This document shows, piece after piece, positions 1 to 64,000 of a stretch of 64,000 nucleotides of DNA (position 1 is its first letter; every line of letters begins with the position of its first letter). Source of the DNA: Nymphaea colorata (lineage: Eukaryota > Streptophyta > Magnoliopsida > Nymphaeales > Nymphaeaceae); NCBI RefSeq assembly GCF_008831285.2, contig NC_045145.1, positions 3,698,723 through 3,762,722 on the forward strand, in the 5' to 3' direction. The translations under genes and the position numbers were made by a program. The notes under the pieces were generated by a model. The model worked only from the letters and a program-made list of their open reading frames with translations. It had not been told where the DNA came from and did not search any database.

Positions 1-1257
1 CTGGAGAACCTGATTCTCGACATCAACCGCAGAGACGACCGGAAGATCACTTGCGTGATCGCAGATGCGCATATGCCGTGGGCGCTCGAGGTAGCCGAGA
101 AGCTAAGCATTAGGAGGGTGGCCTTCTGGCCGGCATCTGCTGCTACCTTCTCAGTCATGGCCAGTATTCCCCGGCTTTTGGAAGAACGAGTCATAGATTC
201 GAACGGTAAGACGTTCAACTCAACCACTTTCATTGGTGTTTAAATTGTAGGTGTTTGGATGCAAGTCTGAAACTAAGTTTTTTCCGTTTTGTTAAAACTA
301 GCATGTTTAAATCAAGTTTTTAAAAATGAAAACCCTTTCAAAAACCTGGTTTATGTTTGAATGACCAAAAATTAAGTTTTTCAACATTGAATAGAGTTAT
401 GTGATAGCTATAACATTAACAGCATTTCCAACTATAAATTTTATTATCTACAGTGTTAACAAATAGGACAGCCTTTTATATTATGTTATCTTGTCTGGCC
501 AAAACTGAGTTGTGAATGAATGATCTAGAAGGGTTCAGGTTTTATATCAAAACTCTGTTTTGTAAAAACCGAGTCTAAAAGAGACCCTGTTTTCATATCA
601 TTCAAACATAGCAAAACTCCAAACCAGGTATTGGTATCGTCCAAACAGCTCCTTAGTTGCTTATTAAGTCTTGTCTTATTTTACTACTGAGTTCTTCACT
701 CTCATTGTCTTCTCTAATTCGCTCACTTATTCTTTCTTTTTATTTTTTTCTTGCAACGACTATAAAAAAAAATTCTTAAAAGGGACTGGGTAATCTCGAT
801 ATTTCACATACAAACATATGCTTATTTTTCTATATTACTTTTCATAACCATTTTTTCACGGACTTGAAGATATTAAAACATGAGTGGGTGATCTCATTTC
901 ATATACCCACATATGTATACAGCCAAAAGTCAACGCCGCTGGCTGAATGACAATTTGTGAATAAATCCATTATAAACAATCATCCATTATAAACAATCAC
1001 CTTATTAGATACGTGGCCAATTTGATGACTGCTTTTTAGTAATAAATGTTTTAAATTTCAACAATTGGACAGCAGTAGGAACATGGCAGCATCTTCTATA
1101 TATATATATAAAGCGAGAGAGAGATAGATATAAAGAGTCTCAAATGTTTACATCAGGTGTGGACATCGGTATGTGTAGATAAATATTTGAGCCTCATTAT
1201 ATCTATCTCCCTCTCGCTTTATATATATATATATATATATATAGCAAAAATAAAAAG

Positions 1258-1294
<37 letters not shown>

Positions 1295-3465
1295 CAAAAA
1301 TAAAAAGTCATCATGTGATTTACTACTCGTGAGCGCTTATACACTTAGTAGATTCAAGTGGTTTACCTTATATGGTATAAGAGTGAGAGAAAGCGAGAGG
1401 AGAAGAGTGAGAGAAAGCGAGAGGAGAGGGGAGAAGAGGGGGGAGACAAGAGCCCGTAATTGGTAGAGGAGCCGAGCGTTTGCTAGAATCAAGTGCCTAT
1501 GGGCTTCCACTAGGCAATCGGACCCTATGGGCTTTCACTAGGCAATCGGACCGCTACATTGAATGTGGGCCGACTCTGATTCCCGATTACATGCCAATTG
1601 TAATGAACGCCACTTGACCTTTTGGGTGAGCAAGGGGTATTAATCCCATCGCCCGAAAAAGGCCCGAAGGCCCCCCCATTCCCCCTGCCTCCGGGGTCCT
1701 GAGCTGCGTCGGTGTCAGCGACAGCAACGGTGCACCCTTCAGCTTAGATGCCGCACCCTACCGCCTTAAGACACAGGAACATAACTCCCACGGGAATCGA
1801 ATTAGAGACCTGCCTTAGTACAGGCCCCTAGCTCAACCAGCTACGCTATGCCCCTTGAGACAAACGCCACTTGACCTTATAATGACACTCATAGTCTCAA
1901 GAAATACTATTTTCAATAATACCATAAAGATAGGACCTTTCAAAAATTGAATTGGAGATGAGGCTATAACATGCCACCCAACCATGTTGCTACACATCAC
2001 TTGGTGTGAGAGATAGAGAGAGAGAAGGGGGAACGCAATTGATTTTTATAAAAACAAAATACCAAAGGCCAATTTTGACAGGTCTGTTTTTCATTCCTCT
2101 AGTTATTTTCATATCACCTGGGTGAGAGACAAAAACCTTTTTTTTTAATCTAATTTTATAGACTTGATTTTAAGAATGATTCGATGAAAAACATATATTA
2201 AGTTAGTTGTTATCTTACTTAAATAATGTTTTTTTTAAGTTAAAAAAATAAACTGCTCTTATGACATCAACATTTTGGTAGTATAATGATCAATTTTTTT
2301 TACAAAAATGACTTCAACTAAAGCATGATTTATTTTAAATTAGTTTTTACAAACACATTAATGGTTCATAGGTTGTTTAACACACATTTTAACATGAGTG
2401 TAACAGGTCTGGTTTTTATCCTTACCCAAGTAATCCGACACCTACCAATCAGTCATATATATATATATATAGTGTGTGTGTGTCCTCGCGCTCAACTTAC
2501 TACTGCTACAAGTCTCCAAAAGCTATCCTAGCGCTCTGAACAGACGGGCATGGCATCCATTGCTCTTCTAAGCTAAATTTCTGCTTTCCACAGGATTTCT
2601 GATAGACAAGAGGCATGTACATTTATCAGACACAATGCCAGCCATTGACCCTGCTTTATTTGGCTGGCTTAATATCGGAAAGGAAGATGAGAAGGAGATG
2701 TTTCAGTATCTTCTAATATGCCTTCAATCAGTTCAGGACGATCTTATCTTATGCAATTCCTTTCCTGAGATCGAATTCCCGGCTATCAACCTCATGAAAA
2801 ATCTCATGCCAATTGGGCCTCTGCTATCACACAACAACATGCAGTTTCCCATGCTGTGGACAGAAGATTCAAGCTGTCTTGGTTGGCTTGACCGGCAACC
2901 AGCTCGCTCAGTCATATATGTTTCATTTGGTAGCATCACCTTACTGAACCAGCACCAACTTCATGAGCTCGCTCATGGACTCGAGCTCACCGGCAGGCCA
3001 TTCCTCTGGGTCTCTAGGCCCGACCTCATGGATGGATCGCCCGCGATCTACCCAGATGGGTTCGCCGGAATTGTAGCCGCCGGTCACGGCTGCATGGTTG
3101 AGTGGGCTCCCCAGAAGGAAGTGTTGTCTCATCCTTCCATTGCTTGCTTCTTAACTCACTGCGGGTGGAACTCAACCATGGAAGGCCTGTATAATGGCCT
3201 TCCCTTCCTATGTTGGTCATACTTTGCTGACCAACACTTAAATGAGTACTTCATAGTTGAAGTGTGGAAGGTGGGACTGAGGGTGTCAAAGGACAAGGAT
3301 GGAATCGTTAGGAAAGAAGAAATCAAGGACAAGCTTGAGAAGCTGCTGCATGATGAAAGAATAAGGATGAGGGCGATGGAGCTGAAGGACATGGCAAGGA
3401 AGAATGAGATGGATGGTGGTGATTCCTCAAAGAACTTTACTACTTTTGCTGATCTCATCAGCTAA
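1..3465 (+). CDS. UDP-glycosyltransferase copy 1 (UGT83A1-like), 5' end outside window
   Basis: Family 1 glycosyltransferase, which transfers a sugar from a UDP-sugar to small acceptors in the cytosol. Exon 1 enters the window in frame and ends at 205 (donor AACG|GTAAG). Exon 2 is 2594-3465 after a CAG acceptor. The two join in phase 1, and the 872-nt second exon has the same length as in copy 3. Exon 2 carries the C-terminal UDP-sugar binding half. The PSPG box begins WAPQKEVLSHPS and contains HCGWNSTMEG, ending in FADQ. No lesion is seen in the visible part. The intron is 2388 bp, much longer than the 133 bp of copy 3, and holds a SINE and AT-rich repeats. Copy 2 is its closest relative here, sharing introns and 3' flank. 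The UGT83A1-like assignment is from memory of the family; the sugar acceptor is not predictable. Confidence 0.88.
1095..1240. repeat. Imperfect palindrome with AT/GA-rich arms
   Basis: A left arm at about 1095-1132 (TATATATAAAGCGAGAGAGA and onward) is matched in inverted orientation at about 1198-1233 (CCCTCTCGCTTTATATATA). The loop contains a weaker inverted pair (CTCAAATGTTTACATC against AGATAAATATTTGAGC). It lies in the intron of UGT copy 1 and could be a MITE relic. The matching region of copy 2 near 24170-24270 lacks this structure. Confidence 0.55.
1241..1310. repeat. AT microsatellite inside a 20-bp direct repeat
   Basis: The word ATAGCAAAAATAAAAAGTCA occurs at about 1241 and again at about 1290, separated by a run of AT dinucleotides. 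This is most simply local slippage or duplication in the intron of UGT copy 1. Confidence 0.6.
1380..1551. repeat. Short tandem duplications in the UGT copy 1 intron
   Basis: GAGTGAGAGAAAGCGAGAGG is repeated in tandem near 1381-1425. A 28-bp unit starting CCTATGGGCTT is present twice at about 1496-1551, with one C/T difference. Neither is coding. Both are absent from the matching intron of UGT copy 2. Confidence 0.6.
1606..1878 (-). mobile_element. tRNA-derived SINE flanked by a 16-bp target-site duplication
   Basis: The direct repeat AACGCCACTTGACCTT occurs at 1606-1621 and 1863-1878 and brackets 241 bp. On the minus strand the insert starts GGGGCATAGCGTAGCTGGTTGAGC, which fits a pol III A box (TAGCGTAGCTGG). 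About 30 nt further is a B-box-like stretch (AATTCGATTCCC). The 3' end is a short A run (AAAA) next to the TSD. Long perfect TSDs, pol III boxes and an A tail are the marks of L1-type retrotransposition of a SINE. It is not a working tRNA gene, because I see no full cloverleaf. It is missing from the matching intron of UGT copy 2, so it inserted after that duplication or was lost there. Confidence 0.72.
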
Positions 3466-4684
3466 AAAAGAACTATTTTGTATGGTTTTTTTTTTTTTTG
3501 GTTAACAATATTCCGCACTTTTCGACAATGAATTTTACATCCCGTGTGGGGTGGAGGCAGGTGAGGGCCATGTGTGGGCAACCTTAAAACTTCTTATTTC
3601 TATATTAATATTTGTGACTTGTTTTTCTCATTTACATATTGGTGCCCTTTAAAATTTAAAACTTTGTACTTAGGGCCTCTTAGCCACTAGCTCTACCCTG
3701 AATTCCGCATGGGTATATATTGACTGTCTGTCCTCCTCGGGTGCCAGTTCTGGCTTTATTTTAAAACTAGAGCTGAGGTTCATTGGTGTTTTTTTACTGT
3801 TAGGGCTAACTTTATTTATCGTAGTATTTTAGTGTGCAGACAAAAACATATATGATTGTTGATTATTTTTCTTATTCTTCCTCATTTTTTGATCTTTTAT
3901 TTCTTTAGCAACCATATTGTCCACCTCAATATTTATGGTTTCCAGTGTCGGTGAGGACTTGAAAAACCAATCTCAAGGAATAGAAGTGGATTGAAGATAG
4001 CGACGAAGGGTGTGGAATCTCAAGAGGTTGGCAGGTAAACCACTCCGTCTTTTCTCCCTTACGTTTTTCTTGTTTTCACATTTCACATCAAATAGATTTA
4101 ACATGGTGGAAGAAGGCCGGAAATCTTTATAATGAACCATTAGATGAATCCAATTGCAGAGATAACGACGAAAGTTATAGCACAAGGTACAAATTGTGAC
4201 TGTCATGACGCAATGCACGACTCTTTTTTGTGGCAAAATATCTCCAAACATGTTCTGTGAACACGAGGAGATAAAGGGCACCAAAGATTACACATGAATG
4301 CTCTTACATTTTGAAAATCGGCAAAGTTCGATTGAAATTTTAGAGTTGGATTTACATATGAATGTAAAAATCGAAATTGGAGTAAGGTTCATAGTGTAGC
4401 TGGTTGAGTTATGGACATGTGAAAAACAGGTTTTTAGTTTGAGTCCAATGAATGCTATGTCTCTGTGTATTAACTAGCAAGGCGTGGTACTTAGGTTGCA
4501 GAATGCACCGCTACCATCATCACTGGCACCGATCATACTCACATGAAAGTAGGTTGTTAACTTCCTACTCATACTCACATGAAAGAGAACGATCACATGA
4601 AACAAAAAAAAAAATGCCAAAAAATATAAAAAAAAATCAATGCATTCACAAGCAATTTATGTAAATGCAGCCGCCTCTTTATTG

Positions 4685-5330
4685 GAGATGGCAGCCCAAA
4701 CAAGGCAGAGGAGTGAATTGAAGAGGTTGAATGCATCTTTAAGTTTCTAAAGATGCCAGAAATAGACAGAGTGAATTATGACTCTTATTTGTTGAATAGT
4801 AATGCCAAAAGATGGTGGCAATTAACTCATGAGATCCGGTTTGCAGGCCAACAGTCAATCTCATGAAAGCAGTTCAGGGATTCCTTCTTCAGCACTTACA
4901 TTCCAGTACATGCCAGAAACAAGAAGATACAAGAGTTTCTTGAATTGCAGCAAATCATTTGAGCTTGGAAGAATATGTTACAAAGTATCGACACTTGGAG
5001 GTGTATTGCCCGCACATCTACACCATTGATGAGGCCAGAGCAGACAAATTTGTGCATGGGTTGCGTGATGGACTGCCAGCAGAGTTATGTCAAGCACACC
5101 TCGCAATTTGGACGAGGCGGTTACTATGGCTAGACGCATGGAAGAAGACTGGGCAAGGACACAAAAGGACCATCACAAAAAGACAAGCCAACACACACAT
5201 GGTGGACGTATACAGGCCAAGCACTACCACTTTGCAAGCATGGCAAAACCTTATGATTGGCATGATGACCAAGCATTCAGGCAGAACAGGTCAAACCACA
5301 GTGACACCATATAGGGGGCAGTGACTACTC
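4685..5330 (+). pseudogene. Ty3/gypsy gag fragment
   Basis: Frames around 4685-5330 show gag-like words: FKFLKMPEIDRVNYDSYLL, NAKRWWQLT, KQFRDSFFSTYIP, then LEEYVTKYRHLEVYCPH and DEARADKFVHGLRDGLPAE. The sequence then shifts frame into NLDEAVTMARRMEEDWA. At least one frameshift (near 5090) and internal stops break it. The true gag start is missing. A remnant CLTCSRVHLEKPCY near 5345-5385 may be the decayed zinc knuckle. Confidence 0.75.
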
Positions 5331-5443
5331 CGACTTCACTGAGGTGCCTCACTTGTTCACGTGTGCACCTCGAGAAGCCATGCTATCGGGAGACTGAAAC
5401 TTGTTTACACTATGAAAGGATGGAACAATGCACTTGTACATAG

Positions 5444-6430
5444 ATGACCACATTTTCAATCAAGTCAATCAAGAATAAGTATCCGCTTCCTAGAATTGAA
5501 GACTTGTTTAATCAGCTCAAGAATGCAAATGTATTCTTCAAGATTGATTTGATGATAGGGTATCATCAGCTCTTGATACGGGAGGAAGATATTGCTAAGA
5601 CTCGAACTAGAAATGGGCATTATAAATTCAGGGTTATGTTTTTTGGGTTGACCAATGCTCCCGCAGCATCTATGGACCTCATGAATCGGGTTTTTCAAGA
5701 CTACTTGGATCAGTTTGTATTTCTTTTTGTGGATGATATTTTGGTGTACTCAGATAGTGAGGCAGAGCACCGAGATCACTTAAGGAGTGTGTTGGGTATT
5801 TTGCGCAAGTATAAGTTTTATGTCAAATACTCGAAATGTGAATTTTGGCTAAAAAATGTAAACTTCCTTAGTTATGTGATCTCAAAAGATGGAGTTTCTG
5901 TAGATCCGGATAAAGTGTTGGTTGTACAGGACTGGAAGACGCTATGCAATGTAACTAAGGTAAGAAGCTTTTTGAGATTGGTAAGATATTACTGTCAGTT
6001 CATACATGACTTTTCAAAAATAGCTATGCCCATGACTAAGCTATTGAGAAAAGGAGAGAAGTTTATTTGGAATGAAGAGTGCGAGAAGAGTTTCCAAACC
6101 TTGAAGGACAAGCTTACCACCACCCCTATTTTGACGCTTTCATCAAGTTATTCTATATTTGTGGTGTACATCGATGCATCAGAAATCGGTTATGATTGTG
6201 TATTGATGCAACATGGTCGCGCAGTGGCTTATGCATCAAAACAGTTGAAAGCACATGAGAAACACTATCCCACTCATGATTTGGAGTTGGGGGCGGTTGT
6301 GTTCGCATTGAAGATATAGAGACTCTATCTCTATGGGGCAATATTTGAGGTGTTCACAGACCACAAGTCATTAAAGTACATATTCTCTCAAAAGGTTCTT
6401 AATTTGAGACAAAAAAAGATGTGTTGAATA
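5444..6430 (+). pseudogene. Ty3/gypsy reverse transcriptase and RNase H fragment
   Basis: An open stretch of 291 codons holds RT motifs in order: [33 protein letters not shown] (palm aspartate), [14 protein letters not shown], and the catalytic FVDDILVYS box. It continues into the connection and RNase H region ([36 protein letters not shown]). A stop at 6317-6319 interrupts RNase H. The frame continues as [20 protein letters not shown] before further breaks. No protease domain precedes it, so the 5' part of pol has been deleted. Confidence 0.88.
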
Positions 6431-7085
6431 CTTAAAGGATTATGATTTCAAAATATTATATCATCCCAAAAAGGTGAATGTGGTGGTTGATGCTTTGAGC
6501 AGACATGCTAATGCAACAATGTGCAATATGTTGACTCGTTCTTGAACGTTGTTGCAAGATATGATAGCATGACAACCTTACCCTTGTAGCGAGAACAAAG
6601 CAATAATGACTGCCTTGATACGACATCTTCTCATAAAAGAGCTTATATTGAAGCAAAAGAAAAATCTTGATTTTGCTAGCAATACAGAAGAAAGTAAGAA
6701 GACATATTCGTCTTGATATCAAGATGAAAATGGTTCATTGTGGTTTCTACAAAGATTGTGGGTCTCTAGAGATGAAGGGATGAAGTACCAGTTGTTTGAG
6801 AAAGCTCACAAATCCAAATTTGTTATACACCCTGCCAGTACCAAGACGTTCCAGGATATGAAAAAAAAATTTGGTGTTCTGCAATGAAGCGTGAAATTGC
6901 AGAACATGTACCAACAGGTCAAGGCAGAACATCAACGACCAGAAGGCTTGTTGCAAAGGATTGATATTACAGTGCGGAAATGAGAGGACATTACAATAGA
7001 TTTTGTAGTTGGTTTGCCTCACACCAGAGGACAATATGATGTCATATGAGTAATTGTTAATCGACTTACGAAGTCTGCTCATTTT
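6431..7085 (+). pseudogene. Decayed gypsy pol linker between RNase H and integrase
   Basis: No long frame is open here. Short pieces (for example HPKKVNVVVDALSRH near 6470-6500) match the usual end of gypsy RNase H. A piece near 6830-6900 (HPASTKTFQDM, then KKKFGVL) fits the start of integrase. It is pol sequence broken by frameshifts. Confidence 0.55.
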
Positions 7086-7820
7086 TTGTCAATCAAAATC
7101 TGTCAATCATTGGAAAGTCTTGCAGAGTTATATATCGGCGAGATAGTGAGATTGCATGGAGTGCCAAAGTCTATTATTGCTGATCAAGATCCACATTTTA
7201 CCTTTAGGTTTTGGGGGCAATTGCAAAAGGCATTGGGTATCAAGCTTAAGCTGAGCACAACGTTTCACCTCCAAACTGATGGGCAATCCGAAAGGACCAT
7301 TCAGACCTTAAGGACATGTTGTGTGCTTGTATTTTGGACTGAAAAGGAGAATGTGATAAACATGTGGAATTGTTAGAGTTTGCATATAACAACAATTACC
7401 ATTCTAGTATCGGGATGACACCTTTTAAGGCATTGTATGGAAGGCCATGTAGATCGCCAACTTGTTGGAGCAAAATGGGTGATGGCAAGATCGATGACCC
7501 TTTGGTATTGCAACATTACGCCGACCAATACAATTGATAAGGAAAAAGTTGTTCACTGCTTGGAGTAGACAGAAAAGTTATGCTGACATTCAACGTAAAG
7601 GGTTGCTTTTTGAGGTTGGTGATCATGTGTTCTTGAAAATTTCACCTACTAAAGGCGCTTTTCAATTTGGTATTAAGAGAAAATTGAGCCCGACGTTCAT
7701 TGGAGCTTTTGAGATATTAGAGAAGATGAGAAAGGTGACATACAAATTGGCACTACCACCTAATTTGAGTCACGTTCATGACGTTTTCCATGTTTCTATG
7801 CTTCGAAAGTATGTACCGGA
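7086..7820 (+). pseudogene. Ty3/gypsy integrase, part before the hAT insertion
   Basis: The integrase core is visible as YIGEIVRLHGVPKSIIADQD followed by FTFRFWGQLQKALG and TTFHLQTDGQSERTIQTL (catalytic D and E region). A stop near 7374 and frameshifts precede the C-terminal part at 7534-7820 (AWSRQKSYADIQRKGL, FEVGDHVFLKISPTKG, LPPNLSHVHDVFHVSMLRKY). The frame is cut at 7820 by the hAT element and resumes at 11679. Confidence 0.85.
7813..7820. repeat. Left 8-bp target-site duplication of the hAT element
   Basis: GTACCGGA is identical to 11671-11678 and lies within the gypsy integrase C-terminal coding sequence. Confidence 0.9.
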
Positions 7821-8425
7821 CTATGCCACCTGGGTATGGGTACGAGAAAACGGGTACGGGTACTGTGTTTTTGCAAATCATGGTATGGGTACGGTATATT
7901 TTTATGCGATAATATTAGTTTTTTAATTTAAAAATTATAAATTTTGAGAAAAACAAAAAATGATATCATCACATCGTTAAGACAAGCATATTGATATAAT
8001 CTCAAAGAAAACATACCATCTGGAATGTTATCCCTACATACCATATTGATATAATCTCAAAACATAAATAAAACATAAAATTATCCCTACATACCATATC
8101 AAATGTTTCTTTCATAGTTCCTACATATAATCTCATAAAAAAGAAACATAAAAGAACTGAGATCTCGGATTAATATATTTCACTGTAAATTTTGTTCCTC
8201 TTCCACATCTGCAAAGTCCTCCTTATCCACATGTACCTCTTGTAGTGCACATGGTTCATTTAACTCCAAATTAAGATGGTCTAGATCATCGTCTCCTTCG
8301 AAGTTAAATTCCTCACCATTCACATCCCAATTTTTACTGCTTCCTTCCCTATAAAAAGATAAGAATTAAGAATATAATTATGTAATAATCAACAACATAG
8401 ATACAAAAAAAATTACATAGACTAA
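7821..8425. other. hAT left subterminal region
   Basis: Non-coding DNA between the left terminus and the end of the transposase remnant. It begins with GGGTATGGGTACG and GGGTACGGGTACTG words that may be subterminal transposase-binding repeats. The remainder is AT-rich, with a near-duplicate of TACATACCATATTGATATAATCTCA near 8030-8110. No gene is seen. Confidence 0.5.
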
Positions 8426-10249
8426 TCAACAACATAGATAGAAAAAAGTTAGATACTTGTATCCATTATTGTTTCGTGAAAGTAACCAAAGGTTTGAATG
8501 CACATAGACTAAATCTTCCGCACACTTGCTTGTAAGTTTGTTTCTCTTAATGTTGTGAATATGTGAATAGGTGTTCCAATTCCTTTCAAAGCATGAAGAT
8601 GTAACAGGCTGAGCTAACAACCTCAAAGCAAGGTATTGAAGAGTGGGATAAGCATGTCCATGTTTGACCCACCAAGGAATAGGTAGATATGTGTCTCTAT
8701 CTATCATTGCAGCCATATTTTCATTTCCTGTAGAAAAGCTTGTAAAGTCATTGTGAGCTAGTTTATTTTGATATGGATCTCTAAAAAATTTATTAAGACA
8801 TAACACCCTATGTCTTGGTATTTCAGGATCTATATGTGGTGGGGTTCTTCCAACACCTTCAGAGAGCCACTTTAATCCATAATACTTAGGATTCAATGAG
8901 TGTGCCATGCATTGCAAAGGGGTGTTGCTCTTATCCCATCTTGTTACTAATATATTGTGCACATGATAAAAAGATGTTGAATCTTCAAGTGCAAAGTTCT
9001 TCTTCTCATGATTGAAAATGACATATCGTTGTTTGCAAATCATATTGTTCCACATCTCATAAACACAATGAAGCATTGGCTTATCACAATCAAGAGCCCT
9101 CAACATCAACCAAATAGGCTATGTGAATGTAGGAAAATAAGAGATTTTATCCCAAAAAACATCACCAACAAGCAATCGTTTGAGCTTTGTTATCATCGAC
9201 AGCACGATAAAAGTTCTAATCATCATCTGTCAACATATTGATTAATGCACTTTTAACCTTCTTGATTCTCTTCATCATAACAATGATAGAAGCAAAACGT
9301 GTCTCTGCAACTCTTAACAACTTCAAATTAGTATATCTATTATAAATGGAAAGGGCATGCTGACGATTAACTATGAAGTTTCTAATGTTTTTAACGTCTC
9401 TCTCCAAGTCTTCAATCCATGAACACAACTCATAAGCACGAAAATCATGTTCTTTGCTTGATGGATTGCATATACTTTCCAATGCCAAATTTAAACTATG
9501 AACTGCACAAGGTGTCCAAAAAATGTGATGATATTCATGTTCCACTAGAAGACCAACAGTTCTACATACAGTTGCATTATCTGTAATTATCTGAACAACC
9601 TTTTCCTTTCCAACTTCTTCAATCAACTCTTCTCTTGTTGTAGGATGATTGTTCAAAGTTTTTCAAAGTCTGGTGCAACATATCCAAACATATTGCTATT
9701 TGCCAAAGATGTAACTAGATCATTCCAATATGGATTTATAGCTACATTAAATGGTATGCAACTAGAAAAGAAGAATGTTCTAAATTTTCTATCTAATTCC
9801 TGCCTTTTTTGTAAAGCAAATGTTTGCTCAGTTGATTTTTGAAATGTGTCCAAATTTCTTTTTTTCTGCTCATGGACTGCATCTTCGTATAAGAGTGCCG
9901 AAGGAATAGGAATAAAACCAGATTGTTTACCACTTCTCTTCATATCATGTTGTTCTTGCTCATTTTTCAAGTCATTCACACTATCAGGTTTGATATTCTT
10001 GCACAATTGAATACCATTACCTTTCATGTGCAGTAGATGTGCTGTAACTCTTGTATATGTTCCACTGAACTCATTCCTACAAAAAAAACATTCAAAGATT
10101 ACATTTTCACCACCTTCAGGAGCTTTTCCTTTCTTTTCCACATAACCCCATAATGGCTGGTCCTCTTGTAACTGAGATGAACCTTTCGATGCACAACTTG
10201 AACTTGTAGATGTAGAAGTAGTTCCCTTCCCTTTACTAGAGGCAGTCAT
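8426..10249 (-). pseudogene. hAT transposase, broken
   Basis: Three pieces read on the minus strand. At 10249-9653, from an ATG after a Ser/Thr-rich start, is a BED-type zinc finger (WGYVEKKGKAPEGGENVIFE, then FECFFCRNEF, GTYTRVTAHLLH). At 9656-9216 is the middle region (EEVGKEKVVQIITDNATVCR, WTPCAVHSLNLALESIC). At 9109-8426 is the hAT C-terminal dimerisation region (HAYPTLQYLALRLLAQP, SSCFERNWNTYSHIHNIKRN, CAEDLVYVHSNLWLLSR). The stretch that normally carries the first catalytic aspartate, between FEKL and the middle piece, is missing. The middle and last pieces are out of frame. It therefore cannot make a full transposase; any later movement would need enzyme supplied from elsewhere. Confidence 0.88.
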
Positions 10250-11670
10250 ATTATAATAACAAAGATAATGAAAAGAGCAATTATTATTTAGAAAAACATA
10301 ATTAGAATATGGATATAAACAAAATATTGTATAATCATATCAATGACATATAAAAGTATGTTGATATTTGTGCTCAATCAAGAGCAATTCTGCTGCATTC
10401 TGTGTTCATTGTTCAAATGATTGAATCCCACATGAAGGTTGTGTGACTGACTGCCATTGCCGTGCTGCCATTTTTTTTCTCTTTTCTCATATGTAATAGC
10501 ATATGAGAAGATTAGGGATTAGAACCAGACCAGTAATAATGTGCAAACAGTAACAACCAACTATAAAAATAGTGTACCTAAAGATCCTTTGAAGTAGTCT
10601 AAAAGTAACATACTCAAACGTCCACTAACCAGATCCATGATCGTTCAACATTATTATATATGAAAGAGAAAGAAAGATAGTCTTTTTCTGGACGTAGATA
10701 TCTTCTAAAAACAGCCTAAAGGAAATAAGGAAACTAAAATAAATCAAAATAGCTTTCACATGAAAAGCACTGAAAACAGTATGGGAACTAAGAACAAGTA
10801 CTAGAAACCAATTCCATGATGGCAAGTAAACTTACAGTTCTTTGTCCGGGGATAACCTTAGAGACAGATGATAGCTTCAAATTCCCCTCCTCTCCACGTG
10901 AATACCAAATCAGTGTTGCCTCATCCTGGTTGAAATGAAAGTTAAGGCAAATTTCTTCACAGACGTAGAATCTGTCACATGGGGACATCATTAAAAAAGT
11001 CCATGCCAGACAATGCACAATCAATTAATCATAGAAAGGCGTCTTTATCACTTTGGGAGCATTTTCTTAACGGCAAGTAGTAAATAGGAAACTGGAAAAC
11101 CCTTTTTCAGTTGAGGCTACTCGTCGAGAGTAGAGAGGCCCAGAGGGGAAGGATTTTCAGTGCACCGAAACCCCTTTTTCTTAAGTTGGTGGAAATCAAA
11201 ATTGTTGGTGGAAAGCAAAGAGTCAAATATCAGATATGCCCAATATACGTAATACGAACCTTCATATCATGCTTAATGAAATAGAAATTCAAAGATTCGT
11301 GTGAAACAAAAAAAGAAATCAAAGAGGAAGAAACAGAGGCCGGCCCACTCACTGTCTGTCTCTTTCGGTGCCATCGCCGTTCACCGCCGTCGCCTCCATT
11401 GCTGGTTGCCGTCCACCGGTCGTCCGTCGCCGCCACCGGTCGTCGAAGCTTTTCAGAAGAAACAGTAATAGAGGCAGAGAAGGAGAACCCGAGAAGAAGA
11501 AAGCATCGGGCAAAAAATGCCTTAGGTTTATGTTTTTCAGATCGAAATATGGTTTGGATTTGGTTTCGACCCGAAACTAGATCCAAACGTACCACCACGT
11601 GTACCGGTACTGCCGTACCGGTGTACCGGTACCGGTATGTGGGTCCTCCAGGCGTGCCGCAGTGATATAG
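10250..11670. other. hAT region upstream of transposase, mostly unidentified
   Basis: About 1.4 kb between the transposase start and the right terminus. Apart from the captured exon it holds a GC-rich block at 11340-11470 (repeated CCACCGGTCGTC words) that looks like a plant 5' leader. Palindromic GTACCGGTACC words lie near the end at 11590-11640. No intact coding sequence is recognised. Confidence 0.5.
10836..10925 (-). pseudogene. Captured PH-domain exon (PRAF-type RCC1/FYVE/PH protein) inside the hAT
   Basis: On the minus strand an exon of exactly 30 codons lies between a CAG acceptor (CAACCAG|GATGAG) and a GTAAGT donor (AGAACT|GTAAGT). It encodes DEATLIWYSRGEEG followed by NLKLSSVSKVIPGQRT. 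From memory, this matches the PH-domain segment of the plant PRAF family (PH, RCC1 and FYVE domains), which has ...IPGQRT... at that place. Neither hAT nor gypsy elements carry such sequence, so it is best explained as host exon capture. The flanking 10926-11340 and 10250-10835 may include captured intron, but I cannot identify further exons. Confidence 0.7.
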
Positions 11671-11678
11671 GTACCGGA
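11671..11678. repeat. Right 8-bp target-site duplication of the hAT element
   Basis: GTACCGGA is identical to 7813-7820 and is followed at once by gypsy integrase sequence (TCCTACACATGTGATTGAC). Confidence 0.9.
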
Positions 11679-11942
11679 TCCTACACATGTGATTGACTTT
11701 CAAGGTATTCAAGTGCATGATGATTTGACAATGGAAGAAAAACCTATTAGAATTGTGGATCAAAGAGAGCAAGTACTTCACACTAAGAGAATTCCTTTAG
11801 TGAGAGTGGAATGACAACACCATGAGTTGAAGGAGAGTACATGAGAACTCGAAAATGATGTGCAAAAGAAGTATCTACACTTGTTCTTGCATTAAGGTAT
11901 GATCTAATTTCGATGACGAAATTTTATTTAAGGAGGGTAAGA
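11679..11942 (+). pseudogene. Ty3/gypsy integrase C-terminus after the hAT insertion, and polypurine tract
   Basis: The frame resumes with PTHVIDFQGIQVHDDLTMEE, then IRIVDQREQVLHTKRIPLVR, the usual end of gypsy pol. It then meets TGA where tryptophan is expected, twice. The polypurine tract AAGGAGGGTAAGA directly precedes the LTR at 11943. Confidence 0.85.
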
Positions 11943-14777
11943 TGTAACGTTACTTATTTTGGGTAGGTCGGGTTGGAGTGGGTCCAGACCTGAGCCCCAC
12001 TCGTGAAAGAGCCAGATGCCGACCCCTCTTCTCCCTCACCTTCTTCAGCATCTTCCTCTTCTTCTTCTTTGTCTCTTCCTTTGCTACGATTGCAGCATAG
12101 AGAAGGAAGCGAAAGAGACTGCAGCCACGGCGGAGGTGAAGGACGGCGGCAGCGAAGCATAGGTAAGCCCGTCGGTCTCTCCCTCTCTTCTTTCTTCTTC
12201 TTCTTCCCCCTTTCGCTACTCTTTGTTGTTTCTCCCTTTTTCCGACTGCTCTCCGTCGAATCCCTCTCACTACTGTAGCTCTCCCTTGCCACTCTCCTTC
12301 CCCTTCCTGCCAGCTCTCTCAAGCACGGTCCCTCTCCTTTGTTGCCCTCTTGTCTCCCTCTCCCTCTCTCGCGTTTCCTTTTTGTTTCTCCCTCGGCCCG
12401 CACTCTCCCCTCTCTGTAAGTGCCCTCTCTCTGCTCGAGTTCACTCCTGGACCCTCCTATCTCCTCCACTCTTTCTCCCGCACAGCCTCAGTCTTGTGCA
12501 ACCTTCTCCCATCTCTCTGTTTGTTTCTTCCCCCTACCTCCAATCTCACACTCTCACTGTTTTTTTTCCCTCTCCCTCAACCGAACCCTACCACTCAGCC
12601 GAACCTCTCTTTTTGCCTTGTTGACTGCCTCCTTCTAATGACAGACCTCTCTTTTCATTTTCCTTTCGTTGATGCTCATCATACTTATTGCCGTTTGATT
12701 GGATTTTAGGTAGGGAAGTTTGTCTTCCCTCTCTTACCGGCAATTAGGCTGTGTTGTTGGCATTGGCACTTGATCGAACACTTGAGGTGGCTGCCAAGAA
12801 CTCTACAACAGTTTTGATGCTAACATTGTGGTGAGCAAGACTTAATCGAGCTTAAATTGTCAAATAATTGTTGTTGGAGCATGTATAATTATTATTTGAG
12901 CATGTTATACTTAAGATTTGATATAGTAGAATGCATGTTGCGTTGCTATTTTGGGAAAAGTTTATGACTATTTTGAGAAGGATGAGGATCTACGAAAAAT
13001 TGAGGAGATGGGGAGATGCCCATTGAAGGGCTTTGTGAGTCGATACTACCAGTCGACACCCTCTTAAGGCGATGACATGCCTTAATGATTATGTTTCATA
13101 CTTGTATAAATTGAAAAGTGAAGCGAGTAGATAACTTATCGTTTGATTGTGTTTGCAGATACACCGGGCACGTCCAGCAGACCTTGAGCAACAAGATGTG
13201 AAGCTCGAGGTATTTTGGGTGTTTCGTGGATGTGCGATAAGTATGGCGGCATTCCAAGCAAATTCCAGCCTGTGGTCAACTTTCGAATGTGTGTTTCCAG
13301 GATCATTGGATCCTATGATTGTGATGTAAGTGAATGATTGTAATGTGACTGAATGATTGTGAAGTAATTAAAAGAATGTATACATGGAAATTTAATGATT
13401 ATGTGATGAGTTTTGTTTTGAAAATTTGTATGCAATTGCATGTGAATGCTAAAATTGATAACTGCTTAGGACAGATGAGGTGGGATCTCGAGTTGAGTGT
13501 CTCCTCGATCCCGATTGTGCATTAGAAAGTATCCTAGAATGATAACTGCATAGCACAACTATGAGCCAATCACAGATCGAGACTACTCTCTGTGGTTTGG
13601 CTAAGTTTTGAAAGATGTGATTGATGTGAATGTTGTAGTATGTTGCATATGAATTGCCATGGGCGATAATGAAATTGAAGGGTAGTTGTACCCGTATTAT
13701 TATGACGGCTAGCTAAGAATGTTAATGATATGTGTGGTCTTCGTGTGGAGGCAATTGGAGGTGTGAGTGCATACATGAGGTGAACCAACCTCATGAGCTA
13801 GTCAGTCATTTTTGTGAATGTGCAATTGTAATGATAAAAAAGAAAGAATAAAAGATAAGAGGTCAGTGGGTTGTGGCAATGTGTTTATGAGTTGTCCCGC
13901 CTTCGCCACTAGTCTCGCCTGTTCGGAGCGTGGGCGGTGCAAGGCCCCATGGTATTGTTGTGTGATGTGTTTGGAGCGTTTGGTTCCCGCCTTTCCAAAC
14001 AGGGTGTTTTAGGGAAGGCTGAGTATTTCTCATTGTAATTCATACATACATGGACGATTGCTCTTCCGCTATAGCGTGAATGAATCCATATTGTTTCAGG
14101 CCACTGCGGGGATTGTCTCTCGGCCGTAAGCTGCCCACGGTGTGCACGTGCCTGTGTTTGCACCCACAAGAACTGTCAATTCACTAAAGTTATTGTAAAT
14201 GAAATGAATGAGAATGATATGTTTATGCATGAGTTGCATGTGAATTGTAAACGTGTCGTGATTTATATGAGGGGTCTTCTTGACATGTCATGTGATTGAG
14301 TGTTTTATCACGACGTGATAGTAATTTGTTTTCGTAATTGCTATATCTCATGTTGGAACCTTACCTAAGAGGGTTAGGGATTTATCTGGCTTGTTGTCAT
14401 ACTACGAAGGATAAACCTTTTGTTGTTTTATTTTTCAGTTTTTGGCGGACCTGGGGTAGCAAATTGATCAGATGAACTCACATCCTATTAGGGAGATTTT
14501 GAGTCAATTATAGTGTCGGCGCGTCTTGTTTTGCTATTATTAATGCCCTGTTTTTGTTAGGCATCAATGTCATGGTTTTGGAACATTTTTGTCATATCTA
14601 TTATTGAGAAATGTGATGTAATTTTGTATGAACGGAATTGATTATATAATGAAAAGTTTACCCCATTGTATGAATGGCATGACTCATTTCCTTTTGAATC
14701 GTTGTGTTATCGCACCTCAATGTTTTATGTTTTAAAGAAAAAAATTTATTTAAGGGTCAAATGGTTGAGGTGTGACA
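11943..14777 (+). repeat. Ty3/gypsy 3' LTR (about 2.8 kb)
   Basis: It starts TGTAACGTTACTT right after the polypurine tract and is taken to end at ...GAGGTGTGACA (14777), giving the TG...CA form. The first 700 bp are pyrimidine-rich (CTCCCTCTC runs), so long frames appear on both strands that are only low-complexity artefacts. No 5' LTR is in the window, so the right end is inferred from the TG/CA rule and not from an alignment. Confidence 0.6.
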
Positions 14778-14811
14778 GCCTAGTCCAGCCCTGGCCCGAT
14801 TTATTTTGAAA

Positions 14812-14898
<87 letters not shown>

Positions 14899-16285
14899 AA
14901 TATATTTATTTTTTTAATAAAAATGGAAGCCCTGACCACCCCAGCCCAAAAGCCGGATGAGCACCCGACATATTCACAATTAGCCCATCTGCTACAAAAT
15001 TTGAGAAGAGCACACAAGATGAACATTTAGTAAGGAGGTTTCTTAAAAATTTTATTGTGCTTGTCATTGATTTTTCTAGGGTCATAGTTAATCTCTTGTT
15101 CAATGATAAGCGAGTGCAAGGAGTTTATGTTTGTTATTGAGAAAGGAGTTTATGTTTATTGTAATAAAAACATTTCTAGCTTCACTTTTCGACGCTCCAT
15201 TGTTCATTTTCATAGTTGGTTTCACTCACATTTTTATCAATGACATTGTGGAAGACATTTTGATTATAGGGAGGAATGCCTACTCAATTGGCCACCTAAT
15301 TTCCAGCTCTTAGAGATCTTTGATCCCTCAATTTCTGTCATCCATGTTGTTTAGGCTCCTTTATGAACTACTCCACAAACAAAAATGGAATTATATATAG
15401 GTACACCATGTTTGAGATCATTAGTAAACTTTCTAGCGGCAAATTGCCTTAGAAAAAAAAACATACCATGGCCACCATATACATTTTTAATGCAAGCAAA
15501 TTTTTATTGATTCATGCCAATATATATGCATCCTTATAGATGCAAAAAAATGCCGTATGTATACCATAAGTTAACTTTCGTTATTGAACATTGAGCTTCC
15601 ATATTTATCAAATTTGCTCATGCTAATTTATGTAATGACCAACATAAGGCGTCAGATTTTAAAATCTCCTAAATTTCAAAAGATCTTTTCATATAAACTC
15701 ATGATACAAAAATGGCATTCATAAAGTAAATAATATATACAAAAAGTTGTTATAGATGGTTATATATATGTGTGTTGTGCTTGCATGTGTGTACGTGTAT
15801 ATATATACATATCTAGGGATCAAATGAATGACTTAAATTCCATGAACTTGTGATTTCAATATTTTAAGTTAATCAATGTAAATGTAACAATAATTTGAAT
15901 TCATTGGATTAACTATAATAGAGTAAATGCGTAACTTAAATCTCATTCTTATTCCTAAGAACTTATAATATATATATATATATATATATAATCACAAGAA
16001 TGACTTAAATCTCATTCATGTTCATACGAACTTGTGATTTCAATCTTTTAAATCAAACAATGTAAATGTAATAAAAAGTTGAACTCATTGGATTAACTAT
16101 AATAAGCAAATGAATAACTTAAATCTCATTTATATTCATAAGAACATGTGATTATAATCCTTTAAATCATTCAATATATATGTCATAACAAGTTAAACTC
16201 ATTAGATTAATTAAATGAATTAAATTTATAACATAAATTTGAACATTCACACACACACATATATATATATATAGAGAGAGAATAG

Positions 16286-16331
<46 letters not shown>

Positions 16332-17640
16332 ATATATATGAAGCATATAAAATTATATGGAAGAAAGATAAACGAGCTTAAGCTGCACTTATTGTAATGT
16401 GTGAAAAATAAGAATAAAATAGACGCCATCTCTCGTCCTAAGCCAGCTTCTAGTGGGTGTGCGTCCTTATTCTCCTTCACCTGTTGTGGTGGTGGGAACC
16501 CCCACAATAATGTCAAGAAGAGAAACAATAATGTAAGGAGGAGAAAAACATGTACAGTAAGAGAAAAATACGTCAAGAGAGAAAACCAAGGTACCCATCC
16601 AGTCAGAAATTTTTTTCATGGACACAATTAGTTTACAAATGTTAAATGAGCTGCAACTTGGGTTTTCTAGAGCTACTTCATGTAACTGGACCCAAATCCA
16701 CTTAAATCAAACACTGAAATAAGGTTTTATAGACTGGGCTCTGCTTTGCCCCAGCGTCCAGCACCAATGGTAGCACCTATCACCACCCGCATGGTCACCC
16801 GGGGAAAGAAAAAGTGATTTTTTTTTTAATGACTCAGGAAAATTGTGCATTCTCATTTACACCACAATCGAACCAAAGAAAAGTTAACTAAGGCTCTAAT
16901 ACCAAGTATAGAACTCTTGATCGCAGACCATAGGTTTAGGACAAAAACGGGACCAATAAAGTTTGATTGTTAAAGTGTTTTCTTGTATAATCTGACTGTA
17001 TAGATATGATCTTTAATCATATTTTAATAAAAATCATACACTAAGTCGGTCATTTTTTGAGTTTAACATGTTCTTTTTTTAGGAATAAAAGACGAACGGC
17101 TCTCTTATGGAACCAAATGTTTTATATTGGAAAAGCAAGTGTTTTTCTTAAACACAACCTGAATCAAATCCGGTTTTATGTTAAATTAGTATTTACAAAC
17201 CCTGGCTGGAGGAATCCAATTTCACCTTGAGACAGAATTATTTTAATTTTGAAAAGTAAATCCGGAGAGAGACGGAAGGCATGCATGCTTTCCAGAGTTC
17301 TCTTCCCCCTCATTGTTGGCACGAAAAGGCCATTTGAACTTGATCATCTACTTCTGATATTCATGACGCTAGATTCAACTTTGGATCCGATCACCGACCA
17401 GATTCCTAGGCAGAATCCAACAGATATCTGGCTTCCACCGACAGCCAAATCTAATGACATTTGAAATGATCTTACTAGATTTTTGTGCTTTACATGTCCT
17501 AATCTTCATCTCACTCGACGCTCAACACGTCCAATACAAAAATAGCTAGCTTTGTTTCCAAGTTCTCAGACGCGCTTCAAACCGTTCGGAGGGCACACGA
17601 GAATACCAAACAAGCAAGATCGGTGGTTCTTTTATTTTAA
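14778..17640. other. AT-rich intergenic DNA with microsatellites
   Basis: Between the gypsy LTR and the promoter of UGT copy 2 I see no gene. It contains long AT runs at 14811-14896 and 16247-16339 and a diverged tandem repeat at 15822-16230. A sequence at about 16888-16905 (GGCTCTAATACCAAG) is, on the minus strand, close to the initiator-tRNA primer site of copia elements (TTGGTATTAGAGCC), so a decayed copia fragment may be present. 16740-16920 is otherwise unassigned. Confidence 0.5.
15822..16230. repeat. Diverged tandem repeat, unit about 105-112 bp, about 3.5 copies
   Basis: Related blocks start near 15822, 15928, 15999 and 16106. Each contains a variant of ACTTAAATCTCATTC, GAACTTGTGATTTCAATC, TTTAAATCA, CAATGTAAATGTAA and CTCATTGGATTAACTATAA. 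The second block is cut by an AT microsatellite. It is a short minisatellite-like array, not coding. Confidence 0.65.
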
Positions 17641-17757
17641 TTGAAGAAAATGTTTTTCTTTTCCTTTACGCCGACGATTTTCGGTTACTTTTTTTTCAGA
17701 CTGGATTTGCCAACTGCTGCAATCTGACTGAATCCAACGTCCAAATTTTTGAGATTG

Positions 17758-17766
17758 TATATATAG
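17758..17766 (+). promoter_or_regulatory. Probable TATA box of UGT copy 2
   Basis: TATATATAG lies 76 bp upstream of the ATG at 17842, a plausible plant core-promoter spacing. The gene is now a pseudogene, so this is a relic. Confidence 0.45.
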
Positions 17767-18063
17767 ATAAGTAGACAGCCTGCAAACGCGTCTCCACTCG
17801 GAAACTCACCAGAACTCTTGCTTCCAGGTCCAGGATCCACCATGAGCAGCAGTATTAAGCCGCATGTCCTTGTGATTCCCTTTCCATTACAAGGTCATAT
17901 CATGCCCTTAATGGAGCTCTCCCATCGCCTGGCCGGCCAGGGCTTCCCAGTTACCTTCGTCAACACCGAGCACATTCATGAGCGACTGATGGCAGCAGCA
18001 TACCATCGAAAGCCCTCTTCCGACGATTTCGCCGGAAAAATGAAGATGGTTGCCGTTCCTGAT

Positions 18064-18309
18064 TGTAGGATGACTAGCAGGATGGCTACCGAATCAGTTT
18101 GGATTTTGAAGATAAAATCTTCTTTATTAGTCAAGATATTGTTTCCAAATTTTGTTGTAACAAAGAAACCGTTGTAACTCCATATCCCTAAATTTTTGCT
18201 ACCGTGTATATTAGGATGAAAAGTTGTCAATAGCAATACATAGAAGTTACGATTCTTCCAATTGAGTCTCTTCTTCGTCTTCTTCCTTACTGTTATTGTT
18301 ATTTTCTCA
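18064..18309 (+). repeat. Copia 5' LTR (246 bp)
   Basis: TG...CA ends. It is identical to the 3' LTR except for one base (AAATTTTTGC against AAATTCTTGC) and an extra ATTGTT near the end. Confidence 0.95.
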
Positions 18310-18361
18310 GTTTTGTGCCCTGTTTCTCATTCTGCTGTGCCCTGTTTTTTGTCCTGCTCTC

Positions 18362-20951
18362 ATGGCTACTGTGTCGGGTGTTCACAATAATGGTGATGAT
18401 CAAATTGAAGCCAACGCGTCACCCTTTCTCCTGCATCACTCGGATAATCCTGGTGCTATCCTTGTGACCAGTCCTTTAGCCGGTGACAACTATGCAACAT
18501 GGCAGAGGGTCATGAAGATGGCTTTAAGTGCAAAGAACAAATTTGGGTTCATTGATGGTTCCATTCCCAAACCTCCGTTAAACAGTCCAGACTACAAAGC
18601 TTGGATGCGCTGCAATGATTTGGTGCATTCATGGCTTCTCAACTCACTTTCAAAGGAAATCGCTAACAGCGTTATCTATGCCAATGAGGCTCGTGAGGTA
18701 TGGAATGACCTACAAGATCGTTTTTCTCAAGGTAATGCTTCCCGTATTTACCAATTGAGAAGATGGTTTCTGATCTACGACAAGAGCAATATTCCTTACC
18801 AAATTATTTTACTCGTCTAAAGACTTTATGGGATGAAATTGCTTCATATTCTACTGTTCCTACATGCTCTTGTGGTGCTTTTAAAGAGTTTAATTCCTGT
18901 CAAGATCGTGAGAAAGTGTATCAATTTTTTATGGGACTCAATGAATCGTATGGCAACATTAGAAGCCAGATTCTTGCCATAGATCCATTACCCAATATTA
19001 ACAAGGTTTACTCTCTTGTGCTGCAAGAGGAAACTCGGCGACTACTAGTTCCGCAGCTCTTGAGTTCTGAAAATACTGCTTTAGCAGTAAATTTGTTACC
19101 TTCTTATAACAAAAAATTTCTGCCAAGAGGACAGCAGTACATGAAGAACAGGCCACGTCCAAAATGTGACCACTGTGGTCAACTTGGGCATATCCAAGCA
19201 CGCTGCTATGCATTACATGGCTACCCGCCTAACCATCCAAAATCTAAAGCTTCATCTGAAATGGGTAAAGGCGGACACACTCAACATGGATCCTCGGCAA
19301 ATGTCACTACTGCTGCTATAGTTCTCTCTCAGTTGACTGAAGATCAACTCAGCAAATTAACGGCATGGCTTAGTGCTGATGACAAACCTGCTGCCGCAAA
19401 CGTCGCAGGTAAGCATATGCTCAATTCCTCCCATCATTTACCATGGATTATTGATACCGGAGCCTCAGACCATATGACTCCCCAACTTCACTTGATGACC
19501 AATGTCATTCCTCTACCCGAAGTTCGCCTTATTAATCTTCCAAATGGCCAACAACTTTCAGCTACTCATACAGGAACCATAGAACTCCAGCCGAACCTCA
19601 TACTTATAGATGTACTTTACATACCAGAATTTAGATACAATCTATTGTCAATCCCTAAACTCACCAAAACCACTGACTATGCTGCTGTTTTTCTCTCATC
19701 TTGTTGTCTCTTTCAGGACCGTTTGTCGAAGAGGCTGATTGGAGTGGGTAGCTTATGCGGCGGACTGTATCATCTACGATTACCGGCCAGTTCTCATGCT
19801 CTTTCTGTTACTTCCCTTAATAAATCTCATGTTTGGCATATGAGACTTGGACACCCGTCGTTTGACAAAACTCAATCTTTGAATTCTGATGTTCTTATTT
19901 CCAAGCATGAATTTCTATGTGATGCTTGTCATAAAGCTAAGTTCTCTCGCTTGCCCTTTTCTCATAGTAGTAGTAGAGCGAGTTTTCCATTTGCATTACT
20001 TCACTGCGATGTTTGGGGAGGATATGCCACGCCCTCACATACTGGAGCGCACTACTTCCTCACTATAGTTGATGATTTCTCTCGTGCAACTTGGGTCTTC
20101 TTGATGCGTTTTAAGTCTGAAACTTTTTCTTGTTTCACTCGGTTCCATGCTATGGTAGAAAACCAATTTCATACCAAAATTAAATGTCTTCGAAGTGACA
20201 ATGGTTCAGAATTTCTTGCAAATAATATGCAAGAATTTCTTTATATGCATGAGATCGAACACCAAACTTCATGTGTTGCGACACCGCAACAAAATGGAAG
20301 AGTTGAAAGAAAACATCGTCACTTACTTGAAGTCGCCCGAGCGCTTCGTTTTCATGCACACTTACCTATTAAGTTTTGGGGCGAATGTATTTTAACAGCC
20401 ACTTTCTTGATTAATCGTCTCCCATCCCCTATTTTGAATAATAAATCTCCTTTTGAACTCTTGTTTCATAAAACACCCATCTATGAAGATTTGCGTGTAT
20501 TTGGATGTCTATGTTATGCTCGAAATATGAGTGTACACCGAGATAAATTTACCACACGTGCATATAGATGCATTTTTGTAGGATATCCTTCAAATAAAAA
20601 AGGATATAAAGTCTATAATCTTGACTCCAAAGAAATTTTTATAAGTCGCGATGTGGTATTTTATGAAGACCGGTTCCCATTCCAATTTCAAAATGATGAT
20701 GGTTTGAACTCACGTGTGCTGCCAACACCACAAGAAGACTATATGAGTGAAGAAAGTGACTCTCCAATTGTAAGTGTGCCCGAGCCAGCTCCACCAATGT
20801 CGCCATCCATTCCACCTACTCATCTCGTTTCTACTGAACCAGTCAACCATTATAATTCTTCCTTTCATCCCAATCTGAACCCACCATACGAAAATCAAGC
20901 TGCCCAAGACACCCACCTTCATATCTCAATCAGTATGTGTGCTCAAACGTA
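18362..20951 (+). pseudogene. Copia gag, protease and integrase with frameshifts
   Basis: Gag starts at ATG 18362 and shows PFLLHHSDNPGAILVTSPL, GDNYATWQRVMKMAL and NKFGFIDGS. A frameshift near 18770 moves into the downstream frame. That frame has the zinc knuckle CDHCGQLGHIQARC (about 19167-19210), the protease motif WIIDTGASDHMT (19443), a GAG-pre-integrase block (MRLGHPSFDKT, CDACHKAKFSRLPF) and the integrase core (CDVWGGYATP, IVDDFSRATWVF, LRSDNGSEF, ATPQQNGRVERKH). A second frameshift near 20940 ends this piece after NRLPSPI and the Pro/Ser-rich linker. Confidence 0.92.
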
Positions 20952-22795
20952 ATGGTATCAGATCCGCCGCCTAAGGATCCTCACTCCATGACGCCATCTT
21001 CAGGTACACGGTATCCCATTCAAAATTATCTTTACAATTCTAAGTTTTCTCCACAATACTTTGCATTTTTAACCTCTATTTTGAGTGATGCTGAACCTAC
21101 CTCGTATGCGGAAGCGGTGCAACATCAACACTGGCGCCAAGCTATGGCTGATGAGATCCATGCTCTCCAACAAAATACCACCTGGTCCCTTACTACCCTA
21201 CCTCCAAATAAAATTCCAATTGGTTGTCGTTGGGTATATAAAGTGAAACGGAGGTCTGATGGTACCATCTAACGCTACAAAGCCCGACTTGTAGCAAAAG
21301 GGTATACACAAATTGAGGGTATTGATTTTCATGAGACTTTTGCTCTAGTCGCAAAGCTTACTTCCATGAGGACTTTACTTGCGGTTGCTGCAACTCGTCA
21401 ATGGTCCCTATATCAAATGGACGTTAGTAATGCATTCATACAGAATATTCCAGTACGACAAACAGTCGTACTGGAATACTCCCCCTCACGAAGAAGACCT
21501 GGAGGAATGGTCATATAAACTTTTTCGTGCAGCTCCCCATGTATGAATGCATTACTAACGTCCATTTGATATAGGGACCATTGACGAGTTGCATTCATAC
21601 ATGGGGAGCTGCACGAAGAAGTTTATATGACCATTCCTCCAGGTCTTCTTCGTGAGGGGGAGTATTCCAGTACGACTGTTTGTCGCCTCCATAAGTCCTT
21701 GTACGGACTTAAACAATCACCACGTAACTGGTTTCACAAGCTCATGACTGCCCTTAAGGATGCTCATTTTATTCAATCCAATGCAGATTACACATTATTC
21801 ACTCGACACTCTGGAAATCAGTTTATTGTTATCCTAGTGTATGTGGATGATCTTATTATTACAGGAAATGATGAACAAGATATTTCTTCAATCAAGACCT
21901 TCTTACACTCCAGATTCCATATAAAAGATCTAGGAAATCTCAAGTATTTCCTAGGAATTGAGGTTGCTCGAGCGCCATCCGGGATATTTTTAAATCAAAG
22001 AAAGTATGCATTGGTGATTCTTTCTGACGCTGGTCTATTAGGAGCAAAACCAGCCGATTTTCCTATGGATCAAAAATTGAAACTAACTCCAGAAGAAGGT
22101 GAACCGATAAAGATCCAGCTATGTATCGAAGGTTAGTAGGGCGCTTGATCTATTTGACCATTACTCATCCAGAAATAACATATTCAGTTCATACGTTAAG
22201 TCAATTCATGCAATCACCACGACTTCCACATTATGAAGCAGCTCTTCGCATATTAAGATACTTAAAATCATCTCCTGGAAAAGGTATCTTTCTATCATCA
22301 TCTAGTGAAATGCAGTTAAGAGCATATTGTGATTCTGATTGGGCGAGTTGTCCTTCAAGTCGGAAATCAGTAAGTGGTTTTGTGGTTTTTCTCGATAAAA
22401 GTCCAATCTCATGAAAGTCAAAGAAGCAAACTACTGTAGCCAGATCATCCGCAGAAGCGGAATATCGAGCGATGGCTACTGCTGCATGCGAAATTGTATG
22501 GTTGAAGGCACTATTAAAGGATTTAGATGTACACCATCACAAACCAATAAGCCTATATTGTGACAATCGAGCAGCCTTGTATATCTCCAAAAATCCAGTT
22601 TTTCATGAACGAACAAAACATATAGAACTGGATTGTCACTTTGTTCGAGAGAAGGTTCAACAAAAAGTAATTCAACCTCAGCATGTATCCACGTCATTGC
22701 AGCTGGCTGATATTTTCACAAAACCATTGGGTAGGGATATGTTCCAAAGCTTGAAGGCCAAGTTGGGTGTCACAGATCTACACACTCCAACTTGA
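20952..22795 (+). pseudogene. Copia reverse transcriptase and RNase H with stops and an inverted duplication
   Basis: The RT start reads YAEAVQHQHWRQAMADEI and PIGCRWVYKVKRRSDGTI, then a stop at 21270-21272. It continues [19 protein letters not shown] to MDVSNAFI, where an inverted duplication (21442-21591) intervenes. It resumes with LHKSLYGLKQSPRNW and the catalytic VYVDDLIITG box (about 21838). A frameshift near 22110 is followed by RNase H ([49 protein letters not shown]). A TGA at 22412 replaces the expected tryptophan. Confidence 0.92.
21391..21680. repeat. Inverted duplication inside the copia RT region
   Basis: 21463-21591 is the reverse complement of the joined RT sequence found in the left arm (21391-21441, CAACTCGTCAATGGTCCC and onward) and the right arm (21592-21680, CATTCATACATGGGGAGC and onward). 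The word CATTCATAC is shared by both arms at the junction. A further 13-bp pair (ATTCCAGTACGAC / GTCGTACTGGAAT) sits at about 21446-21477. The result is a near-complete palindrome that could fold into a long hairpin. Confidence 0.9.
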
Positions 22796-22802
22796 GGGGG
22801 AG

Positions 22803-23042
22803 TGTAGGATGACTAGCAGGATGGCTACCGAATCAGTTTGGATTTTGAAGATAAAATCTTCTTTATTAGTCAAGATATTGTTTCCAAATTTTGTTGTAAC
22901 AAAGAAACCGTTGTAACTCCATATCCCTAAATTCTTGCTACCGTGTATATTAGGATGAAAAGTTGTCAATAGCAATACATAGAAGTTACGATTCTTCCAA
23001 TTGAGTCTCTTCTTCGTCTTCTTCCTTACTGTTATTTTCTCA
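22803..23042 (+). repeat. Copia 3' LTR (240 bp)
   Basis: It follows the polypurine tract GAGGGGGAG and is followed by the TSD CTGAT and then by UGT exon 1 sequence GGATGGCC. Confidence 0.95.
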
Positions 23043-23107
23043 CTGATGGATGGCCTAGTGGGGATGACCGGAACAAGTTGGGCACGTTCTGCCATGTTAC
23101 GCTGAAG

Positions 23108-26100
23108 GAGATGCCGGGGCACCTGGAGAACCTGATTCTCGACATCAATCGCAGAGACGACCGGAAGATCACTTGCATCTTCCTTGGTGATCGCAGATGC
23201 GCATATGCCGTGGGCGCTCGAGGTAGCCGAGAAGCTAAGCATTAGGAGGGTGGCCTTCTATCCGGCATCTGCTGCTACCTTCTCAGTCATGGCTAGTATT
23301 CCCTGGCTTTTGGAAAAACAAGTCATAGATTCGAACGGTAAGGCGTTCAACTCAACCACTTGCACTGGTGTTTAAATTGTAGGTGTTTGGATGAAAGTCT
23401 GAAAAAACTTAAACTCCGTTTTGTCAAAACTTTCATATTTAGATGGCAAAGCAAAAATCAAGTTTTTAAAAATGAAAACCCTTTTAAAAACCTGGTTTGT
23501 GTTTGAATGACAAAATTTGAGTTTTTGAATATTGAATAGAGTTATGTGATAGCTATAACACTAACAGCATTCCCAAATATAAATTTTATTGTCTACAGTG
23601 TTAACAAATTGGACAGCCTTTTATATTATGTTATCATATGTGGCCAAAACTGAGTTTTGAATGAATGAAATAGAAGGGTTCAGGTTTTATCTCAAAACTC
23701 TGTTTTATAAAAACCGAGTCTAAAAGAGACCCTGTTTTCATATCATTCAAACATAGCAAAACTCCAAACCAGGTATTGGTATGATGGTATCATCCAAACA
23801 GCTCCAAACCAGGTATTGGTATCATCCAAACAGCCCCTTAGTTGCTTATTAAGTCTTATTTTACAACTCAGTTCCTCACTCTCATTGTCTTCTGCTATTT
23901 TACTATTTATTCTTTCTTTTTATTTTTTTCTTGCTACAACTGTAAAAAAAAAATTCTTAAAAGGAACTGGGCAATCTCGATATTTCACACACACTCATAT
24001 GCCTATTTTTCTATGTTGCTTTTCGTAACCATTTTTTCACGTGATGAATAAATCTATTATAAACAATCACCTTATTAGATACGTGGCCAATTTGATGACT
24101 GCCTGTTAGTAATAAATGTTTTAAATTTTAACAATTAGGCACCATTAGGCACATGATAGCATAAAACTCTTATGTATATATAAAGTTATGTATATATAAA
24201 GTGTTACTGAATTGCTTTAACCATTTATCTATATATCCCGATGTCTCACCAACAAGCTGATGTAAATATTTGAGTCACTCCATAAGGATAGTACCCTTGA
24301 AAAATCGAACTGAGGAATAATATAAGATGCCACCCAACCCGTTGAGTCACCCATCACTTGGTATGAGAGAGGAAAAAAAAGGGAAAGTAATTGATTTTTA
24401 TTAAAAACCCTTCAATAGTCAATTAGTTATCTTAAGACCACTCGGCTTACAAACAAAAATCAAACCTATTAAAATTAATTACAATAATTATGCTTTTTTT
24501 TTAAATCTAATCTTGTAGATATGATCTTAAGAGTGACTCGATAGAAAACATATATTAAATTAGTTATTTTCTTACTTTAAACTGCTCTTATGACATCAAC
24601 ATTTTGGTAGTATAAGCTCAAATTTTTTTACAAAAATGACTTGAACTAAAGCATGATTTATTTTAAATTAGCTTTTACAAACACATTAGATGGCTCTCAT
24701 AGGTTGTTTAACACACATTTTAACATGAATGACAGGTCTGGTTTTTATCCCTTACCCAAGTAATCCGACACCTACCAATCACTCATATATATATATATAA
24801 GTCTTCCATGCGACAAACTTGAACCCAAGTTTGCTCCAATTTCGACATATTGGGAATAAGAGGAGGTCAATTTCCGAACGCTCAATTTACTACTGCTACA
24901 AATCTCCAAAAAACTATCCTAACGCTCTCGCAGCTTCGTGAACCGTTTTCCACATGATTTCTGATAGAGAAGAGGCCTGTACATTTATCTGACACAATGC
25001 CAGCCGTTGACCCTGCTTTATTTGGCTGGCTTCATATCGGAAAGGAAGATGAGAAGGAGATGTTTCAGTATCTTCTAATATGCCTCCAATCAATTCAGGA
25101 CGATCTTGTGTTATGCAATTCCTTTCCTGAGATCGAATTCCTGGCTATCAACCTCATGAAAAATCTCATGCCAATTCGGCCTCTGCTATCACACAACCAC
25201 TTGCAATTTCCCATGCTGTGGACAGAAGATTCAAGCTGTCTTGGTTGGCTTGACCAGCAACCAGCACGCTCAGTCATATATGTTTCCTTTGGTAGCATCA
25301 CCTTACTGAACCAGCACCAACTTCATGAGCTCGCGCATGGACTCGAGCTCACCGGCAGGCCATTCCTCTGGGTCTCTAGGCCCGACCTCATGGATGGGTC
25401 GGCCGCGGTCTACCCAGATGGGTTCGCCAGAATTGTAGCCGCCGGTCACGGCTGCATGGTTGAGTGGGCTCCGCGGAAGGAAGTGTTGTCTCATCCTTCC
25501 ATAATTCCATTGCTTGCTTCTTAACTCACTACGGGTGGAACTCAACCATGGAAGGCCTGTATAATGGCCTTCCCCTCCTATGTTGGTCATACTTTGCTGA
25601 CCAACACTTGAATCAGTACTTCATAGTTGAAGTGTGGAAGGTGGGACTAAGGGTGTCAAAGGACAAGGATGGAGTCGTTAGGAAAGAAGAAATCAAGGAC
25701 AAGCTTGAGAAGCTGCTGCATGATGAAGGAATAAGGATGAGGGCGATGGAGCTGAAGGACATGGCAAGGAAGAATGAGATGGATGGTGGTGATTCCTCAA
25801 AGAACTTTATTACTTTTGTTGATCTCATCAGGTAAAAGAGAACTATTTCCATATGTATGTTTTTCTTTTTGGCTAGTAATATTCCGCTCTTTTCAACAAT
25901 GAATTTTATATCCGAGGGAGGGAAGCAGGTGTGGGCGGGCAACCATAAAAACTTCTTATTTGTATATTGATATTTGTGACTTTTTTTTCTCGTTTACATA
26001 TTAGTGACCTTTAAAATATAAAACTTAATACTTAGGACCTCTTAACGAAGACTTTCTAGGTCTACTCTGAATTCTGGGTGTATAATGACTGTGTATCCTG

Positions 26101-27060
26101 CTCTGGTGCCAGTTCTGGCTTTATTTTAAAACTAGAGCTGATGTTCATTGGTGCTTTTTTACTGTCAGACCTAACTTAACACAAAAACATGTAAGATTAT
26201 TGACTATTTTTCTTCTTCCTTATTTTTTGATCTTTTATTTCTTTAACAACCATATTGTCCACCTCAATATTTATGGTTTCCAGTGTCGGTGAGGACTTGA
26301 AAAACCAATCTCAAGAGGTTGGCAGGTTTTCTTCTCCCCATCTTTTCTGTCTTTTAAGTTTTTCTTGTTATTGCATTTCACATCAAGTCCAATTATTGGG
26401 GGGTAAAGATAGCGACGAAGGGTGTGGAATCTCAAGAGGTTGGCAGGTAAACCACTCCATCTTTTTCTGCCTTACGTTTTTCTTGTTTTCACATTTCACA
26501 TCAAATAGATTTAAAATGGTGGAAGAATGCCGGAAATGTTTATAATAAACCATCAGATGAGACAAAGGTTATATGAGGCGAAGGTTATAGCACAAGGTAC
26601 AAATCCTTTGGTCACTGTCACGACTTAATACACTATTCTTTTATGGCTCCAAACATGTTCTGTGAACATGAAGAGATAAAAGGGTAGTGAAAATTGCATA
26701 CGAATGCTTTTGCATTTTGAAAATTGGTTAAGTTTGGTTGAAACTTTAGATTTGGATTTACATATGAATGTGAAAATCAAAATTAGAGTAAGGTTCGTAG
26801 TGTAGCTGATCGAGCTATGGACATGTGAAAAGCAGGTTTTTAGTTGAGTCCAATGAATGCTATGTATCTGTGTATTAACTAGCAAGGTGTGGCACTTAAG
26901 TTGCAGAATCCATCACTACCATCATCACTGGCGCCCATGCAGATCATGACTCCAAATGCAGGCAATGTGGTAGGCTGTTAACTTCTAGTCACACTCACAT
27001 GAGAGAGAACGATCACATGAAACAGAAAAAAGAAAAATCCTAAAAGTATAAAACCAATGG
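23108..27060 (+). repeat. Segmental duplication unit 2 (partner 1-4650)
   Basis: Exon 1 end, intron, exon 2 and about 1.2 kb of 3' flank of UGT copy 2 match unit 1. Copy 2 carries its own changes: a shorter intron (no SINE, no 1095-1551 repeats) and an extra partial tandem duplication around 26310-26450 (CTCAAGAGGTTGGCAGG twice). The 3' flank 25836-27060 holds no recognised gene. Confidence 0.75.
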
Positions 27061-27163
27061 AGCCAGCAAGCACTAATACCAATTGTTAAAAAAAATGGCG
27101 CATTCACATGCGCACCACAATCATTAATCCAATTAAAATTTACACTAAGGCTCTAATATCAAT

Positions 27164-27528
27164 TGTAGGAATCCTGATGCTATATATATATAGCATCATC
27201 TTCATCATCGCCAACAAAACATTGATTAAGAAAATAATACTTCTCTAATTAATTACATTCCCAAGGGGTTCGATTTTGAGGGCGCGACTGGAAAAAACCA
27301 ATTCACACAAATGAAAAACTACGGGCTGCGTTAATATTAATGGAAATAAACCATAACGGCCTTGTGATGAAAAATTAGTTAAGATTTTTCTTCTCTAATG
27401 TTGGCGAGGTTTATTCCCTGATTTTGATGATCTCATCATTATTTTCATGATCATCTTCTTTTTTATTTCTCTCCTTTTAAGGGAATGGATCTGGGTCCAG
27501 CCCATTATTAGCGGATCCTGATCCAACA
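27164..27528 (-). mobile_element. Candidate solo copia LTR remnant, minus orientation
   Basis: On the minus strand this 365-bp block starts TGTTGGATCAGGATCC and ends CATCAGGATTCCTACA, giving TG...CA ends with related short inverted termini. It is followed by ATTGATATTAGAGCC, close to the copia initiator-tRNA primer site. Only about 80 bp of possible internal sequence remains (to about 27080). No second LTR or TSD was found. Confidence 0.42.
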
Positions 27529-28846
27529 TTTTCTCCTTACTTTTTATTAGGGTCACACTGTAATGCATTTTCAAAGCTGGTTACATGCACCATCTTTGTG
27601 GGCATCGGGTTAGGCATGCCCGGTCCGATAAGAAATTGGACAAAGCTGCAGCTTATGCCAGCAGCCCAGGCGCAGCTCAACAGTCTGCAACCAAGGTTTG
27701 AGCTCCCCTCAACTTGACCCGATTACAGTAAAATTATATATGTATAATATAATATATACAAAATTGTAATACATATATGATTAATGAAAATATAATATAT
27801 ACAAAAATGTAATGCATATATGATTAATGATAACAATATACATTTATTTAAATAAAATAATAAACAAGGTAAGGGCAGGCACAGTAGAAACTTACTAGGC
27901 CATCCTGACACCCAAATTTAATTGACCCTGATACCGGTCCGGGTGCGGGTGCACCACGCACTTTATGTATCTTTCATGCATGGTGCATGAAAACGACGAA
28001 TATAAAGACAAAAGGTGGAAAGTGAAAAGACAAATCTTTTTTCAAAAATAATTAAAATGCCTTTCACTTCTATTTAGCAATGACAATGTACTACTCGCTA
28101 TTAGTTTCCTTGTTATTTTGTGAAAATGAACTGCTCACCTTAAAAAAAAAAAAAAAAAAAAAAAAATTACTTTCCCTGTCTGTTCCTCGTTTGTTTTTAC
28201 CTACTATAGCCGACTGCATGTTGTCCTTGTTTTAATTAAATTCCAGACTACAGTGTAGTTAAATGTCTGCCGTAACCTTTTAAAAGACATATTTTTAATC
28301 ATAAACATATAAAAGAGCGTTAAAATATAGGTCGCCTTTGATATTAAATATAGATGGCCTCGAATATTAGGTTTGAAGCTGCGTTAAAAAAAAAAAATGT
28401 ATGATTCGAGAGAACATGGATATCAAATTCATACCTAATGTCCGTACCATATGTTAAAAGAAGGGCCAATGAAAAGGTCCGAACCTGTGAACCTTCGCCG
28501 CTACTGATCAACCTCAATCCGGCGGTGTGCTCGTCGACGCTTGTAAGTTTCTCCGTCCAACTCTTTTGTCGTGCTTCGGCAGCCTCCATCTTTTCTTTTT
28601 CCCTAGATCTCTCTAGCTCTCAGCGCGTCGGTCTCACGGTCGGTCGTCTACAGCCAATGCAGCAGAGAAGCCTCTGCATTTTACTCGGAAAAGTCTATTG
28701 ATTTAGCTTTTGTCATTTACGTGCCATTACATTATCGATGCTTCTCAAAGCACTTCTGCATTGTTCAAAAGGAAAATTAGAAAGTGAACATGGTGGTCCT
28801 CTAGATTATGCTTAATATAGAGGATTCTTTTTTCTCTCTTCATTGA
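27529..28846. other. Intergenic DNA, no gene recognised
   Basis: AT-rich, with a poly(A) run at about 28142-28167. The 28480-28700 part is more GC-rich and resembles a plant 5' leader or exon (TTCGCCG, CGTCGGTC words), but I see no gene model. Confidence 0.4.
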
Positions 28847-30222
28847 GGGCCTTTGATGGCCTGGAAATATATTTCTGAAAATATAAGAAATGGAAAAATG
28901 TTTTCCAATTCTAATTTTGGTGTGTGTGATGACTCAGAAATATATTTCCAATTCTATATTTCTGAGTTTGATGGTATGGGAAAATGAAATGAAAAAAATA
29001 CCAATAACAAATATATAAAAAAATCACCGCCTTTAAGCACCAGATAAGCCGTTGCCGCTTCCGAACTAACCGTGCAACCATCCATCTGCCTAAAGTAGTA
29101 TTCTTAAAAATTTCAGGAATTAGGAAGTAGGTTATGTTTGTGAACTCGAACAAAGATGCTATATATTAAAAAAAAGAAAGAGCAGAAACTTGGTCCACCA
29201 ATACACAATGCTATCAAATGGAACTTCAACATGAGTAAATGCTCATATCAGTGTTGAGTGATGCAGATTTAATTTCAACAGTAAATGTCTCTACAGTACA
29301 TACTGCTACACTGTTTTTCCCCAAGAACAGGGTCCTGTTCTCAGAAGCACAGCTCTCAAAAGAGGGGTTTCTTTCATAGCCGACCACGTAGAACTTTCCT
29401 TTGCTGTCATCTTGTCCTGCAGGCATTTTGACTGCCGAACAAGCCTCCGGATCTTGTCCATGTCCGGAGAGATGTGCTTTATCACAGCAGTGAGCACACC
29501 AACCTTCCATGCCTTCTTGAGGTTGTGAGGCTTCTTGTAAGGGGGAGGACCCTGGTCCTTCCGCAGCCCCAACTGAGGCCACCAATCCTCCTTGCCGGTC
29601 GGCCACCACGGTGGAGCTAACCCTTTCTCCAGCGGGAACCGCCTCTGAGGCGGTTTGCAACTGCTGCATAAGGGGAGACAACAGAGACCCCAGCGTGGTG
29701 TCCTGTAGCTCCTGAAGAGTCTGAGGTGTAGAGACCATGGCCGGGCTTTCGGGAATAGCGTTCTCCGCCTGATACTTCTGCGCCCTGGACATCTTCTTCC
29801 GCCGTGCCTTCTCCGGCGGCTGCCTCTGCTTGGCGATGTCTCCGTTCTCCTTGGCCTTATTCTGCTCCTTCAGCCGCCTCAACCGGATTCGGTCCCTCCA
29901 CATCCTCCGCTCAAGCTCATCGACATCAATCTCCTCCTCACTCTCGTCGTCATCCTGCAGCACCTGTTCTTCGTGCCCAATTGCTCGCGGAGTGACAAGA
30001 CGAGGAGAAGGAAGGAAGACGCGCTTGCGTGCCCTGACGGGCAAAAATTTTTTTCCGAAAAAAAATTTCCGTCTCTGCAGGTGGAAATTTTTTTCAAAAA
30101 ATTTCCGGAATCGACTTTAACGGTAGAAAAAAATTTTCTATGTTTGATACAATGGAAAAATTTTAAATTTTTGAATTTTTTATCTCGGTGAATAGTGTAT
30201 TTCCGGCGCATCAAACGCCCCC
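28847..30222. mobile_element. TIR-bounded element (PIF/Harbinger-like?) carrying an EIL gene fragment
   Basis: The left end GGGCCTTTGATGGCCTGGAAATA and the inverted right end GGGGGCGTTTGATGCGCCGGAAATA form an imperfect TIR of about 25 bp. TGA flanks both sides (28844-28846 and 30223-30225), a possible 3-bp TSD. Sequence resuming at the right (TGAAGAAAATGTTTTCG) matches the promoter of UGT copy 2 at 17642 (TGAAGAAAATGTTTTTC), which sets the right boundary. The left flank resembles the same promoter only over a short AT-rich stretch. A 3-bp TSD and GGGC ends suggest PIF/Harbinger, but TGA is not the usual TWA. The interior holds the EIL pseudogene and no transposase. Confidence 0.55.
29350..30044 (-). 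pseudogene. EIN3/EIL-family transcription factor fragment, deleted and frameshifted
   Basis: On the minus strand, without an ATG, the frame shows the EIN3 acidic-basic N-terminal signature: [31 protein letters not shown], then [14 protein letters not shown]. It jumps directly to KYQAENAIP, omitting roughly 55-60 residues of the conserved DNA-binding region. It continues [22 protein letters not shown] frameshift at about 29670 moves into the next frame, which reads [29 protein letters not shown], then [20 protein letters not shown] and [19 protein letters not shown] (to about 29385). Beyond that the family match is lost. EIN3 proteins are nuclear activators of ethylene responses; this copy cannot encode one. 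Confidence 0.88.
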
Positions 30223-30225
30223 TGA

Positions 30226-30389
30226 AGAAAATGTTTTCGTTTTCCTTGTTATGATGGTTTTACCTTTCTTTTCCCCCTCATTAAAGCCGACACTATTTGC
30301 TTTGTTGCAATGTAACAACGAAGCGAGCGTCCAAAATTTGAAGATCCACTCAGAAGCTCATGAACAGTCTTGTGCCCAGTGGATCCACC
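30226..30389 (+). promoter_or_regulatory. Proximal promoter and leader of UGT copy 3
   Basis: The 164 bp between the right end of the TIR element and the ATG begin with sequence shared with the promoter of UGT copy 2. No clear TATA box like that of copy 2 (17758) is seen. An in-frame upstream ATG at 30360 would add ten residues. Confidence 0.45.
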
Positions 30390-31896
30390 ATGAGCAGCAG
30401 TACTAAGCCGCACGTCCTTGCAATCCCCTTCCCAGCACAAGGCCATATCATGCCCTTAATGCAGCTCTCTCATCGCCTCATCCGCCGGGGCTTCCTTGTT
30501 ACCTTCGTCAATACAGAGCACATTCATGAGCGACTGATGGCTGCAGAACAACCTGGAAAGCCTTCTTCTCAAGATTTCGCCGGAGAAATCAAGTTGGTGT
30601 CTATTCCTGATGGATGTGCTAACGGATCTGACCGGAAGAAGTTCGGCACGTTCAGCAATATCATGCTGAAGGAGATGCCCGGGCCCCTGGAGAACCTGAT
30701 TCTCGACACCAACATCAGAGACGCCCAGAAGATTACTTGTGTGATAGCCGATGTGCATATGTTCTGGGCGCTCGAGGTAGCCGAGAAGCTAAACATTACC
30801 AGGGTGGCTTTCTGGCCGGCATCTGCTGCTACCTTCTCCGTCGTGGCCAGTATTCCCCAGCTGCTGGAAAAACGAGTTATAGATTCGAACGGTAAGAAGC
30901 TCCCATCAAATTTGGGTAGCAAAAATTTGGCAACCAATTTTTCTGCAGATTGAATTGACATCTGAAATCTGAATGTAAGTGCATTACCCATTGCATTTAT
31001 AAGATTAATTTCGGCTTTTCACAGGATTTCTGATAGAGAAGAGACCTGTACACTTATCAGACACGATGCCAGCCATGGATCCTGCTTGGTTTGTCTGGCT
31101 TAACGTCGGACAGGAAAACGAGAAAGAGTCCTTCCAGTTTCTTTTGTTATGCCTCCAATCAATTCGGAGCGATCATATCTTGTGTAATTCCTTTCCCGAG
31201 ATCGAATTCCCTGCGATCAACCTCATAAAAAATGTCATGCCAATTGGGCCTCTGCTATCAGATATGCATTTGCAACCTTCCAAGCTGTGGACGGAGGACA
31301 CGAGCTGTCTTGATTGGCTTGACCGGCAACCTGCTCGCTCAGTCATATATGTTTCCTTTGGAAGCCTCACCTTACTGAACCAGCGCCAACTTCTTGAGCT
31401 AGCTCATGGGCTCGAGCTCACCGGCAGGCCATTCCTCTGGGTTTCTAGGCCAGACCTCATGGATGGGTCACCCGCGGTCTACCCAGATGGGTTTGCCGGA
31501 ACTTTGGCCGCGGGTCGCGGGTGCGTGGTTGAGTGGGCTCCCCAGCAGGAAGTGCTCTCTCATCCTTCTATTGCTTGCTTCTTAACCCACTGCGGATGGA
31601 ACTCAACCATGGAAGGCCTGTACCATGGCCTTCCTCTCCTATGTTGGTCATGCTTTGCTGACCAACACTTGAATGAGTACTTCATAGTTGAGGTGTGGAA
31701 GGTGGGACTGAGGGTGTCAAAAGGCAAGGATGGAATAGTTAGGAAAGAAGAAATGAAGGACATGCTTGAGAAGCTGTTGAAAGACGAAAGAATAAGGATG
31801 AGGGCGATGGAGATGAAGGTCAGGGCGAGGAAGAATGTGATGGAGGGTGGTGATTCCTGGAAGAACTTTACTACTTTTGTGGATCTCATCAGCTGA
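30390..31896 (+). CDS. UDP-glycosyltransferase copy 3 (UGT83A1-like), intact
   Basis: Two exons, 30390-30891 and 31025-31896, join in phase 1 across a 133-bp GT...AG intron to give 457 residues, normal for plant UGTs. The start chosen is ACCATGAGC, shared with copy 2; an in-frame ATG at 30360 is less likely. The N-terminal half has PFPAQGHIMPLMQLSHRL, whose histidine (about residue 19) is the family catalytic base. The C-terminal half has the 44-residue PSPG box at about 338-381 (starts WAPQQEVLSHPS, contains HCGWNSTMEG, ends FADQ), ending in Gln, usually read as preference for UDP-glucose. The enzyme is expected to be cytosolic. The acceptor is unknown. It is the only complete UGT in the window; a TIR element with an EIL fragment lies just upstream. 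Confidence 0.93.
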
Positions 31897-34800
31897 AAGA
31901 GAACTACTTGGGTATGTCTTTTAGGGTTAACACTATACTCTTTCAAGCAACGAAATTTAATTCCAGCATGCAGCGTGTTTGAGTGTTTATGTGTGCCCAC
32001 GCACACACATGTGCATGTGTGCGTATGTGAGTGTGTGTTGTATACATATACCTAATAATATTTTTCATTCGTTTTTCTCTTGTATTGTACCCTCTCATCT
32101 ATTTTCATTTTCTTCCTCATTTCTGCAAACTCAAATGAGAATGCCACTTAGGGAGTTATGCCCTTTTCCCTGCAACGCTAAAAGGGGCCAACGACTGAGA
32201 GAGTGAGTTGCACGCACCACTCACTCAGGTCGTGCAAGACGTGTATGCAAAAAAACTCGAAACAGGGTAAAAGTTGGGGTATTGTGGAAATCATTTAAAA
32301 AGAAATGTCATTTTTAAACTTTTAATTTCTTTAGTTTTCTTTTATATTCCTACAAAAAGTTCTCTTAATATTTTGGTCATTAAGCATATTGGCACACACT
32401 TGTGGGCACATGGTACAATTTCCCAAGGTTAAACAACATGATTTAATGGGGGTTTAATGTTTAGAAACCGATCTGAAAAGGTTGGGTTCAACTAGTTTTA
32501 ATGTTTTATTTTGAGGCAGGTTTCTTTGCCCCAAACTTTTCTGCCTCACCTACTTGTCATTTTCCTTGACATTTCATATCAATTCAAATGATTGGACTTG
32601 CGATAAGTGATTACAAAAAATTTTATGCCCAAAAAAAAAAAAAAACAATCAATCAACGACGCAACCTATTACCTAGAGGAAGATGAAGAAGAGGACAGTG
32701 GAAAAGGAAAGAAAAAAAAACCCAGCAATAGGCTGATGTTCAAGCCTTCGAAGTGAGGCCGGCTCTAATACCGAAGAATCATTAATGCAATTAAGCCCAA
32801 TCGCCCCCAAATAAGGGATTGGGGTCGGCGAAAGGGTTAAAATACAGCCCTCCAAGAGAAAACAAAAATATCAAGACTACCAGGATATTTTCTAATTTCC
32901 AATAAACCCATCTTTAATACTCGTTTCCAACACTCCTTGTCAACAATTCCCCAGCTTCAAGTGTGAGAATTGACCATGTCCATCATGCTCTCGCACTTGT
33001 CAAGACTTTTATTTCTCAAAACCTTGTCAGGTTATCCTGACCAAGGGTGCCACAGGACGCTGCTGTAAGAATTTGCAGTGGTTGAACAAAATCAAGCATG
33101 TATCATTCACTGCACAAATATTTGCTGCAACTGATCTTCAATTTTATACACCCTTTTTCAATCCTGGGATCATCCTACCATATACATTCCTCCTTTCTTG
33201 GGTGCTCCTACAAATGCTTGTGGTGCTCTCTCTGATCTCGATGAAGAAACATGCTGCACAAAGTTGTCATTACAAGTCTTAAACAATGTCCATAAATCAT
33301 CATCACTTCAATATGAATGTGCCAAACATGCAACATATACCATTTGACTATGCTTTTCATTCTGACCCTCATAAAAACATGCCCTAACTACCATCTTGGT
33401 ACCTAATGAAGGGGACAATGTCTCATACGCTCCTTGAGACTCTCCTGTGACTCATGGAACAGATCCCCCTCATAGTATACAAAACTAATTGTGGCTTTTC
33501 TACAGTGATTTGTCCAAATATACTTATGAGGGCATCATGTCCAAAAATAACATGCACTATAGATCATACTTCAACAAATTCATCAATATGATAGTAAGGG
33601 TCTTCATAACTATGTCGATAAAAAGATGGTAGCATTTGTACTGATGATTTGGTTTCATGTTGAGGAGCTCCTACATGGGTTTCGTGATCAGAAATTCCGT
33701 AAGCAGAAATACTCCCTAAGAGATCTAATGTGGCCTTTATAATGGCCCCTCACATGATTATTGTGGTGGTTAGCAATTGGTTAGGTTCTATAATGCTTGA
33801 TAAACAAGGCTTCAGAACTTTCCTACCATTCTTGAGTTTCTCCTTGTAGTCATCTCCTTCCCCTACATGCACTTCGAAGAGGCCAAATAACAATGCAAAA
33901 AGTGCATGTGAACTACCTACTAGAAAAGCTTAAAAGCAACCTAAACTCTCAAATTCCTAGACTAAGAATAATATTTAAGATATTTGCTGCAGAAAGCAGC
34001 CCAGATTATACAAAAAATATCAGACTAGACAAAACAAGGTGCATACTACTCCAACAAGGCTTCCACCTCTTCAAAGGCCTTAATGTGGGACCTGCCCATG
34101 AGGACAGCCCCTATTTTGTCGTCCTTGACCTTCATTTCATGGGCACGCACACGAGGAACACAAAAGACAGATGCCGTGTCTCTCCCTTGATTGTGCAGAC
34201 AAAGGAGAGCATCTCTCTACTGTCCACCACTACTTTCCAAGTTCTAAACACTGTTGGCTGGAGCTTGGTCATGCATTAAATGAAGCTTCACATGGGAAAC
34301 TCATCAGAGAAGAGAGCAGCCTACTATTCTTGACTTCACCAAGTTGTTTAGCCAAAAGAAATTATAACTAATGCAGACTACACAGAAATGGGAGGACCTC
34401 TCCTCCATCTCTCTTTCCCTTTTAAAGCTTGAACCTTATCAGATGTCGCCCTTACAAGCAATTAATGAAGTCCTCCAGCAGCGCACAGATAAAGCTATGG
34501 GACCCACTTATTATGTGCATGATGAAGAAGGGTTTACTTTGCCACCATCTTCTTATCCTAGAAAAGGAGAAGCTGATTGGTTGAGTAATGGGCAACCATT
34601 AATGAAGCGGAAAGGGAGAGTTCATATAAACAAGAAAGACTACCATGCTACCATTTACTAGCACATGGACCTTCCCATGCTATTCGACTGTTATTTAACT
34701 TGAACTCCAACCAAGATGACCACATGCTAAGAAGAGGTTCCACCAATTCCCTTACTAGGAACTAAGTAGTGTGCTCTCTTTTGATTAACCTAACCCGGTT

Positions 34801-37800
34801 TGTAATCACTTTCTTTGCCTTGCTTTCACTATAATTCGTATGAACCTCACTCTTCTAAGGATCATCGAATCATGTAATGAGATGGATTATTTTCCTTCAA
34901 CTATTAATGGACAATTTCCAATTTGTTCCCTCATTTCCTTTAGCAACTACAGCATAGCACCAGAGCTCTCCATCCTGGAGGGGATCCCAAAACCTCAAAT
35001 GCACAAATACGACCCCACATCATAACTCTCAAGTGGATAGGCACAGCATTGCATCATACATGAGATAAACATCTCCAAATCAAGGAGCTTTCTTGGATTA
35101 AATTTCTCCTTATGCTGATAGACCTTAACTATCCTCAACCTTGACACTTAACGAGATATACTTTCAATTGAATACTTGCCAACATCCCACTTGCCCTATT
35201 TCTAAGCTTGCAAGCCCAAATAGTTGAGAAAGCTCAGACAACCCTCTTTTGGAGTCCAGGCACTCTTGCCAACCAACTTCCATGGTGCTTGAGGCTTGTT
35301 CTAAGTCGTGCCTCATGTGGAGGTCCTAGGTCAAGCAGACAGCCATAAAACCATAGAAATGGTGCCTGCCTTGCCTAAGATTCATATTGTAAGCCCCAGC
35401 CTTGGTCAGGCCAAGCGTCGACCATGCTCTAAGCAGCCAAGCCTTCGGCCCTTAGACGCCATCGACAGCCAGGACACCTTGCTTAGGCTTGGCGGCCAAG
35501 CTACCAAGCAAACAAGCCAAGCTTACTCAACCAACCAACCAGTGGCCACCTCTTCCTCAACCTAGGTTCAACCATGAGCCAGCAAGAAAACAGGCCAAAG
35601 AAACAAACAAATGGACGACAGGCAGAATGAGGGTTTTCTAAAGGTGTTTCCCAACCACCTACCAGATTCCTAGCTTTTCCCAGCCACCAACGGGTCCGCA
35701 GGTCAGAATTTTAATTATATGAGTGCTTGCAAAGGGGTGGCCAAGAGAAATTGTGGGGTTTGGGGATCAGGGGTTGGCCATGTTCGCGGAGTGCTAACTG
35801 GACAGAAACAAGTCTGGTTCAGGCAACCTGTTATAGGATTGAAGCAAGATCCTCCCAAGACTAGCCAAGAAGATGATCGCCTGAGATTTCTGGGCCTATA
35901 GTAAACTGCCCAAGGTCGGCAAAGGGGAACTAACCTGTCAATGGCATGGCTCATGGTTGTCTGGTAATCTCCATTGGCTCTAGCAGTTTTGGTTCTCTTC
36001 CATGCCTTGCCTTCGCTTGCACACTCTCCTCACTCACCAACTACCGCATCTTACCCAACTTCCTCAATTAGATAGGTAGGTTAACCAGTTTCTGCCCAAA
36101 AAGGTGGCCTGTGACGAAAGAACCAGCCATAGAATCTCCAACAGCCGCACAACGACTCATCCTTTCATGTCATTATATTATACAGAAGAAGAACAAGGTT
36201 CTATGGTAGAGAAAAGCATTTTGCTAGCTCTCACTTTCATGCAACTCTACAGGGCCCATATTCATGGTGGAAAGCACAATGATGGAGCAGAAAAACCAAA
36301 GGCTCGTGGCAGCCAGCCATCCTCCAACGGATCTATCGAAGGCTGTCAGTCTCACCCAAAGGTGAAAGAATTCATCCAGCCATCTTTCTCTTTCATCTTG
36401 CAGCTACTATTGACCCAAATCATGATATACAGCATACACACCTACCCATTAGCTTTCTTGACCCTAATGTTCATTGAACTACTCGTAACCCTATTGCCCA
36501 CCAAAAAGCAACCCAATACAGCCTTACCTATGAATTCAGTTGGACCAAAAAATGATGCATTTGAAAGAATCTATTTGGTATCCCAATTCGTTGATACATT
36601 GAAAGAATCTTTTTGGTATTCCAATATCAATAGGTTGTTTCATTCATGTATCTTTTAAAAGGAAAAAAAATCTCAGAGAGTTGTTTCATGCATTCGAAAG
36701 AGAGTAATTGGGTCCTCCCAATCTCACGGTGGTGGAGGAACTGAATTGGAAAAAAGAGGGATTCTAGTTGTAAGATATCTAATGAAACATAGCTGGAATT
36801 GAGATCTCATTCACAGAAAAAGATATCAAATCACTTAGCAAGTTGTCTCGTGTATTCCATGCTCCTCGTACTCTAGTAGGAAATGTTTGGATTAAACGTG
36901 GACTATATAAAAAATGTGAAATTATATTGAAAAAATGATTAAATGATTATCAACTAAACGAATTAACTAATTTAACAAGTTAAAAGAAACAATATATACT
37001 TAACAGTCGAGTTCGAACTCAACACTGTATCATCGATTCAAATTCAAGCGAGCTCAACTTGAATTCAAATCCAGTTTAAGCGTCACTTTTTTAAGTCCCG
37101 TCGAACTTGAGCTGATTCAACTCGACTCGATTCCACAGTCCTTGGGTCTGAGATCTTCTATCTGCGTTAGGCTTGATGCGAAGAGCCCAAAAATCCATCA
37201 TGCCATTATCTCCGCTCTGCATTGGGTTAAAGAAGAGTCGTCCTCGCCTGATTTAAATATCTCAAAGCCCGTTTGAAAAGGCGGAACTCTACTGTAGAGG
37301 TGGAATGCATGTTCATGCTTGTAAGTAATAACACATTGCACCAAACATGCTATTTTTTTAGTCCACGAAAATTTTGTGTGGACAAATATGCTCTTGTTTA
37401 GATAGAATAAAAGAAATATGTTTTACAGATGAAAAAAAATTGGAAAAGGTGAAAAGACTCAAAAAGACACCGCTTTTTCTGTAATTTCAAAATGCCCCCT
37501 TTTTCTTTCTCTTTCTACTTTTATCTAGATGTCACGCCTTTCCACCTTTCCAAGTAAAATAAGCAAAAAAAAATTGGAACTGCCTTGTCCTTCACTTGAG
37601 GCAACACAGTGTAGCCCTAAATGTTGGTAAGATGGATAACCTTTAAATGACATTTTCTCGCACGTCCAATCGAACCGTTTCGAAAAAAAAGAAGAACAGA
37701 AATGGGAAAAAATATAATCTCTGATTAAGGAATAAATCATGTGGAGGACATCTGATCGGATACAGATTCAGATCAGATTTAGTTTTAAGTAATTACTCAT

Positions 37801-39240
37801 ATTCAATGCTCTTACCTTTTGAAAATCTTTGGATACAGTTTAAAATTTGGATTCGGATTGTGAAACCAGATCTTGGATTCAGATTCTGATATTTCTTCAT
37901 TGGTACTAAAATTTGAATTCGAATATGACTATGTGAATACCTAAAGAAGCGGATATGGTTAAGAATATATCCACTTTAAATCTAATTCGTTGACATCCCT
38001 CCTTGCAAAGAACATTGCTTAGACAGAAAAGGAAAGACTTAACTTAGCTTCAAAAGCATAATGGCCACTAAAATATAACTGGTATTGTCACACACTCTGT
38101 CTGCCCATCAAACGGGCAAACTTTGCTAAGCCCGTTGGGGAGAGAGTGAAATAATTGCCAAACCAAAACCATGTCATGCATTTGCAAGCTCAGATTTTTA
38201 AAGATCATCCATCTTTGTATTAAATATAAAGCTTGTTAAAGTGAAACCATTCTTGAGAAGCTTTCAAAGTGCACGATAGATTTGATTTACCATCTTCGTA
38301 TGCTTTGAACTGTATAAATAAATTTCATGCTGCAGGTTGACAAGCTAAAAAAAACCATAAATTAATGCCATTTGATATTCATCTCATGAAAAATTTTCAT
38401 TTTCACAAGCATTAGAATTGATATGCTCTATGGGATTGGCTCCAGTAATTAATTTTGATTGGTATTCTGAAGTTGAACTAGGGCTCAAAAATCTAGGAAA
38501 CTTTAATCCATGATGTTTTTGCCCAGTCTTGGTATTTTTATTCCAGCATTAGAATTCCACCTAAACAGCTGGAATTCTTGAGGAAGAGAGGGAGAGAGAC
38601 ATTAGAGAGATGTGATCAAACGTGGCTTAAGTGATAGAAAAATCCAAATCTTGGAGCTCAAAGAAATAATATATTGTATAGTGGTCAAGTATTAAGCAGA
38701 ATATGGACGAATCGTTAATGCTACAGCCAAACACGCAAAGGATGCTTCAATCTCTTTGCGTAAATTAAATGATATTTTCATCATTAATCATATTTTTATC
38801 ATTAATCATACTGACGTACCAAAATTTTATGGCCAACATATGCGTCGCACACAACTCAGGCTGCCAAATGTTAGGGGCAAGCTGCCAAATGTTAGGGGCA
38901 ATCAAACTAAATTGTCTAGGGTAAGGGAATCCTTCAAATCCCGTGGCTTCACTAAACCAATGGCCGTGATTTTCTGATTTTCCATTCAAGCACAAGCTTA
39001 GAAAGGAGTTTGGCTTGATCAGTGACGCAAAGAAAAGAATCTCCAACTGAAACTTGCGCACATATTCGTGGTCGGCTGCAACGCTCAAGATAAGGTTGAT
39101 ATCTGCGGAAAAGGATAGAAACAACGAACCGAATGAGCATATTTTCAAATCAAAAGATATTGTACAACCAGAAAACAATCATCTAAGAAGCAGTAAACAA
39201 GAAAATAAGTAGCTATAAATGAGACAGTCGATGGAAGAAT
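31897..39240. other. Long intergenic region, no convincing gene
   Basis: Mostly AT-rich with no splice-supported coding model. Stretches near 33300-33860 look like decayed retroelement on the minus strand (listed separately). A frame at 36104-36658 stays open for 184 codons but begins with GTG, matches nothing I know and has no visible support. A 21-bp word (GCTGCCAAATGTTAGGGGCAA) is repeated in tandem at about 38860-38901. 34370-34660 contains a short open frame with no known motif. Confidence 0.45.
33300..33860 (-). mobile_element. Probable decayed Ty3/gypsy gag fragment
   Basis: Minus-strand frames show scattered gag-like words in the right order: LPSFYRHSYEDPYYHIDEFVE, then ESLKERMRHCPLH and a following RACFYEG, separated by stops and shifts. 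These resemble the gag pattern of plant gypsy elements (EDPxxHxxEF, ESLxExxxRxxxxCPxH, FYxGL). No pol or LTR was identified nearby. Confidence 0.38.
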
Positions 39241-39244
39241 TGGT

Positions 39245-40985
39245 ATTTCGAGCAGCCACCATAGATATAGGTCTCACAACATGGTGTCCTTCTCTTCTTC
39301 TTCTTCTTTCAGCCCCTACTTTGGTCGTTCTATTGAAAAGAAAAGGTTATCAGACCTCCAGGTAATCAGACGCTCACGCGGCAAAATGGCGCCAGATTTC
39401 TCAACCGAGATGTGATAAAGAATGACCAACCGATGCAGAAACCAGAAGCGGTAGCAGCGCAAATCAGATCATCCGTGTGCTTAGATACCAAAAACGATCA
39501 TGAAACCAAAGGGAAGAAGACATTAACTCTTGTAGTTTCTTGGTCATCGATGATTTATGCGCAGGATTTTGTTAATCATTTGGCCAACATGATTTATTTC
39601 TTACCATTAAAGATCCGTTTTCTTTTAAGGAAGCCAGTGGAGCATAAAGTTTCTTTGATTGTAAACTTGGATCAGTGGCCAGCGGTGCGTCTGTTTCAGA
39701 CCATCGGATCATCTTGACTGTAAACTTGACGATGGGAAGCAAACGGGGAAAGCGAGAGAGAGAAAGATAGAGAAATGCTGGATGATCAATCCCTCCACTG
39801 TATATTCCAGGGTCCTTCGACCATGGGGTCTCCGGAATGCACAGGCGCAGAGCCGAGTTGCCTCACCATGATTCCGGTGGTCACCATGAATCCGGTGGTC
39901 TATAAACGCAGGAGAGAGAGCTGCACCAGAGTGGCAGAGCCACCATAGATATAGGTTTCACAACCTCCTTCTCCTCCTCCTCCTCTTCTTCTTTCTCAGC
40001 CCCTTCTTTGGTCATTCTATTGAAGAGAAAAGGTTATCCGACCACTCCAGGTAATCAGACGCTCACGCAGCCAAATGGCGCCAGATTTCTCAACCGAGAA
40101 GTGATAAAGAAAGACCAACCGATGCAGAAACCAGAAGCGGTAGCAGCGCAAATCAGATCCTCCATGTGCTTAGATACCAAGAACGTCATGAAACCAACGG
40201 GAAGAATATATCTACTCTCGTAGTTTCTTGGTTATCGATGATTTATGCGCATGATTTTGTTATTCATTTTGCCACCATGATTTTTTTCTTTCAATTAAAG
40301 ATCCCTTTTCTTTTACTGAAGTCGGTAGAGCATAAAGTTTCTTGGATTGTAAACTTGGATCAGTGGGCAGGGAGTGCGCCTGTTTCAGACCATCGGATCA
40401 TCTTGATTGTAAACTTGACGATGGGAAGCAAAAGGGAAAAGCGATCTCAGGAATGCTGGACGATCAATCCCTTCACTGTATATTCCAGGGTCCTTCGGCC
40501 ATGGGGTCTCAGGAATGCGCAGGCGTAGAGCCCGAGTTGCCTCACCATGATTCCGGTGGTCTGTAAACGCCGGACAGAGCTGCACCATGATTCCGATGGT
40601 CTGTATATTCTTGCGTTACCAGCAGTTCTTAAGGAGCATCATCTGTCGATGAAACAGCCATTTGAACCACAGCCCTGGTTGGGCAGGCGTCCGACTTAAG
40701 CAAAAACCATGACAAACACCGGCTGTAGATCAGACTCGTGCTGATGCAGAAGACACCACAAGTGGGCCGAATCCCGGCTCGCCACTCCGCTTGGTTGGAC
40801 TGGGGTCAGACTTTGGCTCAAGTTTGGCAGGAAGCTCTCCTTCATCTACAGCAGAACAGAAAGATGGTGCTTAGATACAATGAATTTCAGATGATATTGG
40901 TTAGATTCTTATGCTCCACTGTAACTTGTTTGGATCAGAGGACTTCATGGTTCCCATGCTTGGTTTAACAATCACCTGGTTGGTG
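39245..40985. pseudogene. Mosaic of NAC-gene fragments in alternating orientation
   Basis: Four blocks are related to the NAC gene at 42679-44144. Blocks at about 39250-39775 and 39937-40470 are duplicates of each other (both contain ACCATAGATATAGG, GTAATCAGACGCTCACGC, GCTTAGATACCA) and match, on the same strand, 43480-43960: start of NAC exon 2, the intron and the edge of exon 1, hence antisense. Blocks at about 39805-39935 and 40490-40985 match the 3' part of NAC exon 2 in the opposite, sense orientation (ACCATGGGGTCTCCGGAATGC against the gene's GGCCATGGGTTCTCCAGAGAG; CATCATCTGT, CCCTGGTTGGGC, CTACAGCAGAACAGAAAGATG). No open frame survives. Confidence 0.75.
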
Positions 40986-42403
40986 TGTACATATGCTTCA
41001 TCTTTAAATGTTAGTGCCAAAATTAAGAAGTTTCATTTTGTTTCAAGTGATATATATATATATGTGTGTGTGTGTGTGTATATAGCGAAAAAGGGAGAGA
41101 TTGGTAAATACTTGACCATTTAGGCAAGACACAGCAACTAGACCTACCAAAAATAATTATTAAATCTTTTCTTGCAATCTAACCTTATGATATGACCTCA
41201 AGAGTGATTTAATGGGGAACATGTATTAAGTTAAGTCATTTTACATTTTAATCATGTTTTTTTAATAGTCAAAAAATGAATAGGCATTCTTATGGCTTCA
41301 ACTTTTTATAGTAGGAAAAATCAGCGTTTTTTTACAAAGATAACTGAATTAAAACATGATTACATTGGTTGCTGCTTATGAATACGTTAGGATGTTCATA
41401 ATTTGTTTATAATATTTTTAATATAAAATTGAGAAGTATGGTTTCATCTCTTACGTAGCCTAGTATCACACACGGACATGTATATATAGGGGTGAATTAG
41501 TTCAGTATGTACAAGCTAATAGCTTTATTTAACGGAAAAGCTGAACAACCAGATGGTGTTTGATAACTTCAGTTAAGGCTGATCTGAAATTCATGCTGCA
41601 TGAGTCTCGTTGTTTATAGTTTTGAACAAATAGTGGATCACATGGATCGTCACATTTGTATAATTGTGTTCATTTTGTATTTCCTAGTACTGTTATTCGA
41701 CAAAGGCTTACATATTTTTTCACAGATATTGTTAAATTGTTCATTTGCTTGTGCAAACGACATTTCAAACACAAAGGAAAAATATTAGTCATTTGTAGCT
41801 TTTACTAGAGGAAGACTTGATCAGGGTGCATTTGGAATTGATAAATAGTTAGTAGCCCATTAATGACCAGTTTGGATCTTAAATCTACAAATTTGAGAAT
41901 TCATGCAATCCACTATTTGCCGGATGCGGCATGAATCTCGGATCAGCATCATATCCGAGTCTGAGGCTATCAAACACGACCTGGTTGTTCCACTTTCATT
42001 AGAAGTTAGCAGCGATTTTACTTACTAAACTAATTTTGTTATTTAAATAGTTCAAGAATAATCTGATTATCCCGGCATATATTTTAATTTAAATGGTTCT
42101 CTCTCTCTCTCTCTCTCTTTCAATATATACATATAATTCGACAGGATTTGAAAATAAATGTTCTAACTTTTTGAGGGGATTGAAATAAGAGGCTTAATTG
42201 ACTGATTTATTGGCTGACTAATCCTGATTTAACGATCAAAAGAGTTTGGAAACTGTTGTTGAGGACGACGTGAGCTACCATTCAACAATCACAATATTAA
42301 GAAATCAGTTTATTATGCATGAGTTTATTTTCTCCCAAAAGTGTATCTTCTGAACCAAAAATTTTTGCCTTGGTTGACAGTGGGTTTCATGAAAAAAAAA
42401 ATC

Positions 42404-42446
<43 letters not shown>

Positions 42447-42600
42447 GAGCAGGATGACAATGATCATAAAGTGAATTCATGACTAGTAAAAGAAGGTGCT
42501 TGTCTGTAAATTGTGATGGCTTGAAACAAAATCAAACTTCTTTAATTTGGCTCTAACATCTCATGATGAAAAACAAGTAGATCGTTAAGCCAAGCATGGA
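40986..42600. other. Intergenic DNA with dinucleotide repeats
   Basis: No gene is seen. Microsatellites lie at about 41051-41083 (AT then GT), 42093-42118 (CT) and 42404-42446 (AT then TG). Confidence 0.5.
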
Positions 42601-42678
42601 AATCATGAAGTCCTCTGATCGAAACAAGTTGCACTGGAGCATAAGAGTCTAACCAATATCATCTGAAATTCATTGTAT

Positions 42679-44144
42679 CTAAGTATCATCTTTCTGTTCT
42701 GCTGTAGATGAAGTAGAGCTCCCTGCAAAACTTGTCCCCTTGGCTGACCCCATTTCAACCAAGTCGTGTGGCGAGCTTGGATTTGGCACACTTATGGTGC
42801 ACTCTGGATCATCACGAGTGTGCAGCCGAGGGTTTGTGTTGGTTTTACTCTTAGTCGGAGGCTGGCCCAACCAGGGCAGTGGTTCAAGCCGCAGGTCCGT
42901 CCACAGATGATGCTCCTTGATAACCGGTAATTCGGTGGCGCCGCCACACTCGCCGGCTGGTACAGCTCGGTCCGGCGTGTACGGGACACAGGACTCACGA
43001 GGCCGCCAGGCACCTGTTGTGTTCGTGCTGAAACTCGGTTCTACGCTCTCTGGAGAACCCATGGCCGAGGGCTCTGTCTCAATCTGCTCATCATAATCCT
43101 CCGCCGGATCTTTCCAGTCTAAAAGATCGTCCGACGTAATATCCGGCGAAGATATCGACTGCCCCGCATGACTTGGGGTTGCAGCACTTGCTTCCTGTTG
43201 GATTCCACCACCTTCCGCTTCATCGTCTTCCTGCTTTGCAGCTTCTTCTTCAAAAATCTTGCAGAGTACATAGTTATGGGGCGCGTTGTCCTCGATCGTC
43301 TTCTTGGCAGTGCTCGTCTCAGCATGTTGAGAATCAATGAGTCGGTATTCGTGCATGGTCCAGTTACGGTAGCGTCGGCTCCTTCTCTCGCCGATCTTGT
43401 GGCCTTGTTCGTCAACAATGTCTTCTTGGGGAGCGCTCATCATCCAAAAGCCGTCACCAACTGGTCGATCTGAGGGAATCGGCCCGCTCCCCGGTGGTCT
43501 ATCAATTGGAGAGAAGAAGTACCAGACCTCCTTCTGATTGGGTGTTTTCACTGTAATCAAACGCTTACACATCAACGTGCGAATTTCCATTGCTTAGATA
43601 TCAAGAACGACGAACAGATGCAGAAATCAACCAGAAAATGTAGCTGTGTAGAACTGTTTATTAGGCGTTAGATGTCAAGAACGGTGAAATTAAACCATTG
43701 GCGCCGGAGAAGAGAATGAATTTCTTGTTATCAATGGATTAAGCAAGCGAATTCGTTTATTTTGCCGTGATTTGTTACAACTAATTAACATCAGTCTTCT
43801 TTGCAACGAAGTCAGTGGAGCATGAAGATTCTTCGAATCGACTAACTCAATGACAATTCAGAGAAAGTACAGGTTTACAAAGCATGTTTTATCCGTCTTG
43901 CCTAACTTGATGACCATGGTAAGCAAATTAGTTAACTTAGAGAGTGAGAGGGAGAACCTCGAATGAAGGTATCTGGATCGATGGAGAACATGTCGACGGT
44001 GGGGATGAGGTCGCCGTACTCGGAGTGCAGGCCGTCTGGATCATACACTTTCTTCCGGAGGTAGTAAATCAAGAGACGATCTGCATCGTCGAAGTCGAAC
44101 CTTGCTACCCTTTTTGTTTTGCGGGGCTGCCTTGGTTTCCCCAT
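42679..44144 (-). CDS. Divergent NAC-domain transcription factor
   Basis: Two exons on the minus strand: 44144-43958 and 43550-42679, joined in phase 1 (CGAG|GTTCTC donor, ATTACAG|TG acceptor), giving 352 residues. The NAC domain is recognisable but divergent. After a basic start (MGKPRQPRKTKR), subdomain A is FDFDDADRLLIYYLRKKV (canonical is PPGFRFHPTDEEL). Later come WYFFSP (about 71-76), RPVGDGFWMMSA, NWTMHEYRLI and NYVLCKIFEEE. The C-terminal part is acidic and Ser/Pro-rich, as in NAC activation regions, and has no membrane anchor. It would act in the nucleus. The start is the first ATG of exon 1. The neighbouring fragments at 39.2-41 kb derive from this gene or a close copy. Confidence 0.82.
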
Positions 44145-44150
44145 CCTCAC

Positions 44151-46531
44151 AGCACAGCCAACTGAGAAAGAAGCCCAAGAACGTCAAGATTCAGCCAAAA
44201 CAAGAGATTCGGAAGAGAAATGCTCAGAATGCACGAGAATGTTACATGAGGCGGACTTCAAGTGTCAACGTCCTGGGCTTTGAACCCAGGGCAGTATGAG
44301 GGAGCAGAATTATGGTTTTAAAATTTTGATAAAAGTTAAAATATTATTTTTTTAATTTTTATAATAAAAATTTATGTCTAATTTGTTTGGGAGGGGGCCA
44401 GGATCCTGCCTGCACCTAATGACTCTCCAAATCTGTCGGATATATGAATCGGATGAATGTCCAATTACATGCAAATGTTAGATATCGGTTTTGGATCTTA
44501 TGAATCACATCCAAGACATCCGACCAAACCATTTGGAAAAAATTGAACATAAAAAAATTTGATATCATGATTAAGAAATCAGATCAGATACAAAAAAAAA
44601 ATGACATATGATCGAATTCTATATAAATGGTTGAACTTGAAAAGCCTAGCTCTATCCCAAATTGATGTAAATAGATTGTGATCATTAGATCTTAGTCTTG
44701 TAGGTTTGAACAACTAAAGTAGGAACTTAATTGAAAAAACGGGAAACACTAACAAACAACTTAGATTTTCATTTAGATCCAATATGTCGCTTGGAAGGGT
44801 AAAAATGTCATTTAATCATTATGAAAATGTGTTTCTAAAGAGCAAACTTTCGAGAGAGGTCTACGTTGTTCTATCGATAGTTAATGACTAAAATACCCTT
44901 AGTTCACACGAAAAAAAAAAAAAGCTAGAAAGACATTTTTTTTAATAAATTACCAAAATATTCTTTCCTCCTTACTTACTGTTCAAACTTTCTTTCATTT
45001 AAATGTGCTTCAGCTTATTTTTCACTGCAATAGTTCGTTCGGGTCAGACTGTCCATAAATGTGAGAAACAAATAGGAAGAAAGCCGGTCACCTTATCTCA
45101 GTCCTCTTGTTCTCAAACTAGGCCCTTTCCTTCCCATTAATAAGTAGTCGCAGCTAACATTTTTTATTTTATTTTATAGGTTGAGGAAGATTCATTTTAA
45201 ATTAGGTACTGCATATGGAATGTCATAATAAAGTACCTCTCTTTTTATTTGATAGGTTTTCATAAGAAGCATGAATTACAAAAACATGTTTTTTTTAATT
45301 TTATAAAGAAAAATAGGCATGAAAATAAACATTTTTCTTTTGTTTTCCCGTGCATTAGTGTTTCTCATTTGTATCTTTATCTCACATTGTTTTGGCAGCT
45401 ATTTCATGTCGTGGATTTGGGAGCTAGTGAGGCTAAAACCTGGTTTATTTTGAAAATTTTAGTTTTATATCTAAAATTGTACGAAATTAAGGGGCTTATA
45501 AGAGGGCTACATAACAACTTACTTGAACTAGACTTTTGAATAAGTCCTTAGGAAAATTTGGTTTTATGAAAATCAAGTTTTATGAATACTTGATTAAAAA
45601 CTTAGTTTTTAAAACTTGAACCAAATGTTTCGATGAAAAGAGAAAGAACGTGACAGAGTCTACACTTCAACTGACATTGCATGTTCATCTTTTTCTAAAG
45701 TTTTTACCTTTCTTGAGCTTTTCTCTCAAAAAGAGCATCTATTCTCATTCTCGCATGTTTATTTGGAGGTTGTTTGGCACTGGAAACAAATCGTCAAATC
45801 GTTATTATTCAACAAAAAAGATTAAAGCAGATTCATAAAACCCTTTACATAGTGTTCCATGAATCTATCCCTAATTTTTAGATAGAAATTAAAGCAGATT
45901 CATAAAACCCTTTACATAGACAGTAACAATATGATATGCGTGTCAAATGACCCCTTGAAGCGAGGGACAATGGCATTACCACATATAAGCTTGTGGAAGG
46001 TTTGGAGGGGCACATGCCTCTCCAAGTTACCAAAATTTTATTTTGCAACTTTATCTATATACACATGAGTAACAGTAACTTGTTTCATCTACAAATTGAC
46101 TTATATATTTATGCTCCCCATCACTTCAATTTCTGGCTCTACCTGTCTACCATTATTTGAGGTAAATTGTTTCATAAGCAAGCTTTACTTTGATGAGTTC
46201 TTGTTGGCACGTTGTGCTTAAGCTCTTTTGTAACTTTTCTTGGAACAATCGCAAACAGTGACGTCAAAAAGTGAATGGGATCAATTAGCTAGACTGCCGA
46301 TTTAATGATGGATTGAATTTAATTGAATCAATTAGGAATCAACATAAAACTTTAATACATATGTTTCTAGAAAAGAAAAGTATATAAGCTACGTATATTT
46401 CTAGAAAAGAATATATAAGAATAATACAAAGGGAAAAAAATTAGAAAATCTTAAAAAAATAATGAAAATGAATAATAGACAGGTTGAACCCTTAAATGAG
46501 GTCGACTTGTCACTTACAACTCGTTACAATA

Positions 46532-46606
<75 letters not shown>

Positions 46607-46900
46607 CCACCATGGTCTTTCCTCTTAAAAAAACAACCACCCTTTATAATGAATGTCAATGAGTTCTTTGTCCATCCACATGATCCCTACAGAAATTCAT
46701 GGCCTTCCACCCAATCGCCCGCCTCTCTTTCATGCTCGCACAGACGAATTTTCTTGGGCAATTAAGGGTGCCATTAAACAATGGAAGTGTAAAACCCAAG
46801 GAATCTGTTCGCAACGACCCTCATTTATTATCGGCTGTTTGACTTGAATAGATTTTTCTTCTCTGCGTCCGATCCTTACTCCCTCGTCGCCTCGCCTTCT
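44151..46900. other. Intergenic DNA upstream of the NAC gene, no gene recognised
   Basis: AT-rich. A 27-bp word (TTAAAGCAGATTCATAAAACCCTTTACATAG) recurs at 45824 and 45890. A (CT)n-(AT)n microsatellite occupies about 46531-46605. Frames across it encode only YIYIYI repeats and are artefacts. Confidence 0.5.
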
Positions 46901-46972
46901 TGCTAACGCAATGATGTGCTGTGCTCCTCTCTGCACCACTTTTTGGCAAGTGCTATCAGCAGAAGCAAATAT

Positions 46973-47308
46973 ATGACGGAAGAAGGGGAAGAAGTCAATT
47001 ACAATTTCTCTTGCCTTTCTCCCCGTCCTGAAAGCCTGCCCTCTTTCCTTCTCTGCAGTCTCTGCCGGAAAGGCTTGTCTCTTCTCTTGCTTGTTTTGCT
47101 CGCTGCCATTGTCGTATTAGATACATACTTTCAGCCCACCACGTTCTTTGCATCAAGGGGCAGACGCCTTTCCAACAACTTTCCAAGAAGAACCCCAATT
47201 TCTTCTGTTCTTGATCTTATTCAACCTGAAGCCCTGAAGCGATATCAAGATTCCCCATTTCTTAAGACAATGTTCAACGCCCAGGCCTCTTCTGACCATT
47301 TCCTCTGA
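46973..47308 (+). CDS. Possible small single-pass membrane protein, hypothetical
   Basis: An ATG-initiated frame of 111 codons lies 235 bp upstream of the epimerase ATG. A hydrophobic stretch GLSLLLLVLLAAIVVLD at about residues 33-49 would span a membrane, followed by a basic segment. No family is recognised and there is no conservation evidence, so it may be chance or part of the leader of the next gene. Confidence 0.28.
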   Translation: MTEEGEEVNYNFSCLSPRPESLPSFLLCSLCRKGLSLLLLVLLAAIVVLDTYFQPTTFFASRGRRLSNNFPRRTPISSVLDLIQPEALKRYQDSPFLKTMFNAQASSDHFL

Positions 47309-47542
47309 TTCTCTCTCTCACTCTAGCTCTCGACCATTTCCGTGTAGGTCAAAACTATCATATTCCTAGTCATTTTGATAATATAGAAACCCATTTCAGA
47401 CGCCAACCTCGAATATCCCCATCGTTTTTTCTTGTGCACACAGGAAAAGTTCAGAAACTAGCAGGGGCATGTTTCTCCTTTCGCTCATCTTTCCCTATTC
47501 AATCCTTGAATAAGAGCAGATTTACGGAAACAAGAGGGAGAG

Positions 47543-48901
47543 ATGTCTCAACTGCTAAAACCCTTTCCCGAAGATCTAGACACGGAGGACGTCAATGGCA
47601 TTCCTTCCACGCCAGGCAAATTCAAACTGGAGAAGTCTGCTCCCTTTTCCTTCCGTCGCAACCTCCGCTTCCAATCCTCCTTCTATAAACTGGCTTTCTG
47701 GTCGGCCGTCATCATCAGCGCAATCCTCTTCTTCTTCCTCCGACCATCCCCATCTTCCGCCTCTCCTTCCTTCTTCACCATTCACGCCTCCTATGGAGGG
47801 CGATCATGGGAGAAGCTCGTCCGCTCCTCCATCAGGACCAAGCGGCCCAACGCTCCGACCGTACTGGTTACCGGCGCCGCCGGCTTCGTGGGATCACACG
47901 TCTCCGCCGCCCTGAAGCGCCGAGGCGATGGCGTGCTTGGCCTTGACAACTTCAACGATTACTACGAGCCCTCTCTGAAGCGTGCACGGCAACTCCAACT
48001 CCAAAAATCCGTCGGCGTCTACATCGTCGAAGGAGACATCAATGACGCCGCCCTCTTGGCGAAGCTCTTCGATGTCGTCCCGTTCACTCACGTCCTCCAC
48101 CTCGCTGCCCAAGCCGGCGTGAGGTACGCATTGCAGAACCCGAGCTCCTACGTCCAGAGCAATGTCGCCGGCTTGGTGAACCTCTTCGAAGCATGTCGAA
48201 TGGCGAATCCGCAGCCTGCCATCGTATGGGCATCTTCCAGTTCGGTCTATGGATTGAACACAAAGGTGCCATTTTCAGAGTCTGATCGAACGGACCAGCC
48301 AGCGAGCCTCTATGCGGCCACCAAAAAGGCAGGGGAAGAGATAGCCCACACGTATAACCATATTCATGGCCTCTCCATTACTGGGCTGAGGTTTTTCACA
48401 GTTTATGGGCCTTGGGGTAGGCCAGACATGGCTTATTTCTTCTTTACAAGAGACATCTTGAAAGGGAAAAGCATACCCATCTTCGAAGATGCTGATCATG
48501 GTGCTGTCGCCAGGGACTTCACCTACATTGATGATATTGTCAAGGGGTGTCTGGCCTCATTGGACACAGCTAAGAAGAGCACAGGCAGCGGTGGGAAGAA
48601 GAGGGGTCCTGCCCAGTTGAGAACCTTCAATCTGGGGAACACCTCGCCAGCTCCTGTGACCGAATTGGTCAACATCTTGGAGAAACTATTGAAGGTGAAG
48701 GCAAAGAGGAAAGTGATGAAGTTGCCGAGGAATGGAGATGTGCCGTTCACGCACGCGAACATCAGCCTCGCACAAGAAGAGTTGGGCTATAGGCCGACGA
48801 CAGACTTGCAAACTGGATTGAAGAAGTTCGTGAAATGGTATCTAGACTACTACAAAAATTCTGGTAGGAAGCGTCGTGCGGGCAGTAGTTTTGGGCTCTG
48901 A
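47543..48901 (+). CDS. UDP-glucuronate 4-epimerase (GAE family)
   Basis: Converts UDP-glucuronate to UDP-galacturonate, the sugar donor for pectin. A single exon of 452 residues, the usual intronless plant GAE form. A short cytosolic N-terminus precedes one membrane segment at about 50-66 (LAFWSAVIISAILFFFL), making a type II Golgi protein. The extended SDR domain follows: Rossmann VTGAAGFVGSH (GxxGxxG at 111-117), the substrate-side ASSSSVYGLN (about 230-239) and catalytic YAATK (Tyr257, Lys261), then TGLRFFTVYGPWGRPDMA and FTYIDDIV. The start ATG at 47543 is the first in frame and gives the expected anchor. No lesions are seen. Confidence 0.96.
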   Translation: MSQLLKPFPEDLDTEDVNGIPSTPGKFKLEKSAPFSFRRNLRFQSSFYKLAFWSAVIISAILFFFLRPSPSSASPSFFTIHASYGGRSWEKLVRSSIRTKRPNAPTVLVTGAAGFVGSHVSAALKRRGDGVLGLDNFNDYYEPSLKRARQLQLQKSVGVYIVEGDINDAALLAKLFDVVPFTHVLHLAAQAGVRYALQNPSSYVQSNVAGLVNLFEACRMANPQPAIVWASSSSVYGLNTKVPFSESDRTDQPASLYAATKKAGEEIAHTYNHIHGLSITGLRFFTVYGPWGRPDMAYFFFTRDILKGKSIPIFEDADHGAVARDFTYIDDIVKGCLASLDTAKKSTGSGGKKRGPAQLRTFNLGNTSPAPVTELVNILEKLLKVKAKRKVMKLPRNGDVPFTHANISLAQEELGYRPTTDLQTGLKKFVKWYLDYYKNSGRKRRAGSSFGL

Positions 48902-51900
48902 TTCATGGTTTTGATGGTAGAACTGCCTGAAAACTTATTGATTTTGATAGTAGTCTCACTGCTTCCATTTTTTAGTGACAATCATATAAAGGCCTGTGAT
49001 TGATCCCTGTTGTTTGAGTTTTGTTCTCGATTGCTTGTGATTCATAAGGGTGATAATGGAGCTAGAAAACGCCGGAACCTCTTATTCTTCATTGTAATAG
49101 ATCATTGCTGCGCAAAATATTATTGTCAAGGGGATAAAAGATCTCCACTGGGTTGGCAGATAGCACTGTTCGCTCCTCTTTTTTTTTTTTTTTGGTGGGT
49201 TTCAAAATTTGTATGGAGGATGGATGGATACAATTCATTTGTAGATGGCTAGTCTGCACTTGAACATGGCACATGAGAGTATCTGCCCTCTGAACCACTT
49301 CTGGTTCTTGCAGAGGTGACAAGCTTTGGTGATAAGAGGTGTGCAGTTCATGAGACTAACAAAATGAATGTCTGAACTGAACTGCACTGTTTGTTTCTCA
49401 ACCTCTGTATTTTGTGTTCCTTTTTTCAATTATGGAGAAACACTTTCTCAAGATGGTGGGAATCATGGTTACGCTGATTTATCTAATGTACTTGTAATTG
49501 CCTTTTGGAGGGTGTAGAGCTCAAAAGAAAAGGTTCCTCGACCCCCAAAACCTTTACTTGGTTCAACTGCAGCAGCTCTAATTGACTAGATCTCCCCTGA
49601 TTGAGCTGATCCCTTGATTTCCATGACATCCATGCTTGTTCGTAGAAGTCTGGCACCCTTTTTTTTTTTTACTGCTATTCAAGTTGAAAATGCGTAGCTC
49701 CTTTTTCCCTTTGTCCCTAAGCCTTGCTCTCGTGTCCTTAGACATGGTCTGAATCCTTCAGTTCTTCTTTCTTTCATCTTGTCCAGCAAAAAGACTTGTT
49801 CATTTTACAAACTCTTGTTTTGCTAATTGTGGTTGTATTCAGTCGTGCTGCCAATGAAATGGAAAGATACATTAAAACAAAATTGCGCGACAGCCGACAA
49901 GCTGTGGCCGATTCTGTAAAATTCGGCCACGGTTGTATTTATGCATGATATTTTGATGGCAATCATGATCCTTTTATGTACGACAGTCAGGCTGCATACT
50001 TTACAGAATTGCTCTATCTTAGTGTACCTTTAACGACATTCCTGTGACGCAGGTTATTGATGTGATTGTGCATGTTCGATACAGCATGTTTCTTTCTAGT
50101 GCTTCTTTTAGATAAGTAACTTTTCGATCCTAGCCTTTCTTTTAAACAAAGTTATGCTGCCTTCTCAAATGCTTCCGATTATGTTACAGATGTACTTTAA
50201 CTCAATGTTTCAAGCTGTTATGATCAAATTTAATACCATAAAGATGCCATCTACATTATTTGATTTCATAAAAACTTAGCGTCTTAAATTCCAAAAGTAT
50301 ATAGGATTTTATGACATCTACAAACCAAGAATTGGTTGTTTCAGAAACACTTTTTCACAGCAAAGGATACACTTCCATTAAGATATTCACACCAAGATAT
50401 ACACATGTATGGAGCTTTTATGCATAAGGACTAAGAGCCCCTAAAACTCTAGTGTTATGCCTAGTTTTTTTTTTTTTCATCCGGAAAGTGCTGGGGGTTT
50501 CCCCTCCTCTATTGATAAAAGATGGCTATGTACGAGATGCCTGCCTGATGAACAGAGTGAACCTTGCACCTGACAGCTTTTTTTTCTCAACCCTGTTCAA
50601 GTTTGAAAATGGGTAGTTCTCTTTTGCTTTTGCCCCTAAACCTGGTACCTGTTGTCTCATATCTGATTCGAATCCTTTATAATTTTTCTTTTTTTCATCT
50701 TGTCCAGCTAAAAAGCTTCTACATTTTATGAGTTTCTGTTTCGCCAATTATGGTTGTATTCAGGAATGCCAATCAAATGGAAAGATGCATTAAACAAGAT
50801 CGGGTGACAAGCTGTCAGATTTTTACAAACTTCGGCTATGTTTGTATTCAGGCATGATATTTTGATGCAGTTAGATCCTTTTATGTATGACAGTCGTACT
50901 GCAAACGTTATGGAACTGCTCTACATCTGCAGCCAAAAAATTGGTCATTCCAGAAACACATTTTCACAACAAAGAATACACTTCTGCTAAGATATTCATA
51001 CCAACTTTTGCTGGACACTACTGCACTTCCTATTCATGATAGATGTAAATTTAAGATGGACTATGTAAGAGACGAAGCCAATCTCGAGGCTTGTTGCATA
51101 TTTCCCCTCGGTCCTCAATTTTCCCGCACCACAGTGTCCGTGTACACACATTTCCTGTCTGTGGATTCATTGCTTTCTTGTTAATCATGTGGAATTAGAA
51201 AGTTTTAAGTTTCTAGGTGGTCCTTTGCAAGATTTAATAGATAGGATTTCTCTTTAAACATTTTTTTTTTCATTGATGTTATTTGTATGGCTTTACCGCA
51301 GCCATAATTTCTTTATTATAGATATTAGGGTTAATTAATGATCAATTTTTCTCTATCTAAAACTGCCGGCTGTAACATGCTATGAGAGCCAACGATCTCC
51401 ACCCTTCTTTGCCAGCAGCTGACATGATTTTTGGGTGACCTCCCTTTCTCTTCTCTCTCTCATTTCTTCATAACTTTCTTCTTCCTATAGCCCTTCCTTT
51501 CTTTCTTCTCTTTGCTGATTGGAAGATCGTGGAGTAGCATGGAGAGGAAACTTAATCACACATGAGAAGTATGTGTGATTGGGTTTCCAACGTGGATGTA
51601 GTGATCTTAATTGACGAAACAGGTTTTATTAATCCAAAAGTCTATACAAGAGCAAGTCTAGTATATTTAGAGGTTGTTTGACGTTAGAAACATCAAGTGT
51701 TAGTGTTCCTTGAATTGCTCTAAAGTTGAGGTAGATTCACTCTTGAATAAGTGTTCTACGAAATTATCAATAGTTTAGGACACATTCATCAAACATTCAC
51801 TAGTGTTCTTAATGTCAGACAGCCCCTAAATAAACAAAGATTGGGCTGTATATGGGGCTTCGGCTTCTTTCTCTCATCCACCAACCATCAGGGGGAGGCG

Positions 51901-52714
51901 AAGCAACTATGGATCTGGACAAATGAGCGGAGTTCCGAGGGTGAAAACAACGTTTCTCTCTCATTTTGGCCCTAGCCTGCGAAATGCTCATGGCAACTCT
52001 TGGGCATCATGAATCATATTACAAGAGATACCAGAGACAGATCTCCCTTCATTACAAATCTTGGGCACAGAAGGATTGGGCAGGGAAAATGTAAGCGTTT
52101 TAAACATGCTTTTAGAAACAAAAAAAAAAAGAAAAAAGGTGACTTAAGCGCACATTTCAAGCACCACAAGCGTGCGCCTCACACCACCATTGAGGCGCAT
52201 GCATTAGGTGATATTGCGCCTCACCAGTAACCACACCGTTGCTTTTGATGCATGGAGAATCTTGATGCGTTGTGAAGCATGCGCACCACGCACGCACTTA
52301 CCAACACCGTGGTGCGAACGCACTTAACAATACTAAATCTGCCATCAAACGGTGCCGGGGAAGCGGGTTCGTACGCCCATCGGATGAAAAAGGGAGGATT
52401 TTAGAAAGCTAAGGTATTTGTATTAGTTCTGCCAAGTTTAAGCCTTCTCAAAATAATGACTCTGAAATCTACTTGGGAAGTGATTTTATTTTCAAAATCC
52501 GCCTTAATATGTGCTTCAACTTCCTTCTCAGCGCCTGCCCAAAACCAGTTCTGACACGCTTCAATTGCTGGAGATAGAAAGGGAAGAGCAGATCAGAGCG
52601 CTGTCGGGCCTCGGAGAAAGAAAGAGGAAAACCAAGGTCCACATCCCTCGTCTCAGATAAGCAATTTTTTTGCCAAAACCCTGGTTCGAGATTTTCCGTC
52701 TCTTCCAATACCTC
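48902..52714. other. Intergenic DNA between epimerase and BAG genes
   Basis: The first few hundred bases are the epimerase 3' untranslated region and terminator. A diverged duplicated block occupies 49640-51010 (listed separately). 52130-52330 has repeated GCGCACCAC/GCGCCTCAC words. The last 200 bases should contain the BAG gene promoter and leader. No further gene is seen. Confidence 0.5.
49640..51010 (+). repeat. Diverged direct duplication of non-coding DNA
   Basis: Copy A is about 49640-50420 and copy B about 50530-51010. They share, in order, AAAATGxGTAG, CATCTTGTCCAGC, ATGGTTGTATTCAG-like text, AAATGGAAAGATxCATTAAA, GCATGATATTTTGATG, ATCCTTTTATGTAxGACAGTC and CAGAAACAC(T/A)TTTTCACA. 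Copy B lacks about 300 bp found in copy A. No reading frame is conserved, so it may be an old unclassified element or a duplicated regulatory segment. Confidence 0.65.
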
Positions 52715-53984
52715 ATGGCCGGAAACCACTACTGCCACCATCATCACCACCACCACCAACAGCAGTGCTGCTGCTGCTGCTGCTACTGCTGTTCCACTTC
52801 CAGTTTTATTCCCCCACCATCACCACCACCAACCACCATCGATTCTGGTCTGTTAACCATCGCAAGCTACCTTGCCGCTTCCCTCCAGCAACCGCAGTCG
52901 CCACCTCCACCACCACCAACAGCAACTCCACCATCGCCACCACAGTCGAAGGCAGATCCCCTTGATCTTCAATCCCTTCTCCATCGCGTCTCGACCATGG
53001 AGTCTGCACTCCGCCGCCTCTCTCTGATACCAGCATCACCATCGCCGCCGCCAGCTTCTTCAACCCCTCCTCGTCCCCATGCCAAGAATACCCAGATTCA
53101 GACGCCACCGAGATCGTACAATAACTCCATGGCTCATTCGCTTAGGGACCATGCGGCTCGCACCATCCAGACCCATTTCCGCGCCTTCCTGTTGCGGCGA
53201 TCCCAGATGCTCCGCCACCTCAAGCTCATCGCTTTCGCCCAAACCTTTTTAAACAACCTCAGACTCAGGCTCTCTGATCAAACCCAGCTCGCCCTCCTTT
53301 GCCGGAAAGAGGAAGCCAGGCGAGAGCTCGTGGAGAGAACCGCGGATCTCCTCGCCAAGGTCGATGCAATTCGGGTAAAACTCGATTGAATCCATCTTCC
53401 GTTCCTTGGTCTTCCATTGGTTTCTGAACTGGGTCTATGGCTTATTTGTTGTTCATGTTCTGCTGGTTGCTTGGCAGACTGGAGATTCAATGATTATGGA
53501 GGCGAAGAGATCGGTGAGCAGAGATCTGGCTGGGGTTTTAGACGTTCTAAACGGGTCTTTTTCCACAAATGACCATACAAGGAGGTGGGTAGCTAGTGAA
53601 TCCAACAATGGCGGTGCAGAGAAGGTGGGGAGGCATTTCAGTTGTGATGGATCCTTCAATCATGATGTGAGAGAGCACGCTGGTTCCGGAAGAGAGACTG
53701 GGTTTATCGGATTGGGGAAAGCTGGTGAGTTCTCTCCAGATATTGGTGGCAGAGATGGGACCGAATGCAAGAGCCATGTGAACAATGATGCACCAAATGT
53801 GAAAAAAATTGTGGAGGCTCTTGATGCTGGTGACAATGGTGGTTTTTCTTTTGAAGAGAAATCTGAGGAGGATCGGCTCCCTGTTCACTGGGAAGGTAAC
53901 AGTTTCGGGTTGGCCGCACCATTGCCGCTCCAGATGGAGCCTAGAAGCACCGAGTTGCTGCAGGAATTTGCTAAACAACTATAA
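52715..53984 (+). CDS. BAG8-like co-chaperone with IQ calmodulin-binding motif
   Basis: Two exons, 52715-53374 and 53478-53984, join in phase 0 across a 103-bp GT...AG intron to give 388 residues. The ATG at 52715 is the first in the frame. The N-terminus is striking: a run of seven His, three Gln, six Cys, then Pro-rich text. An IQ motif lies at about 146-168 (AARTIQTHFRAFLLRRSQM). BAG-like helices follow and continue over the splice junction (RKEEARRELVERTADLLAKV, then MIMEAKRSVSRDLAGVLDVL). Plant BAG proteins of this subgroup bind calmodulin and Hsp70 partners. BAG8 is annotated as chloroplastic in other plants, but the His/Cys start here is not an obvious transit peptide. The C-terminal 140 residues are acidic and low in known motifs. 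Confidence 0.8.
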
Positions 53985-55563
53985 TGTTTGGTTTGCCAAA
54001 AAAAGTTTGTTGACTTTGTGTATTTTGCTTTTTCTCCTTGACGATGAACTGATCTGCTTTTTGCTTATTTGTTGGAGCTGTAATTTTTGGGAAATTTTTT
54101 CCCCTCACTTTTGGAACCTTTTAGAAGCAGAAATGTCTGCTCCTCCAATTTATGGTTTTATGAACAATTGAAGAGTGATTTTTGTTTCTACTTCCTTGAT
54201 GCATATCGCAAGATATTAAGAAAAGTAGATAAAAGCAGTCGAATTACATATGGATTCATCAATGGATAGACTTTGATAAATGCAAAGCAGATAGAATGAC
54301 AGTGACGTGGATTTGTCTCCGATCTGAAAATACGTGCCATCAGTGAAAGGAAGTTAGCCTACATTCAGTATTTAGTGTAGTGAAATCAATTAAAACTGAA
54401 ATGGCATTAGTGCAAGTATGAAGCTTATTTGCATAAGGCTTAAGAGCCTACGGAACTTTGAGGCCTATTCTTGTATGTATGTCTTCAAATGAATCATACC
54501 CGACATATATATAAGCCTCTAGTTTTATAGATCTCAATTTCTCTCTCTCTCCCTGTGTGTGTGGTTTGTGCAGGGTGTTGAAATGAGGTAATCGTTGAAC
54601 ACTCCATTCCAGTCGTAGTTTTTTTGTAGCATGCCACATCTGAAAAAAAAAAAAAATTGGAGAAACCACTTATCTGCTTCCAAGTTCCAATCACCAAACT
54701 TATGAGAGCAAGCCCTTTGCACTTTTTTTGATTCCTTTCTCCCCAAAGCGATTCACAAAACATTATGCACGCTCCTGTTGAGAGTTACAACTTCGAGGTG
54801 CCAAAGCAGGTTTTAGTTTTACGATTGAAATGAATGACATTCTTTCTTAACAAGACTGGAATACCGTTTTGCCTTCATACAAATGCCAGCGTAGGCAAAT
54901 GCTTGCTTCGAATTTGCGGTAGAGACGGTGGTGATCCTTTGTTGTTTATGTCTTTTGCATTTGCAGACCACAATTGGTGAGATGGTTATGTTTGGCCCAT
55001 TTAAAGCTTGTTTGGACTCATAAAATGGCTAACTTCCTAAACCATAATTCCAATTCAAGCGATGCATGCATTTATTGTGAACAAATACAGATTGATCTCT
55101 CTGCAGGAAAACCTTCGCCAGCATTAAGGTGATTCAGAAACTTGATTTAATTGAACTAGTGGAAAATGAAAAAGTTCAAACTTTTGAATTGGAATTATGG
55201 TTTAGGCAAAACATGTTTTTGGGTCTTCTTCTATATATGTGCAGCGTGATGTGATGGAAATTTGCTGAAACAGACCTATCTACATCTGAAAAGGTTAGGA
55301 ATCACAAAAACTAGATAAAATTTCCTGACAATAAATTAATATCTTCTCTATTTGAATAAATGAAGCAAAACATATTACAGATGAAGAATAAACTGCTCTC
55401 TAAGGAGATGCAGTATCTAGAGTTTATTATATTGTTACATAGAATGAAATGAAAAAGAATATTATGCTAAAGTTGACGTGTATGATCATAAATTGATAAC
55501 AAACAAATGCATTACAACAATCCGGGATAACGGAGAAATTTGGTGCTATTGCAGCACTGTGGC
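53985..55563. other. Intergenic DNA between convergent BAG and SNARE genes
   Basis: It holds the 3' ends of both genes, which point towards each other. A GT/CT-rich run lies at about 54540-54562. No gene is recognised. Confidence 0.5.
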
Positions 55564-58204
55564 TTACTTTCCCAACAACCGCCGACTACGAACATTGGCA
55601 CCTTTCACTCTGTAGTTCAGTTCTTCCACATCACTGTGAAAGTGATCCAATGCCTTATGTTGTCTACAAATATCAGAATTAGTGGAGTGTTACAAAATAA
55701 AGCATCAATGTGGTACAGAAGTTATGTCGCTATACTAATATATGGAATATGTTATGAGATACTAAAAATCTATGCATGATAACTGGCTTTGTCTGCTCAC
55801 CTTTCTATCTCCGACCCCATATCAATGGCCATAACCTTCAGCTCCCCCAGCAAGTTGCTCAAATCAGAAAGCGCATCGTCCTGCTTTGCATTTTCTATCT
55901 GTTGATAAGAGAGAAAAGTACAATTGGATTCCACTGGCACTATGTAAATCCGGATGTAAACCCATCAAAATGTTCAGAGTCAGACCTCAATTCTTTCCCC
56001 AACAGTTGTTTGTGAATTTGAATACTGTTGAGCTTTAGAACATCGTTTGGGACTATGGGATATTCCCAACTGCTCCTTCTGTTCTAAGTGAACCGTTCTC
56101 TTCACTGTCCTATCTGTCAATCAGGAAAGAAAATCAACAAACTGTGGTCCACGTGAAAGGGGAAGCTTGGAAAACATGCAGAGCAGTTCAGTGCTTCAGC
56201 AAACCTTCTGCCATAATCGCAGGACCAGAGATTGGTCGGGTCTTAGTTGGTCTCCATGTTTTTGAGAAGATTCCACCCAGACTACCAAGCAGCTTCTCCC
56301 CCTGATGAAGAATATTGATGTATTTGAGAAAACCATAAGCTTGAAGAAAGACAACGCTTTAGAAGTAATGAAAAAATAAATGCTTATTAGGATTCTTATA
56401 CCACCCCTTCCTCCCTCAAGCAAGCTGACCATAATCTTCAAAAGTTCTTCAGAGATTAGTGGGTTCCAATGAAATCCGAAGTGCTTCAATAACTTTTTCT
56501 ATTTTTTAGCTGCCACTGTCCCATTTGAGTAGGTGTACGATAGATTGTTGTATTTTCAATAACCAGGAAAAAGATGGAAATGCTAGAACAACACAAGATA
56601 TTTTTTTATGACAATGCCAATAAGCAACTGTAGGACTGCCAAACCTGCAATTGCAAAAAAACTTCTAGGCACCGACCTATTTAAAGCAACAGAAAGAAGA
56701 AAAAGTCGTCAAGAGAGTTCTGCCTCATCAATTAATTGCTTTGAGAAAGGAAGTTTTCACATGCATAAACAAATCCGTAGGTGCATTTTTTATTTTAAAG
56801 GTACCAGAAAATCAGCTACTTCTATTGTGAAATAGAAGTTTCCCTTCTAAAGGTTACAAGTATAGGCTACTTAATATCCCAAAAATTATGTGCTAGGTTG
56901 TTTAGTTCCCAAACAATCAAGCTTTTTCTGGATTTATCTTCTTACCACAGTTAAGTATGAATTCAGCATGTGGACGAAACTCACGGTTGCCTCCAATACA
57001 CTTTCTGTAAGCATAATCTGCTTTGGTCGAGAATCTTTTCTTTTTTAATTTTCCTTCCATAATTTGAGGCATGGAATTCTACTATTATAGTTCTCTTCCC
57101 ATGCATCAAATGAGAAATTAACTAAGCCAAATGAACATCATTATTATCATCCGCAACTTGATTAATTCTGAGACACAATGACAAATCATGCTGCAAGGAC
57201 TAAAATGACACGTTCCAAGAAAATAACATCCAAAAACAGCACACTTGTGCTATGAACTGCGCAAGCACAAAGTAAACAAACCAATCATCTCAGTGGTAGG
57301 ACTACGCGGCAGAAAAACAGACATCGATCCTGGCATGTCTTAAAGATGGTAGTAAAGAGCCGTAGAATGTGAAGAAAGAAGAATCATTTACCCTGCTAAG
57401 ATCATAGTCAATGGTGGCTGCGTCCGCGTGTGCCCTTGTGATCTGATCGCCTTGATGATGAAGACTGACCAACGTCTTTGTTGCTTCTTCCCTAATCTCT
57501 TCTGCAATTTTCATGCAGCCATTTACCGTCTCTGTCGTCTCCTTAGACTTGCAGAGTGAATAATTCTCCAAGTCCTCAACGGTCTGATTTTCAAATGCAC
57601 CCTCATCGCGAGAGTCATTCTTGTATCTGCTTCTCGATGCCCACCAGAGAGAAAATGGCGAACTAGAAACAGCGGCAGGAGAAGCAGCTGCAATAGCACT
57701 CTTCTCTTTATGAACCGAGAACAATTCGTCACGCTGCCTCTTCTGCTCTTCGGCAGCATTCCGCGCCATAAGTCTTTGAGATTGAACAATCCCGGCTTCC
57801 TTCAATCTCTCGGCTGTTTTGACAGCAGATTCACCAAAAGAAACAGCCTTCTCCATCACTTGAGCAACAAATCTGGCACTATTGATTCTGTACAGACTAC
57901 TACCGCTCAGAGATTTATTTGCCTGAGAATCATTTTCATCTTCGGTATGACGGTTCATGGAACTGGATTTCTTGTCACCACTTGCCTGACCAAAAGGCTC
58001 CTTCTTTGCAGGCGTGGTATCTTCATCACCAAAGGGATTCTTAGATGAGACCTCAACAAAGGGCTTAGTTGAAGATCCGAGGGGCTTCACAGGGGTTGTT
58101 GCAGCAGCCTCCGAATCGGAATCAGAATCAAATGGATTGGTCGCATGATTCTCAGAATCGTAACCAAAGTGTTTGGCCTTGTTATCTTCACCCAATCTTG
58201 ACAT
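55564..58204 (-). CDS. SNAP33-like Qb+Qc SNARE with an extended N-terminal half
   Basis: A SNAP25-type SNARE that would join syntaxin and VAMP in membrane fusion at the plasma membrane and cell plate. Five exons on the minus strand, 58204-57392, 56301-56205, 56113-55986, 55898-55801 and 55663-55564, all have GT...AG boundaries and matching phases and give 411 residues. Exon 1 has NPFDSDSDSE, NPFGDED and PFGQ motifs, then the Qb helix ending RAHADAATIDYDLSR. Exon 2 starts GEKLLGSLGGIFSKTW, the linker typical of the family. Exons 4-5 form the Qc helix (AKQDDALSDLSNLLGELKVM to VRSRRLLGK). No membrane anchor is present, as in the family. Family members are usually about 300 residues. The extra ~100 residues lie between the NPF region and the Qb helix (about 100-190) and look helical (ARFVAQVMEKAVSFGESAV, then RLKEAGIVQSQRL). 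Confidence 0.93.
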
Positions 58205-60480
58205 AGTGTCTTGTCACAAGAAACAGCAAGCGGTAAATCAAAGGAAACTAATACTGGAGCAAAACGAAAATGGGGGCGAAGAATAAACTACAAAGACTGT
58301 GCGGCAGAGGGTTTTCCAGCCTTACATCAAATCAGAAACGAAACTCAGGAACTGGGTAGTCCACTAAAAGGAAGAAATCACAACGAAATTCCAAAAGAAA
58401 ATGAAGTGTAGTCTATCAAGGAGCAGAAATCACGAAGATAACAACCAAAGAACGAGTGGAATGGAGAGCTTTGCAGTGCCACGCTTCCAAGATTTCTTGC
58501 CTATTGCAGGTAGGATCAGTCCCAAGCAAGGCTCCTGAAGATGAAGAGGAGAGAGGAGGAGACCAGGATTTTGATCGATTACCAGCGACCAACAAGGCTA
58601 ATGTAGGAAGATGGGAAGAAAGGGGACAACACTCTTCGAACTCTCCCAAACGAACTAGATTGGTACGAGAGAGAGAGACATGACCGTTGCAGCCGAGCGA
58701 CTGCCATTTTGTTCTTTTTCAAAATTATTTTAAAAAATTTCTCCGAAATCTGGCCATGAATTATTGAGGAACGGATACCACAGTTTTCGGGTCGGGCCAA
58801 ACTTGGACCCGTCATCAGCTTTTAGCATAGAAAGAAAATGGCGCGCTCACGTGGTTTCGGACCCTCACCGTTGGACGTGTACAACAACATTTTAAGGATC
58901 AGATACAGAACCGAGTCGGCCTGGCTGCCGACTCAATGTATCGGCCGAATCATGTATTCTCCTAAATCAATTAGAGTTGGCCAAAACGTCATACGTGTAT
59001 ATATGCTTGAAACTTGCATGATTGAATTTTATCTGGTTTTTTATCTGGTTGATAGGCAACATTCACTTTGTGAGTGTTTTATAAATCTGACTTAATTCAT
59101 ATTTGTGAAACATTAGTTCTAGTATTTCATAAATCAATCTCAACTTTTAAAAAAATTCATGTAACATTCACATAATGTCTCTGCAGCCAAACAAACCAGT
59201 GTCAGTCTTCAAAAGATAGTTTGGCAGCAGAGACGCCTATGTGTCTTATAAATTTGCCCTCAAGAGTGAAGCAGGTCAATATAACAATTGTCATAGCATA
59301 CAATAAGCATGCGTCAATTTTTGGGGTAAACTCGTAGGACACTCACAAAATGTTTTTGTTGTCAAGTGACCATTTAATGTAGAAGCAAAAGCATACATAA
59401 CTAGTATGTGATCTCACATTGCCAGAAAAGAGATGAATCTCTAGGTTGGATGCACCTTGTCCATTAATAAACAGAGGGAGAAAGAATTAGATTTAGGGAT
59501 GTCCACCAGTCGGCTACAGCAACTATTGTTTGGTTTTCTTAGTTCGATTGCATAATTGGATCTAGAATCAAAGAATAAGAAAATATAAAAAAATGGTATC
59601 CAAATTGTGTCACGCAATCAAATTCAAATGTCCTCAGAATTGGATATCAATGAGATTTGGTAAGAAAGAACCTATACAAAATCCATGTTTGATTGGTAAT
59701 CTAACGTGAGTCGTATTGTCAATTTGAAATGTGAATCGGATGTAGAATTGAATCTTGCATTATGTAATTTTAATTGTGTTTCCGATGTCAATATTTACTT
59801 ATTCATCATAAAAGTCGATACCTCTATCTGATGGATAGATGGACTTGTCTCCTTAATACCATGCATGACAACTGATTAGAATTCACATTAGAGTAAAAAT
59901 TTTCTACTCATCATAAGCCTCTTGGAAACATTGTGAATTTCCTCTCAACCTGAAAAGGGGTTTCTTTGTAAAATGATATTTACTCGAGTTATATTGCAAA
60001 CTGTCATGTGTGGTTTTGCAAATTAATCTCTAGTTTTTTAACCTGTGGGTGCATTTCAAACCCTGTGTTCAAAGGTATTAAACTACAGTCCATTTTCTAA
60101 TATTGTCGGGTGAGTAAATAGAGTATTTCATCCTACCAAAAAGAGAGTGAAGCCTCCACCCTTCCCTCCGCCTCCCAAGATACCAAACCTGCCTTCGGTG
60201 TCTTGGGATGATGCCTTGGCAATGCTTCAACTTGCATATCGGTGTCATTCTTTTGTAGCACAGAAAAGTAGACATCTCAAAAGCTCAAAACAGAGACTAG
60301 CTGCCTACCAGCCCCCACACTATCTATTCCACCAACTCCTTCAGAGATTTTGTTCATGTTCTATTGGATGCATAAGTTCCTTATATTCTGCTTCATCGTA
60401 ATTGACCTTTTAATCATATTTTACCAACACAAAAACTATCTTTTAGTATATTAGAAAAACTACAGCCATCTACTTCTTTT
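58205..60480. other. Upstream region of the SNARE gene and intergenic DNA
   Basis: The first 500 bp are expected to hold the leader and promoter of the minus-strand SNARE gene. A frame at 60147-60401 begins with GTG and a proline-rich stretch and has no known match. No other gene is visible. Confidence 0.5.
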
Positions 60481-60523
60481 ATACTTAAGAAGCATAACAT
60501 CTATATCAAACTTTGCTTATTTG

Positions 60524-60830
60524 TGTTGACAACTCCTCTCATCAGGCCTTGATGGTATGAATCAAATTCATGTATCAGCCTATAATCCATACTATTCTCA
60601 CAATAGAGCATATCAGTTTTAAAATATGTGAAGGGAGTATGTTGAGTCACCAAACTCAGCAACAACCTAATCGTTCTTTGTGTATAGAATTTGTTATGTT
60701 CATTTTCTGTTGATGTATATAAAGACATCAATGGTATTGTGCTAATACAATGGGATTCATTTTGGGTGTTCAAATATTACACTCGTCTTCTCTATGCCAT
60801 GTTCCATTGCTCTGTTCATTAAACTTTTCC
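60524..60830 (+). repeat. Probable 5' LTR of the second copia element
   Basis: Placed by the primer-site-like TGATATTAGAGCAC at 60832-60845 and an internal TATA word. The left end is a guess, since there is no partner LTR in the window. Confidence 0.45.
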
Positions 60831-60938
60831 ATGATATTAGAGCACTCATTGTCCTGATGTCCTCCTCATTAGTAACAGTTTGTTATTAAGGTTTTCAATG
60901 TGTGATAAGTAAGCATTTGCTTCTTCTATATTGTTACT

Positions 60939-63900
60939 ATGGCTACATCTTTTGAAGGATCAGATGACCTTCATTCTTTCACTTTTGAATCACATTCTGA
61001 GAATGTTGGTGACAACAATCGCACTCATAATATCAGCACAATTGAACTCTACAGCTCACTTTATCTTTGTCATTCAGATAATCCTAGTGCTGCTCTAGTA
61101 TCGTAACCTCTGATTGGGGACAATTATCCCACGTGGAGTATATCTTTTAACATGGCCTTGACAACAAAAAATAAACTTGGATTTATTGATGGCTCATTAA
61201 GAGAACCAGATCGATCTTCTGTAGATCACACACTGTGGAGAAGATGCAACACAAATGATATTATCATGGATCATTAATTTGCTTTTAAAGGATATTACAA
61301 GCAGTGTGATGTATGCTACCACTGCTTATGAAACATGGATTGATTTGCATGAAAGCAAGCATAGCTCTGAGAAAATACCATATCAAGGCAGCCATATGTA
61401 GAAACTTGTAAAAAACTCAAAGTATAATTGTATATTACATGAGGCTTAAATCGTTATGGGATGAGCTAGAGTTATTCAATTCATTACCTAATTGTTTATG
61501 TGGAGCTATGAATGTACTTACTATAAAACTACAGGAAGAGAAGCTTATCCAATTTCTCATGAGATTGAATGATTCCTATAGTGCCATAAGAGTAGAAATC
61601 TTCTTGTGGATCTTTTTCCCTCAATTAACAAGGCTTACTCTCTCATTCTACAAGAAGAAAAGCAAAGAGAGGCAAGGTTGTCATTTTCACAGATCATATA
61701 AGTCTTGATGTTATTAATTCAAATTAAAAGATCAGTAAGGGACAACCTCAGATACGTCCATAGTGCACTTATTGCCAAGGTCTTGTCCATACCAAAGACA
61801 AGTGCTTTAGACTTCATAGTTATCCTACTAGTTTTAAACCAAATCGATTGAAACAGGAAAGTCCCAATGACAAGTTATTTAATCCTATAAAAACAATTGA
61901 AGAAAATGTGACTGCTACTGTCATGAATTCCATCCTTGGTTCGACAAAAATTATTTATCAAACCAGCAATGATAATGTTCTTGCATTCACCGTAGAATAA
62001 TACAACCAACTTCTGCAATTTCTAAAGGACAAACTGTCCTATTGCATTGGCAATTTTGCATGTATTTTATATCAACCATGGATGTGTGGATATGAATAGT
62101 GGGGCTAGTGATCACATCACATCATTCCTTTCTTAGCTAAATAATACTTTCAAATTTGATTCCCCATTTCCCATTAGAATGCCTAATAACAAGACTGCCT
62201 ATGCTACACATCAAGGTAGTATTGTCGTTTCATCTCTCATTACACTTAATAATGTGCTCTTTGTTCCTAATTTTGGATTTAACCTTCTTTCTGTGAGCAA
62301 GCTTACTCAACATCACAATTGTTCTATTTTTGTTTAATAACAATGTTGTCTTATTCATGACTAAATTTCCAAGACTCTGATTGGGATTACTGAACTCAAG
62401 GTTGGTGTGTATTGCATAAAAGATTTTATCACTGTCGAAGCATGTTCAGACCATCTTAAAACTCAAACAACTCCCTTTATGTGGCCACCAATATATCCTA
62501 ATATGAAACTGACGTCTAGCATCTAAGATTAGGTCACCCTGTTATCTCTAGAAATAAGATGTTTGCCTCATATGATGTTCAAATAGAATTTAGGAATCAC
62601 TAATGTAGTGGTTGCTTGATGTCCAAGTAGACACGTCTACCCGTTAGCATTAGCTAAACCTCATCTACAAAACCATTGAACTAGTTCATTGTCATATCTG
62701 GAGTCCTTACTCTAAGGCCTCACTAATAGGAGCATTTTATTTCTTAAATATAATCGATGTACTTGGGTTTTTTAATTTGACGCAAATATGAAACAAGGAA
62801 TAATTTGCAATTGTTCTTGAATCTTGTTGAGAATGCCAATTGAAATCTTCAGTTTTAATCCTAAGAAGTCCTAAGAAGTGATAATGGAACTGAGTTTCTT
62901 GTCAATGAAATGACAATTTGTTTCAGAGTAAGGGAATTGTTCATAAAACCAGTATGTTTACACACCACCAAAACAATGTTGTAGAAAGGAAACATAGACA
63001 TCTTTTGATAATTGCACGAGCATTGAAATTTCAAATTAGTCTTATGTTGAAATTTTGGGGAGAATGTGTAATGCTACAACATATTTGATTAATAGAACTC
63101 TGTCTCCATCATTAAATTGCTTGACTATAGATGTGTTGTAAGGTATCCGTTTGGGAAGAAAGCTTACCTTGTGTATAATCTTCAAATATAAAGGTTAATG
63201 ATTAGCAGAGATGTAAATTTTATGAGAATACATTTCCATTTGCTAGAGTTCAAAAAGAAAATCATGGTGCTACCATTCCTTTGCCCATAAAGGAGCTGAC
63301 ATATGAGGCAAACAAAAATCAGGATATAAGTAGGAGTGAACCAAAATCAATCTCTCTTACCACTGAAAATTATGGACGACTCTCACCAACCACTAAAGTA
63401 GAGCTGAATTCTCAAGCGTCGAATTTCAATCATCGTGAAGTTCAACCCATCTCTACTACACAACCTGCAATTATACCAAAACTGTCGCTCAACCAAAATT
63501 AGTAAACCCTTTATTCTGTTAAACGAACTTTACTGCAGTACTGCCTTGCTTAATTCAACAACTCAATTGGAGTCAAAGAAAACAAGGTTCGTCTCACTAC
63601 CCATTATCTCAGCTTTTACCTTTCAATATTTCTATTAAGTATATCGACCACCACAGATCCAAAATTCTATGATGATGTATGGCATTATCAATGCAAGTGA
63701 GAGACAAAGAAGGCTGAATAGGTGAACAGGGCATTGAAAAAAAATCAGACAAGGAGTGTTATTGACTGTCTACCAAATGTTACACCCACTACCCACTGGA
63801 TGCAAGTGGGTTTACAAAACTAAGTTTAAAGGAAATGGAGAATTAGATAGACATAAGGCAAGACTGGTTGCAAAGGGTTACTCACAAATTGAATGGATAG

Positions 63901-63964
63901 ACTTTAGTGAGACCTTAACTCATGTAGTTCAAAATGTCAGATGCTTGTTATCTTTTTGTAGCTA
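60939..63964 (+). pseudogene. Copia gag-pol remnant
   Basis: In order: gag words CHSDNPSAALVS and LIGDNYPTWSISFNMALTTK, NKLGFIDGS (about 61070-61200); a longer open piece with MRLKSLWDELELFNSLPNCL (61439); a zinc knuckle CTYCQGLVHTKDKC (about 61757-61800); a protease-like SGASDHI (about 62100); integrase LRSDNGTEF (about 62870); and RT start TGCKWVYKTKFKGNGELDRH then [20 protein letters not shown] (63790-63925). Stops and frameshifts interrupt every domain. It is more decayed than the copia in UGT copy 2 and belongs to a related but distinct lineage. Confidence 0.82.
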
Positions 63965-64000
63965 AATTAAATTGGCATCTTGAGCATATAGACGTGTACA

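Follow-up and report, generated by a model that had tools for sequence, protein, structure and literature searches.

Alternating sense and antisense NAC fragments beside a NAC-family gene in Nymphaea colorata: a probable rearranged pseudogene

How do antisense and sense pieces of one gene come to alternate beside a whole-looking copy of that gene, and could such an arrangement act on its neighbor? The question is raised by a locus in Nymphaea colorata (RefSeq assembly GCF_008831285.2, contig NC_045145.1), in a window of 64,000 nucleotides, the whole stretch of DNA that was analysed (positions 3,698,723 to 3,762,722, forward strand). A sequence-only reading of this window had described an array of NAC-derived blocks at 39245..40985 and suggested that read-through RNA might seed small RNAs against the NAC gene at 42679-44144. 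Judged from the DNA, the array (39254-41047) is most probably a dead NAC copy that was mirrored, partly inverted and then tandemly duplicated. It is most likely of an ordinary kind, i.e., a decayed NAC duplicate that was rearranged later.

The NAC-family gene and the blocks beside it

The NAC transcription-factor family is known only from plants. The gene next to the array is predicted as follows.

42679..44144, minus strand: NAC-family gene, from splice sites and a joined open frame; 366 aa
44144-43958, minus strand: exon 1, predicted
43957-43593, minus strand: intron, predicted; 365 bp, GT-AG
43592-42679, minus strand: exon 2, predicted

With the predicted exons joined, the protein matches Pfam NAM (PF02365) with 43.4 bits against a cut-off of 27 bits (E 5.6e-11; profile 4-122 of 122). 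Its residues 83-183 find PDB chain 1ut4_A (NAC019) as the best PDB match (E 1e-8), and all four distinct PDB sequences that match at E up to 1 are named NAC or NAM. Carrying the NAM domain by which the family is recognized, the gene is plausibly a divergent NAC gene; "intact" here refers to its open frame and its canonical splice sites, nothing more.

Seven stretches were compared with 42480-44250 on both strands, with 100 dinucleotide shuffles each. The blocks thus compared are these.

39309..39764, minus strand: A1, antisense block; matches NAC 43479-43956 (61.7% of 520 columns)
39808..39929, plus strand: S1, sense block; matches NAC 43076-42957 in exon 2 (64.9% of 131 columns)
39996..40432, minus strand: A2, antisense block; matches NAC 43479-43927 (62.4% of 489 columns)
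40486..41047, plus strand: S2, sense block and left arm of an inverted duplication; 3′ part of exon 2, stop region and 3′ flank

No shuffle (0/100 per block) equalled the score on the matching strand. This was the same strand for A1 (39254-39765; score 224, shuffle maximum 72) and A2 (39938-40446; 199, maximum 74), and the opposite strand for S1 (39766-39937; 68, maximum 52) and both parts of S2 (S2a, 40447-40600, 73, maximum 42; S2b, 40601-41050, 514, maximum 60). On the other strand, the scores were reached by 53 of 100 shuffles for A1 (score 50), 47 for A2 (52), 11 for S1 (39), 49 for S2a and 48 for S2b. The start of S2 (40486-40587) aligns with NAC 43076-42958 at 64.5% of 121 columns. Both the NAC origin of the blocks and their antisense, sense, antisense, sense order are borne out by this comparison of the two strands, in which neither a single orientation nor background-level similarity was seen.

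The earlier description of the antisense blocks as the 5′ half of the gene holds for the orientation, but the matched part is mostly intron. By coordinates, 364 of the 478 NAC bases matched by A1 (76%) are intron and 114 are exon 2. Exon 1 did not reach significance in the tails of the A blocks (three stretches, both strands; best same-strand and opposite-strand scores reached by 88 and 71 of 1000 shuffles, respectively), and about 400 bp of exon 2 (NAC 43077-43478) is absent from all best block alignments. The sense end of the array extends beyond the stop codon to 41047 rather than closing at 40985. Neither flank (38500-39253 and 41080-42300) scored above shuffles against the NAC locus. The possibility that each tandem unit begins with a sense tail was considered and dropped: taken by themselves, 39938-39972 and 39245-39280 score as expected by chance (168 and 725 of 1000 shuffles), and although just 2 of 1000 shuffles equalled 39905-39965, this stretch takes in S1 itself.

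Tandem units, mirrored 3′ ends and the origin of the array

Two kinds of duplication can be recognized in and around the array, one in tandem and one inverted.

39254..39937, no strand assigned: tandem unit copy 1 (A1 + S1); 39254-39882 aligns with 39938-40561
39938..40561, no strand assigned: tandem unit copy 2 (A2 + start of S2), from the alignment to copy 1
42520..42930, minus strand: 3′ coding end of NAC with its 3′ flank, forming the right arm of the inverted duplication
41495..42035, no strand assigned: imperfect inverted repeat within the spacer (the inner repeat); its arms are at about 41495-41665 and 41881-42035

The two aligned stretches of the tandem units are 88.05% identical over 636 columns and collinear across the junction between A and S blocks. 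The main paired repeats of the array are spaced 678-689 bp from start to start, in agreement with the period of about 685 bp noticed earlier for the first pair; pairs of one short family (D6) are spaced 661 bp. Since the units are 88% alike through the A/S junction and only 62-65% like NAC outside the 3′ end, the junction predates the tandem duplication. Moreover, with both units collinear across it, a single inversion and a subsequent tandem duplication give the observed layout. The earlier argument that simple tandem duplication does not give this layout is therefore right for a unit of single orientation and wrong for an already inverted composite unit, as the junction is common to both units. 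An exotic-looking alternation of sense and antisense can hence come from two ordinary steps.

The 3′ end of the array mirrors that of the gene, tail to tail: S2 (40625-41047) aligns with NAC 42924-42520 at 79.2% of 424 columns (E 5.4e-106). Within the spacer, the inner repeat pairs 41495-41601 with 42035-41924 (70.1% of 117 columns, E 1.7e-8; inverted-repeat families I5 and I6). The spacer halves 41080-41775 and 41776-42500 match with a score of 155, compared with a maximum of 111 in 200 random sequences, which here and in the folding tests were drawn from dinucleotide frequencies and are not exact shuffles. All six control regions stayed inside their own random range. By coordinates, the inner repeat and the NAC mirror have nearly the same center, at about 41763-41784, which points to an original inverted duplication.

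We suggest three steps. The NAC gene would have undergone an inverted duplication; the 5′ part of the left copy would then have been inverted in place, and exon 1 and the middle of exon 2 lost; and a unit of about 685 bp would finally have been duplicated in tandem, leaving an array copy that presumably has no function of its own. The 5′ part of the array (start of exon 2 plus intron) is indeed reversed relative to its 3′ part. The ancestral state would have been a continuous palindrome, the spacer between the arms now being not recognisably mirrored. A palindrome running through the present spacer was tried as a candidate and rejected (41050-41500 against 42040-42520, score 63; random mean 55.7, maximum 83). 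TA/TG microsatellites at 41050-41079 and 42399-42446 lie close to the two inner ends of the arms, on the same strand although the arms are inverted. They match each other and are treated as simple repeats. The A blocks would be the left copy's own, although a third NAC copy on the minus strand could have supplied them instead of an in-place inversion. Left of the array, the score for a mirrored NAC upstream region was reached by 37 of 100 single-base shuffles.

The array combines homology that includes the intron, retained in both A1 and A2, with a disabled frame, since the coding remnant of S2 is broken by a stop and shifts frame (tblastn matches in frames 2 and 3). These are the properties of a duplicated NAC pseudogene and, because intron sequence is kept, the array is not a retrocopy. 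The divergence of the pieces by 12-38% would argue against an assembly artefact. Duplicated (non-processed), rearranged pseudogenes of gene families occur in plants. The array resembles them in its kept intron, its broken frame and the whole-looking paralogue that adjoins it; it differs in being partly inverted and in that its inverted and non-inverted parts were duplicated in tandem as one unit. Among the publications listed, titles and the first lines of abstracts give no account of this locus, which does not imply its absence from print.

Gene-fragment capture by a transposon, e.g., a Pack-MULE or a Helitron, can also give shuffled gene pieces with introns, and both the mixed orientation of the blocks and the retained intron would suit such an origin. 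Every recognised piece, however, traces to a single gene, and at its 3′ end the array is a mirror of the neighboring NAC gene. A comparison of the flanks as inverted repeats gave one match (39116-39152 with 41580-41618) that just 2 of 100 single-base shuffles equalled, but it lies away from the array ends and is one of four such comparisons of the left flank; the other three were reached by 70, 79 and 5 of 100. The 2/100 and 5/100 results may be chance. The direct flank comparison gave a score reached by 75 of 100 shuffles. Capture is very unlikely, and a decayed duplicate is preferred.

Possible small RNAs from the blocks and from the mirrored 3′ ends

Silencing of the NAC gene by the antisense blocks of the array can hardly be credited. 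The orientation of the A blocks fits such a model, and of 1336 21-mers taken from the array (39245-40600, plus strand) 22 can pair with the NAC intron at up to three mismatches; the count is 1 at up to two mismatches and 52 at up to four. To the predicted NAC mRNA, in contrast, none of the 1336 is complementary at up to three mismatches and 2 are at up to four. Between 39254-40600 and 42500-44200, the longest exact match is 12 nt on either strand. The predicted fold of the array is also no stronger than that of random sequence (z 0.1 and −0.5; a rough z, from eight random sequences each). With the match mostly to the intron, no 21-mer among the 1336 that pairs with the mRNA at up to three mismatches and a chance-level fold, the array is an unlikely source of small RNAs directed at the gene; on unspliced NAC RNA, a weak effect is conceivable. 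The idea of silencing by read-through RNA complementary to the 5′ half of the mRNA finds no support, as intron makes up 76% of what A1 matches and no 21-mer fits at up to three mismatches.

If there is a silencing structure at the locus, the better candidate is the adjoining tail-to-tail mirror and not the alternating blocks. From the DNA alone, the mirrored 3′ ends of S2 and NAC could form a young source of hairpin RNA or siRNA: a transcript reading through the spacer would make a long foldback and give rise to small RNAs matching the 3′ coding end of NAC and its 3′ flank. The longest exact run between the arms is 36 nt, and 23 of the 430 21-mers of 40601-41050 occur exactly, in the same sense, in the predicted NAC mRNA or 3′ flank; these shared 21-mers sit within 40840-40905 and match 42648-42713. 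The stretch 40600-42940 is predicted to fold with z −14.5 (plus strand) and −17.3 (minus strand), compared with −4.0 and −3.7 for the spacer alone (41060-42400), all z values being rough and from eight random sequences each. Base pairs that span more than 1 kb number 356 on the plus and 393 on the minus strand, so that a long foldback between neighboring inverted copies, as expected of an inverted-duplication small-RNA locus, is predicted. Identity is raised around the stop, at 40843-40982 (127/139 compared with 218/268, p 0.008), though this stretch was picked after the alignment had been viewed.

The hairpin route, however, requires a transcript across a spacer of about 1.5 kb, whole-arm identity is just 79%, and Rfam gave no matches at the gathering threshold on 38000-45000. 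The plus strand of S2 alone is sense, and none of its 430 21-mers is complementary to the mRNA at up to four mismatches. To yield small RNAs directed at the gene, transcription would have to cross the spacer or read the minus strand of S2. Taken together, a hairpin or siRNA source in the mirrored ends is unlikely, if clearly less so than silencing by the alternating blocks. A more specific version is less likely again: one arm of a young NAC hairpin locus would be the 3′ end of the regulated gene, whose own read-through transcripts would silence it, and the raised identity at the stop codon and in the 3′ flank would reflect selection or gene conversion acting on the small-RNA region.

Excerpts of PMC8195341 and PMC1790633 treat young MIRNA loci that arise by inverted duplication (the model of Allen et al. 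2004) and miRNAs derived from pseudogenes. Going by these excerpts, the NAC locus resembles young plant MIRNA and siRNA loci of inverted-duplication origin in having two adjacent, convergent gene segments of protein-coding origin. It differs from them in its spacer of about 1.5 kb, its 79% identity and the fact that one of its arms still is the gene.

Other features of the window

Three further features were seen away from the NAC locus. At 18061-23036 lies a Copia-type retrotransposon with direct repeats of 237 bp (18061-18297 and 22800-23036) that are 99% alike and enclose reading frames with integrase, Pol_BBD and RVT_2 domains; it looks like a recent insertion.

A UDP-glycosyltransferase-like stretch is present in three direct copies (2557-3490, 24947-25856 and 30988-31922; 86-90% identical in pairs). 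The Pfam scan covered the first and the third, and found UDPGT in reading frames of both. They belong to a larger, broken direct duplication (1-4631 and 23123-27053).

Finally, a reading frame on the minus strand at 29226-30044 matches the EIN3 DNA-binding domain twice, each time in part (Pfam E 3.9e-13), and is possibly a gene fragment.
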